Positions 1-64,000 of a stretch of DNA of 64,000 bases are shown piece after piece. Source of the stretch: Bolinopsis microptera (taxonomy: Eukaryota; Ctenophora; Tentaculata; Lobata; Bolinopsidae). Each line of letters begins with the position of its first letter. Position 1 is the first letter of the stretch. A program made the translations under genes and the position numbers. The stretch covers positions 11,454,303-11,518,302 of the forward strand of contig NC_087075.1 of NCBI RefSeq assembly GCF_026151205.1. The letters are read 5' to 3'. The notes below the pieces were generated by a model. That model had not been told where the DNA came from and did no database searches. It was given only the letters and a program-made list of their open reading frames with translations.

Positions 1-1664
1 CAAAGATTTTATTCAGCTTATGTTTAGGGATCCCACCCCAGCAACTTATACAATAGCTAAGATGTGACATAAAAAGAACATTGTATAGTTTCAAATATTC
101 AGATTTGGGAATGAATTTGCAAATTCTCTTAATCGATACAATACTGGAGTTCAGCTTTAAAGATAAATGATTAAGATGTGGTTCCCAGCTTAGCTGTTCG
201 TCTATTATCACCCCAAGAAACTTTGTACATTGAACTTTTTCTAGCTTTTTGCCATCTATTAAAATCGTTAGATTCCTGTTAAAGGGCCGTGTTCTGGCAC
301 AGGTCTGTGTTGCTCTTGACAAACCTGGCTGAAAATGCATATAACAACTTTTCCCTGCATTTATATGTAACTTGTTAGACTCCATATAGTTACTGACTTG
401 TTTCATTACATGATTAGCTTTTTCAAAAGCTTCCTGTGCTGAACTACCTATCACAAAAATATTTGTATCATCAGCAAACAGGACGAATTCAGCCAAGCTT
501 GAGGAGCTCACAATATCATTTATATAAATCAGAAATAGTAGAGGTCCTAACACTGACCCCTGGGGTACACCATACTCAACTGAACACTTGTCCGACTTTT
601 CAGTTTGAAAATAAGTTACTTGGCTACGGTTTGTTAGATAGCTAGCAAGAGTTTTTAGTGCAATACCTCTTACTCCATAGTGTTCAAGTTTATGCAGGAG
701 TTTATCGTGCTCAATTGTGTCAAATGCTTTACTTAGATCAATAAATATTCCAATTACATGATTTTTCTGTTCAATCTCATTAAATATTTTATTGACAGAA
801 TAGTTTACGGCATGAGATGTTGAGTGTTGTTTTCTAAAACCAAATTGTCGATCATAAATCACGTTCATAGCACTGAGGTAATTATATAACCTATTATAGA
901 TTATTTTTTCAAGTATTTTTCCAAATATCGGTAATGTAGAAACAGGTCGATAGTTATCAAGGCATCGTGAGTCTCCTTTTTTATAAATTGGTGTAATAGA
1001 GCCCGTTTTAAGCTTGTTTGGAAAGACCCCATTGTCCAAGAACCAATTAAAGAATCTAGAGATATGACCAGACAGATAATTTACACTCTTTTTTAAGACT
1101 TTAACAGAGATATCACTTGCCTTCCCATTTTCAAGGCTACCAATGATTTTACTTATCTCTTCCTCGTCACAGGGGCTGAGAAAAAAAGAGTTCACTATTC
1201 TTTCTCTGCCCTTGAGGTATTGTTTAAACTTCGTCTTAATAAAATTGCCATCAGTTACCGTACGAGATGGTACAGAAGATTGAACTTTTGAATTAAGATT
1301 ACGAGCAATAGACGAGAAGTAGATGTTAAATCCGTTAGCAATCTCACGGCGTTCAGTTACAATTCGACCATCAATTAAGAATGATGCTTTTATATCTTTT
1401 TTAGATTTACCCCTGAGTTCGTTAATCAATTCCCAGGTTTTTTTTAATATTTCCTTTAGCAAGTTCAAATTTTTTTCCATAGTGGGCTTTTTTCGCAGAT
1501 TTTATAGCTTTGTTTAGGATAGAACGATACTCCTTATACTTAAGATATAAAGTTTCCTCACCTAATGGGTTGATTTTGGTACACGAAGCCTTCCATCGCT
1601 TGTAGTGAAAGCCTTTAGTAAACACAGATTTAATTAACGCAGAAGTGATCCATGGATTCATCAA
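1..1664 (-). pseudogene. LINE reverse transcriptase fragment (LINE B-like), cut by left edge, frameshifted
   Basis: Read on the minus strand, about 1437 down to 1 is one open frame encoding a LINE reverse transcriptase. Visible motifs are NYRPVSTLPIFGKILEK, FGFRKQHSTSHA, DLSKAFDTIEHDKL, GVPQGSVLGPLLF and FADDTNIF (plus-strand positions about 461-490). The frame continues past the window edge. The preceding linker (NPWITSALIK...) at 1664-1422 is in another frame. The break coincides with an 8-base T run at 1438-1445, where one inserted or deleted base joins the 'KK' and 'TWELINELRG' halves seen intact in LINE B. The endonuclease and ORF1 are missing at the high-coordinate end, as in a 5'-truncated LINE copy. 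The layout matches LINE B ORF2 (51.7-55.0 kb), so it is probably the same or a sister family. Confidence 0.85.
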
Positions 1665-2146
1665 TCTATTGCGAATCTTGATTCTGATAACAGCTTACAC
1701 AGCTTGATAGGCAAAGTTATTTCACTGCGATCATTGATTTGCAATGTCAAATTGGTCATGTTATTTAAAACTTACAAGCACATCTAATGTGAGGAGGAGA
1801 TGCTCTATCACGATGATAATGATTCCAGTACCACTCTCTGCTTCTTGTATTGTAGGAGCACCTAGGTATCACGTAATTTTTTAGTAATCATCATTATTAT
1901 CAATTTGTTTTACCACCTCCTAATATTAAGTTTATCTAAATCTATCGACCAAAAACACCAGTATTTCTAGATTGACTAGAGCTATAATAAGATAACGTGA
2001 ATAGTTAATAGGTAATTAGCTTATGCAGTGAGTTGAAATAACCTAGCAACTAGTATAAGAGTTAAAAAAATACATAATATTTAAATCAACCTGCATCGGA
2101 TCCACAAAAATAATTGAATTTGGTAATATAAATAACACAAATAATT
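1665..2146. other. AT-rich non-coding spacer
   Basis: No exon-like open frame, RNA gene or clear repeat was seen between the LINE fragment and the candidate exon at 2147. Confidence 0.4.
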
Positions 2147-2350
2147 CTACCTCATTTCCCTAAAGCGTTTATCAAGAAGAAAGAAGCCCCTGTCCTCATG
2201 ACAGTGTGCCCTGACAACCACCTCACCATCATCCTGCCAGACAGACAAGTTTCCTGCTGTCACGTGGTGTCCAAGTGTGGGGTGTGAAGCTATGGGATCT
2301 GGGAGTTCCACACAACTTCCGTAGTCGTCCAGTTGTGCGGCAGCCTGGCC
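2147..2350 (-). CDS. candidate terminal exon of an unidentified gene (67 residues, then stop)
   Basis: On the minus strand a TTTTAG acceptor immediately precedes an open frame of 68 codons ending in TAG at 2149-2147. The translation begins GQAAAQLDDYGSC, contains GHHVTAGNLSVWQDDGEV and ends DKRFREMR. Composition and GC content are coding-like compared with the AT-rich flanks. I do not recognise the family. The rest of the gene should lie at higher coordinates, but UBE2M starts in the opposite direction at 3799 and no partner exon could be fixed. A stretch near 2660-2610 with a GTACGT donor is possible, but its phase does not fit the most protein-like frame. It could be an exon of a divergent gene or a pseudogene remnant. 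Confidence 0.45.
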   Translation of the reverse strand, partial: GQAAAQLDDYGSCVELPDPIASHPTLGHHVTAGNLSVWQDDGEVVVRAHCHEDRGFFLLDKRFREMR

Positions 2351-2551
2351 CTAAAATTTAAATATTTCAATACTGGTGAGACGACTAGAGCTGAGGCAAC
2401 CTGGTACAGAAATTAAAATGTTTGAGGCAGATCATTAGAAATAGCGGGTAATGGCGGGTTTTTGTTAGTGTAAGCTAAACTTGTTCCACCTCCCCGCAAT
2501 TAATATTGTCTCTTTAACTGTGACCGTGGGTTCATGTTCAGCATTTAACTG

Positions 2552-2596
2552 CAAGGCGGCACTCAAAAGGCGGCACTCAAAAGGCGGCACTCAAAC
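2552..2596. repeat. three tandem copies of a short GGCGGCACTCAAAA unit
   Basis: Three consecutive AAGGCGGCACTCAAA units can be read directly. Confidence 0.8.
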
Positions 2597-2739
2597 ACAA
2601 AATAGACGTTACGTACCATGAACCATATTATCAAGAATTTCCAATTCGCCATCAATATTAACTATTTAATGTGACTGGCAGCCAAAGAGAAAACACAAAT
2701 AAATTGTAAACCTTAGGAAGTAAAAAAGAAAATAAAAAC

Positions 2740-3145
2740 TCTCTCCTGGTGCTTTTTTCCTTCAATCACTATCAAGTGACTACATCTCAATACTCATTCA
2801 CTTCTGCCTGGAGCTCTGGCTACTCACATTAATGTTTCAAGTTAGTTACATGCTTTATCCGATGGATTTTATTGCATTTATCGGCAAATACTAGATATAG
2901 AAATTGTCATCCCTCTCTTCTCTTCTACTTACTTCAGCGGAGAAGCGTAAAAAGGAAGTAAACGCTCTCTCTAGTTCTCCTGGTGATCTTTTTCCCTCAT
3001 TCCTGACTATCACGTGACTTTATCTTAATATTTATTATACCATGATAACTTTAACTAAACATTACTTCCCCTCCATTCTCCAACCCCAGACTTCTGCCTG
3101 GAGCTACTCACAGTAATGTTTCAAGTTAGCTACATGCTTTATCTG
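2740..3145. repeat. diverged direct duplication of a segment of about 120-170 bp
   Basis: The block with 'cttctgcctggagct', 'tactcaca' and 'aatgtttcaagttag' at 2740-2860 recurs at 2971-3145 in the same order, with an extra insert in the second copy. The remaining sequence to 3590 is AT-rich and featureless. Confidence 0.6.
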
Positions 3146-3598
3146 AGCTTACTGCATAATAATATATAACTTATATTATGTTGGATACGTGTTGGGTACG
3201 GAATGAGAATACACATTATTGCTCAATAAAGTTTTGTAATTTGATATTGACATAGGTTTAATATAAGGCAGTTTAATATAAGGCAGTATTGGGATTGTCA
3301 TTGTATTTAAGATCACGCACCGAAAAGGCGAAAATGCTTTCATACCAAGAAAATTTCACTTTTTTCTCAATGTGCTTAATGGTAATTTTAAGGTTAATTA
3401 ATCATGTTGCGACATTCGATGTCATATTCGTATTTTAAATAAATGTAACTCATTTTTAGTGTTGTAATTAGTTTAAAATTTAGTTTTTAAGATTTTTAAC
3501 AGATGTTTAAGCCTTTTGAAGAGTCTTTTTGATGTATTTGACAGTTACTGGCATATACATATGTATAATATAGCTTTTTTCATTTTACCACTATAAGT

Positions 3599-3745
3599 GG
3601 GCGTTCACATATATTACGTAATCAGCCGAGGGGGGAGGGGTTTCCAAATGATTACGCTAGTGTAATTTTGACACAATAACTATGTGTGAAACTGATAATG
3701 GACGGGGGAGAGGGGTTAAAAATTGTCCAAAAAGTGATAGCATAA
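3599..3745. mobile_element. G-rich MITE-like sequence
   Basis: GGGCGTTCACATATATTACG followed by a GGGGGGAGGGG run and later GGACGGGGGAGAGGGG resembles the complete MITE at 14361-14519. The right terminus is not clear. Confidence 0.35.
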
Positions 3746-3798
3746 TACACAAACAACCCCTAACTACTATGGTTAACTAACTAAAACCCCAGTCAGCT

Positions 3799-6700
3799 AT
3801 GTTGAAATTGTTTGATCTGAAGAAGCCTGGTGCAAATAACGGGGGAGCAGGAGCAAGTTCTCCCAGGACCGGACCTTCTGCTGCATACCTGAGATTACAA
3901 AAAGGTGAGTGTACAATGTACATACAGGTACCTGGTACATACAAGTACATTCAATGCAAATGTACATACAATGTACATAATATGTACATACAATGTACAT
4001 ACGTCATACAAGTACTTGGAACTCAGATTTAATGTACAAACAAATACTGTAAAACTCTGATTAACGGCGCCCCAATTTACTGCAAACCCCGATTTACCGC
4101 GGCCGTTTCTTTTCCCCATTATGTGGTAAACATCTATAATATCATCAACCAAAACCCCGATTTACCGCGAACACTGATCTACACATGTGCCTAAATAAAT
4201 GTAACAGTTTTGTTGTAATTAGCTTAAATAAGTTAAATTAACAAGTAAATTAATTTACAGATTTGGCAGACTTATCCCTCCCTCACACTTGTAAGACAGA
4301 GTTCCCAGATCCCAACAACCTTCTCAACTTCAAACTCTATATCATGCCCGATGAGGTTGGTTCCTTTTATAATAATTTTAATCATTAATTAAATAGTAAA
4401 TTTTAGTAATTAATAGTTTAGCGCAAATCTTCTTTAATAACTACCATTTAAATCTACCCCAATTGATGAGGAATGTGGATTCTGGTGGGGAGGTGAGGTA
4501 TTTATATTTGTTTACCTGGAAGTTGACATGTTTGTAGTTTTTTGTAGTTTTGTTACGTGTTGAAAAACAGAGCTCCCTTATCTCTGTTTAATCGGAAATT
4601 TTAACTGCCACTGCACTGCTACTGCACGGTGTTTGTACTTTACCTTTGTACATCTATACAAGTACAAATACACAATTGCAATGGAAAAGTCTGCTCATAA
4701 CTCTGCAAAGAATCTTCTCGTCAACGGTTTATGTAAAGCTTGTTCGAATGATGAGGTTGTCAAAAGTACCGACATTGTACAGTGTTTTTGGTGTAAGGAC
4801 AGTTTTCATGCTATCAACTGTGATGAAACTTGCAATGTCAGTGCGCCCACGGTTTTTACTGCTCACCTGTCTCATGCTGTGAACAACACTTCATCTTATG
4901 CTAAACGATTTGGTCGCTTTCTATTTATCTGTAATGATTGTAGTACTGCTGAGGAGGAAAAGAGGGCTGCTACTACCGTAGATCGGGTAGGATTGTTAGA
5001 TAATAAAATAGATGCCATAAATTTGGAGTTCAAGGAAGAGATGTCTGAACTTAAAACCTTGCTGAAGGAACAACTGTCCCAGAAACCTGAGAGAGCTCAA
5101 GAGCGATCCTCAGATCAGGTTGATTTTATGAAACAATTTGCTGAACAGTTTTCATCTTTAAAAGAAGACCTCACGAAAAATATCAATGATGTTATTGACA
5201 ATAAAGTAAACACTGTTGTAACAAAATCTGGTACTGTTTCTCATACAAAGGACGTTCTCTATTCCAGCTTGTTTACCGACTCAAACAGTTCCACACCATC
5301 TGCTCAACCACCACATGTTCCAATTGCTCCAACACGTACACAACCTTCATCACCCGAGATTCTAATTCTGTCCCCGAAAGAAGAACAATCGGTAAATGCT
5401 GCAACAATGACGAATGTGAAAAAATTTGCTACTGATAAATTAAAGAGCAGTCAAGTAATATTTCTCAGATGTAATGAAAACAACAAGAAAGTTTCAATTG
5501 GCTTCCCTAATGCTGAAATTCGTGATAAGGCTACTTCACTTCTCAATGATGGAAATACCTTAGATTCGTATGGATATCAGTCTAAGAATGGCAACAAAAT
5601 GCTGCCAAAAGTTACTATTTATGGTGTTTCTTCTGAAGTTCTTGACGATATAGACACTACAGCTGTAGGGAATGATGCCGATAAACTTAGGGATCTTGAA
5701 AAGAACCACTTAGTCGCCCAAATTGTGGAGAAAAACTCGTCCATCAAAGATTTGTATGAAGCAGGGCACACTATCAGTATTGTCTATCTCAATAAGATAA
5801 AACGTTTCACCAACGATAAGCAGGAACGCATAGAGCTCACTATTGGAATCAAACTATCACCATCTGTCTATAGAGTCCTCTTTAACCAACAACAAGGATC
5901 TCTCTATTTAGGTAGTCGCAGATACAAAGTAACTGATCGCTTCTACATCAAACAGTGCTATCATTGTCAAATGATTGGACACACTTCTGTTGACTGTAAT
6001 GAAGTCAAAACAAATAAACATCCTACCTGCATGTACTGTATGGGAAGTCACCGGTCTTCAGCATGCCAATTTAAGCAGAAGAAGGACAAACATGCCTGTG
6101 CTCGATGTTTGGCTTCAACACACACTAATGATGCCGAGAATTCAAGAACACATAATGCGGCAGCTTACGATTGTCCTGTGTTGGTAAGAGAAACTAAACG
6201 TATTGCTGCTAACACTGACTTTATTTCAAAAAACGTAATGTGAAATTAGGTGCTAATCGACAGAAATCACAGCTTTCTATTGGTTGTTTCAACGCAAGGT
6301 CTCTATGCAACAAAACTTGTGGCGTACTAGAAATGCTTAAAGATAACTCGATTTCTATCTGTTGTATCACGGAAACTTGGCTAAAAACTAATGATCGGGC
6401 AAAGTTTGCCGAAATCCGTGATTTTGGGTTCGATATTATCAGTGCCCCTCGAAGAGGTAGGGGAGGTGGTGTTGGTTTTCTCTTCAACCCCAAAATGATA
6501 TCGCCTGTACGCAATGATGTTACTAAATATTCATCTTTTGAAGTACTTGAATGTGTCATTAAAACTGCTGGTGAGGTTATCAGGCTATGTGTAGTTTATC
6601 GCAGCACTCAGGCCAAAGCGAAATATGATGAAACAAAAATATCTAAGTTTATGGATGACTTTGATGGATACCTGGACAATCTTCTGCTTAAAACTGGATC

Positions 6701-9700
6701 TCCAATTATTTGTGGTGACTTTAATTTCCATGTTGAAGACCTGAACAATAATGTTGCCCAGAACTTTATTGCTCTTTGTGAGAGCAAAGGCTTCCTTCAG
6801 CATGTCGACTCTCCTACTCACATCTCCGGCGGGACACTGGACTTGTTATTTACTCTAGGCTGTGTAAGTGACTCATTGTCTGTAACAGATATGATGGTAG
6901 AGACAAGCACTGGAACCAGCTCTGATCACTATCTAGTAAGTTTTCAGGTCCCAGTCACATTCGATCTTCATAAAGCTCGTACATATGAAGAAAAAGATGT
7001 CAGAGAGCTAAGCAAAATTGACATCGATAAGTTCAGGGAAGATCTGTTTTGTTCAGAGCTTAACCTTTCTGAATATCAATCCTTAGACGAGACTGTGAAC
7101 CTTTATCAAAATGTCCTTGAACAGGTGCTAGACAAACATGCCCCACTTATTACGAAACGATTTACTGCTGAAAAGTCTGATTTTTGGGATAATAAATGTC
7201 AAATTGCTGTCAGAGAGAGGAGAAGGGCAAAACGAAAAGCCAGAAAGTATCCAGAGAATGATGAGTTTAAAACTACTCATTTTGAAAAATGTGTTGACGC
7301 AGAAATCACTATCAATCGAGCTAGGGATGGCTACTATGATAAACAGCTCAGTTCTTGCAAAGGAGACTCGAAAGGGACCTATAAAGTCATAAATAAACTT
7401 TTAGATAAGGAATATGGCTCCAACAAATTGCCAAATGGTGAAGATATCGAAGTGGCTGCCAAACTCAAGACTTTCTTCGATCAAAAAGTAAAAACCATTT
7501 ACTCTAATATTGAGAAGGAAATTCAAAACACTTCCCTAAACGGTCAAGGTACCAAGGACTCTACTTCGATAGATAATGCAAAGTGTATACTTAATCAGTT
7601 TAAGGAAGTCTCATTACCAGACCTTGAAACCTTAATTAAGAGTCTTCCCAATAAATCAAGCGTACTCGATGTCATACCAATGTGGCTCTTCAAGAACTGC
7701 TTACCCGAGCTTCTCCCAATCATTCATTACATCGTGAATGAATCACTAAGAGTTGGAAAGTTTCCATCTGCCCTAAAAGAAGCATCTATAAGGCCTGGAC
7801 TCAAGAAACCTACCTTAGATGTTGATGAGCTGAAAAACTATCGACCGATTAGCAATCTAACTTATCTGTCCAAAATACTAGAAAAAGTAGTTCATTGCCA
7901 ATTAAATGAATATGCTGATGTCAACAACCTGTTTTCCCCATATCAATCAGGCTATAGAAAATTCCATAGTTGTGAAACTGCAGTTACCAAAATACATAAT
8001 GATATTCTAATGATGATTGACAGCAAATCGAATGTTGTGCTTCTACTCTTAGATCTATCAGCTGCTTTCGACACCATAAACCATAACCTCCTTCTTACGA
8101 AACTCAAGAATGCGTATGGTATTACAGAACTAGCACTCAGCTGGTTACAATGTTACCTTAATAATCGCACATTCAAGGTTAAAGTAAAAAAAGCCACATC
8201 TTCTGAAGGCTATCTGGATATTGGTGTACCTCAAGGATCCATTTTAGGACCACTACTGTTCATATTGTATACCAGAGATCTTGAAGAAATTGTCACAAAA
8301 TATGGTTTCTCGATACATTTGTATGCAGATGACACACAGGTGTACTTTACTTTTGATGTTCACAGTTCTAATCCTGATTTAACAGCTGTGAAAAATTGCT
8401 TTCTGGAGATAAAGCAATGGATGACAGTTAACTTCCTAAAACTGAATGATGAAAAAACAGAGTTCATTGATATAGGACCATATGTCAGCCCAATCCAGAC
8501 AATGGATTTAGGAGACCTCTCAATCTGCCCTGTTAGCAAGGCCAAGAACCTGGGATTCCTTTTCGATCACCAAATGAATCTGGACTCTCAAATAAATGCT
8601 GTCTCCAAAGTATGTTATTTGAATCAAAGGGACTTAGCAAGAATCGGTTCGAAGCTTTCCCATGACCTAAAAGTTCAGCTAGTTCACTCCAATATCCTCT
8701 GTTTCATAGACTACTGCAACTCAGTCTATTATGGACTAACAGAAAAGAATCTTCATAAGCTACAAAAGATACAGAACAATGCTGCTAGATTTATCTTTGG
8801 TCTTTACGGAAAAAAGATACGTGAACCTATCATGCCTTACCTCAAAAAGCTCCACTTTCTGCCTGTTCGGTTCAGAATTAAGTTCAAAATATCACTTCTG
8901 GTCTTCAAGTGTCTTAATAACATAGCCCCTCAGTACTTACAAGGACACGTCAATCTAAGGGAAGTACGAAGACAAAGTTCCAGACTAGATGATGACTTTT
9001 ATTTGTTGAAAGTTCCTCCTGCTCCTCATTTCAGACGAACAGATGCTGCATTTATGTTTTGTGGACCAAAAATTTGGAATGAACTACCCTACTCAGTGAG
9101 ATCATTATCATCTGTAGAATGTTTTAAAAATGCCCTAAAGACGTTTTATTTCCAACTAGCTTTTGATAATATTTCTTATATTTGTCCATAATGTCTGAAC
9201 TGATATGAAAGTGCATAATTTTGGTAACTTCATACAAATATTTGTTCATAAAATCTGAACTGTTAAAAAAGTCCATAATCTTGCTATTTCAACACTAAGT
9301 CTCGCTTGAATGACTTTAATGTACATCTTTGTTGGGTATATTTTAATGTCGAAGCGTGTAATAAATGTTAGAATTTATTTATTTATTTATGTGATCAACC
9401 CATGCCAGAAACCACATTTATTGACCTTACTCTTTATTGCAGGGTTACTACAGAAACGGACGGTTTTGCTTTCAATTCACGGTATGTGTATTCCTCTGTA
9501 ATTTTCTCACTTCATATTATATTGCTACATATTATTATATTACTGCATAATATTATTACATATTGTATTATTACATAATATTACTACATATTGTATTACT
9601 ACATATATTATATTACTACTGTTAGACCTCTGTACATCGGGATTCTCGGTGAAGTAAAAACTGCACAGCATAAAAAACACCCAATGGTTAACATGGCCCT

Positions 9701-12700
9701 AATCCCCAGTACATGTAACCTGGCCAGCGTCTCATATACCCCATCAGGGGCCTTATGCCCTTATATGGTCGTATTGAGATGGCATACTGGTTTTTAGAGA
9801 GGTTTTACTGTAATTGAATAATCTGCGGAAGACAAATTCGATGCTTGTTTGATCGTTGTACATATTATATTATAATATATAATGTATGTTAGCTTGGTAT
9901 TTAAACTATTTTATTCACTTGATATGTTAAGCTGTTAATTGCAATTCAACGTAAAAATAACGGTTATAAGGTAAACAAGAGCAGCCTTGGCATGATGTGC
10001 TAACAAACCCTGGCATACATCTATGATGTACAGTAAAACCCTGTTTTATCGCCCCCACCGCCACGATTTACCGAGGATTTTTTCTTTCTCCCAAACTTCC
10101 CGGTAAATCGGGGTACTAATAAAGTTATAAACACTTAGCTAAGGGTTAAAACTTCAGTGTCTCCTAATTAACTGTATACTAATTATCCTAATTAATCGTA
10201 TACTAATAAATTTAATTTGCAGATCAGCAATAACTACCCACACGAACCTCCCAAAGTAAAGTGTTTGACACAGGTAATTATCTTGAATAATTATGTCTTG
10301 TTTAATCAGCCAATAATCGATATTGCTATGCTGTAATTAGTAGTATACAAGTTGAGATAATCTATTCAATGTGGACATGATACAACTTCGTTGTAATGTG
10401 CAAGCTGATTATTGATCATTTTAAAAGTGATATGATATTGTTAATCATGTTAAAATAGTCCAAGGATTATGATTAGTTTTTGAAAGTCGAAGTTCAACTT
10501 ATGCTATTTTACCGTATGAATGATGAACTAATTAAGTAATGAATAGTTCATCAAATCTTGTAATTTGATTAAAGTATCATTTATATCTGCAAGTTTGCTG
10601 GCCAAATTAACCCATTATAGCTATTGACACTTATTAAATTAAATGAAAATGTATTTATAACTTCTTATCTTTAAATCGCAGGTTTATCACCCTAATATCG
10701 ATATGGAAGGAAACGTGTGTCTCAATATCCTAAGGTAAGCACATACCACCACACATACCACCACCACACATACCACACATATTACACATACCAGCATATT
10801 TATTACTACACATACCAGTTACCACCGTATCTACATTGTATTTACAAGTATTTGTACATGTTCCACTTTGCATTGATATACGGATATGGCAGATCAGGTT
10901 GCATAACTTCTATCACCATAAAAATCATTATCATCAAAAAGTTCCACATCCTAGCAATTACTCTGGATATCAAATCAAATCAAAGTTATTAGTACTGTTA
11001 CACACTATAAAACTGTAATGATAAATAGTGTAGTGTATAATATGACACACGTAATGGCTTGTTGGTCGCGACATTAATATTTCATGTACATTGCGTAGGT
11101 CCTTTGTTATGAACCTCATTACCTGCCTGTGGGTGTAGTGTAGCTCACTGAAAGTAATGCAAGTTAAGTTTTTTGGTAATGCCATCTTTAAAGTAAAATG
11201 AGTTTTGGAAAGACGGATTTTAGTACCGTTACTATAACATGTATAATAACTTACTATAATTGTAATTATAATTGTTAAAACAAACATTCCATTGTTTTTC
11301 AACAGTCGAATTCGTTTCAGGGAAGATTGGAATCCTATATTAGCTATCAGTTCGGTCATATACGGCCTAATACATCTCTTTTTGGTGAGTTTATTTTTAC
11401 TTCATATGTAATGAGAGTTACTTTTTGTGGCTTCAAGTGACCACCACTACAATATGTGTTTATTATGAGCTATTATAATTTGCCAGCATTAGTCATTATA
11501 CAGTTATTACATGTAGTTTCCACGTTTAGCGAGTCAAATTGCCGACTGAAACAGTCGTGACATTAGCTTCAGTCTGTTTTATAAGATTTGTCATTGTTCA
11601 TGACGTATTAGCAAGCCCCCAACTTCGGATATCTATGCCTATTACGTCATTGGTTGAACTGAACGTCCGTTTCTCGCGATTTCTCGCGATTCTAAAACCT
11701 TGCTCATTTCAGGAACCGAACCCAGAAGATCCTCTTAACAAAGGTTTGCAGAGTTGCCTTTTTGACAAGCTAACGAATACATAATGGCGCTATAAATAGA
11801 TGTATCACATGTTTGGTATCATGCATTCAGGATAATTCGCTTGAAATTGCGCGCACGCGCGGTCTGATTTATAGTGTGAAAAGTGCGGTTTTTCAGCCAA
11901 CACGCTGGGACGTACCATGGATTTTGTAGAATGTGCACGATGATAACATAACTTTAGGATGGTATTTTGCCAAATACAAAGGCGTAACGAACGGGTACGG
12001 TCATATATTATTTTGTGAACAAGGCTCAATAGGCTGTATCACCCTTTTATTGAGAAAAATTACTCAAGTGACAAATTGCCGGTTCTCGTCCATCTCTGCC
12101 TTTTCAAAAACTGCAGAGGTGTTTATGTTATACCAGTTATAGGTTGATAAAAACAGATAGGAAGCATAAACTTCTCTAAATAAAATGCATTATTTTAAAG
12201 CAGTCCACGCCTGCTGAATAAAACTGGTCGAAAGGGGTCTGTATTCCCCCAAAGTAACGACCCCTGTGTTTTACTCGTTTGTGCATTTAGAACCGCCCAA
12301 AGTTACCAGGAAAATATACCAATTTCTTCAAATGCCTGTCATCGCAATTACCAATTAAAGATATTTTATACAGATATGTTATAGTTCGTTGTACATGTTT
12401 GCCGTTTTACGCTATTGATTTGACTTACAAATTTGTCGGTGTACACGGTCAAAATCATGCAAACTTTTATTTCAAAAGAAATGTCATTCCACAGTCATTT
12501 TACCAAAGCGCAAAAAGAACCAATATGATATTTTACTTTTTGTCTTTAATTATTCTAGTCTCCAATGTAATTTGGAATGATACGAGTGCAGCAATATACT
12601 AGCAAAAGACCTTAGTAATTCACTGCTAATTGTATCAATCGGAAATTGAAATGTTTAAGATTTGATACGGTTAAAATCATCCTTCGGTATTCGTCGTGCA

Positions 12701-12952
12701 CATAATAAGCACATACATGTCTATTATCGATTATTTTAAATTTTAAATATTAAAGCGCTGCTCTTATCACTTTATCAGTTGCCCTTAGTACAGTATAATA
12801 CACATTCTTACTTACCGTAGTAATACCTCCCTTCTATTTCAGAGGCTGCCCAAACACTCCAAAGCAACCGTCGCTTGTTCGAACAGAACGTCGCCAAGTC
12901 AATGAGAGGAGGCTATATCGGCCAGATGTACTTCGCTAGAACACTCAGATAA
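3799..12952 (+). CDS. UBE2M: UBE2M / UBC12, NEDD8-conjugating E2 enzyme (8 exons, 182 aa)
   Basis: Exons are 3799-3904, 4261-4355, 9443-9481, 10223-10273, 10682-10734, 11321-11384, 11713-11743 and 12843-12952. All introns are GT-AG and all phases agree. The protein starts MLKLFDLKK, as in UBC12, where the acetylated Met plus a following hydrophobic residue docks into DCN1 and E1. It continues with a Gly/Ser linker, then the UBC fold: [27 protein letters not shown], the HPN motif (residues 100-102), catalytic Cys110 in [26 protein letters not shown] and [11 protein letters not shown]. The length matches the usual 183 or so residues of the family. UBC12 takes NEDD8 from the NAE1-UBA3 E1 and transfers it to cullins, activating cullin-RING ligases. 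Introns 1-2 hold a minisatellite, a pogo-like short repeat and LINE A in sense orientation. The gene appears intact. Confidence 0.97.
3912..4005. repeat. TGTACATA-type short tandem/palindromic repeat in UBE2M intron 1
   Basis: Repeated ATGTACATAC and GGTACCTGGTACATAC words sit directly after the exon 1 donor. Short open frames in both directions here are repeat artefacts. Confidence 0.7.
4045..4175. mobile_element. pogo/Tigger-like short repeat, copy 1
   Basis: It begins near TACTGTAAAACTCTGATTAA and contains several CCCCGATTTACCGCG blocks. The same words recur at 10026-10120 and 44740-44870. CAGTAAAACC...GATTTACC ends resemble the termini of pogo/Tigger-type short elements. Exact boundaries are uncertain. 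Confidence 0.5.
4681..6243 (+). CDS. LINE A ORF1 protein: PHD-like finger plus zinc knuckles (520 aa)
   Basis: This is the nucleic-acid-binding ORF1 protein of LINE A. The start is the first ATG, at 4681 ([11 protein letters not shown]). An N-terminal C-x2-C...C-x2-C...H-x3-C PHD-like finger occupies about residues 18-50, followed by a coiled-coil-like Glu/Lys-rich stretch around residues 100-190 and a Ser/Thr/Pro linker. Near the C-terminus zinc-knuckle-like motifs begin at about residue 426 ([14 protein letters not shown]), followed by [13 protein letters not shown] and CARCLASTH. Such ORF1 proteins package element RNA into a ribonucleoprotein in known CR1/L2-type LINEs. The stop TGA overlaps the start of the ORF2 frame. 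Confidence 0.88.
   Translation: MEKSAHNSAKNLLVNGLCKACSNDEVVKSTDIVQCFWCKDSFHAINCDETCNVSAPTVFTAHLSHAVNNTSSYAKRFGRFLFICNDCSTAEEEKRAATTVDRVGLLDNKIDAINLEFKEEMSELKTLLKEQLSQKPERAQERSSDQVDFMKQFAEQFSSLKEDLTKNINDVIDNKVNTVVTKSGTVSHTKDVLYSSLFTDSNSSTPSAQPPHVPIAPTRTQPSSPEILILSPKEEQSVNAATMTNVKKFATDKLKSSQVIFLRCNENNKKVSIGFPNAEIRDKATSLLNDGNTLDSYGYQSKNGNKMLPKVTIYGVSSEVLDDIDTTAVGNDADKLRDLEKNHLVAQIVEKNSSIKDLYEAGHTISIVYLNKIKRFTNDKQERIELTIGIKLSPSVYRVLFNQQQGSLYLGSRRYKVTDRFYIKQCYHCQMIGHTSVDCNEVKTNKHPTCMYCMGSHRSSACQFKQKKDKHACARCLASTHTNDAENSRTHNAAAYDCPVLVRETKRIAANTDFISKNVM
6240..9191 (+). CDS. LINE A ORF2: apurinic-type endonuclease plus reverse transcriptase (about 983 aa)
   Basis: This is the enzymatic polyprotein for target-primed reverse transcription. 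The N-terminal exonuclease-endonuclease-phosphatase (EEP) domain shows [22 protein letters not shown] and SSDHYLV. The reverse transcriptase shows [44 protein letters not shown] and the catalytic YADD at about residue 695. The C-terminal region ends with a [16 protein letters not shown] segment common to these LINEs. No internal stop or frameshift is seen, so the copy may be recent. The open frame overlaps the ORF1 stop in the -1 frame and starts with GTG rather than ATG. The first ATG is about 33 codons in, beyond the first EEP motif. Confidence 0.93.
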   Translation: MKLGANRQKSQLSIGCFNARSLCNKTCGVLEMLKDNSISICCITETWLKTNDRAKFAEIRDFGFDIISAPRRGRGGGVGFLFNPKMISPVRNDVTKYSSFEVLECVIKTAGEVIRLCVVYRSTQAKAKYDETKISKFMDDFDGYLDNLLLKTGSPIICGDFNFHVEDLNNNVAQNFIALCESKGFLQHVDSPTHISGGTLDLLFTLGCVSDSLSVTDMMVETSTGTSSDHYLVSFQVPVTFDLHKARTYEEKDVRELSKIDIDKFREDLFCSELNLSEYQSLDETVNLYQNVLEQVLDKHAPLITKRFTAEKSDFWDNKCQIAVRERRRAKRKARKYPENDEFKTTHFEKCVDAEITINRARDGYYDKQLSSCKGDSKGTYKVINKLLDKEYGSNKLPNGEDIEVAAKLKTFFDQKVKTIYSNIEKEIQNTSLNGQGTKDSTSIDNAKCILNQFKEVSLPDLETLIKSLPNKSSVLDVIPMWLFKNCLPELLPIIHYIVNESLRVGKFPSALKEASIRPGLKKPTLDVDELKNYRPISNLTYLSKILEKVVHCQLNEYADVNNLFSPYQSGYRKFHSCETAVTKIHNDILMMIDSKSNVVLLLLDLSAAFDTINHNLLLTKLKNAYGITELALSWLQCYLNNRTFKVKVKKATSSEGYLDIGVPQGSILGPLLFILYTRDLEEIVTKYGFSIHLYADDTQVYFTFDVHSSNPDLTAVKNCFLEIKQWMTVNFLKLNDEKTEFIDIGPYVSPIQTMDLGDLSICPVSKAKNLGFLFDHQMNLDSQINAVSKVCYLNQRDLARIGSKLSHDLKVQLVHSNILCFIDYCNSVYYGLTEKNLHKLQKIQNNAARFIFGLYGKKIREPIMPYLKKLHFLPVRFRIKFKISLLVFKCLNNIAPQYLQGHVNLREVRRQSSRLDDDFYLLKVPPAPHFRRTDAAFMFCGPKIWNELPYSVRSLSSVECFKNALKTFYFQLAFDNISYICP
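9604..9810. mobile_element. pogo-like short element, copy 2
   Basis: The left end reads TACTGTTAGACCTCTGTACA and the right end GAGAGGTTTTACTGTA, which are imperfect inverted copies of a CAGTAAAACCTCT-type terminus. No coding capacity is visible. Confidence 0.5.
10026..10120. mobile_element. pogo/Tigger-like short repeat, copy 3
   Basis: It begins TACAGTAAAACCCTGTTTTA, contains CGATTTACCGAGG and ends with CCCGGTAAATCGGGGT, giving an internal inverted repeat. It lies in UBE2M intron 3. Confidence 0.5.
10737..10835. repeat. CACATACCA-rich microsatellite after UBE2M exon 5
   Basis: Irregular ACCACACATACCACC and CACATATTACACATACC repeats start directly after the exon 5 donor at 10735. Confidence 0.7.
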
Positions 12953-13503
12953 ATCTTCTTTACTTTTGACTCGAGACGTCAAAAACATACAATCGAACAA
13001 AATGAACATTGTAAATAATTTGAGGTTGATATATGGGACCGGTGGTGGGTGCGAGAGTGGTTTTTGGATCTGTCATATTCGACGATTTGAGAAGTGTTTT
13101 AATTTTCTGTAAAGTTTATCATTATGATTTTAGCGTATGGTTGCCATGGTATTTGGTAACCACAGTATTGCCGTAGTAGGTCTAGGTATTTTGTTTGGGT
13201 ACGGTCAATGAACTTATTCTCGAACAACGGTGATCTGATATTTTCCTCGACGAAACGACTTTAGTTTAGGATTTGTGAATTGTGAGCTAAAATTAATGTA
13301 CCACCCTTCATCAAAATTGTATTCTGATGATAACGACATTTTTCTGCGGTATTACATCATGAAGTTATTTTGGAGAACTTCATTATAGTATAGCTTTCAA
13401 ATAATAACAAAGGTTTTAAAAACGTTGAAGCACAAATATCAAATATACAAGCAAGCATATGGGATACATTCAGAAATCCTAAAATGTATCAGTTATTAAC
13501 AAA

Positions 13504-13528
13504 AATTAATTAATTAATTAATTAATTG
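13504..13528. repeat. (AATT)n microsatellite
   Basis: Several consecutive ATTA/AATT units lie between the convergent UBE2M and GPCR 3' ends. The 12953-13776 interval otherwise shows only AT-rich sequence. Confidence 0.85.
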
Positions 13529-13776
13529 GCGAGTCAGCAAGTTTGCACGAGTTCTCTGATGATAAGATATCCAATTCACACTGTCTTCCATACCATGATA
13601 CCACTAAACCATTAAAGATTGTGGTTTTAAATCTTCGTATAAAAGGCTGTTCATGGAAACATGAATATTGGATAATCATTCAATGTGAAAGTCTATTAAA
13701 ATTCCCACAAAATCTTGTCAATAAAACAGCACAAAAGTTTGAGAGTTTCTCTTTCGATGAAGATTTCTTTCAGCGC

Positions 13777-16700
13777 TCATTTTCCAAGGACAGGTCCTCC
13801 TCGGTTAGTATTTACCATACCTATTTTCTCCTTGATCCCCTTAAGAGCTCCTTTAGTTCTTACCAGGACCACCGAAGGGTTGATACAACTGAAAACAGGT
13901 CAATTAATTGGCTAATTAGCAGGTCAATTAACATGTATTTGATTGGTTAATTAGCTGATACAAGGTTAGACAGGTGGCTGATATGTCAAATGTTTTAGTA
14001 AATATTCTGAACTTATTATATAGTAATTTGATGAATTTTATTTGATAATATTGAGTTTCATTGCGCGCATACCAATCTCCAGTTATGGGTGTTTATAAAT
14101 TTCAACAAATATTAAAATGTTTGATATTCCCACTGGGACTTACCTATTAAGGCACATTATAATGTAGGTGATCTGACCAAACAGAAGATCCTGTTTCCTG
14201 CTAATTCGCTCCTGAACCGGCTGTAAAGGATGAGGGAGGATTTAACAACTATGGAACTAGCTACCAGGTTTGTAATTATTTGATAGAAAAATATTAAATC
14301 AAAGTTCAGACCGAGTACGAAGTAACATTCTTGACAGATCGAATGACAGCCCCATTAAAGGGGGTCGCTCAAATATTGCGTAATCACTGAGGGGGGATGG
14401 AGGGGGTTTACAAATTATTACTATAGTGTTATTGGATGGGGGTGGGGGCCGGGGGGGGGTTAATATATGCGAGTTCAACATTGAACTTTCAAGTGATCAC
14501 GTAATATGTGAGCGACTACTAAGTAGACCTTTACCTTGATTAAATGGGCTGTGTTGTACAAGCAGAGAGGAATAAAACAGATCGTGTAAAAGACCGCAAT
14601 GACCACAAGTGTGTTCGTCACGTGACGGTCCATGGGCCTGTCAGCTAGAACTACTTTCCTGCCCTGGAGTCCTGTCGATTTAGAGTTCTCTAGGATTCTC
14701 TGAGATGATGTTAAGTTAGTTCTGTCGCTTAAGAGTTCTCTATGATTATTTGAGATTGGGTTAAAAAGTTCTGTCGCTTTAAAGTTCTTAATGGTTATTT
14801 GAGATTGGGTTAAGCAAGTTCTGTCGCTCTATAATTCTCTAGAATTCCCTAAAAGTAGGTTGAGCCAGTTCTCTAGAATTCTCTAAGAGTAAGCGAAGAC
14901 TGTAGTTCTCCTAAAAAGGATACCCTCGGCCCTCGCATTAATTTGACCATGACAGAAACTGACCTTGAGACTGTAGATCTTGTAGATGATTAGTGCAGCA
15001 AACACAGCTACTGAGATGGTCACAGCTGGCAGTTCTATCTCCCTGGTAGGTAATATGACTGTTTCAGGGATTTACAGTTATTGTTTTACATTTTAAAGCG
15101 ATCCAAGTCATTGTAAGTAAAATTTCTAAGACTAAATTTTGGTCGCTTACCTGTAAACCATAACACAGAGGTCAAAAGAGCTCCTGTTTTCATAGGCACT
15201 CTTGAAAATCTGACTGCATACCTAAAAATAGTAGTTTGTGTAATTCAAACAAATCGGTATGACGTTCTCAATCACAAGACTATTTACCGCGAGTTCACCA
15301 TTGATCTTTCAAGTAGATACGTTCAATCCAGCTGCTAGTGGAAAAGCTTTCAACATATGATATGTATGCGACTAATAAACAATTGCTCAACTTGTATCAA
15401 ATTATTAAGGTTTGCAGACTGTACACTGTACAGGGGACTACTGTTTAGTGCACAGTGTACAGGGGACTACTGTACACTGTACGGGGGACTACTGTACACT
15501 GTACAGGGGACTACTGTACACTGTACATGTGACTACTGTACACTGTACAGGGGACTACTGTACAGTGTACAGTAGTCCCTTCTGTAACTATAACGCGGTT
15601 TTGTACAGTGTTATACAGAGGCCGTTATACAGCAGAACACTGTTCTAGCAATATTCTCGCCCTAACTGGAGGATACCACTGTAGAGGAGAACACTGTACT
15701 GCTAGCAAGGGAATAACATTCTAGCAAGCACAAACCTTATTGTGAGGGTTGTAAGTGTACTGGTCAGTAGTAGCCACAATGAACACACTCGCTCCTAACG
15801 AGTACAGCCAGATCATCACAACCGCCATTACTGGGCCTGTCCTGAAATATTTCCTTGTGTTTGAAATTCATTACAGGTCGTGTTCTAACATGATGCTCAA
15901 ATGAACATTTCTGATTTAAAAATAAGATTCGTTCTCAATTAATTTTCAGCTTCAAATTGTTTAGCTAAGAGACAAATATGACCAGTTTTTATTGACAATA
16001 TAGATCTCACTGTTTGCCATAATATATATAATTCTCACCAGTTATTTCTCATACATCTGTAACTGTGCGGCCACCTGACAGCCACATATCTATCAGCAGA
16101 GATCAGCAGGACTGTGAACATGGAGGATCGTACTGATATTGTCGTTACTGCGCCGTGAATCTGGGATGATTAGTTAAATAGTTAATTAATCACCGGGTTG
16201 ATTGATTAATGGAGTAATTAACAAATTAGATAACTCGTTAAAAGTGATTAGATCAAGTTGACAACTCAAGTGGTTAACTTTGATTGTAATCATTGGTAAA
16301 TCTAAAAATTACCAATTACGGGCGAGAGGTGTTAAAAGAAATAAAAGATATAGGTAAACAATAGAATACATGCTAAAAATACTTTGAGTACAATTAAATA
16401 ATTGGTGACAAGATATCTGTTTTAAAAATACAGACTACGGTTCAATGAATGGTTTTACATATAATACCTTGCAAATTAGATCTCCGCTGCCGAAGATGGC
16501 CCATGGTTCGGTGATCTGAAAAGGAAGCACCAGGATTGCCATCAGGATATCCGACGTCGCTAAGCTGGGGACATCTCGTTATACTTAGTGTTAGCTTAGT
16601 CACTTAAGTCACAATTATTACTTAGTGTTGGAGTCCTCGTTATCACAATATGGCAAGCATGGTTTAAGAAATTTAAAATAATCTAAATCTGATAAATTCT

Positions 16701-16923
16701 TCTTTTATCTTGGCTTGTAAATATCCCAAATCCGATCACAAATTTAGTTTACAATTTATCTATCTATAATTTACAGATAAAAGTAACGAAGAAACTGCAG
16801 GTACCTGGTAACGAAGATCCAGGTCACCCCCTTTCGTTTGGTAGTACAGAAGACCATGACATTAGCAAGGAAGATAAAGGCAGCCAACAGCGCCAGAACT
16901 GTTGAGAAGAGGTTAACTCCCAT
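13777..16923 (-). CDS. class A (rhodopsin-like) G protein-coupled receptor, orphan (9 exons, 303 aa)
   Basis: Minus-strand exons in order are 16923-16805, 16564-16468, 16160-16039, 15841-15736, 15221-15151, 15042-14964, 14663-14535, 14220-14144 and 13888-13777. All are GT-AG with matching phases. TM1 starts almost at the N-terminus (MGVNLFSTVLALLAAF). TM2 has LATSDILMAILVLPFQ (the family L-x3-D motif). TM3 ends SADRYVAVRWP (DRY intact). TM4 is around MAVVMIWLYSLG. The ECL2 Cys in VCSQIF should pair with the Cys of DLICK. TM5 is ELPAVTISVAVFAALIIY. TM6 has CFIP in place of CWxP. TM7 has NSCINPSVV in place of NPxxY. The tail is short. The 7TM family is certain, but the ligand is not identifiable. 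The near absence of an extracellular N-terminus could mean a missing upstream exon. Confidence 0.92.
14361..14522. mobile_element. MITE with inverted termini and G-rich interior, in GPCR intron 7
   Basis: The left end GTCGCTCAAATATTGCGTAA and the right end, read as reverse complement, GTCGCTCACATATTACGTGA are inverted copies with a few mismatches. The interior holds GAGGGGGGATGGAGGGGG and a run of ten Gs. A related sequence lies at 3599-3745. Confidence 0.6.
14665..14900. repeat. tandem repeat of about 58-62 bp, 4 diverged copies
   Basis: Each unit carries GTTCTGTCGCT followed by AGTTCTCTA and TTTGAGATTGGGTTAA-like blocks. It lies in GPCR intron 6, next to exon 7. Confidence 0.75.
15412..15572. 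repeat. 22-bp minisatellite with TGTACACTGTACA palindromes
   Basis: About seven units of ACTGTACACTGTACAGGGG type, the last partly inverted (TGTACAGTGTACAGTAGTCC). Overlapping short open frames reflect the repeat. It lies in GPCR intron 4. Confidence 0.9.
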
Positions 16924-17268
16924 CCTACACTCTCATCCTACACTAGTAATAATGTAGGTTTAATAACAAATAATGGCCAGTAACTCAGCTTGTTCACTCT
17001 CATCCTACACTGGTAATGTAGGTTTAATAACAAATAATGGCTAGTAATTCAGCTTGTTCACTCTCATCCTACACTAGTAATGTAGGTTTAATAACAAATA
17101 ATGGCTAGTAATTCAGCTTGTTCAATCTCATCCTACACTAGTAATAATGTAGGTTTAATAACAAATAATGGCTAGTAACTCTCATCCTACACTTGTAAAG
17201 TAGGTTTAATAACAAATAATGGCTAGTAACTCAGTTTGTTCACTCTCATCCTACACTAGTAGTAGTTT
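16924..17268. repeat. tandem repeat of about 63-68 bp abutting the GPCR start codon
   Basis: Five copies of CTCTCATCCTACACTAGTAA...GTAGGTTTAATAACAAATAATGG...CAGCTTGTTCA, differing by small indels. The first partial unit touches the GPCR ATG at 16923, so the repeat occupies what should be the receptor 5' UTR or promoter. Confidence 0.9.
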
Positions 17269-18520
17269 TAATACTTTCAACACTACTATATAACAAATAA
17301 TTTGAGCATGAATAAGAAGTTGTTACTTTGAAACGTCGTTTATCCTAACAGTGCAATATCATTTGTCGCAAATCAGAATAATCAGAAACTATTTGGAAAA
17401 CCCAAAAACTGACTAGTAGTAGTATTAATGTAAGTTTAATAATAAATAATAGTTTATAACTTCCATCTTTAGTTACACTATTGATACTACTTATTTGATA
17501 ATTTAACCAATAGTTAGTAGCTCAGTTGTTATAAAATTTTAAGTAAATTGAGTTACAAATACATTCAATTTAAGAATAAAGTTTTGCTAATCTATATCGT
17601 TCAGCATGTTTTAAAGCATCTTACAAGCTCATACAGTGCTATGCGGATGTTCAGTGTTTACATTGCCAGAATCTCGCAGTTACCTTCAACTTAAACATTA
17701 AATAAATCAGTGTAAGCCGCTTCCGCTACACTGTATGGGTATCTGTCAATGAACCTTTATCTTTGTCACAGAAATTAGTGATAAAGCACAAGTCACGCGA
17801 CGCCTATTAAGTATTAACTTGACGTGGCAGTAGTATTTTGTTACTAATTTTCTATCCAATAGAAGTCAATTAGTTAGCAATTAGCAGTGAGAGTATGTGT
17901 CAACCATTCAAATAAGACTCCCGTCTCCCACGACTTGTACAGTCATGATGCGATGTTATTGTTTACGTTGGGCGTAAAAACGCAATGTTTATTTTACGCA
18001 GTGCTGCTTGCTGCTTTGATCTAATGGACTCTGAGATGCACCTGTTTTTCACCATTGCAAGGCTTGTTGGATGGTGTTTTAACATTGTGGACCTCCTTTT
18101 TATTTTGTATTTTGTTTTTTAAATATATATATTGGTATTTACATATGCCGAACTTTATGTTCCGTCTTCTGTAGCTAATATGTTGGGGTGTATTCATTCC
18201 TTGAATTGCTGTTGGTTACATCGAGGAAAATAAAGTTTACTGGTTGATTGGTTAAAGGATTTACACGTCCTGGATAGAAGTGAGGCAGCTTTCAGTTTTA
18301 TCCCAAGTTCAACCGTTAAATAGTTGAGCATGAAATGATGAACATTAATCGAAATCTAGATGAACATTTGTTAAAATAATCAAATTTAAAAATCAAATAA
18401 TGATTACCAAAATACAACAAAAATACAAAAAACGATCGGACGCCATCATAAAAATTAAAGAATTAATATCGTCCCAAAAAATACCATAATTATATTTATA
18501 GCAGTGGAGAGGGCTGCTTC
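17269..18520. other. AT-rich spacer upstream of the GPCR
   Basis: No convincing exon. A short stretch near 17990-18240 ending AATAAAGTTTACTGGTTG looks like the 3' end of an old transposon or transcript but has no recognisable domain. Confidence 0.4.
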
Positions 18521-18525
18521 TCTGA

Positions 18526-19183
18526 TTAGTCTATGTAATAAGCGCCATGAGTTGGCACAGAATTTTTTCTCTCTGATTTTGATAAATTTGGTACCAAAAG
18601 TTGCCTCTAAGTGTGAATAATGCAAATTCACCGTGTAGCAAAATAACGTCGAGCTATATGTGGGCCTCCTGTGCATTACAAGAATGTACAAAGGACGAAA
18701 AATGGGTAATTTATTGCTTAAAATGCCTATAACTCCTAAAATATTGAATATTTTGAAATAATTATTACAGTATCGTAATGAGCTTAGTCAGACGCAACTT
18801 TTGGTACCAAAATTATAATATTTGAAGAACCAAATTTTTCAAAAAATTGTTCAAAATTTGTGTTCAGATTGAAAAATTTTGAAAATAATTTTCCTTTAAA
18901 TCTTAAAATATTAGTACTAAAAGTTTCGTCTCGATGAGCTGATTACGATGCCATAATAATTATGTGATAATAACTGAAAATGTGAAAGTTATTGGCCAAA
19001 AACTAAAAATTTGCGCGAAAAACGCACGCGCGGCGAACAAGCGCCGTGTAGCATTTTTAGCGAAAATTGCTACACGGTGGATTTATTTTATTCACATTTT
19101 TAGACAAATTTTGGTACCAAATTTATCGAAATCGGAGAAAAAAAGTTCTGTGCTCGCGCTTGGCGCTTATTACACTGACTAGA
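18526..19183. mobile_element. fold-back element with inverted arms of about 120 bp
   Basis: The left arm (18526-18645) reads AGTCTATGTAATAAGCGCC... ...ATAAATTTGGTACCAAAA... CACCGTGTAGCAA. The right arm (19183-19060, reverse complement) reads AGTCAGTGTAATAAGCGCC... in the same order with scattered differences. The spacer is AT-rich and has further GGTACCAAAA words. No transposase is present. Confidence 0.7.
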
Positions 19184-19227
19184 TGGCTTGTGTCACGTGG
19201 AGTGCATAGTCATACTGTCTGGGTCTG

Positions 19228-19446
19228 GGACTCTACGGCGTAAGACTCTAACCATTAACCTAAACCTAACCCTAACCCTAACCCTAACCCTAACCCTAAC
19301 CCTAACCCTAACCCTAACCCTAACCCTATTCCCTAACCCTAACCCTAACCCTAACCCTAACCCTAACCCTAACCTTATTCCCTAACCCTAACCCTAACCC
19401 TATTCCCTAACCCTAACCCGCCGTAAAGTCTCACGCCGTAGAGTCC
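19228..19446. repeat. interstitial telomere-like (CCCTAA)n array flanked by a 20-bp inverted repeat
   Basis: CCCTAA units fill about 19257-19418, interrupted three times by CTATTCC or TTATTCC variants. The array is bracketed by GGACTCTACGGCGTAAGACT (19228-19247) and its inverted copy with one mismatch at 19427-19446. Confidence 0.95.
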
Positions 19447-19837
19447 GCGGACCCCTGCATAATGCATACCATTGAAAACTACTTCTATTACCAAATGAAG
19501 AATATGATTCAAATCCATCTCAGTGTCTGCTTTTTATAGTTAAGTCGTCATGGCGTCGTGCCGTCGTGCATTGGCCTTGACATGAAAATTCGAAGAGTTG
19601 TGCAATTTCTAGAGGTCTTGACATGAAAATTCGAATTGTTGTAAAATTTTGACACGCCTTGACAAGATGTAATGATGACTGAGGATTTAATGAGATCTCT
19701 GAAAATAGAATTGACATCATTTTGTGAATGAGTTGTTATTCGGGTAAATTATTTAATCTTAAGTACTTGACCACATACGATGTCATGGTGACTGAAGATT
19801 TAATAGCTAAGCAGCGCTTTCAATTTTCATGGAAATA

Positions 19838-19943
19838 GAATTGACATCATTTTATGCAGAAAGAATGAATATTCGGATTAATTTATGGAAATAGAATTGA
19901 CATCATTTTATGCAGAAAGAATGAATATTCGGATTAATTTAAT
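19838..19943. repeat. tandem duplication of about 53 bp
   Basis: A unit containing GGAAATAGAATTGACATCAT, TGCAGAAAGAATGAATATTC and GGATTAATTTA occurs twice in a row just upstream of Amt exon 1. A related, more diverged copy lies near 19700. Confidence 0.85.
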
Positions 19944-20044
19944 AGTTAACTTTAATAGATAATACTCAATTTAAAGTTAAACTGGGCTCATTTTATCAGT
20001 AGGAAGAGTGATAAGATCCAGATTAAGAAGGAGACGGGGTAAGA

Positions 20045-23000
20045 ATGGAGGATAAAGACCTCTTCTGGGACCAGGACTCTATGTCCCTGCGGAGTGATGC
20101 TCTTGTGAACCTGATGAGCAGTGTTAACCAGCTGTATCTCACTATCTGCGGCATCATCGTTCTGTGTGAGTAATTCAACTAATTTCTAATAGAACCACGT
20201 GTTAGATCCTGCTGGATAGGCTATAAAGTAACCGCACATAAAATTCATATGAAACAACCATATGCCCTAAATGTTGTTTTTGAAGATTCTCATCAACTTG
20301 TTGATTATCAGATTTTGGAGGTAATGAGTAAGGTAGTACATTAGTTCACACATAGCTTAGGGATTATTAAAATATACAGTAGCAATGAACGCTACAAAAT
20401 GGCAATGCTATCTAATACATGTAGAATTTTAGATGCTCCCGATCAGGGACAAAAGGATTTCGCGGTTATTTTGGCCAAAAATCGCGGCACCGCGACAAGC
20501 CAAACTAGGCTAATTCGCGGCTAATTCGCGGCGGGAATTTCGAAAATCGCGGCATATTCGCGGCAAAAAATAATGTATTTACAGTGCTTAGTTAGAGTTC
20601 ACATATTCTTTGACTATTCTATTTGATCGGCTCATGTCCCATGAGGATGTGATCTCATCATATGATCTGATACAGGCTGATGGGGGTCCATAACAACAAG
20701 AGCTGCCATAACTTTTGACATGATCTCAAATGTTGCAATGTCATACGTACTGTAGACATATCTCGTTATCGATACTATATAACTTTCAACAGACGACAGG
20801 AGACATCATCATTCGACCATCTACACTTCACAACTATAGCAATGGAATACTACGAACTTTTCAATCCAATTCCCATATCCCTACCTAGTCTATCCCCATC
20901 TAGTATCCAACCTCTACCCCTTGAAGCTTACATCAACCTGGACGACATCCTTACCCCGGCCCCTGCACGAACCTTCTAGAAGTTCTAACCAAATCCCGAG
21001 GGAAGCCCATGATTGTTCCTTATGTGGTCTACGACGAGATTACATGCTCTACAAAATAGCTTCCCATTGTCAGCATAAAACGATGATTTGCCAAATTCAG
21101 CCATTCTCGTGGAAGCTGTTACATTGCCCTGTTTAGCCTGTTTCGAGCGTTTTCTAGACGAAGGTCCAGCCGGTTTGTCGGCAGGCCGTTTGACAAAGTG
21201 GTCCATTTTAACAAGCGAATACAATACCAAGCGAATAACGATTACGTTATCGATGACGAAATATCTGACAAGTGACGATTCAATAACAACACTGATTTAA
21301 CATACTGTTCGATTTCTTAATCCATTGTATGTCTTCTGGTCAACTTTATGTCGTTTGGTCAAGTTTTTTATGTCTACTGGTCAACTTTATGTCGTCTGGT
21401 CAACTTTATGTCGTTTGGTCAAGTTTTATATGTCGTTTGGTCAACTTTATGTCGTCTGGTCAAGTTTTATATGTCTACTGGTCAACTTTATGTCGTCTGG
21501 TCAAGTTTTATATGTCTACTGGTCAACTTCCATATACGATCTCGGAAGGCAGACCTCCCCTTCGCAATACGAGCTCGGAAGCGGGAGCTCCGCCTTCAGA
21601 GGTACGTATTGAGAATGACTCGGACAGAAAATTTTCTAAGTCAAAATTTTTCTGGAAACTACTTTTGTTCATGTTTCATGCTACCCTGATCATTATGAGC
21701 CGAAAATATTTTTTCGGTTTTCAAAGGTCACACATACCCTTCGATACACGATTTTGGACTCGAGGGCTCCCCTTGTAATGCGATCTCGGAAGGCAGGCCT
21801 CCCCTTCGCAATACGAGCTCGGAAGCGGGAGCTCCGCCTTCAGAGGTACGTATCAAGAATGACTCGGACCGAAAATTTTCTAAGTCAACATTTTTCAAAG
21901 TTTTTCTGGAAACTACTTTTCTTTATGTTTCATGCTACCCTGATCATTATGAGCCAAAAATATTTTTTTCGGTTTTCAAAGGTCACACATACCCTTCGAT
22001 ACACGATTTTGGACTCGAGGGCTCCCCTTGTAATGCGATCTCGGAAGGCAGGCCTCCCCTTCGCAATACGAGCTCGGAAGCGGGAGCTCCGCCTTCAGAG
22101 GTACGTATCAAGAATGACTCGGACCGAAAATTTTCTAAGTCAACATTTTTCAAAGTTTTTCTGGAAACTACTTTTCTTTATGTTTCATGCTACCCTGATC
22201 ATTATGAGCCGAAAATATTTTTTTCGGTTTTCAAAGGTCACACATACCCTTCGATACACGATTTTGGACTCGAGGGCTCCCCTTGTAATGCGATCTCGGA
22301 AGGCAGGCCTCCTCTTCGCAATACGAGCTCGGAAGCGGGAGCTCCGCCTTCAGAGGTACGTATCGAGAATGACTCGGACAGAAAATTTTCTAAGTCAAAA
22401 TTTTTCAAAGTTTTTCTGGAAACTACTTTTGTTCATGTTTCATGCTACCCTGATCATTATGAGCCGAAAATATTTTTTTCGGTTTTCAAAGGTCACACAT
22501 ACGCTTCGATACACGATTTTGGACTCGAGGGCTCCCCTTGTAATGCGATCTCGGAAGGCAGGCCTTCCCTTCGCAATATGAGCTCGGAAGCTCCGGAAGC
22601 TCGGAAGCTCCGCCTTCAGAGGTACGTATCGAGAATGTACCTACAATCGGAACTCACGGAAGGCTGTAAATGTGATTAGTTTCATATACTTAATACTTGT
22701 AGAAAACGTGACATTTGGCCCGCAGATTTTATGGAAAATACGCAAACTTGGTCCTCAGATTTAAAGGAAAATGCGCAAATTTGGTCTTCAGATTTAAACG
22801 AAAATGCGCGATTTTTCGCGGAGGACTGAAAAAATCGCGATTTGTCGCGGAGAATGGGAAATTTCGCGATCTGTCGCGGAAAACGTAAAAAATCGCGATT
22901 TGTCGCGGAGAATGGGAAATTTCGCGGTTTCGTACATGCCGCGAAATCCTTTTGTCCCTGCTCCCGATCCTGCGAGTGTGTCAATAAAATAGCACAAGTT

Positions 23001-26000
23001 AGCACAAGTTAGCACAAGTAGTTGAACAATCAACAAACGTACTTTCCAATGAAGTAAATAAAAGAATGTTATCTCTTACAAAATACACAGGCCAAGTAAA
23101 CTTAAAAGTAAATTGTCACATGATGCACCTACCATGACCAGTGCATGATTAAATTGGGCTCCAGGAGCAGCCTCCGTTATACACGTGATGTGTACTGCAC
23201 GTGTATGTGGTGCTGGGGCTTTTTTTAATTAAGTCGATCGTTGCTATTGCCCGTGCATAAAATATATAAAAGGAACCAAGAACTGGCAAGATTAATTTCT
23301 TAAAGTGGTTACTAGTGCCATTAATGAGGGGGGGGGGGGGGGGGGGGGGGGGGGGTCGGGGTGACCTTACAGTGTTACAATGGTTATAAAATTATAATAG
23401 TGTTATTAATCCTCAATAGTCCTTCACAGTAAATAATTAATGCTGGCATGGGTGGCATGACAACAATTTTGCGGTTTATTTAATCAAAGATCTTTAACAA
23501 CGTACATAAAAGATAGCATAACAAATATAATTGATTGATTGGGAGAAAATGTGATTTTTAGGCTATGCAGATAAAAAATGACTTTGTTTACAATAAATTC
23601 AAAGGGAAGCATTTTAGGGTGTTTTGTTGTTCATAATTAATATATAAATGTGCTAGTTGCGGTTATTTTGCACCCTTCAAAAAGTCACTAGCACATTCCA
23701 AACAAAATTTTTGAAAAATCAGTAAATATGAAAACGAAAAATGTGCCTAAATTTGTTGTTTGGCTTTGAGGTCCAATAGATCTGAAGAAAAATGAGTAAA
23801 CACATTTTTGAGGTCATCAAAAACTGCGCCAGAATTCAGAGAACAATTTCATGTCAAGCATCAAAACAATCCCATCTTCCCTGACTGACTTTTTGGTTAA
23901 AATAAGCCTGAAAAGGACAATTTCAGCTTTTTGACTTTACAAGATTTTTTACCAGAATAATTTTTTTTGGTGTGGAAACGGTGCACTAGATGGTCACTGA
24001 ACTGCCTATGAGGTCATTCGGGTTGAACGGGTTTGGTGTATGCCCCCTTAAGATAATGCCTATAATCAGCAGTGTTTAATTTAAACAAAACAAAAGTTGT
24101 ATGCACCATATATAGCCGGATATAGCATAAACATATAAGCTAGTTCATCGATATATAATATGTAGATTGTAGGTATACATTTTTAAAGTTCGTGCTGGGA
24201 AGAATAACATACGCACGTTTTTAAAGGATTCCTGGGACTGAGTTTGTGAGTTGGTAAAAGCCGAATGATGCGGTTTGGTTTACGAATAAGATTAGAGTTT
24301 TAAAAATATTGTCGGTAAGAATCAAACCATAATTAGGTTACTGTTAAGGTAAGTGCTAGAGCTAGGGTTTGGTACAAATTAGAGGGTACACAAGGTACAG
24401 TGGCGTGACTCTCAGAAAACCGGATTATTGAATATTTCTTGTAATAATACCATTATTTGACATGGATTAGGTGTACTCACTACCCAGTGGACACTCAAAT
24501 TGGGAATATCGATCTAATTAAATAATTTAACAAAAATCAACGGCTTTTTCTACAACTGACATCACTAAAACTCACTTTTAATTCACTCATGGTAGAAGAT
24601 AGCATTGTAGCTGAAGTGACTCTAATAACCCTAATATAAAAGTTGCAGGCTAGGACGCCAACTAAATGGCTCTGTACCGCTGAATATATAGCACACTGAC
24701 CGGTCGTATAATGATATACCTTAATGAAAGCGAAAGAACTTAAATGCCAATACTATCTACTGGTAACCGGTAATTATCTAACGTCTTTCTGTCACTTTTA
24801 AATGGGTGAACTTGCCTTTTCCTTATATGGAGGAACTACCCAGAAGAGTGACCTGCGATTGGCTGGCTTGTGTAATAGACGAGAATACTGTGTTCTGATT
24901 GGTTAGTTTGTGTCACGTGGTGTGAATACTGTGTTCTGATAGGTTAGTTTGTGTCACATGGTGTGAATACTGTTTCCTGATTGGCTCGCTTGTGTCACGT
25001 CATGTAGATTGTGGGTAGTACCATCTGATTTGATCTCCCTTTATATGGAAGAAAGAAGGCAGACAGATTTCCTTGACACCTTGTGGTAAAAAGGAGTCTC
25101 ACGTTGGGAGTATGGATGTACTCACGTTGGGAGTATGTCGGTGAAAAGAACATTGATAAAGGATTTAACTAATAGTCATGATATTCGTAACTTTTAAGAA
25201 TTCGAATTTCAATGCAATAAAGTTTATACGAGTCGCAGATTATGTAAAAGCTGCTGTCTGATCTTTGATCTTTCTCAAAGATCAGACAGCAGCTTCTCCA
25301 CTGACTAGACGCTAAACTCTTTCTGTCAGTGCTTTTCTGGTGCAACGTTTATGCAGATTTACATTTAAATATCACCATAGTACTTATAATTTGAAATAGA
25401 ACGCATATGACGTATATGTTCAATATCGAGTTTTTCTAATACATCTTAAGATTCAGCCCTCCAATACAGACACCACCAGAGTCTTTTACTGTTACAAGAG
25501 GAGCAGCGTTTGCAGAGGGTAATCGTGCATTTAAAACTTCGGCACAAACCCCTTAATACTTACTTCTGAAGCTAATAAAATCCAAGGTCCTAATTTCCAT
25601 CTGTCTGAGAATTAATATATTAATTTAATAACGCTAACATGATTCATGTAATTATGGACATCTGACCTCAAACTATAAAACACTACACCTATGACAGGAC
25701 TATGAACATTAAGACTATTTAGACTATTTATTCCACGCGGTCTCAAACAGTACTGAACAATATATGACAGACAACATTAAAGAATGACTGCCTATTTGAC
25801 TACCCCGCTATATCTGGTACTCCATCTGACAGGTTATAAAGACTCTCGCTATCAAATCTATCAAATTTAATCAAAACATACGCTGGACCTGTCTGAGGAG
25901 ATGTAGTTGTAGTAAGCGTATTGGTTTGGCAGACTGCCAATAAAAATGGGAAGTTCGCCCCCACTTGACCCACAATAACCAATCAGGGCCCAGTATTTTC

Positions 26001-29000
26001 ACACTACGTCACACAAAGACAAAGCAACCAATCAGAACATGATTTGGGTGACACCCGCGTCACAAAGCAGAATTTACATATTGATCAGATCGAGCTGGTT
26101 TGTCCTTTGTAGAGTATCTTGTCACGTGGGCGTGTTTCTTAGTCACGTGGGCGTGTCCAGTTGTCACGTGACAACCAAGCGACCATGAAATCGTGACCAA
26201 TTCATGTCTTTTACATAATGGAGCAGTCACTGGATAGGTTTTATCACTCGGTTATCTTAAGTGATGGCTCGTACTTCGGGCGTGTGGTACCAAGGTTACT
26301 CCTTTTGTATTATTATGAGTGGGAATGGTATGTGATAGGTTTTTAGCGGTTACTTAACGGTAACTTAACGGTTACTTCTGCGTTCTTAAACCTACAATTA
26401 CTTTATTCCACGTGTGTGCTTCCTCGCTAAAACACACTCACATTATGGTAAATTTAACCAAATCGTGATTCTAATAGAACATCCCAATAACTGTTCATCT
26501 AGCATGAAATATATCCAGGGCTATCTTAATTCTTAATAGATATTAGATAGGTGTTAAATATTCACCAGCACATAAAATTAAAAAGTTTAAACGACAAAAA
26601 TAACTGTGTTCAGATCATAGAGCCTTTAAAAGAGCTGCTTCAGAATAAAGAAAGAAGATTTCCCGCCCCCGCAGAAAATTCTTTCAATTCTGACAAATTC
26701 TAGAGGCAAATTGTGATCTCTCCTTTCAGAATGTGGGTTGGTATTAGAGTTCCGGCTCGGACTTTTAGCATGGGTTAAAATCGATTAAAAAGCAGAATTG
26801 AAGTGCACAAAAAGCAGCAGTAAAGTGGGTGAACTAAAGAATTAATACTATAAAATGTACTATAAACTATAATCCCGGTCACGGTAAAAAATCGGTATCT
26901 TTTGTAATTTTTTCCCGAAAAAATCAATTTATTGCAGGCCTCCATTTGTGAGGTAGGACTTTCAAGAAAGTCCCGCTTGCTACTTGTTTGCAGTGTTTGA
27001 GTGTGTTTCTCAAATCGATTCCGGGGAGAAGCCACCGGCCGCTGACTTAAAATAATTCTGAAGAAAATACTCCAGGTACAAAATGAGCACATTTTCATAC
27101 TTTTATAAGCCATGATCACCTACTATAAATATGGAAACAAACTGCTACAAATATGGAAACAAACGCCCAATATGAGATAAGTCTATTCTTTAGACGCAAC
27201 AGGGAGTCCGAAACAGGTCAATAATGAGGTAATATAGCAATGGTTACAATCAAGTTACAATCAAGCTAATTATACGACATATTATGATGAAAATACTCGA
27301 AATGAGCGCATTTTCATCATTTCAACATGCGCGAGACATGTTTATAACGAGGTTATATAATATACCCGCTACAATGAGGTTATTATAAGACCGAATAATA
27401 TCAACCTAATTATGCCACATGTATCAAGAATATCAACCTATCAAAACACGTAAATACTTTACAACCTCTATTGAGATAAGTCTATTATTTACAACTTGAT
27501 GTGATAATCAGCATCACGTGATCGTCACAAACACGAGGCAACTCTGTCCAATAGCATTGATTAAAGTATAGAATATATATGTGAAATTTGCCGACAGTCT
27601 TATAGAGCAGTAGATAAGTTGTGTCCTCAGGATCAAATTGCTTATCAGAATAGAGAGAATGTTTGTTGTATCAGTCACGTGATGTTTGATCGTGAATATC
27701 AAATCATGAGACTGAAAATTATCTGAGTAAGTTCATTAGTTATAATTGTGTTTCAGCATTTCTATGGAATTACAGCATAGAATATAAGGCCAGTCGTGTT
27801 GTCGTAGATAAAATCAGTTCCACTGGATAGAACTCATAATTCTGTGACCTCTATGTATCGCCGTCACGCACAACTCCTTCAGAAAAATAGGATACAACAT
27901 TTTTTCAAAATGATGATTTTGGTGCTACGTCTCACGGTAAACAAAAGTGCTGTGCTGTGATTGGTCGGTTTGTGTCACGTGGTTTGTGTCACGTGGTTTG
28001 AAATGCAAATGTGGATGTTTTGATTGGTATAGTTTCCATCACGTGACTAACATGACATTCCTCTTCAGTCGGAGTACTCGGGTGTGCTATGATGGAGTCT
28101 GGAATCTCCAGATTGAAGAACTCTTTGGTGGGCATGACTAAGAACATCGCCGCCCTCAGTAAGTGGAAAATTACCTATTCTCATTTTGATTATTAAAAAA
28201 TAAAAAATTATAACAGTGCGTGTGATCATCTGTCGTATCAAATCAACTTATTTGTCACTATGTTAATAAATCATGATATGCAAGTTTTAATCTCTAAAGT
28301 TTTGGTTTTTTTAATGAATAAACGTAAAAGGTTACATCATAATTTTCAATTCTCATATTCCCTTTTATTGAATAAAATCATATTGTTATGTATCATATGA
28401 TTTTGTAAACATTGGCCGGTGTACCAAAAACCGGTCCCCGGTAACAGTATTATAGTTTTTTCAGTAAATAAGCCCCTGTTGAGATAAAAAGCACCCATAT
28501 TTAAAGATTATTAAGATTATCATTATATTATCATCTGAAGCAATAGTTTGTTATTAATTATCCACTCTATTTCAGCACTATCTGTGGCATTGTTTTGGTT
28601 GCTAGGTTACGCTTGGACCGATTTTTCAGATGGGAACAGGTTTTTAGGATACCGCCACTTTGCTGGACATGAACTTCCATCTGTGGTGGGTAGCTTGAAT
28701 CAGCCAATTTAATATTTGATCAATTAATCAATTAATTATTCAGATAATCGAATCGTAAATAGTATCTCATTGGACTGACAAATTCAATAAATAACAGTTT
28801 ATTTGTTTACCTATTCACCGATAACTTATTTAATCGTTAAAATTGCTATTGGGTGCAGTTATCAATATGAATCCTTATATTTCATCCGTATATTATGATC
28901 TAGACGGATGCTTCGACAAGCATATTCCTCAGGGCCTCATTTTTGGTGCTGAGTTAGCCTTTTAGTTTTAGTCCCTCAAGAAGAGTCATCTGGAAGAATT

Positions 29001-32000
29001 TTGAAATCTGACAGCAGAAAATGGCAATAAAGCCCAAGTTTAATCAAAGAACTACAAATAATAACTTATACTTTTATACAATTTGTAACAAATTGTATAA
29101 AAGTATAAGTAAGGTGAACCCCACCAATGATATATATATATATGTAGAATCAAGGTATGAAGTAACGCTCAATTTCAACTACGCGGCCGTACGCTAAAAC
29201 AGTAGCCAGCCAAAATATCACCAATATAATATTATGAGCATGAGCAAAATATTACTGGAGTAAAATACTAACAGTATCAGAAACTGGACTAGACTAAACT
29301 TGTCATCCTTCAAACCACTTTATCCGTTTAACCACTGTCAAGTTCTGCCCAGCAACATAATGTCATAACAGTGGTTCAGGACGACATAAAATTGCACTGC
29401 ATCGCTAAAAGCGAGCAATAATAGATATTCTATTATTAGAATCACGCTAAAAGCAGGAATTAACAATAGAATTAAGAAATTGAGAGCCCAGCTGCTTTTC
29501 ACAGCAGAAACAAATATAGAAATATGTCGCGAAACTGAAATTTTAAGACAGCCAAGTTCTCAGAATAATAACTGAAGCTGTCAAATATACTTCCTCCAAC
29601 CACTAATACTGCCATCAAAGTTAAACTTTACTTGCGAATTTTTGGCAAATTAAATTGACTATAACCTGACAATATAACTCACAGATTTTGACGTCAGAGT
29701 TACAAATTCCCTATCATCAACAGCTATGAAGGCGAGACTGTCGTCACGCTATCACCGTAATGAAAAAGAAGTAAAACGATCGTTCAATCATAGAGTAATG
29801 ACAGTGGAGCAGGGGGCCTTCACACCATTGGTGTTCTGAGTTTTTATAACCACTGCCCAGAGTGTAGGACTTTCCTACCGCACTTATGCACCAAAATCGC
29901 GGAAAAAAGACAGGACACAAATTTAGTAATATTTAAGATCGCGTAACGCATTACGTGCCGGGTCTAACATTACGTGCCGTCTAGCATTACGTGCCGGGTC
30001 TAACATTACATGCCGTGTCTAACATTACGTGCTGGGTCTAACATTACGTGCCGTCTAGCATTACGTGCCGGGTCTAACATTACATGCCGTGTCTAGCATT
30101 ACGTGCCGGGTCTAACATTACGTGCCGGATCTAGCATTACGTGCCAGGTCTAACATTACATGCCGTGTCTAACATTACGTGCCGGGTCTAACATTACGTG
30201 CCGTCTAGCATTACGTGCCGGGTCTAACATTACATGCCGTGTCTAGCATTACGTGCCGGGTCTAACATTACGTGCCGGATCTAGCATTACGTGCCGGGTC
30301 TAGCATTACATGCCGTGTCTAACATAACGTGCCGGGTCTAACATTACATGCAGGGTCTAACATTACGTTCCGGGTCCAACATTACGTGCCGGGTCCAACA
30401 TTACGTGCCGCCTAGCATTACGTGCCGGGTCTAACATTACATGCCGTGTCTAGCATTACGTGCCGGGTCTAACATTACGTGCCGGATCTAGCATTACGTG
30501 CCAGGTCTAACATTACATGCCGTGTCTAACATTACGTTCCGGGTCCAACATTACGTGCCGGGTCTAACATTAAGTGCCGTCTAGCATTACATGCCGGGTC
30601 TAACATTACGTGCCGTCTGGTATTTCGTACGTCTTAATGCGACCTGTTCTACTGTGATCTGATTGGCTCTTGCCGATCGGCCAGCTCTCGGAAGAAATGA
30701 GTAATTTGTGCAAAGTGAGGTTTACTGGACAGTTTATGTAAAGTTATATATAGCCAATAAAATGTTGGGAACTTTGTCATTCACAATTTGACCGGCAGAA
30801 TTCATCAAGGTCGAATGTCAATTCGGTGACAAAGACCAAAGTGCTCTCAATTTTATCTTAAGTCAACGAATTCACGAATTAGTATATTATATAGTATATC
30901 GCAGACGGTCACGTTTTACAACTTGATTGCGGAAAAAACTAACTATATCTATTAATCTGGGGATCCCGGATACAATCCGTAGTGAAGCAACGTCTACCAA
31001 GTACTGCGCTGTGCAATATTCATATCATTAATCGTTAAATAATACTAAAATATGATCGCAAGTAACAAAAAAGAGTCCAATGGGAAGTAATCAGTATTGT
31101 CACGTGACCTCTAAGAACCCAATCAGAAGTTAGCATCCTGTACGGGAGAAGGACTGCTTGTTTACTACTTGTAACCAGGGCAACTGTACTTGTTGCTCTG
31201 AACCCTCATCCTCTCATCATTACCAGATTGCAAATTAATCATGGCAATCTTAGCGGATTTAAAAGTTAATATTGTAAAGTATCGCGCAGACCTTGTTAAT
31301 GGCAACGTTTTGCTATGTTATATGAAATAATGTAGCCACGATGTTACAATACAAGTTTATATGAAGCAAACATTTGAGTAAAAATTGAAGACGCTAAACT
31401 TGGACATTTTACAATTTTGGCTAAGATTTAATATATCTATCGATGTGTCAAAAAGTATTTGACGAATCTTAATCTCCCCTTTAAAAATTCATGAGAGCAA
31501 TTTTAGTCTGTCACTAACTACTAAGGCTGTCACTTCGATAAGTGGTGACTGTTAGCCCTCTGCGAAAAAGAGCTTGGCGAGTGGCAAATTCAAGACTTCT
31601 CTTACACCATGCGTTTTGGCAGGTTGCATCTTTATTATTTAAAAATTATAATAAAAAAAGGGGGAAAAGCGATTTTTTGTGATCCATCAGACCTCTCGTT
31701 CCCCAACTAGATTAATTCTCATCAAAGTGATTCGAGAAGTCAAAAAATGTATGTGAACGCGTTGATGTGAGGCCGTGAGGGTAAAAAACGGATAATAAAA
31801 TTATATATTAGTCTTATTAACACTGTTAATAGCACTGATGGGGGCGCTCACTTTACCTCTCCGTTTGGACAGAGAGCCTACGTCTGCAAATAAGCTAACA
31901 TCGTTTGGAGCTCCTCTGGATTTAAGTGCAGTGGTGGCAGAGGGAATCTGTCAGAATTGTACATAGTGTCTCGTTCATTGAGTGGTGTTCCTGAAAAGCA

Positions 32001-35000
32001 TTCGAGCATTGGCTGCCGGAGGAACTTCTAGGGAAGGTTCGTTTAATTATAACGAGTACTCACCCTTGGCTATTACAATACAGGTCACAGGAAACATGTA
32101 TTAACCAATGGGAAGCAAGCCTTGGTCACGGTATTGTCCCATCACGAGATGCAACCCAATTGATTGAAAGCCCCTCGTAAGGGGGTGAATTAAACTTTTA
32201 AACAGGCATTAAACATGAAATGACCAAGGAGAACACTAACGGGGGTGTCTCTAATGGACTAATTTATCACATATATCATAATCACTTTTTAAAATAAAAC
32301 CCCGATGGGCACTCCTGAAAAACATAACTTCTAGAAAATATATATCAAAAATAAAAAATGAAGTCGAATGAACTAAATAAGTCTCCATTAATCATTGTGT
32401 TCAATACCTAAATATAAGAGTACTGAGTGAGCAGGGGCCGTATTATAAATGTAACGTATAATTTTCTGTAAGACAAATTTGTCTTAGAGAATAGGTCGAA
32501 ATCGAACAAATAAGAATAACCCGGATCATCATCATTACCATCATGATTTCGTTTTGAAATTGTAAAATAGTTCTGGTCGTATAGTTGTCAAACTGATCAC
32601 TTGATGATGTTTTCATTTGGAGCTCAGTCAAAAAAGGTGTCGTGTTCATCGACAAACCATAGTTCCAAGGTTAAACCGAAAAGATGCGATGATTCCGCTA
32701 CAGACAGTTACACAATAGCTGAATCCTCAAAAATAATCATGATATCGAATTTTCAATTCAAGGTTCAAATGGAGTTCGTGCCGTGGAGTCTTGATTCCAT
32801 TAGCAGCGAGTGATGCTGAGTCGTACTCTTACTCAGTTCACCATTAAAAATAAGATATCTTATTTGAGCGGTGTAGATGATGATTGGGAATGCCATTAGC
32901 ACTCATATCAGTAAAATAAGAATATTGTAGGATAACCTTTAACATTTTGAATATGATTACTTTGAAGATTACTTACATTTAAAAAACCTGTATCAAAGCC
33001 CTTGTGTGTGGCCCTCGAAGACTTTCAATAAATTAAACCCTATCAATCCATTGTGATCCCATCAAAACAGCGCGATTTTAAAGTTTCATGATACAATGAT
33101 ATAAGAAAAAATTATTATTGGAAAACAATATAATAAACTACTACATATTTTCAGCAATACAGTGAATTCTTCTTTTTTGCCTGTGTCGGAGGTCTGATAG
33201 TAGCGTTCGTAAGCCGGGCTATGGTGGAGAGAGTAGCTATAACGGCTCATCTTGTCGGCTGTGGAGTTATATCAGGTGGGGTTTACAGTTATATAATTTG
33301 TAATAGAAGTTCTATTGATTTTAGACTTTTGATAATGCTAGTACAGTTAAACCCCGATTCTTTCCTCCAAAAAGGGTTTAACATACATAACGTCCGCTGT
33401 AAATAATAAATAAAATAATTATTTTCTCATATATTTCTCAAATATGACATAATATAATATGCGGCTAATAAACAATCGCCCAATTATCAAACTTATTGCT
33501 CTGATTGGTTGGAAATTCTATGCGAATTATATGATCCCCCACTTTTTGATGATATTATTGTATAAAATTTGATAATTGAAAATTAATTTAATGATTAATT
33601 AAATAACAACTTGATTGTTAAGGTTTCGTGTGGCCGGTGGTAGCACATTGGGTGTGGTCTGACGAAGGATGGTTAAGAGTTGGAGTTACTACAGGCGAAG
33701 GAAAATCTACTCAATTTATAGTAAGATTTATAGATTTAAAAAAATATTTATAGATGTGGATTCTGGCGGGGAGGTGGGGCATATGTTTTTTTTACACCAT
33801 TAATTATAAGTTATATTATATTATTTTCTTTTCAGGATGACGCCGGTGCAGCTTGTATCCATATTTTTGTAGCTGTAGTAATCTTCGTGGGGTGTTTGAT
33901 CACTGGTCCTAGATACAGAATATCAGGCAATAACAAGACACACGGTACCAGCTCTTTTGTAGTGAGTCTTTCAATTACATAATTAATCAATTAGTTTATT
34001 AGTTAATTAGTTTATTAGTTTAATAGTTTATTAGTTTATTAGTTTATTAGTTTATTAGTTTATTAGCTTATTAGTTTATTAGTTTATTAGTTTGTTAGTT
34101 TGTTAGTTTGTTAGTTTGTTAGTTTGTTAGTTTGTTAGTTTGTTAGTTTGTTAGTTTGTTAGTTTGTTAGTTTGTTAGTTTGTTAGTTTGTTAGTTTGTT
34201 AGTTTGTTAGTTAATTAGTTTGTTAGTTTGTTAGTTTATTGGTTTATTAGTTTATTAGTTTATTAGTTTATTAGTTTATTAGTTTGTTAGTTTGTTAGTT
34301 TGTTAGTTTGTTAGTTTGTTAGTTTGTTAGTTTTTTAGTTTGTTAGTTTGTTAGTTTATTAGTTTGTTAGTTTATTAGTTTATTAGTTTATTAGTTTATT
34401 AGTTTATTAGTTTATTAGTTTATTAGTTTATTAGTTTATTAGTTTATTACTCACGTGGTAAATGGTACTGATTATTGATTATTATTTATGCTGTGTTTTG
34501 GCTGGTGTCTGGTTGAACCATTTATTTAAGAAATGCTATAATTAATCCCTCCAAAATATCATGGTCATACGACTGTCACAGATCAAACACATCACCTCAT
34601 ACCTGGATGGAAATCAGGATCACCGAGCACTAAGGGAACGTGTTGATCGAAATCAAACAGATCAAATTGTGGAGTGTTATAAAGTTGTTGTACTCTATAA
34701 GTGTATATTCACCTACAAGCATAACTGCTTGGCGTGATGAGGTACATCTTTGATTGGTCGAAGGTCTTTCAACAACACAGCATCATCACTTTCATAGTAG
34801 TCCCCGGCTTATGACGGGTTCATAGCGGTATTAAACATGTTTTTCTGGGCCCAAACATTCTACACTGAGTAATAACTATAAGTATCTGTATAATATATAT
34901 GACGCACAACTTCTGTCAGATTTACAATTCAAAACCATTTAACCACATGCTCGTTAATGGTGAGACTGTTCATAGAACTTATATTTAAGAAATGCTAAAA

Positions 35001-38000
35001 TTAATATCTCCAAAATATCATGGTCATACGACTGTCACAGATCAAACACATTACCACATACCTGGATGGAAATCAGGATCACCGCGCACTTAGGGAACGT
35101 GTTGATCGAAATCTAACAGATCAAATTGTAATTTCAACACTGAGTAATAACTATAAGTATCTGTATAATATAGATGACGCACAACTTCTGTCAGATTTAC
35201 AATTCAAAACCATTTAACCACATGCTTGTTAATGGTGAGACTGTTCATAGAACTTATATTTAAGAAATGCTAAAATTAATCTCTCCAAAATATCATGGTC
35301 ATACGACTGTCACAGCTCAAACACATTACCTCATACCTGGATGGAAATCAGGATCACCGCGCACTAAGGGCAGTGGGCACGTGTTGATCGAAATCAAACA
35401 GATCTAAGAGAGATCCGGTCTTACTCATACTGAGTACCAACCCTCATGCTAGTAACATATATTTAAGAAATGATATGTCACGCCACAATATCATGGTTAA
35501 ACGACTGTCACTCGCGATTACCTGAGGCAATCATTACCTCATAGGTCATACTTAAAGGGAAATCAGGACCACTGAGAAGTGAGAACTAAGGGTGCGTGTT
35601 GATCGAAATCAAACAGATCTAAGAGAGATCCGGTCTTAATGGCCCTTTTCCTAGTTACGTGCTGATTGGTTTGTTTGTGTCACGTGGTGTATTAAAGTCT
35701 CTCAAATCAAGCAGTAGTCCTAATATGGACTGTCAGCGGATTCTATCTATATCTCAAACACTTAAACAGGCAGCACTCGTGAAAAAGTCGTGAACAGGGG
35801 CCGTGAGCAATGGATTAGAACGCTGTCACTCCATCACGTGCTACAAACCAACCAATCAAAACACAGTAATCACGCCAGTAAGTCAGGTGATACCAGCCAC
35901 TGTCCCGTCCTCACTGCTGAAAGTTAATCAAAGAAAGCTGGTACCAACTCAACTGCCAAGTTATATGGGATAACTGTATTTAATGACTAACATATGGGGG
36001 GGGGGGGGGGGGGGGGGGCTGTCATCGTCACTCGCTTTTCACAGTGAACATTTTAAAATCTTCGCCATTATATTTATATTTATACTCTAAGGCTATAGAG
36101 CTAGAAGAGCTATAATAGCAATAAATCGAGCTAAAATTGAAGCGAAAATTCTGAGTTTTTTGCCACTTATTCGCTTTATTTTTTGTCACGTCGCCCCCAC
36201 TCTGCGAGTATTCACCACTCAGCACCTTTAAAGTGACACTTTTTAAACACCAAGGTGAATAATATTGTTGTTTGGGACAATCACATTACGTCAAATTGAA
36301 ACGATCAGACTATATCTTTCTGCATATAGCTTTAAAGTCGATAAATTGGGACTTAATTTAGCTGATTAAAAGCATAGCTATTGTTACTAGATTGAAAAAT
36401 AAATTCCAAAAACTGAATTTTGATGAAAGTAAGAGATTCAATTTTTAATCACTAAATGGTATACATGGAAACCAAGTTTCCTGTGTTCTTGGTTTACATG
36501 AGCAAGTTTATTGCGGTACGCTTGCAGCAGACCTTGACGAGTGCTGTTTTATATACCAATAGCATTAGATGTGGATTTTGGAACGTGCAGTGATACTGGG
36601 GTTTGATTGGTCAATAGTGGAAGCTGATTGGTTTATGCTGTCACATGCCAAAAAATATGCCTCACCACCCCACCAGAAGGCAGACTACACATCTATATAT
36701 AGAATTTTTAGTACGTGTCGAACTACAGTACGTGTACGATTTGAAGAATACCGGTACCTTATTACTTATCCCTCACGACCAATGTAATTTGAGTTATCGC
36801 AAGCATTAAAAGTCTGGCGACTACCACGACCAATACCAGCGCCTAGCTGCGAAAGATCATTGGCTTGATTGAAGTGAACGGTGAAGATAAAATATGATTT
36901 GGTTGGGGGACTGGTTTATATATTTGAGACTTTAAAGCAGCCAGCCATCACTGTTATAAACGGTGCAATTCGATTTATCTAGACATCTTTAAGAGGTTGT
37001 CACAATGAATATCTAAATAATTCGACTACTTCCGACGGTTGTGCCGTCGGAAGTAGTCGAATTATTTAGATATTCATTTTATAAAATCTGGTTTAGTAAG
37101 TTATGGCACAGCGCCAGGTAATGAAGGTTTTAACTCCCTAGCAGTATTTACGTCATGAACTGAAATTGTAATCACTAATCAATAATCATACCTTACAATA
37201 TAAGTATCTGTAAATAGATGACGCACAAGTTCTATCCAATTTTGAATCATTTAACAGTTAATGATAAATATCGATCGCACTAAAAATTGAATATTTTGGT
37301 AAAATGCCCAAACTGGACAGCTGGAAAAATCTAAACTATGTATATCTGACTGATGGCTGTTGATATTTCTTATGGAGTCCATCCTCTTTCACAAAACATC
37401 ACTATCCTCCTCTACACAAACATGGTACACCACCTTCAGATTCTTTTCCCGCAATAAAGTACAACTTTGAAACCCCGCCACCATTTTTAAGTGCCAGAAC
37501 TGGACAAAACATTTCCTTGTGTTCAAAACAATCTACAAATCCTCTCTTTCAGATAGCCTGCGTCGGTGGGATTATGACTATAATTTCTCTGTTTGCTGTG
37601 CATCTTGGAGTTAGACGCAGTATCAGTGGTAGTGACACAAAAGGAAACCCAGAGGGTCTGTTTATTGTTTATTAATCGAATTAGTAATTAAATAGTTAAT
37701 TAATCAACTCGTTAATTTATCTATATATATATATATATATATACAATGAAAACAACGATTCTACAAACTCAAAGTTTCATGCAAATGCAATCATCAGTGT
37801 CAGAATAACTTACTAAATTACTAAATCCATATTTTCCTTACAAGCTCCTTCATAAAATTAACTTAACTAAACTAAATCAAAAACAAAATCAAACGAAACG
37901 AAACGAAATGAAATACAAGAACAAAAACTAAAATTAAAATAAAATATTCCTAAAAGCATTTCTTCAGCATAAACTTGTTGGTGTGCCTACATTTACTTAT

Positions 38001-41000
38001 GAGTTCCCTCCTCCTATTTAATAGATTGCCATCTTTATTTAAAATAATATAAAGTTTTTCAGTAAGGCAGAGATGACAATCTTTCGTACCCCCCTTGTAC
38101 GGATGAGCATGTTTGATTATTTTCTGCCTTACTGAAAAAGTGTTAAATCTGCAGGTAAACTCTCTTAAATTATTGGCTCACAGGACCCAGCAGTCAAAAT
38201 AGGTATAAAAAAGTTATATGAAATTTTAAAACGGGAGTTAACCTATACTTTATAATTAAAATACCAATGACCCAGGTCACGAGATAGGAATAGCAGCCCT
38301 AAACACACTAGCAGGGGGAACTGGAGGCGGTGGTATGTTGCTGATACTTGGCAGAGTTTACAAGAATAAGTGGGACGCTCTCAGTGGCATTAACGGCTTC
38401 TTAGTCGGCCAGGTTAGTAGGGCCTGGGGTTTTAACGGCTTCCTAGTCGGCCAGGTTAGTAGGGCCTGGGTCAACTGTCAAGTATGATGTTTTATTTTTA
38501 CATCCCGCTTACATTTTTAGTTTATTGATTAAAATAAGAAATTAGAAATTGGATATGAAGTTCCCTCGTGAAGTAAACACTGCACGCTTCTCGCCGAACT
38601 AAAATTTCTGAACCAGACACCACGTGAGATTCACAACACCACGTGTGACTCATAAAACCACGTGTGACTCATAACACCACGTGTGATTCACAACACCAGG
38701 TGTGACTCACAACACCACGTGTGATTCACAACACCACGTGTGACTCATAGCACTGCACGTGTGACTCATAACAGCTAATCATAATATTCATTTGAGTTAT
38801 ATTACTCGAAAAATCGTGCAAATATTTACGATACTAATAAGATTTAGAGCTCCGTTATTTAAATGGTTAAAAGTTCAAGGCTGTCGTGTTTAAGATACTA
38901 CTTAACCGCATTATTTTACTGAATTGCGTTGTAAACCATGAGTGATCTAGTAGTGGTCAGCAGTGGTCGGATGCAGGGGGACTATTTGAAGTATTTATCT
39001 TGGCTTAAATAGGTTAGTCTACAATTTATAAGAAACTATTGGCTGTCCAAGAGTTGACGTCCTGCAAGGTATTATAAAGTGTGGCAATATAATCGGCCGA
39101 CGTTATAGATCAAGAAATCAGGATACATTTCATAATATGAGTAAATTACCTCACCAAGAAATGATGATTTCAGGAAAAAAAGTCGAATTTCACCAACCTT
39201 TCTGAGGGCTCCTTGGTTAAAAGTATCATGATAAAGTTTTAAGCAGAATATTATGACGAACACAAAATCAATCTAACAAAAATATCAAAAAAGGAAATAT
39301 TTTAAAATAGGCTCAATAATTAGTAACGAGACAGATATTATTTCGAGATAATGTAGCTGTCGTTCAAAAAGAGACAGCCCTGGAAGCATTTTTCAAATCG
39401 TAGCAACTATAGTTTGTAGAGGTTGATTACTTTGATACAGGATCTGATTGATATACCAGATACCTATAAGCTTAACCCTCCTCGATCGGGCATCGATGTT
39501 ATGAGAGAAAGGCATCATACAATAAAACATACCGCTTTTTCATTGCATGCATATTATGTGAAAAAGTGAATGAGGGTTAAGGGGGTTCCAACGGCAAATT
39601 TTGTCCACAAAAAAATTGCCAATTAGTGTTAGTCATTTAATATGAAGCCAAATTCGATTGTAAACTTATTGTAATTTTAAAATTTCTGGATCTCTAATAA
39701 AAAGGAAATATCCTCGCGATTATAGTCGTAGTCTAAATAAGTATAACTAAGTCGTAGTATCCCCCCTCTAGCTTTCAGCAAAGAGACCTCCCAAGCATTA
39801 CCATTGTTACCAAGGTTACTGCGTTATGAGCTCTTAATTCAATATAACCACCTTAACAAGGGATGTTCTGAAAAATCACAAAAAAAATAAGCACATTGAG
39901 AGTATATTGCTCTGAAATCTGAATTGTTGGTCCTCTACACTGTGCAATTCTGTAGAGTATACAGTATTATATCGCAGAAGGTGCTTGTTGGTCCTCTAGA
40001 CGTCCCTAATTACACTCTCACGTCTCTCATCACTGGATGTGGCCGCTAGTAGTAGTTCAGACAGACAGCCGACCAAACAAACAAACAAACAAACCAACAA
40101 AAAACAAACAAACAGAAACTAAAGGACAATGAAAAGGTTACCTTATAGGTGAGAACCCTCACCCAACATATTACCTGGTAACCTGGTAACCTGGTAACCT
40201 GGTAACCTGGTAACCTGGTAACCTGGTAACCTGGTAACCTGGTAACCTGGTAACCTGGTTACCTGGTAACCTGGTTACCTGGTAACCTGGTTACCTGGTA
40301 ACCTGGTTACCTGGTTACCTGGTTACCTGGTTACCTGGTTACCTGGTTACCTGGTTACCTGGTTACTTGGTTACCTGGTTACCTGGTTACCTGGTTACCT
40401 GGTTACCTGGTTACTTGGTTACCTGGTTACCTAGTTACCTGGTTACCTAGTTACCTTGTTACCTAGTTACACATCACAGACAAACCACAGACACAACACG
40501 GTCACACCACGGTCACACCATAGACAAATACAGAGAAAGACAGAGAAAAGATCTATCAAGTGAGAATTCTCACGCATACAGGAAAACAATTTAACTTTAA
40601 GACATGTGGACTGACCACTTTAACGGAAACTTGGGTGTGACGATAGCCGGTACAGCAGCTGGAACATCTCAGCAATCTCTTGTGTTCTGAACAATGTTTT
40701 ATAAGGTCGGAATTCCATTAAATCACTTACGTAGTGGAGTACAACTGTTTGGGCTCTCTGGTATAATTAATGCTTTTTGCGGAACAAACCTAACTCCACT
40801 TAGTAACAAAATATTAAATTATGGAATATTTATTATTTTGTCAATGTCGGCCTCGCCTCCGTAATACAGTGCAGCTACCACGCCATTTTACAAACATGAC
40901 CATTCTTCATAATTACATCAAGGCTACTGATTAATAATATTACGGGTCAACACATATAGTTGATACGGTGATAAAGTTGTTTAGCATATGAGCGGTTTTG

Positions 41001-44000
41001 ACGTAAGCAACATTGATATTTCTGTGACATGCCTTCAGAAGGAGATACTGATAGGGTATAAGCCCATACAATAAGAGATATCTTACTATATATAAAGCGA
41101 GACGATATATATATATTTATTTATCCGCACCATTTTACTGACACCACGGCATCAACTTTAACACGGGTTTCCGCAAAAACCGTACAAGATATAAAACTGA
41201 AACTTTTTTAACTGATTCAAATGCTTTAATGGCCTTCAAATCAGCATGAAAAAATCGAAAATTGGCCAAGGAATAAGAATTTTAGTACCCAAAATTTGGA
41301 CCCCCAATTGGTGTCAAAAACGCGAATTAAATAGGTAATAATTATTTTCACCGGGGGACTTTAGGGTAGGAAACTGATCCGGCCACCAAAGAGCCTTGAC
41401 ACCAGTCTTAAAGGTTTGACGGGTTCCTGCTAGTAATTATAAACCAACCTTCCCCGTAACGTATATCGACTGCGTAGAAATTATACTGGCGGGTATCGTA
41501 AGTTGTTCTACTCGAAATTTCAATTGAGAGATCACCAGATGGCAACAAATTACTGTATTATACGCACAAAAAGGCAAACTGCGAGCACAACAGCTTGTAA
41601 ACATTTATAGCACAAACAGTTAAACACAGCTTCTTGCAAATACTTTAATAACAACATTCGAGACAATATTTAATACCTTAATGACTGTGGTTTAATGACT
41701 GTGGTTACCCAATAGCAAAGTGGTTTCAACTGTTTTATGACAACTATTTTGTAAGAAAACCATATAGATCACCCCGCAGTAACGCAAAGTACCGAGAAAA
41801 GTACCGAGAAATCCTTGAAGATAAAATCAAAGTTTGTCTCAACCTTTTAGAGGTTTTTTTTAATTAAGTTGTTTAATAGCACCAGTTTTATGAACTTCAT
41901 GGCCATGAGTATGATGCAAATTAGTCCTCAAACTTAAAGTTTGTCTCAACCTTTTAGTTTACTGGGGGCTATTTTAATAAAGTTATTTAATAGCACCAGT
42001 TTTATAATCTTCGCAGATACGAGTATGAAGCAAAGTAGTTATTCAAGTTTGTCTTAACCTTTTAGAGCACTGGGGGTTGTTTTAATATAGTTATTTATTA
42101 GCACCAGTCTTAATCTTCGCAGACATTCGCATGGCGATGTTTAAAGTAAGAAATATAAGCAAGCGTTTAGCGTAGTTCATCATCAAGTCGGTGCATTTGA
42201 CGACTACAGTTCAAATTTACTGCCTTGAATTAACCTTTTCCCCAGATATCAGTAGCTGCTGGAGTATACGGTTATTACCCCGGGGTTGCATTTTGTGTGG
42301 GGGTAATAGCTGCATTCTCATACGTTCTCTGGGTTCAAGTAGCTAAATGCTTCATTGACGACCCTCTCAAAGCTTTTGCTGGTTAGTCAGGCATCTCGGG
42401 AATTTGTAGATTTTGTGGTTCATTGAAAACAACTCGAAATTAATGATGGATTTAAGGCAGATTTGATAATAAATATGCTTCAAATTTTAATAACCACAAC
42501 ACCTATTTCATCAGTTCATTTTGGTGGCGGATTATGGGGTATATTAGCGGCTCCGCTTATGGTTAGGGATAAAAGTCTCTTTTACGACTTCACCTACTTC
42601 AGGTACGATCTTTAGTTAGTTCAGTTATAGCTCGTACTTTGCGTTTGCTGTAAATCTTTGATGTTACACTAAGTTAAATTTGCGTACTTTCTTCTTCGTG
42701 ATGTTTTAATGAGTTTGATTTAGGGTTAAACATCGCATATCACAACTAAATTTAGTAACCTCAGTTTATTACTTCAGCTGTGATATTATGCTGACCATGA
42801 CTTTAATACTTGATTGGTCAGTAAAACAATAATCCCCAGAGTGCAAATGTTCGGCTGGAATGTTCTAGGGGCCTTCGTTATCATCATCTGGGCGGCAGCT
42901 CTGTTAGGTCTCGTGTTTGGCTTCCTCAAGTTCTGCAAACTCCTCAACATCAAGGAGAGTGACTTTGAGGTAGGGCTGGATAAGCTGTACCACAAACAAA
43001 AGGGTAGTGCTGCAGTTGTTATGGGTAGGAGTAAAACTGTAGCCAGGAGCCATAAGCCCTCTGGATCAACTATTGGAAGGTGGGTACTTTTCGACCGAAT
43101 TATCTATACTATAATTTAAACTTGACGAAATTTCCCCGGCAACGGGGACATAGAAGAAAAAACACCGAAAATCGACCTCAAAATGACCCTCTGGTGAAAT
43201 CAAACCCAGCTCGCAAATGGAGTTGAAACCTCGCCATTTTTAGCAGGGTTGTAGAAAAAGGATAGGAATAGGCTATAGCATTCTTAGAATTTTGATTTAG
43301 GCTTTAGATTTTTTATAATTAACGTCGGAAGTGAGGTTAAATAATCGTTAGAATAATGGCGTTATTTTAGCAAAGGTTTACTGCGCTGTTGCGTAGCAAC
43401 GATAAAAATGCACGTGCGCGAGCAAGAACATCTTAACTACGCGCGTTGTTATGCTGTATGCTACGTCATAACTTCAAAACTAGCTCACATTTACGCTCAC
43501 GCTATGACTTATATTCATAACTTTGGTTGTGATTGGTATTTTTTGATGCGGTAAAAAGTATCGTTTTGGGAATCCGAATACTAACAACGCTGCCGCCATT
43601 GTTAAATAAATTCCATTATGTCCACTGTATAACAGAGCTGTATGATGAAGAGAAATTAAAACATAACTGATTTTTAAAATTTCCTCGAACAAAGCTTTCG
43701 ACTAGCGGGTTTCTAGTCATTTTAAAATGACTAGTTGGATTGTTTGACCATTGACTAGCGATGACCGATAAATACCTATATATATTTATAACTTTGGTTG
43801 TGATTGAAATTTTTTGATGCGGTAAAAAGTATTGTTTTGGGGCTATATGATGAAGAGAAATTAAAACATAACTGATGCTTAAAATTTCCTCGAACAAAGC
43901 TTTCGACTAGCGTCGGGTTTCTAGTTATATATAATATAATTTAAAAATATATATACTTTTATTTTCTGAGAATTATTCGTTGTAAGGACTGATATTAGTA

Positions 44001-47000
44001 GCTTCTAAATTCTTTATTCTCATGCAACTACCATAGATACATAGTATTAACGTAATTTTTACCTGATAAAACAACGATTTCAGGAGTGAAGTAGAGATGC
44101 AGCAAGTAATAGTTGAAGGGGATGTGAAATACAAAAAAGGAAAGGGGCCACATATCAAAAAAGTTAAAGTGAAAAAGCAAAAAGATGTTCCTGTCAAAGT
44201 TGTCGATGATATTTATGTCAACCCTAACTTTGGTGAGATCAGCGGTTACCGAAAAATAATGTTAATATCTAGAAAGATAGATTAAATCTTTTCAGTTAGG
44301 AAAGAGACAAAATCTGTAAAATATACAGATTCAATTTCATCTGTAAAAAAATGAAGATTGCGTTGAGCTATCGTATTAATAACTGATTTGTTTTCGTCAG
44401 ATAATAATGTTTACATAAACAACATTAAGTCTAAGTCCAAAAGCAAAAGCAAATCGCCTGAAAGAAAAAGAAGTAAGAGTCACTCCTCTGGTGATGAAGT
44501 TGAATTAGAGGTAGGTCTTGGAGTAATAGTTATTTCCTTCTTCTGACAACTGCAAACTGTAGTCAGATTATTGAAGTAGATTTATTAAAAAAATATCTAA
44601 ACTTAATTTATGCAATTAATGTTCATTTATGATTTAACTTGATGTCGTACTTCAGGTTCAGGTTAAAGCAGGGAGATCCTACTCTCCTGAGTACGACATT
44701 ATCGAACTACCCAAGGTAAAGTCCATATAATTTGTTAGTGCAGTAAAACCCTGATTTACCAAGGCCATTTCCTTCCCCCAAATAGGGCTTAAAATGAATT
44801 ATGTAAACTAACGAAACCCCGATTCACCGCAAACCAGATTTACCGCGGATGTTTCCTTTCCCCAAACTTGTATTAGGATTTTGATTTTATGATAGATTAA
44901 TGTATCATTACTATTTTGATTTTCTTCCTGTTTATTCAAACGTTTTCCTGTCACGTGTGAGACAGAGGCAACAGTGCAGCATCGCACTATTCGCCGTTTC
45001 CCGCACATATTCGCACTTTAAGCCGTTTCCCGCACATATTCGCACTATTACACTAACAGTCTTTAACAGCCAAAATTTCCGTCTAAGTAGCTTTTAAACC
45101 GGGCCGTATAGTAACCGGATATTTAAGCCGGAACCGAATTCAGCCGCATATCCAGTCAATCGTCAGCATTTGAGAACCCCATCCGGCCCCCTCGACTGAT
45201 TACGTGAAAAATGTCTTTTAACACCACCATATTGGGTTTGGAAGCATATCAGTTATTTTTTCAAAACGCAAAATATCGACTATTAGTATTCACTTGATGA
45301 TTCGTTTACCTCGATACCAAATATTTTATATATTCCGACTAGAGCTCTTTTGATGAAACATAAAAATGGAATAGAATCTTGCCGTCAAATCATAGCGATA
45401 TTTTCTAGATGTACTAATTTTGATGAAATATGAGTACTGAATCAGAGTAGCAACTTGCAAAATTTATAGCAACGATTCCATTTAAAGAAACCAGATGGTA
45501 TGAATTTGCCTTTAGGGCAAAAGGACACCAAATTTCTATGGTGAGTAGATGAACTTTCCAATGATTCCAACGCGACGATTGCACTCTTACAAGTCACAGC
45601 TTTAGAAGAATCACATAATCATACCTATATGCTGTGAGATAACTTATAGACTTATATCAGAGTGTATTTAAGACTGATCAGAGTCAGAATAATCATATCT
45701 CTTATCAGGTAGCGCAGTTGGTTAGAACGCCAGCTTTGCAATCGTGAGGTTGCGGGTTCAAATCTCACTGTCTGCCTGGTCGTGGGGTGAGCGTCGTTGA
45801 CGTTCAGCTAAGGATCCTGAGTGGTCTATGCAGCCCCCCGGTCTACTCAGCCGAATACTCGAGAAATCGGGTGTGAGTGTTAAATGAGGAGCTGCACATT
45901 GCAGCAAAGTCTCGGGCGAAGAAAGTATGGTACACACTACCTTAACCTCTTAACCGTCACTGGCCAAATAAATCCTTCGGCTTCCTGTAATTGGCTTGTT
46001 GTACTTGTGTAACAATGTGGCTGTTGGAATACACTGAAGTAAAATAAGTGTCTTGATATTTGCTTTTTTGTTGTTAGGGAGCGTTCATATATTATTATTA
46101 ATTATTACGTCAGCAGATTTTTTGGCCATTTTTACAGACAGGTCTAGACTCACCGCACTCGAGCTGCACTATTTGCCAAATTTGCCGCACATTAAGCAAT
46201 TTAAGGCAAGTGCAGAATCGCACTTTTCGCAAAATTTTGCCGCACTTATATGTTGCCTCTGGTGTAGCAACTTTGCTTCATTCACCTTAATTAACAAACT
46301 TTTCCTTTCAGAAGATCAGCAAAGATATGTCTGATGATGTAAAATACATAAATGGAAGTAGAAGTCCTATTGAAGTGGGGTTGGCTGGGGATGCAAGTCC
46401 AGTAATAGTGCAATACGTAGAACCTGAGGTTAATATTGGTGTTGACCGACCAGGTTTGGGTATTACGGTCAAAAAGAGCAGAAGCAGAAGTACGAGCAGC
46501 TCATCTTCCAGTTCCAGTTCATCTTCATCTTCCTCCTCAAGCAAGAATAAAGCTAAGATCCAAAGTGGCATTCCGATCAATGTTGAACGTAGTGGAAGAA
46601 TTGGTGGAAGCAGGAGCCGCAGCAAAAGTCCAGTGAATATTGATATGGGTGGCGGAATTGCAAGTCCAGTAATAGTGCAATACGTAGAACCTGAGGTTAA
46701 TATTGGTGTTGACCGACCAGGTTTGGGTATTACGGTCAAAAAGAGCAGGAGCAGAAGTACGAGCAGCTCATCTTCCAGCTCCAGTTCCAGTTCATCTTCA
46801 TCTTCCTCCTCAAGCAAGAATAAAGCTAAGATCCAAAGTGGCATTCCGATCAATGTTGAACGTAGTGGAAGAATTGGTGGAAGCAGGAGCCGCAGCAAAA
46901 GTCCGGTGAATATTGATATGGGTGGCGGTATCGGTGGCGGTATTGGTGGCGGAATTGGTGGCGGATTTGGGGTTGATCTTAGTGGTGGAGTGGTAAAACC

Positions 47001-47343
47001 AGACGTTCCACCAGCAGATATAGAATTAGGAGGTAATCTAGAAAGAAAGGATATTGTAGAAACTGAGGTTGGAAGCGGTTTTGGTGTACATATTGGTAAG
47101 AGCCGAAGCAGGAGCAAGAGCAGGAGCAAGAGTAAGAGCAAGAGTAGAAGCCGATCGTCATCTAGTTCGTCCTCCTCTTCCTCCTCCTCCTCCAGCAGCT
47201 CTAGTTCTTCCTCCTCATCTTCTTCTTCGAGTTCAAGCTCTTCGTCCAGCTCCTCTTCAAGTAGCAAATCTAAATCATCGGATAAAAAGTCAAGTGACGA
47301 TAAGCCCAAATCTGGTGACGAAAAATCAAAGTCCGATGATTAA
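20045..47343 (+). CDS. Amt-type ammonium transporter with giant Ser-rich C-terminal tail (15 exons, about 906 aa)
   Basis: Exons: 20045-20165, 28069-28158, 28576-28685, 33155-33275, 33623-33720, 33836-33961, 37553-37655, 38276-38412, 42246-42381, 42515-42602, 42840-43079, 44084-44232, 44401-44510, 44656-44715, 46312-47343. All are GT-AG with matching phases. Amt/MEP/Rh motifs in order: MMESGISRLKNSL, LFWLLGYAWTDFSDGNRFLG, PVVAHWVWSDEGWL, DDAGAACIHIF (Asp181; His189 as first pore His), NTLAGGTGGGGMLL, NGFLVGQISVAAG, IDDPLKAFAVHFGGGLWG (His349, second pore His) and FEVGLDKLYH at the end of the core. The family conducts ammonium across membranes. From about residue 420 the protein becomes a long basic, then Ser/Arg/Lys-rich tail. 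The TM6 region (exon 7) lacks the usual GWFGFN block. Exon 1 was chosen for its acidic N-terminus plus TM1. An alternative first exon at 26264-26327 has the same phase. Confidence 0.9.
20842..20979 (+). CDS. short Pro/Ser/Leu-rich ORF in hAT element (45 aa), behind a TATA-like box
   Basis: The frame MEYYELFNPIPISLPSLSPS... ...INLDDILTPAPARTF follows a CTATATAAC TATA-like box about 65 bp upstream and ends at TAG 20977-20979. Composition is acidic/proline-rich with an LDDIL segment reminiscent of activation motifs. I do not recognise a family. It may be a truncated first exon of a transposon gene, or chance. Confidence 0.3.
   Translation: MEYYELFNPIPISLPSLSPSSIQPLPLEAYINLDDILTPAPARTF
20985..21206 (-). 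pseudogene. BED/CGGBP1-like zinc-finger N-terminus of a hAT transposase (truncated)
   Basis: From ATG 21206-21204 the frame reads MDHFVKRPADKPAG, a basic RKRSKQAKQ stretch, then EFGKSSFYADNGKLFCRACN with the finger C-x2-C...H-x4-H completed by VVDHIRNNH. This matches the pattern of BED/CGGBP1-like DNA-binding domains at the N-terminus of hAT transposases. The frame ends at 20985 soon after the finger, and no catalytic domain follows. It is therefore the remnant of a transposase inside the hAT element, oriented against the host gene. Confidence 0.7.
21325..21532. repeat. minisatellite of TATGTC(G/T)(T/A)(C/T)TGGTCAA units, hAT interior
   Basis: About ten units of roughly 19-21 bp alternate between TATGTCGTCTGGTCAACTT and TATGTCTACTGGTCAAGTT-type forms. 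It is open in all three frames, so the overlapping ORFs are artefacts. Confidence 0.9.
21536..22640. repeat. 255-bp tandem array, four full units plus a partial, hAT interior
   Basis: The word GGACTCGAGGGCTCCCC recurs at 21756, 22011, 22266 and 22521, giving an exact 255-bp period. Units differ by a few substitutions. Because 255 is divisible by 3, a 275-codon frame (21754-22581) stays open across units. It repeats an 85-residue peptide with no known fold and is probably not coding. Confidence 0.95.
23328..23355 (+). repeat. poly-G run (28 G)
   Basis: An uninterrupted G tract read directly, followed by TCGGGGTG. It is quadruplex-prone. Confidence 0.95.
24850..25020. promoter_or_regulatory. 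cluster of CCAAT-box plus CACGTG E-box modules (four copies)
   Basis: Four tandem units of about 50 bp carry TGATTGGTT or TGATTGGCT (inverted CCAAT) followed 10-12 bases later by TGTGTCACGTGG or a variant (CACGTC, CACATG), then TGTGAATACTGT. The same pairing recurs at 27957-27995, 35665-35700 and, inverted, 35835-35870. A regulatory role is inference; it could also be a dispersed repeat. Confidence 0.45.
25248..25295. other. perfect 21-bp hairpin, 6-nt loop
   Basis: The arm AAGCTGCTGTCTGATCTTTG(A) at 25248-25268 is exactly inverted at 25275-25295 around TCTTTC. It lies in Amt intron 1. Confidence 0.9.
26120..26175. promoter_or_regulatory. three closely spaced GTCACGTG E-boxes
   Basis: TCACGTGGGCGTGT occurs twice, followed by TTGTCACGTGACAA, a palindromic E-box. 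They lie about 100 bp upstream of the alternative Amt first exon at 26264. Confidence 0.5.
26264..26327 (+). other. alternative first exon candidate for the Amt gene
   Basis: ATG at 26264 opens MARTSGVWYQGYSFCIIMSGN and ends at a consensus GTATGT donor in phase 1, which fits the exon at 28069 (joined codon Val). A stop codon lies one codon upstream of the ATG at 26258. It would supply a shorter TM1 and is a plausible alternative promoter/first exon, with CACGTG boxes just upstream. Exon 20045-20165 gives the better TM1, so this is secondary. Confidence 0.3.
29064..29110. other. perfect 23-bp inverted repeat with 1-nt centre
   Basis: ACTTATACTTTTATACAATT(TGT) at 29064-29086 is exactly inverted at 29088-29110. 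It is an AT-rich, cruciform-prone sequence in Amt intron 3. Confidence 0.9.
29948..30628. repeat. minisatellite of ATTACGTGCCGGGTCTA(A/G)C units (about 17-20 bp, more than 30 copies)
   Basis: Long array of TCTAACATTACGTGCCGGG and CTAGCATTACGTGCCGT variants. Higher-order blocks are visible: the same order of variants recurs near 30000, 30180 and 30410. Every unit contributes an ACGTG or ACATG core. Confidence 0.95.
33980..34447. repeat. TTAGTTTA/TTAGTTTG 8-mer microsatellite
   Basis: Nearly uninterrupted 8-bp units, with blocks of TTAGTTTG flanked by blocks of TTAGTTTA. It begins directly after the donor of Amt exon 6. Confidence 0.95.
34527..35645. repeat. four diverged copies of a block of about 130-150 bp
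   Basis: TTTAAGAAATGCTA...CCAAAATATCATGGTCATAC GACTGTCAC...GATGGAAATCAGGATCACCG... GTGTTGATCGAAATCAAACA occurs near 34527, 34983, 35260 and 35458, increasingly degraded. It lies in Amt intron 6. A 65-codon open frame over one copy is not supported as a gene. Confidence 0.85.
35996..36018 (+). repeat. poly-G run (23 G)
   Basis: An uninterrupted G tract in Amt intron 6. Confidence 0.95.
37004..37078. other. perfect 35-bp hairpin, 5-nt loop
   Basis: The left arm 37004-37038 (starting AATGAATATCTAAATAATTC and ending TTCCGACGG) is exactly inverted at 37044-37078 around TTGTG. It lies in Amt intron 6. Confidence 0.93.
38600..38775. repeat. ACCACGTGTGACTCA(C/T)AACA tandem repeat (E-box rich)
   Basis: About eight units of roughly 19-20 bp, nearly all containing CACGTG. 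It lies in Amt intron 8. The flanks to 40070 show no exon. Confidence 0.85.
40075..40110. repeat. (ACAA)n microsatellite
   Basis: Consecutive CAAACAAA units in Amt intron 8. Confidence 0.8.
40172..40470. repeat. 8-bp ACCTGGTA/ACCTGGTT microsatellite
   Basis: About 37 units. The first third is GGTAACCT, the rest GGTTACCT, with an alternating transition zone. GGTAACC and GGTTACC are each self-complementary or nearly so. Confidence 0.95.
41815..42125. repeat. three tandem copies of a unit of about 110-125 bp
   Basis: AAGTTTGTCTCAACCTTTTAG...ATTTAATAGCACCAGTTTTA recurs at about 41830, 41937 and 42045 in Amt intron 8, just before exon 9. Confidence 0.8.
43485..43925. repeat. direct duplication of a block of about 130-220 bp
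   Basis: ATAACTTTGGTTGTGATTG...TTTTTTGATGCGGTAAAAAG and GAAATTAAAACATAACTGAT...AAAGCTTTCGACTAGCG occur at 43515-43710 and again at 43790-43915. The second copy lacks an inner portion. It lies in Amt intron 11. Confidence 0.85.
44740..44870. mobile_element. pogo/Tigger-like short repeat, copy 4
   Basis: It begins TGCAGTAAAACCCTGATTTACC and repeats CCCCGATTCACCGC and AGATTTACCGCGGATGTTTCC. It is related to copies at 4045 and 10026 and lies in Amt intron 14, about 25 bp after exon 14. Confidence 0.5.
45704..45960 (+). mobile_element. tRNA-derived SINE
   Basis: The head has a TAGCGCAGTTGG A-box-like segment, a TTTGCAA anticodon-like loop (Ala-type TGC) and a GGTTCAAATC B box. The 5' ATCAGGT and 3' GCCTGGT can pair as an acceptor stem, but the anticodon stem no longer pairs. 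The sequence continues for about 180 bp as a body rather than ending as a tRNA gene. The 3' end is uncertain. It lies in Amt intron 14. Confidence 0.75.
46389..46930 (+). repeat. in-frame tandem duplication (about 267 bp) within the Amt last exon
   Basis: Two near-identical units encode SPVIVQYVEPEVNIGVDRPG..., a Ser run, KNKAKIQSGIP and SRSRSKSPVNIDMGGG. The second copy has a slightly longer serine run. Near-identity at the DNA level points to recent duplication. Confidence 0.93.
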
Positions 47344-47650
47344 GTAATCTGTTGAATTTGAACTAACAAAGTGGGAGCTAATTCTCTGAGTCTCATACGA
47401 TTGTGTTTCTCAATCCACATTTATCATCTGTTTCTACTTGGACTATTTGATGCTCTTAAAGTTAAATGACCATTTCTATATTTGATAATATTACTACTTA
47501 ATTGTTAATCAGATTAAAAATTGAATAATGGGTAGGTTGTTATGTGTTATGTAGCGATATTAATACTTATACAGTTAACCACATAAACATTTATTTAGAT
47601 GAAAATAATCGTGAAAGGAAAGTTTATACGCTAATACAGTTACGCTAAAA

Positions 47651-47656
47651 AATAAA
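47651..47656 (+). terminator. AATAAA polyadenylation signal candidate for Amt
   Basis: AATAAA lies about 310 bp after the Amt stop codon. No closer canonical signal was noticed. Confidence 0.35.
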
Positions 47657-47697
47657 ATTGTTGTTTGTGATGACGTTGATCATGAAGGTAATTAAGA

Positions 47698-49683
47698 TTT
47701 AACGGGTGATACTCGTAAAATATCTGTTCCATATATTCCAACTCGGCGCGCGTCCTGGTAGGTTATAAACCTACAAATTAAGATTAAAACATTATTTTTG
47801 GTCCCGCGGTTATTTATAGATGCTAATTCCTTGTCTACGATTGCAAATGTTTTAAACTTTCATTTTAATTTCATCTTCAATCATGAGTTATATTGGAGGG
47901 CTTCGACGCGCCGCGCGAACTAGCATTCTTGCTTCGCATCGAAGATCCCATCGTCGATCGTTGTTACCTGAGGACCCCAGGCTATTATGTTCATTAACAT
48001 ATATATTTGGCGGAATGACAGGCTGAGCGCGGCCCAGTAACGATCTCAATGGGTTGACATCGTCAACCAAGAGTTATAGTATGTATTACTATTAGTAAAT
48101 GTCAATGACCCTTTGTGCAATTTGACAGGTTTCCATTATGTGTTATGACAATATGAACTAAAAATCACCGCCAAAAAATATTATTATTTTTATTATTAAT
48201 CTTGTAAATCATTATCCTTTATAAAATCTAATTATTAAATTTAAAATACAAAGCAGTGTATTATTTGTGTGTCAATATTGCTTGACGGATGTTACTCGCC
48301 TAAATTTCTTCGAAGTAGCGCGCACCGCTTTCTTCTTGATGGCAAGTGCTACGAAGTAGCGCGCGCCGGGCCAGATCATTAACAATGGTCAAAATATTGC
48401 CAAAGTTTGAAGTTTGTTCGGCCGACAACATGCCATCCAAATTAAAGAAGCTTGTTTATTCCAGCTTCAAGTTTGTTTACATTAATTCGAACAAATTGAA
48501 ACAATCAAAATGGCAGGCAAACATGAAACAATTTAACTTTACTGCAGGGATTTAACAAAATCGCAGACGATATCGAGATATGAGATAGCTTTTTATTTAC
48601 TAAACCTCTAATCTTAGAAAAGAACAGGCCGCGAAAAAAGGTATACAACGTGTTTCAATGATTTCTACTAAAGAGTTTAACGAGTGATACTCGTAAAATA
48701 TCTGTTCCATATCGTCGACGAGTCCAACTCGGCGCGCGTCCTGGTAGGTTGTAAACCTACAACTAAAGAGTTCAAGCTTTAATTTCACAATACCAAATTT
48801 GTTATGCTTTTTCGGAATGATCACTATTAGTAAGTTTCGCCGCGCTTTCATGGTGCTTTACATAGTCATGACTTTTATGTAGCGTGATGCGCTGATGCAT
48901 TGGAGGACTTCGCCGCATCGACTTGCCGCGCAAACTATTACATATTAACGGGTGATACTCGTAAAATATCTGTTCCATATACAGGACCGTCGACGAGTCC
49001 AACTCGGCGCGCGTTCTGGTAGGTTGTAAACCTACAACGCAAACTAGCACTTACACTTTTGCAGTATGCAGATCGGCGAGTATGCAGATCGGCGAGATGC
49101 GAAGGATTGACATCGTGAATCAAGCTTTGCAGAGCAACGATCTCGATGGATTGACGCATCGTCAATAAAAATAAGCGCTAAAACCCATCCTACAGCCAGT
49201 ACGCGCGGCTCACTGTCGATAGTTGTAGCGTTCACCTAACCTTACTGGGCGATGCTCAGCCTGTCATTTCGAGAAGAAAGCGGCGCGCGCTACTTCGAAG
49301 AAATTTAGACGAGTAACATCCGTCAAGTTTATATTAGAGGGTTAGGGTATCGAATAGTCATTCAGGGCTTACCTGGGGATTACTGGGCGGCGCTCAGCCT
49401 GTCATTCCGCCGAATCTTATTTCATATTTGTTTATGAACATAATAGCCTGGGGTCAGTCATGTGACAGTCGAGTGAAGAGAGATTAATCTTCATCCTAAA
49501 ATGTCACAATTGAAGCTAGCTTCCAGTACCAAGAAAACAACAAATGCAAGAAAATTATAAATTAAAAAATCAATCATAGCAACAATTGGATTAACGGGTG
49601 ATACTCGTAAAATATCTGTTCCATATATTGGACCGTCGACGAGTCCAACTCGGCGCGCGTCCTGGTAGGTTGTAAACCTACAA
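47698..49683. repeat. four dispersed copies of a repeat of about 85-95 bp
   Basis: TTAACGGGTGATACTCGTAA AATATCTGTTCCATAT...GTCGACGAGTCCAACTCGGC GCGCG...CTGGTAGGTTGTAAACCTAC occurs at about 47698-47782, 48678-48762, 48944-49037 and 49592-49683. All copies have the same orientation. Each ends in a GTAGGTT/AACCTAC hairpin. Short minus-strand frames through the copies share RFTTYQDARRVGLVD and are repeat-derived. Confidence 0.9.
47973..49455. repeat. nested inverted repeats (outer about 70 bp, inner about 56 bp)
   Basis: Outer arms are 47973-48040 and 49380-49455 (GACCCCAGGCTATTATGTTC... GGAATGACAGGCTGAGCGC). Inner arms are 48281-48336 and 49272-49327 (CTTGACGGATGTTACTCG... TTTCTTCGAAGTAGCGCGC). 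A third, partial copy of the CTCAGCCTGTCATT block lies at about 49253-49269. The spacer holds two of the four repeats of about 90 bp but no transposase frame. Confidence 0.85.
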
Positions 49684-49699
49684 CAATTGGACAAAGTTC

Positions 49700-51600
49700 A
49701 AAGTTTTTCTATCTATTTAAAGTTTATCACTAATAAGGAATATGCTACGGGTATGGTGACTTGGACTATTGAGTTGTTAATATAAGTAGATTAAGATTAG
49801 TAAACATGCGCTTGCATTGTATTTATAAAAACTACAAATTAGGCTTCAGGAAAGAAAAATTTTTTAGGAAAGAAAAATTTTTATTTACCACAAATAATCA
49901 ATACATAATGTTATATTCATAAATAAATTCAAATTTCAATTTCAAACACATATACAGTACGCCGCGCACACAGCCACAATTTAAAATTGTTCAGAAATTC
50001 GTAGGTCAGCTGTAGGCGCCGCGCACAGGATCTATTTAATTGTTAACTTACAATTACATGTCACATTTCTTAATTACTAGAGCCAAAATTTCAGAAGCAA
50101 AATAATTTAAAAGATATTTCTGTCGTTCACGCAGTACAGGCCGTGAGCACTGCGATCTAATTAATATAATAATGGAGAGATTCTAAAAAACCGCGCGCTC
50201 GTTATTTATTGTGATTAAATTGAGTGCGCGCCACTGTGAACAGCAGTACCGCTCAAGCATGAATTAGTACTGAGCGGTACGCAGTTCTGCGTGAGGCGTA
50301 GACATTTGTAGCACACGTTTCATTCAACTAATCCATTAATCCATGTGACATGTACAATGTAATTATATTAAAGCAAAAAGAATATTAATTTTAGTAATAA
50401 TTGACGTAAACATATGTGTTTAAATAACATCTATAATCTAGCGAGTTACTAATACCGTTCGCGTTTGTTTGTATTCTTGATTATATATCTTTACACTAGC
50501 CTATATTATGATGGAGATATACATTATATAATTGCTCCAATATTCAACACTGCTAAACAACAAATACCTACTCGCCCATCGATGAAGCAGTCGCCAAAAC
50601 AAAGCTCAAAGTTAATATATCTTCGTACTTCGTTTTGGAAACTGTAGAATTCCAATAAATAATTAGTGTTTCAATCGTGTATTCGATGGGCAAGCACTCG
50701 CCACTTGAGGCCGAGACAAACGGCACCAGCTCCGCTCCGCAACCGTGAAGTAAGGCGGGGCGGTGGTGTGCGCCGTTTATACGGCCCACAGCACGAGACA
50801 TTTTGAGCTCCAAGACTTAAGACTATAAAAGTCCCGAATTAAACGTAGCGACTTACCATCGTCAGCCGTCAAAAATTTAGAATTTGTATGTTATAAACTC
50901 TACACCTGCTATCAGTCTAACATGTAATTTAGTTTGTTATTGGCTAAATTTTCAACTCGATTAAGCGATGCAGACGGATGAACTAGGCTTCTCCTCCGTC
51001 AAAAACACAATGAGAGGGGATTGTGGAAGGACACGAACACTATTCGTTAACTCGTACCCCGGGTACCCCCTAGAACTGTGTCCCATCAGAGAGAGCCCAT
51101 CACCCGTCAGATCGAAAACAGTGTTTTAGTTTGGATATATGCTGTACCAATTACAATAAATGGTAAGTCAAGGCTGACGTTGGTAGCAAAGTATAAAGTG
51201 ACACGTCACAACAAAATAACCACTACACACTACACACACTATACGCTATAACTATTGTACACAGTACACAGTATAACTAAAATATAAAATATAAACAAGT
51301 TACAAGAGACAAAAGAGTTTACAGAAGAGTTTTACATCGGCTCAGCACCGCCAGGACATTGGCTATACACGTGGGTCAATTAGTTTGATTTGGTATGGCT
51401 CGACCGGGAAAGTGGTCGAAATTAGTGCTCTTAATGAGTCATCACTGTCGTCTGAATATTAGAGCGGGAACTTCCCAAGTTTCGGCCTACAACGCGCACA
51501 GCATGGGCGCGCAATGCTATGCGCGGTCTCATATTACTGTGTCATTCGGCGGTTGCGCTCAGCGTTACTGGGAATGAGTTGTATGTTGTTTACCTAAATT
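49700..51600. other. intergenic, no supported gene
   Basis: AT-rich with scattered GCGCG/CCGCGC words and a more GC-rich stretch around 50690-50800. Short open frames here have no recognisable domains or splice context. Confidence 0.4.
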
Positions 51601-51681
51601 CAAGCATGGTATTCATAGATAAGCTTGTCAGTCAGTAAGTGGTTAAGTGGGAATAACAGGCAAATGAATATCACTTCATAA

Positions 51682-54600
51682 TCAGAATTCAGTGAAATTT
51701 CTGTCACACCACTCAGTTCCATACCGGTTTTGAGCTCTTAGAAGTGACTGTTTAAGTAAATTCTTGACAGATCCGCATGTGGAGGTGAAAGTTAACGGGC
51801 CAACTTTACGGAATTCGTTCCACAGCCATGCAGATTTATAAATAAATTGATTAGTTGGAGAGGGTGTAATGAACAGATTATCTTTCCTATTTGATATGTT
51901 GAATAAGTAGTATAACGAAATTGGTACTCGTGACTTAATGATCTTAAAAAGTTCCATTAAACAACGGTATCGGTACAGGTTCTCTGTAACAAGTAATTCA
52001 TGTTTTGTGAATAGAGGCTTAGTGGACTCTTTAACATAGAATTCAGATCCTAGACGTTGAGAATTAATTGGTCTTGCTCTAGCACATGTCTTGAATTTGT
52101 CTACATAAGCTTCATAGTCTCCAAATAGAATCCTGATACACTTCTTTTGAGTAATAAATAGTGGTTTTAACTGATTATTGGGAATACCTCCCCAGACAGA
52201 AATAGCATAACCTAGGTGTGATTCAAAGAGAGAATGATATATTTGTTTATATAGTGATTCTGGTAAGCATTTCTTAATACGGTAGATACGTCCACAAGCA
52301 CTTCTTAGTTTCTTGTTGAGGGATGATATATGTGGTTTCCAGCTCAATTTATCATCCATGATTACTCCGAGAAACTTTGTCTGACTTACACGTTTAATTA
52401 TTTTGTTATTAATGGACAAGTTTTGGCTATCTATATCGGCATCTAATTCGTTATTATTACGTTTAGAGGGAGAAAAATACATGTAACAACACTTCTTTAC
52501 ATTAATGTGCAGTAGGTTAACTCCCATATACTTGTTTACGGCCTGTAGTACTTCATTAGCCAATTCATATGCTTTATTTCTCGAATCGGCAGCGACAAAT
52601 ATATTAGTATCGTCTGCAAATAAGACAAATTTACCCTTTTTAGTTATATTGCATATGTCATTGATGTACAGTAGGAAAAGTAGAGGTCCTAATACACTAC
52701 CCTGAGGGACCCCGAATTCAACCGGTAATTCATCAGATTTGGTATCCAAAACGTTTACAAATTGTTTCCTATTAGACAAATAACTAGAGATAAGATTCAG
52801 AGCATTTCCTCTTATGCCATAGTTGTTTAATTTTGTAGTTAGTTTACAGTGGTCTAGAGTGTCAAAGGCTTTTGAGAGATCGATAAAGACCCCTAGGACA
52901 TGTTGCTTTTTACTAATTAACGATTCTATATGTTCTACAGAGTAGTTCAGTGCATGGCTGGTGGAGTGTCCTTTTCTAAAGCCGAACTGGTTTTCATGTA
53001 TTATACCCTTGGAAGTAAGGAAACTATAGAGCCGCTTATATATTAACTTTTCTAGAATTTTCCCGAATACAGGTAGAGTTGATACTGGTCTATAGTTTTC
53101 TAAAAGCTGTTCATCTTCTTTTTTGTAAATGGGGCTGATTCTCCCAGTTTTTAATTCATCGGGAAAGTGGCCTTCTTGCATGCATTTATTAAAGTATCTA
53201 GCTAAGTACGGTGCAGTAATTTGACACGACTTCTTGATCACATGAATAGGTATGTCACTAGATTTCCCGTTTTTTAGTTCGTTTATGATCTCTTTAATCT
53301 CAATACAGTCACAATCACAAAGAAAAATACTGGACGTAACTGATGTGGGCAGGTAATCAGTAAATGACGGCAGGGAATTTATTCTTAAGAAGTCACCAGA
53401 GTATGCTTCGTTCAAGTTAGCTGCAATAGAGGCAAAGTATTTATTGAACTCATTTGCAATTACACGCCGATTAATCACACGCTCGTTATTTATCACAAAG
53501 TTAGGTTTAATCTCACGTCTCTTCTTACCACGCAGTTCATTAATTATCTGCCAAGTTTTCTTACTATCTCCAGCGCATTCTGTAATCTTAACACCATGAT
53601 ACTTACGTTTTGCAGAATTAATAAGGTGGTTTAATAACTTCCGGTGTGCCTTAAATTCTTCATGACGTGTTACTTTATTTGTACAATTAAAACAAAGGGT
53701 AAGACAGTCTGCATGGTTGGTTGAAGAGGCGTTGAGGCATTTCTTCTTAACTGCCTTTTTCCACAGGTCATAAAGCTCATGTTTTCTATTTATAGAGGCA
53801 ATCAGGCCAGATGTAATCCATGGATTATTCTTAGCAGTACGTTTAGAACACTTAGGCTGGCTTAATTTACATGCACTGTCTAGTTGATGATTAAATACAG
53901 TGAAAAAATTACTGAAGTCTTCTGGTGGATCACTAGTTAATTCATTGTCTAGTACTTCCACAAATTTGTCCACATTTTTTGCACAGTAGTCATAGTACTG
54001 GAAATAGTTTTGTTCATGAACCTCAGTACTGACTAGGGGTGAGTTGAATATATGGAATACAGCATGATGGTGACTGATGCAGGTACTAATTGTTCCAGAG
54101 CAGATAGAGTTTTCTATGTTGTTGGTGAGTATGTTGTCAATACACGATTCGTTACATCCTGGTTTATGATGCGTGGAAGTAGAAATAAGTGGTGATAAAC
54201 CTAGACCTAGAATAAGGTTTTCAAAGTCTTGAACAAGTTTACTGTTTTCATCATGGAGATTAATGTTAAAGTCACCTAGTATGTAAGCATTCTTTTTTGG
54301 GCATGATTCAATAATTTTTCTAAGTTCATTTAGTGCCTCTGTGGAGTCCCCACTAGGAGGACGGTACAGTACTCCTACATGTACAGGTTCATCATGTTGA
54401 ATAGTAATAAATAGGGTTTCAAGATTTTTGGTTACCCATGATAATTCTTCGTTTACAACTCCATTAAGTTCGTCCTTTAAGTACAATGCTACTCCACTTC
54501 CCTTCGCTTTATTGATATGTTTATCCTGATAGAAACAATTGTACCCCTCAAGATAGTAAACAGTGCTTTCCTCTATTCCAATATTGGTTTCAGCAAGTCC

Positions 54601-55026
54601 AATAATTTTAAATTTTTCGGCTAATCGGTTTAGTTCCATGCTAAAGGCATCAAAATTTGTTTTATTGCCATCTATGTTCTGGAAAATCATGGAGCAGTTG
54701 CTTGCAAAACAAGGTTTGATATGTGTGTTAAAGTCCTTAATTGTATAGGATCTACAGTTTTCCAAAGCATCGGACATCTTTTGGATACATGGGTCACAGT
54801 CATTAACTTCAGGATCGGTCATTACTTTAAAAGGATTGTATTTTTTAGATATGGAATGTTTACACTCGTTGCAGTAAAAGTTTTCATTGATAACTTGCGC
54901 TTTGGAAGGATTAAAACATTTGGCATGGAGAATACTATTGCAGTTAAAACATTCAAAGTGGGGAAGCCCTAATCCAATATTCTTCAGACAGTGACTACAA
55001 ATTTCCTTTTGAACACGATTAACCAT
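51682..55026 (-). CDS. LINE B ORF2: PHD-like finger, endonuclease, reverse transcriptase (1114 aa)
   Basis: It starts at ATG 55026 (MVNRVQKEICSHC). Residues 10-55 form a C-x2-C...C-x2-C...H-x2-C...C-x2-C PHD-like finger. The EEP endonuclease follows (MIFQNIDGNKTNF, GLAETN, LGDFNINLHDE), but its last motif reads ISHHHAVF where active family members have S-D-H, so the catalytic Asp seems replaced by His. The reverse transcriptase shows NYRPVSTLPVFGKILEKL, FGFRKGHSTSHA, DLSKAFDTLDHC, GVPQGSVLGPLLF and FADDTNIF, and the C-terminal region follows. The frame is open throughout. A truncated relative is at 1-1664. Confidence 0.93.
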   Translation of the reverse strand: MVNRVQKEICSHCLKNIGLGLPHFECFNCNSILHAKCFNPSKAQVINENFYCNECKHSISKKYNPFKVMTDPEVNDCDPCIQKMSDALENCRSYTIKDFNTHIKPCFASNCSMIFQNIDGNKTNFDAFSMELNRLAEKFKIIGLAETNIGIEESTVYYLEGYNCFYQDKHINKAKGSGVALYLKDELNGVVNEELSWVTKNLETLFITIQHDEPVHVGVLYRPPSGDSTEALNELRKIIESCPKKNAYILGDFNINLHDENSKLVQDFENLILGLGLSPLISTSTHHKPGCNESCIDNILTNNIENSICSGTISTCISHHHAVFHIFNSPLVSTEVHEQNYFQYYDYCAKNVDKFVEVLDNELTSDPPEDFSNFFTVFNHQLDSACKLSQPKCSKRTAKNNPWITSGLIASINRKHELYDLWKKAVKKKCLNASSTNHADCLTLCFNCTNKVTRHEEFKAHRKLLNHLINSAKRKYHGVKITECAGDSKKTWQIINELRGKKRREIKPNFVINNERVINRRVIANEFNKYFASIAANLNEAYSGDFLRINSLPSFTDYLPTSVTSSIFLCDCDCIEIKEIINELKNGKSSDIPIHVIKKSCQITAPYLARYFNKCMQEGHFPDELKTGRISPIYKKEDEQLLENYRPVSTLPVFGKILEKLIYKRLYSFLTSKGIIHENQFGFRKGHSTSHALNYSVEHIESLISKKQHVLGVFIDLSKAFDTLDHCKLTTKLNNYGIRGNALNLISSYLSNRKQFVNVLDTKSDELPVEFGVPQGSVLGPLLFLLYINDICNITKKGKFVLFADDTNIFVAADSRNKAYELANEVLQAVNKYMGVNLLHINVKKCCYMYFSPSKRNNNELDADIDSQNLSINNKIIKRVSQTKFLGVIMDDKLSWKPHISSLNKKLRSACGRIYRIKKCLPESLYKQIYHSLFESHLGYAISVWGGIPNNQLKPLFITQKKCIRILFGDYEAYVDKFKTCARARPINSQRLGSEFYVKESTKPLFTKHELLVTENLYRYRCLMELFKIIKSRVPISLYYLFNISNRKDNLFITPSPTNQFIYKSAWLWNEFRKVGPLTFTSTCGSVKNLLKQSLLRAQNRYGTEWCDRNFTEF

Positions 55027-55031
55027 ACCTG

Positions 55032-57005
55032 TTAACCGTTCCGTCCCCTCCGCTGCAGTGCAGGCGGGTCACTAGCCACGTTGCTGTATAGCCGTCCATT
55101 AACTTTGCCGATGTGTTTTCTTCTGTCTTCTCCGCCATTTAACCTAATAAATACAGATTGTTTAATGAGTCCAGCAAGGACTCTTGCCCCTAACTTGTTG
55201 AGATGAAGTGTATCAAGTCGACCATGTCTGTCGAATTGTTTCGACAGTTCGTCCGCAAGACCATAGTTGCAGGCAAACTTTTCGAAACCCTTAACACATA
55301 CGACATCCTTACATGTAGGGAGCAGGTCGAAATGAATCAGTCTATTAAATGCATTAACTTTTACATTCAGCTCTAAGTCCTTAGTAGGCAGCAGTTTACA
55401 AACAAAAACAGCTCTAGTGCTGGGGCTAAGATTCTTAATTTGTTTAATTTTCAGCTTGAGTTTATTATAACAATCAGCAACATCATTCTCACAACTAATA
55501 TCAGGCTGTCTCACGTCATTGATCCCACAGTGGAGCACCACATTGGCGTAACCCATGCAGGACACAGGGTTGATATCTTCAATTCTGGGAGCCCAGAACT
55601 TTTGACCTGGCATGAGCTCGCCAAAGGTGCCCCTCTTGTCAGACCCAAAACGCAAGAAGCCTGTGTTTGAATCACCATGTAAGCTTGTGCAATTTTTATT
55701 TGTCCAGCTAACAGCACGAAAGGTCAGCGAATACCGAATACCATCTGATATTGAGCCACGCTCAATCATATGGCTGTAAACTTCTTGTGATCTACGGCTC
55801 ATTATGTACAGGGAGCGATCATGACATTCAAGAGAGGATTCAGTTCTAGAGTCACATTCAGTGAACTTGATGTTGCAGATCTGGCCGAGAGACAAGGTAA
55901 GTATTGATGATTCTGGATGGATGGTCACTTCACGGTCTGAATGGTTAGGCAGGTGACTATCAGAGCCATCATATCTGTTGATGAGACATGAATTGATAAC
56001 CGGGGCCGTCAGGTGGGGCTGATCCGGGTAGCTCTTGTTAAAAAGTTCAGTTTGTACTTTATTCATTTCATCAAATAATGGTTTGAGTTCCTCAGGAATT
56101 GGTGGCACATTTTCTGAAGATTTAGATCCCATGTAGTGGTAGGGGGTGCCAAATGAAGTGACGGAGTGACCGTTCTCTTGTTTGAAAGAACATGACTGAA
56201 GAAAGGCAATAATTTTCTCAGATTCAGTAGCCAGAATAAAATCTGGCCTGGTTTCAGTTACTGGCACCTGATCATGTGGTAAGTGAGGGGTAGGTTGTTC
56301 AGGTTGTAGGGGAGTCTGCACTGGAGGAGAGGGGTACTGGGCTACAGGTGGTGCTTTAGATTGAGGAGATGCTTTAGAATCCTGTATTTGACTGCTTAAG
56401 TTGTTAAGTTGGGTGGAATGCTCATTCAGTTCTAGTGAGACTCTCTCAAGTAGCTCATGAGTGGCAGTGCAAGCAGGTGTTTCGGATGCTGCAGTTTGAT
56501 GCGATTGAAGCTGTGCAAGTTGCTGGTTCAGCTGCTCGATGCTGTTGGCTAGAGGGTCTGTGGCAGCGCTGGATGATGAGGACAGTGCTGCTTCTAACTT
56601 TTTCATTTGAGCCTGATGGGACTTCAACCCGTCTTCTTTAATCAGGAGATGTTGTAGATGGAGATCAAAAGTCTGAAGACGTTCCATGTTGCTGTTGAGA
56701 CTGGCTATTTGCTCGCAGAGTTTCTCACTGTCTACCGAGGCAAGCGATGCTGAGATTAGGCCTATATTATTAAGATTATCTGCAGCAGCTGAGGCTTCAA
56801 ATTCACTGTTAGCCTGTCGTAAGACTGTTGTGTTTCTGCAGGAGAAGCATGTGTCTGATCTCTTATTCCTGGCAGTGCTTACTGGGGCAACATAGCAAAA
56901 GGGACATAGGTAGTCAACCATGGCGTTGATGGCCTGCCTTGAGATCCCCCGCATACTAAGACAATCAACATGCCACTGCTGCTTACAACGCGAACAGTCG
57001 ATCAA
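55032..57005 (-). CDS. LINE B ORF1: PHD-like finger, coiled coil and SGNH/GDSL esterase domain
   Basis: The N-terminal finger fragment (IDCSRCKQQWHVDC...CPFC) is followed by a Gln/Leu/Ser-rich coiled-coil-like region (about residues 90-220) and a Pro-rich linker. The C-terminal esterase shows all SGNH blocks: GDSN (about residue 444), GIND (about 494) and DTLHLNKLG (Asp about 598, His about 601). The frame stays open upstream to a stop at 57102-57104 but has no ATG there. The first codon used here, at 57005, is TTG, so the true start is lost or further upstream. The esterase role in CR1 elements is not settled; membrane or lipid interaction has been suggested. Confidence 0.88.
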   Translation of the reverse strand: MIDCSRCKQQWHVDCLSMRGISRQAINAMVDYLCPFCYVAPVSTARNKRSDTCFSCRNTTVLRQANSEFEASAAADNLNNIGLISASLASVDSEKLCEQIASLNSNMERLQTFDLHLQHLLIKEDGLKSHQAQMKKLEAALSSSSSAATDPLANSIEQLNQQLAQLQSHQTAASETPACTATHELLERVSLELNEHSTQLNNLSSQIQDSKASPQSKAPPVAQYPSPPVQTPLQPEQPTPHLPHDQVPVTETRPDFILATESEKIIAFLQSCSFKQENGHSVTSFGTPYHYMGSKSSENVPPIPEELKPLFDEMNKVQTELFNKSYPDQPHLTAPVINSCLINRYDGSDSHLPNHSDREVTIHPESSILTLSLGQICNIKFTECDSRTESSLECHDRSLYIMSRRSQEVYSHMIERGSISDGIRYSLTFRAVSWTNKNCTSLHGDSNTGFLRFGSDKRGTFGELMPGQKFWAPRIEDINPVSCMGYANVVLHCGINDVRQPDISCENDVADCYNKLKLKIKQIKNLSPSTRAVFVCKLLPTKDLELNVKVNAFNRLIHFDLLPTCKDVVCVKGFEKFACNYGLADELSKQFDRHGRLDTLHLNKLGARVLAGLIKQSVFIRLNGGEDRRKHIGKVNGRLYSNVASDPPALQRRGRNG

Positions 57006-57130
57006 ATAGACTTTGCCGCCAGACGAGCGGTAAAATGGAGAAGCAGGCTGATCTTGGAGAGAGCAGACCGTAAAAGTTACGCACCCACCAGAGCTACCTA
57101 TCTACCCCAGTTGTTCTTTTTGGTTTATCA

Positions 57131-58525
57131 GCTTGTATTGTTATATTTATGGACCCCAAGTCACCACACTTAGAAGAAGTATGTAATAAAGTAAGTTAAG
57201 TTAATATCATCATATCAGTTTAAAACAATAAAAGTTAAGTTCCTAGTTTATTTAATGGTCCAAGCGGTTGGGAATATAATAATGTTGGTATTTGTTCTGC
57301 TGCAGCAATAATATCGATATGTCATTTGCCTAAAAAATCTTCGCCACTTCAATAGATATTGGGTCGGCAATTTGGTGAGTGAGTGATGAACTGGTTTGGT
57401 CTGTGACTGAGTGAGTCCAGGTATTATTATTGTTGATGGTTTGGGATCCTAGGATAATAGTTTTACAGCGTAATTTAACCAAAGATAGAGAAGTAGTGAG
57501 AATTTCCTTATTCTCATTTATAATCCGTTTATGTATGCTATTCCACAATTATAATAATAATAAATACAACATTTATAAACCGCCTTATAGCTAAATCATA
57601 TAACTCGATATAATTTAATCCTGGAGATAAACTCCAGTGCTTTCTAAAGCGGCTCTTACATTAACTGAGCTTAGTTTAATTGAAAATTAGACATGACAAG
57701 TTAATCTTACCTATGTAAATTCAAAATCAATCAAATGCTAGAGAAAAAAAGTATGTTTTAAGTTTGGTCTTGAAAGATGTCATAATAATAATAATAATAA
57801 TAAATTAATGTTATTTTGATACAGCACCAAAAGGTTAAATAATTTAAATTTAACCCTTATGCTCAGCTGTAAATGATACCTAAATGACAGTAGAGATCGT
57901 GCATCTCGCCTTGGACTGGAATTAAAAACGGAAGTTTATAGCTACAAGTTAAATCCTGACTAAATAAGGCAGAAACACCTTTAACAAGAAGATATCCAAG
58001 AAAGGTTAGCAGGTTTTCTAACAAAACATATGAAAAATAGATGATGACCACAAGAAATCTATGTATGAGACTCCAAAAATATATAACTCCAAATATACAA
58101 ACAATCTGAATACTTCAATATACAATACAAAATTATTAAAAAAGCTTACTGCAGAACAGTAACTGATGTTACAGAAAATCCAATACAGTCATGTCAAATT
58201 ATCTGGGCAACATACAAGTCTAGAGACGGTGAAATAAACAGAGTGGAAGAAGATGCTAAAATACTTGAGACAAAATACAAAGAATAAGGCAGCTTTCTCC
58301 TGGGTGCCAACCCAAAAAATGTTGGTGTCCCGGGATAGAGCCTCCTTTTCTGACCTACACTAAAATTTTGTTGGCAGACACAGTGAAACACGGAAAAGAA
58401 TAATATCTCAAATGTTGCCCGAAAATCCTGAAAAATTAGTAGCCTAAAATAATTTAATTTAAAGCGTAAAATTGACCTGCTATAGGATGAAGATTTTAAA
58501 AATCTTCTGATAATGTATTATTTAC
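57131..58525. other. spacer between LINE B and LINE C, includes LINE C 3' region
   Basis: AT-rich. An (ATA)n microsatellite lies at 57782-57803 and could be the 3' tail of minus-strand LINE C or older debris. No supported gene. Confidence 0.45.
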
Positions 58526-61378
58526 TCAGTACATATCAAAGGACTTTCTAAACAGATGAGCTTTTAGTTTTCCCTTAAAGTCATTGATGTTTACACATTT
58601 CCTGATTTCTTGAGGAAGGTTGTTCCATAATCTTGGAGCAGATGAAGAGAAGGCTCTTGGTGGACTGTTTATAGGGCAATGAAGAGACACATCTCTGCCA
58701 CCACTGGGATTGTACTTGACAAGGTTTGACAGGTATGAAGGTGCTAGTCCATGGAGCAGTTTGAAAGTTAGCAGGAGTATTTTAAATTCAATACGTTCTT
58801 GTACCTTGAGCCAATGAAGTTCTTTTATGTAGGGCTCAACTTCTTCTCTCCTCTTTAGACCTTTAACTAAGCGACATGCTCTGTTTTGCAGAGATTGTAG
58901 CTGTTTCAAAACAGAATGATTAGTACCATAGTAAAGTGCATTGCAGTAGTCAAGCGAACTAATAACAAGAGATTGTACGATGATTTGCATTTGATCTTCA
59001 GAGAGGAATGGTTTCATCTTTGCAATATTCCGCATCTTGTGGCAGTTTGCAGCTTTAAGCTTCTTTATCTGAGGATTTAGAGTCAGAGAGGAATCCAATG
59101 TAAAGCCAAGGTTTTTGGTAACGTTAACAAGTCTTATACAGACAGAAGATTTCAGGAAGACACCACCAATTTCTAATTCTGACAATAAACGTTTTGAACC
59201 AAAAACTATAATTTCAGTTTTAGTTGGATTCAGAAGAAGGAAGTGATTCGTCATCCAGGTCTCGATTTCTCTAAAACAGGAGGGCAGGTCTTCGCTGAGG
59301 ACTTGATATTCTGTAGCGGATGAAAATGACTTGTAGATCTGGTGATCATCAGCATAGCCATGGATCAGAAATTGCTTTGATTTTACAGAAGAGTAAATTG
59401 AGCGGATGTAGATATTGAACAACACAGGGCCAAGGACAGAGCCCTGTGGGACACCAAACTTTATTACAATTTCTTCAGATTCTAGGTCACCTATCTTGAC
59501 TTTTTGACAACGACCACGGATGAAGCTGGTGAACCATTTCAAGGCTGTTCCCGCAATCCCAATCTCACACTTCAATATATTGATCAGTTTGATATGGTCA
59601 ACTGTGTCGAATGCAGCACTCAGGTCTAAAAGCATTACAACTGTTGCTGTGTTTTCATTAGTGGCTATGAGGAGGTCATTGACTATGGTAATGAGGAGTG
59701 TTTCTGTGCTGTGATGCTTTTTGTAACCAGACTGGTGGTCGATGTTGAGATTATTCTTGGCTAGATGTTCATTGAGGCATTTTAATACAAAGCGCTCAAT
59801 GAGTTTACCGATGAATGTAAGATTAGAGATGGGTCTATAATTCTTTAAGTTCTCAGTGTCTAGGGAATCTCCTTTGATTAGGGGAGTGAGATGTGCTAGT
59901 TTGATTCCCTCCATACTTCCAGTTGAAAGAGAAACGTTGATAATATCACAAAGGGTAGGGAGGATTAGCTCAAGGTGCTCTGACAAGAGTTCTTTAGGTA
60001 GTGGATCAATCGATGAGGTTTTGATGCCAGATTCTTTGATCAATTCTCTTACTTCAAAAATAGTAGCTTTTCTAAATTCAGATAATGCCTGGCCATTGAA
60101 GTTTGGAGAACTATTAGTCACAGTAGTGTTGGGAAATGATGTTCGGATTTTCTCAATTTTTTCTGTAAAATACTGGTTAAAGGCATTTACAGTTTCCTGA
60201 AGATTTTCTGAAGATGGTAAAGTGAGGTTCTTTTCTTTATCCAGGAAAGTGTCTACAAATTTGTAAAGGCTCTTTTGTGAGTGTTTGTATTTTTGGAAAG
60301 TATTAGAGAAAAACAGTTTTTTCTTTGTGAGAGTCAGCTCTGAACAGTGCTCTCGCAAATGAACAAAGATATCATGATCAATGTCAAGACTTGACTTTTT
60401 CCAGGCTTTCTCAGCCTTTCTTCTGTCGGCTCTTGCAACTTTGTACTCGCCATCAAACCAGGGAGCAGTGGGAATGTCTTTGATGGTTTTGGAATATTCT
60501 GGAGCATGTACATTTAGTATATGTTGACACCCATTGTTAAATTGAGTCACAACATCAGAGAAGCTCTTTTCTTCAAAAACCAACTCAGATAGAGCAACAG
60601 ATAAATCACCTTTAAATTGTTCCTGATCTATGTCTCTGATCTTTCTAAAGCGTATGACTTTCTCACATTTGTCGATGTCAGGAGGCTTATGAAGCTGAAA
60701 TATAATCGGATAGTGGTCACAGGATGGGAAGCTTTTGGCCATGTTTTGCATTACCTCAACAGAAGTTTGATCTACTACTTTGTGCGACGAAATAACAGGA
60801 TCAAGGATGTGACCTTTTTTATGTGTTGGTGAGTAGACAAGTTGATGAAGCCCAAAAGATGATAGTATGGTGCTCCACTCGCTCACATGGGCAGAGATTC
60901 TGTCTAGGTGCATATTAACATCTCCGCATAGCAAGAAATGCTTGTATTTTGAGAATGCATCCGCCAGGAAATCTTCAAAATCAGAGAGGAAATTTCCCAA
61001 GGACCCAGGTGGACGGTAGACACAGGAGCAGAAGACGACAGACCCATCAACGAGTTTCAGTTTTGCGTTAATTGCCTCAAATGATCCGTCATTGTTGGCA
61101 AAAACTTTGATTAGACGAACACATGATTTGTAGATTATGGCAACACCTCCACCTGATTTGTCTTTGCGATACGCTTGGTAAAGTTTATAGCCATAGTTTT
61201 TTATTATTGCAGTGGTGTTGTTGTTCTCATCAGTTAGCCATGTTTCTGTAACAAAGAAAATAGATATGTTGTTATCTTCTAAAAAGTTCATAACATGGTC
61301 AACTTTGTTGTTTAGAGAGCGAACATTCCAGCTTGCACATTTCATACTAAGGCTCTTAACTCCAGTCTTGTTCTTCAC
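58526..61378 (-). CDS. LINE C ORF2: endonuclease plus reverse transcriptase (about 950 aa)
   Basis: The EEP domain shows ASWNVRSLNNK, FVTETWL, CGDVNMHLD and SCDHYPIIF. The reverse transcriptase shows [54 protein letters not shown] and GYADDHQIY. The C-terminal region ends SAPRLWNNLPQEIRK and is followed by the stop. No stop or frameshift is seen. The open frame begins with GTG overlapping the ORF1 TGA. The first ATG is at about codon 12, just before the first EEP motif, which could be the real start by reinitiation. Confidence 0.93.
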   Translation of the reverse strand: MKNKTGVKSLSMKCASWNVRSLNNKVDHVMNFLEDNNISIFFVTETWLTDENNNTTAIIKNYGYKLYQAYRKDKSGGGVAIIYKSCVRLIKVFANNDGSFEAINAKLKLVDGSVVFCSCVYRPPGSLGNFLSDFEDFLADAFSKYKHFLLCGDVNMHLDRISAHVSEWSTILSSFGLHQLVYSPTHKKGHILDPVISSHKVVDQTSVEVMQNMAKSFPSCDHYPIIFQLHKPPDIDKCEKVIRFRKIRDIDQEQFKGDLSVALSELVFEEKSFSDVVTQFNNGCQHILNVHAPEYSKTIKDIPTAPWFDGEYKVARADRRKAEKAWKKSSLDIDHDIFVHLREHCSELTLTKKKLFFSNTFQKYKHSQKSLYKFVDTFLDKEKNLTLPSSENLQETVNAFNQYFTEKIEKIRTSFPNTTVTNSSPNFNGQALSEFRKATIFEVRELIKESGIKTSSIDPLPKELLSEHLELILPTLCDIINVSLSTGSMEGIKLAHLTPLIKGDSLDTENLKNYRPISNLTFIGKLIERFVLKCLNEHLAKNNLNIDHQSGYKKHHSTETLLITIVNDLLIATNENTATVVMLLDLSAAFDTVDHIKLINILKCEIGIAGTALKWFTSFIRGRCQKVKIGDLESEEIVIKFGVPQGSVLGPVLFNIYIRSIYSSVKSKQFLIHGYADDHQIYKSFSSATEYQVLSEDLPSCFREIETWMTNHFLLLNPTKTEIIVFGSKRLLSELEIGGVFLKSSVCIRLVNVTKNLGFTLDSSLTLNPQIKKLKAANCHKMRNIAKMKPFLSEDQMQIIVQSLVISSLDYCNALYYGTNHSVLKQLQSLQNRACRLVKGLKRREEVEPYIKELHWLKVQERIEFKILLLTFKLLHGLAPSYLSNLVKYNPSGGRDVSLHCPINSPPRAFSSSAPRLWNNLPQEIRKCVNINDFKGKLKAHLFRKSFDMY

Positions 61379-62796
61379 CAGTTTTTTTGGGTGTAATATG
61401 AGATTGAATGCTTAAGCTTGTGCTGTTCAGAGATATAGGCTGGACATGATCTATCTGTGGCTGAGTGTGTGTACTGTTCATCAGTTCTATTAGAATTTTT
61501 ACAGTTAGCACAGGAGGGTTGAAAGGAATGTGTGTCTTTATTTGTACATGAGTTAGTTTCATGATCTTCAGTGCAATGAGCACAGACATGGTTAGATGCT
61601 TGGCACTGGGCTGAGTAATGACCAAACTTTTGGCATTTATTACATCGTTTGATGTAAAAGTGATCATACACCTTGCAGCGGTACAAACCTATCGATAGGA
61701 AATTGTCACGATTTTCGATTAGCTTCCTTATGGCATTGCTCACTCTAACAGAAGCTTGAAAAAGTGGTTTTTCTGTTTGATAATTTCGTTGTTTGCGGAC
61801 TGAGAGTACAGAGAATGTTTCACCAGAATCAATGAGGGACTTGATGTCAGGGTAAAGTTTCATAATGGTTTCAAAGAGATCATCGGTTGTGATTTCATCT
61901 CTAATCCCGGAAATGGATATCGTAGGCAATTTGGTTATAGGTTGCTTGAGATCAGATTTGGGAAATTTTTTGGAGATAGATTGAACTAGCTTTGTTCGAT
62001 CAGCTTGACTAGATGTGGTGATAACTGTCTCACCTTTCTTGTTTTCGAAGGTATTATCTACAAAAATGTTATTTTCTGTGATAATAGTTTTAAGGTCAGA
62101 TAATGGAACTTTTTCTCCCCCTTCAGAGACTATTACTGAAGCTGGATGCCTCAGTTTTTCTACTCTGCTGCTGTCGCGCCAGGGATTTTCGACAGCACCA
62201 TTAGAGCCACCAGTTTCATGGTTACTATTAACTGGTGAAAGGGTTGGTGATATGGAACAGTTTCCTGCGGTCAAACTTAATTCATGAAGAGTGGCAGGAT
62301 TTAACAAGAGATTTTTAATGGTGTCTATGTCAGCATCTAGTTTTGACATTTTTGTTTCAAGGGTGTGTACATGGGTTTTTAAATCAGCAGCGTTTCTCAG
62401 GTTTGCTAATGTAACACAAGAGTCACAATGGAAGAGGAAACTTCCAAAACGTTTACCTTTCTGTTTTGATTCAGTGTTAGCATTGAAAGATTTCAGTAAG
62501 GACGGGGAGCATACATTATCAGGAAAGTTAACACGTTTACCGTCCTTTAGTTCGTAACAAGTAGCGTGAAAATTGCTCTTACATTCATAACAACATACCA
62601 CTTCTAATTCTCCTTTAGAATCAAACGAGCAGTTTCTGCAGATTCCATCAGCAGCTAACATACGTGGATCGTTCACAACAAAACAAGGGGGGCTGGCACT
62701 ATCATCATTGTCATTATCATTACCATTGTCATGTTGCCCCTGTAAGACATGATTTGAGGAGTCCAGCCCCTCTGAGTTTTGATCGGGATCTACCAT
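61375..62796 (-). CDS. LINE C ORF1: PHD-like finger plus zinc knuckles (473 aa)
   Basis: It starts at ATG 62796 (MVDPDQNSEGLD). An Asp/Asn-rich leader precedes a PHD-like finger (CRNCSFDSKGELEVVCCYEC...FHATC) and a later C-x2-C at HCDSC. A short coiled-coil-like LETKMSKLDADIDTIKNLL follows, then an RRM-like/linker region. C-terminal knuckles are CNKCQKFGHYSAQC, CAHCTEDHETNSC and CANCKNSNRT. The domain order is the same as in LINE A ORF1, so the two are related families. The stop TGA overlaps the ORF2 frame by a few bases in the same way as in LINE A. Confidence 0.88.
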   Translation of the reverse strand: MVDPDQNSEGLDSSNHVLQGQHDNGNDNDNDDSASPPCFVVNDPRMLAADGICRNCSFDSKGELEVVCCYECKSNFHATCYELKDGKRVNFPDNVCSPSLLKSFNANTESKQKGKRFGSFLFHCDSCVTLANLRNAADLKTHVHTLETKMSKLDADIDTIKNLLLNPATLHELSLTAGNCSISPTLSPVNSNHETGGSNGAVENPWRDSSRVEKLRHPASVIVSEGGEKVPLSDLKTIITENNIFVDNTFENKKGETVITTSSQADRTKLVQSISKKFPKSDLKQPITKLPTISISGIRDEITTDDLFETIMKLYPDIKSLIDSGETFSVLSVRKQRNYQTEKPLFQASVRVSNAIRKLIENRDNFLSIGLYRCKVYDHFYIKRCNKCQKFGHYSAQCQASNHVCAHCTEDHETNSCTNKDTHSFQPSCANCKNSNRTDEQYTHSATDRSCPAYISEQHKLKHSISYYTQKNW

Positions 62797-62874
62797 TCTT
62801 TTGGGAGGATGGAGACAGATATAAAATCTTTTATGATGTATAACTCAGAAGTTTCGGGGTCCTCAAATTATTTG

Positions 62875-64000
62875 TTATATAGTAGTGTTGAAAGTATTAA
62901 AAGTAATAAGATCAGACTCAGCTGATCTTATGTCGTATGGCAAGGAATTAAATACTTTAACTGCACAGTGACTAAAAGCTTTCTCTGTGTTTACATAGTT
63001 AGGAGAGGGCGGAAAACTAAGGTATAAATAATCATTATCAAGACGTACATTTTTAAAACTTTGCTGCCTAGGAGATATCAACTCTTTTAAGTAAGGAGGA
63101 GCTATATTATTTAAACACTTGTAGGCAAGTAGGGCAATCTTAAAATCTATTCTAAATCTAACTGGTAGAAAATGAACTTTCTTAAGTAGTGGAGTAGTGT
63201 GTGCCTTTCTTCCTCTCCCGAAAATAAATCTTACAGCAGAATTTTTCACCTTCTGTAAACGACTTAAATCATAAGAGCTCAGTCCAAAATATACGCTATT
63301 GCAATAATCAATTCTAGAGAGTACTAGAGCATGAACAAGCTGAATCTTAAGGTTAAAAGACAGTTTTGATGCAATAAACCACAAATTTCTGATCTGAATA
63401 TTACATGCTTGAACCACTGACGTAATCTGATCACTCATTGAAAGATAACTGTCCAAATACAGCCCAAGACTCTTCACAGTTCCACTAACAACATGTGGCT
63501 CTTGATCCTTAACAATCTGTAGAGAGGCTGGAATATTTGTTGAGTCAAATTTAGAGGATATAACGATGACTTCAGTCTTAGAAGAATTCAGTTGAAGGAA
63601 ATTGTTTGTCATCCATTTCTTGATATCAGACATACAGTGTTCCATATTGTGCTCTAGCTGTGCTGGGTCATCAGAATCAAGAGTGAAATACAGCTGGGTG
63701 TCATCAGCATACAAATGAATACAGCACCCATGCATACTTGCAATGTTCTCAAGATCTTTGGTGTACAATATGAATAGCAGGGGGCCAAGGATTGAACCTT
63801 GTGGCACACCTATCTCAAGAACAGTTGCTGAGGAAGACGAATCCTTGACTTTGACACAAAATGAACGGTTAGCCAAGTAGGACCTGATCCATGTAAGAGA
63901 AATGCCTGTAATGCCATAAGCAGATCTTAGCTTCTTGATTAATCTTGGGTGATTGACAGTATCAAAGGCAGCACTCAAATCTAGAAGTAAAAGAACAACT
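62875..64000 (-). CDS. LINE D reverse transcriptase, C-terminal part, cut by right window edge
   Basis: On the minus strand the frame enters from the right edge as [20 protein letters not shown], with [23 protein letters not shown] and a C-terminal region ending with a stop at 62875. It resembles LINE A ORF2 in spacing and motifs (for example [20 protein letters not shown]). It sits just upstream (5') of LINE C in the same orientation, so its 3' end abuts the LINE C 5' end near 62800-62870. The endonuclease and ORF1 would lie outside the window. Confidence 0.9.
   Translation of the reverse strand, partial: VVLLLLDLSAAFDTVNHPRLIKKLRSAYGITGISLTWIRSYLANRSFCVKVKDSSSSATVLEIGVPQGSILGPLLFILYTKDLENIASMHGCCIHLYADDTQLYFTLDSDDPAQLEHNMEHCMSDIKKWMTNNFLQLNSSKTEVIVISSKFDSTNIPASLQIVKDQEPHVVSGTVKSLGLYLDSYLSMSDQITSVVQACNIQIRNLWFIASKLSFNLKIQLVHALVLSRIDYCNSVYFGLSSYDLSRLQKVKNSAVRFIFGRGRKAHTTPLLKKVHFLPVRFRIDFKIALLAYKCLNNIAPPYLKELISPRQQSFKNVRLDNDYLYLSFPPSPNYVNTEKAFSHCAVKVFNSLPYDIRSAESDLITFNTFNTTI

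Follow-up and report, generated by a model that had tools for sequence, protein, structure and literature searches.

Ammonium transporters (Amts) are trimers with cytoplasmic C-termini. The locus described here, in a 64,000-nucleotide window (the whole stretch of DNA analysed) of the ctenophore Bolinopsis microptera, raises the question of whether an Amt gene can continue by splicing into a tail of nearly 500 residues rich in Ser, Arg and Lys, as the initial annotation proposed, or whether the tail exons belong to a separate gene. It further raises the question of what such a tail might do at the membrane.

The Amt gene was rebuilt as 14 exons (E0-E13) on the plus strand over 28069-47343, and the joined model encodes 865 residues without a stop. 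All 13 junctions between E0 and E13 are GT-AG and phase-consistent; because the frame was in view when the exon ends were set by eye, and because the ends of E2 and E5 were shifted by one base, this phase agreement is partly by construction. E0 (28069..28158) carries the TM1 end/loop (GVLGCAMMESGISRLKNSLVGMTKNIAAL) and was placed by a weak local profile match (E=0.19), the motif seen by eye, its splice sites and a phase match to E1. E1 (28576..28685) is a core exon within the profile match of the joined core. The core continues with E2 (33155..33275), which contains the ER motif and a Val at the F107 position, E3 (33623..33720), which contains AHWVW (W148), and E4 (33836..33961), which contains D160 and His 168. 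E5 (37553..37655) encodes TM6, with Val at the F215 and S219 positions; its 3' end is uncertain and may lie at 37655, a poor donor, or at 37628, both of which keep the phase and leave the tail unaffected. The remaining core exons are E6 (38276..38412), E7 (42246..42381, IDDP), E8 (42515..42602, VHFGGG with His 318) and E9 (42840..43079), the last of which encodes TM11 and the C-terminal region (EVGLDKLYHKQKGSAA). Upstream of E0, a local profile search over the open reading frames of the window gave nothing convincing for a start exon that would supply the initiator Met and the beginning of TM1. With the TM1 of a paralog as the tblastn query, the matches listed were only noise.

The joined core (E1-E9) matches PF00909 at 143.1 bits (cut-off 23.2, E=1.3e-41) over profile positions 45-397 of 399. 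In an alignment with E. coli AmtB and two paralogs, W148, D160, the twin His H168/H318 and D310 are kept, and the core also retains the ER motif. Compared with E. coli AmtB and the two C8 paralogs, F107, F215 and S219 are replaced by Val, and W212 is replaced by Leu. The F107 position was placed ungapped back from the ER motif, whereas F215 and S219, in TM6, were placed by a few shared residues; a Phe lies two residues ahead of the F215 position. As aligned, both Phe-gate residues of transporting Amts are replaced in this gene, which bears on sensing versus transport. The known sensor Ks-Amt5, described as sensing ammonium without transport in the available text of PMC5764959, retains the Phe gate, so gate loss alone is not the known signature of a sensor. 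At the ExxGxD motif of the C-terminal region (named in PMC4852598), the GLD is kept and the Glu is off by one residue (FEVGLD).

Splice sites beyond the core were scored with a matrix trained on the core exons of the same gene (9 donors and 10 acceptors). The E9 donor (AAG followed by gtgggt), which ends the exon in phase 2, is the highest-scoring GT in 42850-43400 and lies in the top 0.5% of the 1212 in the gene region. Among 1144 AGs, the acceptors of E10, E11, E12 and E13 rank at 3.0%, 5.9%, 18.7% and 0.5%, respectively, and the donors of E10, E11 and E12 rank at 1.5%, 0.7% and 23.8%. The matrix is noisy, since core sites left out singly span 0.5% to 46.2%, with the E5 donor at 46.2%, the E0 donor at 32.3% and the E3 acceptor at 18.0%. 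An AG at 44296 outscores the E10 acceptor (8.0 vs 6.3 within 43090-44300) but leaves fewer than 60 open codons. When the E9 donor was joined to each of 192 AGs in 43110-46320, nine gave at least 60 open codons, four scored at least 6.3, and only 44084 did both. Collectively, the four junctions from E9 to E13 are GT-AG and phase-matched, which agrees with the matching splice phases that had been proposed past the Amt core, and the fusion of the Amt to the tail is well supported by splice sites and frame. Judged from the DNA, the Amt and the tail very probably form one fused gene.

The initial annotation counted four to five tail exons; there are four, not five, at exactly the positions given there, and they continue the frame of E9 up to a TAA at 47341-47343. 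E10 (44084..44232) is the first and is basic (KKGKGPHIKKVKVKKQK). E11 (44401..44510) contains SKSKSKSKSPERKRSKSHSSGDE and matches in phase. E12 (44656..44715) encodes 20 residues and has the weakest splice sites of the tail. E13 (46312..47343) is the last exon, with 343 codons plus the TAA and poly-Ser, RS/SK and Gly-rich segments. Both alternatives to the chosen frame are closed by stops in E10, E11 and E13; in E12, two of the three frames are open. Together, E10-E13 encode a 449-residue tail, giving 482 residues after the GxD motif, and its composition is 28.1% Ser, 11.1% Lys, 10.5% Gly and 5.3% Arg. All the segments quoted for it earlier (KKVKVKKQKD, SKSKSKSKSPERKRSKSHSS, SRSRSK, poly-Ser and the final KSDD) are present.

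From its N-terminal part, the tail runs from the basic stretch through an SK repeat with SPERKRSKSHSS and a short V/I-rich linker to a duplicated unit, which reads VIVQYVEPEVNIGVDRPGLGITVKK - SRSRST - poly-Ser - KNKAKIQSGIPINVERSGRIGG - SRSRSKSP - VNIDMGGGI. Beyond this unit follow GGI repeats, an RS/SK block, 37 consecutive Ser residues (47155..47265) and an acidic-basic end. A V-x-I-(RS/KS)n pattern is common to E11 and E13, and E11 aligns with the RS segment of E13 at a Smith-Waterman score of 67, against 40.6 (sd 4.6) for shuffles, none of which reached this score in 2000; this match is of low complexity, and shuffling destroys the alternation. For E10 and E12, the similarity to E13 is not significant, since 486 and 910 of 2000 shuffles, respectively, score at least as high.

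The earlier description of the tail as SR-type is fair as far as composition goes. Under the RS-domain composition rule given in the available text of PMC9479744 (a 20-residue window in which S and R account for at least 20% each and for at least 70% together), six windows qualify and merge into one 25-residue stretch (GKSRSRSKSRSKSKSKSRSRSSSSS, 47095..47169). No RRM was found in Pfam scans of the core, E13 and the first 161 tail residues, so the protein is not a classical SR protein; in addition, KS/SK pairs (38) outnumber RS/SR pairs (32) in the tail. Across E10, E13 and the first 161 residues of the tail, every Pfam family stayed below its cut-off, and no folded signalling domain of the Ks-Amt5 type was seen there after the Amt module. 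Weak matches of E13 to SOG2 (7.6e-4), Pheromone, FAS_pseudo-KR, IMUP and Teneurin_ABD, and of the tail start to CBM60 and DUF4805, fall below the curated cut-offs and were set aside as artefacts. In the charge-hydropathy comparison, the tail lies marginally on the disordered side (hydropathy 0.414 vs a boundary of 0.436), and order-promoting residues make up 24%.

E13 is open over 343 codons, and none of 2000 dinucleotide shuffles kept any frame of the plus strand open. The duplicated unit consists of two tandem copies inside E13, of 267 bp (46393..46659) and 273 bp (46660..46932), which differ by one 6-base in-frame indel (+6 in copy 2) and by four substitutions, all four of them synonymous and two of them right at the unit's edge. 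The poly-Ser runs of 16, 18 and 37 residues use five, five and six different Ser codons, respectively, the last therefore all six, with TCN and AGY codons interleaved; slippage of one codon would not yield such mixed runs. The synonymous-only copy differences and the mixed Ser codons argue, although the numbers are modest, that the protein sequence of the tail is maintained by selection. A 343-residue open frame also crosses E13 on the minus strand; in our judgement it is a compositional mirror of the Ser/Arg codons, and it was rejected as a coding candidate.

Across the genome (264,652,675 bases, 232 contigs), 13 other clusters of Amt matches occur at E <= 0.001. This family search missed the window gene itself (no match on C4, where the window spans 11454303-11518302), a sign of how divergent the gene is and how short its exons are. 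Elsewhere in the genome, the core scores best against two full-length Amts on C8, to which it is 29% identical. C-termini could be read in six of the 13 clusters (two on C8, and those on C12, C13, C3 at 14.78 Mb and C6); the seven without a readable end are C2:8.58, C3:14.80, two on C11, C8:10.16, C7 and C2:0.71 Mb. In all six, the GxD motif is followed by 29-59 residues with 0-7 Ser, compared with 482 residues and 131 Ser here, which bears out the proposal that ordinary Amts end some 30-60 residues on. For four of the six, the end was set at the first stop met in frame in the last exon, on the assumption that no splice precedes it; between GxD and stop, these four last exons contain 34 GTs, the best scoring 6.8 (top 2.9%) vs 8.9 for the E9 donor. 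In these four paralogs, which carry introns (C12, C13, C3 and C6), the last exon opens shortly ahead of the C-terminal region and includes the stop, soon after that region. The gene in the window is not interrupted by an intron there, and its E9 passes through the region into the donor.

When the tail was searched against the genome as an abridged 287-residue query (without the second tandem copy up to the GGI repeats and without the final SK/poly-Ser/acidic end), seven matches were returned, five at its own locus and two others at E=0.48 and 8.3. The notion of a mobile or repeated module was rejected on this basis, one copy being found with that query. Given the short paralog tails and the lack of another tail copy in this search, the tail appears to have been gained locally by a single divergent paralog, with exon capture as the simplest route. 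Outside this genome, no relative of the core or of the first 168 tail residues was confirmed in viral_contigs, and a plasmid search returned 15 records with bacterial Amt-like matches at 24.5-28.7% identity.

Some further observations concern the Amt family and the surroundings of the gene. The two C8 Amts, L001 and L002 (13.995 and 13.937 Mb), are intronless, full-length and 58 kb apart, and the other Amt matches are split into exon-sized pieces; the pair is possibly a retrocopy and its duplicate. The C13 Amt (L032, 3911-4162 in reverse-complement coordinates, minus strand) has a short C-terminus with a basic/Ser patch (RTRRSRKDSNSRS), a possible miniature of the tail theme described above. 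On the minus strand of L038, an Amt-like TM6 segment (6556-6810) lies beside about 1.6 kb of tandem repeats (4700-6400) that lack stops in each of the three frames on this strand (GGGGTLHFL / YTTLSGGG / VHYTFWGGG). Within the window, the introns of the Amt gene hold tandem arrays of CATTACGTGCCGGGTCTAA-type units and TTAGTTTG-type units and an 8-base CCTGGTTA array (29930-30630, 33980-34250 and 40150-40470), and just downstream of the gene, at 47700-49040, a repeat of the form GGTGATACTCGTAAAATATCTGTTCCATAT...CCAACTCGGCGCGCGT(C/T)CTGGTAGGTT occurs in three copies counted by eye. The intron before E13 contains a stretch at 45700-46020 with tRNA-like boxes, which we take to be SINE-like; ARAGORN found no tRNA in the 64-kb window, this stretch included, and an Rfam scan at gathering thresholds gave no match over the same window. 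The long open frames at 4564-9188, 51685-57101, 58529-62844, 2-1501 and 62878-63999 are presumably ORF1/ORF2-like pairs and fragments of non-LTR retroelements, as suggested by endonuclease and reverse-transcriptase motifs seen by eye.

Several other explanations of the locus have to be weighed against a functional fusion. The Amt could end after E9 or on a short terminal exon, with E10-E13, or E13 alone from the ATG at 46327, forming the gene of an SR-like protein. Reading E9 through to the stop at 43117-43119 would indeed give 45 residues after GxD, an ordinary length, and there are in-frame ATGs in E10 (44097) and E13 (46327) as well as an AATAAA at 43605, though this hexamer is common in AT-rich DNA. 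Against this arrangement, the top-0.5% donor lies 37 bases ahead of the read-through stop, and if E9 were terminal, a donor of this strength would be a coincidence or would leave the read-through form as a minor intron-retaining isoform. Moreover, the ATG of E10 is preceded, at a distance of 13 bases, by a good in-phase acceptor, which a first exon does not need, and the top-0.5% acceptor of E13 would be superfluous in a single-exon gene. Two separate genes are quite improbable. A gene in decay, that is, a pore-altered Amt paralog on its way to becoming a pseudogene, appears highly improbable: replacement of the Phe gate, S219 and W212, some weak splice sites, the start exon that was not found and the repeats crowding the introns would fit it, but 865 codons run over 14 exons without a stop, the twin His, W148, D160 and the ER motif are retained, and the changes in the last exon are synonymous only.

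A serious rival, although somewhat unlikely, accepts the fusion as real and regards the tail as a tolerated, fast-expanding low-complexity appendage without specific function, comparable to the end of ScMep2. As PMC4852598 describes, ScMep2 has a disordered end past its phosphorylation site that lacks conservation and can be dispensed with; disorder at the end of an Amt therefore does not imply a function. The single tail copy found in the genome, the growth driven by repeats (tandem duplication, poly-Ser and GGI repeats) and the tail pieces scanned without a Pfam family above the curated cut-off are all compatible with such an appendage. On the other hand, duplicate copies that differ only synonymously and the mixture of Ser codons suggest selection on the protein, and three small spliced exons plus one long exon have been held in frame.

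The explanation that we tentatively prefer, at a little short of an even chance, is a single-copy, divergent Amt with an altered pore and a 449-residue cytoplasmic tail that is phosphorylatable and serves in clustering or scaffolding. In this model, E9 would be spliced to the four further exons to yield one membrane protein, and the tail would be cytoplasmic because of the standard Amt topology. The protein would form a trimer whose tails make up a disordered brush. The basic segment near the membrane might contact acidic lipids, while the RS/SK and poly-Ser blocks could be phosphorylated by SR-type or CK2-type kinases. With three tails per trimer, the assembly would be multivalent, which may allow phosphorylation-controlled clustering or partner docking, perhaps as a readout of ammonium binding. 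Given its altered pore gate, the Amt module might act more as an ammonium receptor or a modified channel than as an ordinary transporter. A bolder version, which we consider rather unlikely, would make the protein an animal Amt transceptor: a non-conducting or re-gated ammonium-sensing module without the Phe gate, joined by ctenophore exon capture after the C-terminal region to a phosphorylatable RS/poly-Ser readout tail that condenses or recruits SR-type kinases. Should the transcript prove real, the gene would make it possible to test, in an early-branching animal, whether an Amt can be converted into a receptor or into a membrane protein that anchors condensates, and it offers a natural example of a terminal exon lengthened by splicing into low-complexity exons.

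Among the matches listed from open-licence PMC text, no title or abstract start described an animal Amt with an RS/poly-Ser tail. The gene shares with metazoan Amts (PF00909) the profile range 45-397, the twin His, W148, D160, the ER motif and the GLD; in contrast, it lacks the Phe gate, W212 and S219 and extends 482 residues after GxD, compared with the 29-59 of the six paralogs read. As described in the available text of PMC4852598, fungal Mep2 is regulated by phosphorylation in its C-terminal region and likewise has this region followed by disordered, phosphorylatable residues, but its disordered end spans 25-43 residues, compared with about 450 Ser/Lys/Arg-rich residues here. Only three distinct PDB sequences match at E up to 1, namely, 6eu6, 8qj3 and 8qpf. 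The first is the ammonium sensor histidine kinase Ks-Amt5, from a bacterium for which PMC5764959 documents an Amt joined to a signalling module; it resembles the present protein in its long C-terminal part after the Amt module. In Ks-Amt5, however, the Phe gate is retained and a folded kinase is attached, whereas the present protein has other residues at the gate and no domain was recognised in its extension. The other two, both named 'Ammonium transporter' (644 and 661 residues), also have a long C-terminal part, judged by chain length only. For the tail itself, the nearest parallels are the SR-related and poly-Ser proteins SRRM2 and PNN (PMC9479744, PMC9934293, as far as their accessible text goes), with which it shares an RS stretch and poly-Ser runs. 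RS domains are regulated by phosphorylation and can phase-separate (PMC9479744), and a poly-Ser of 42 residues can form assemblies in cells (PMC9934293). Differences are that no RRM was found in the present protein and that its tail is joined to a multi-pass Amt core. Collectively, what is novel is the unusual pore of this Amt and the unusual tail appended to it; the gene does not represent a new system.
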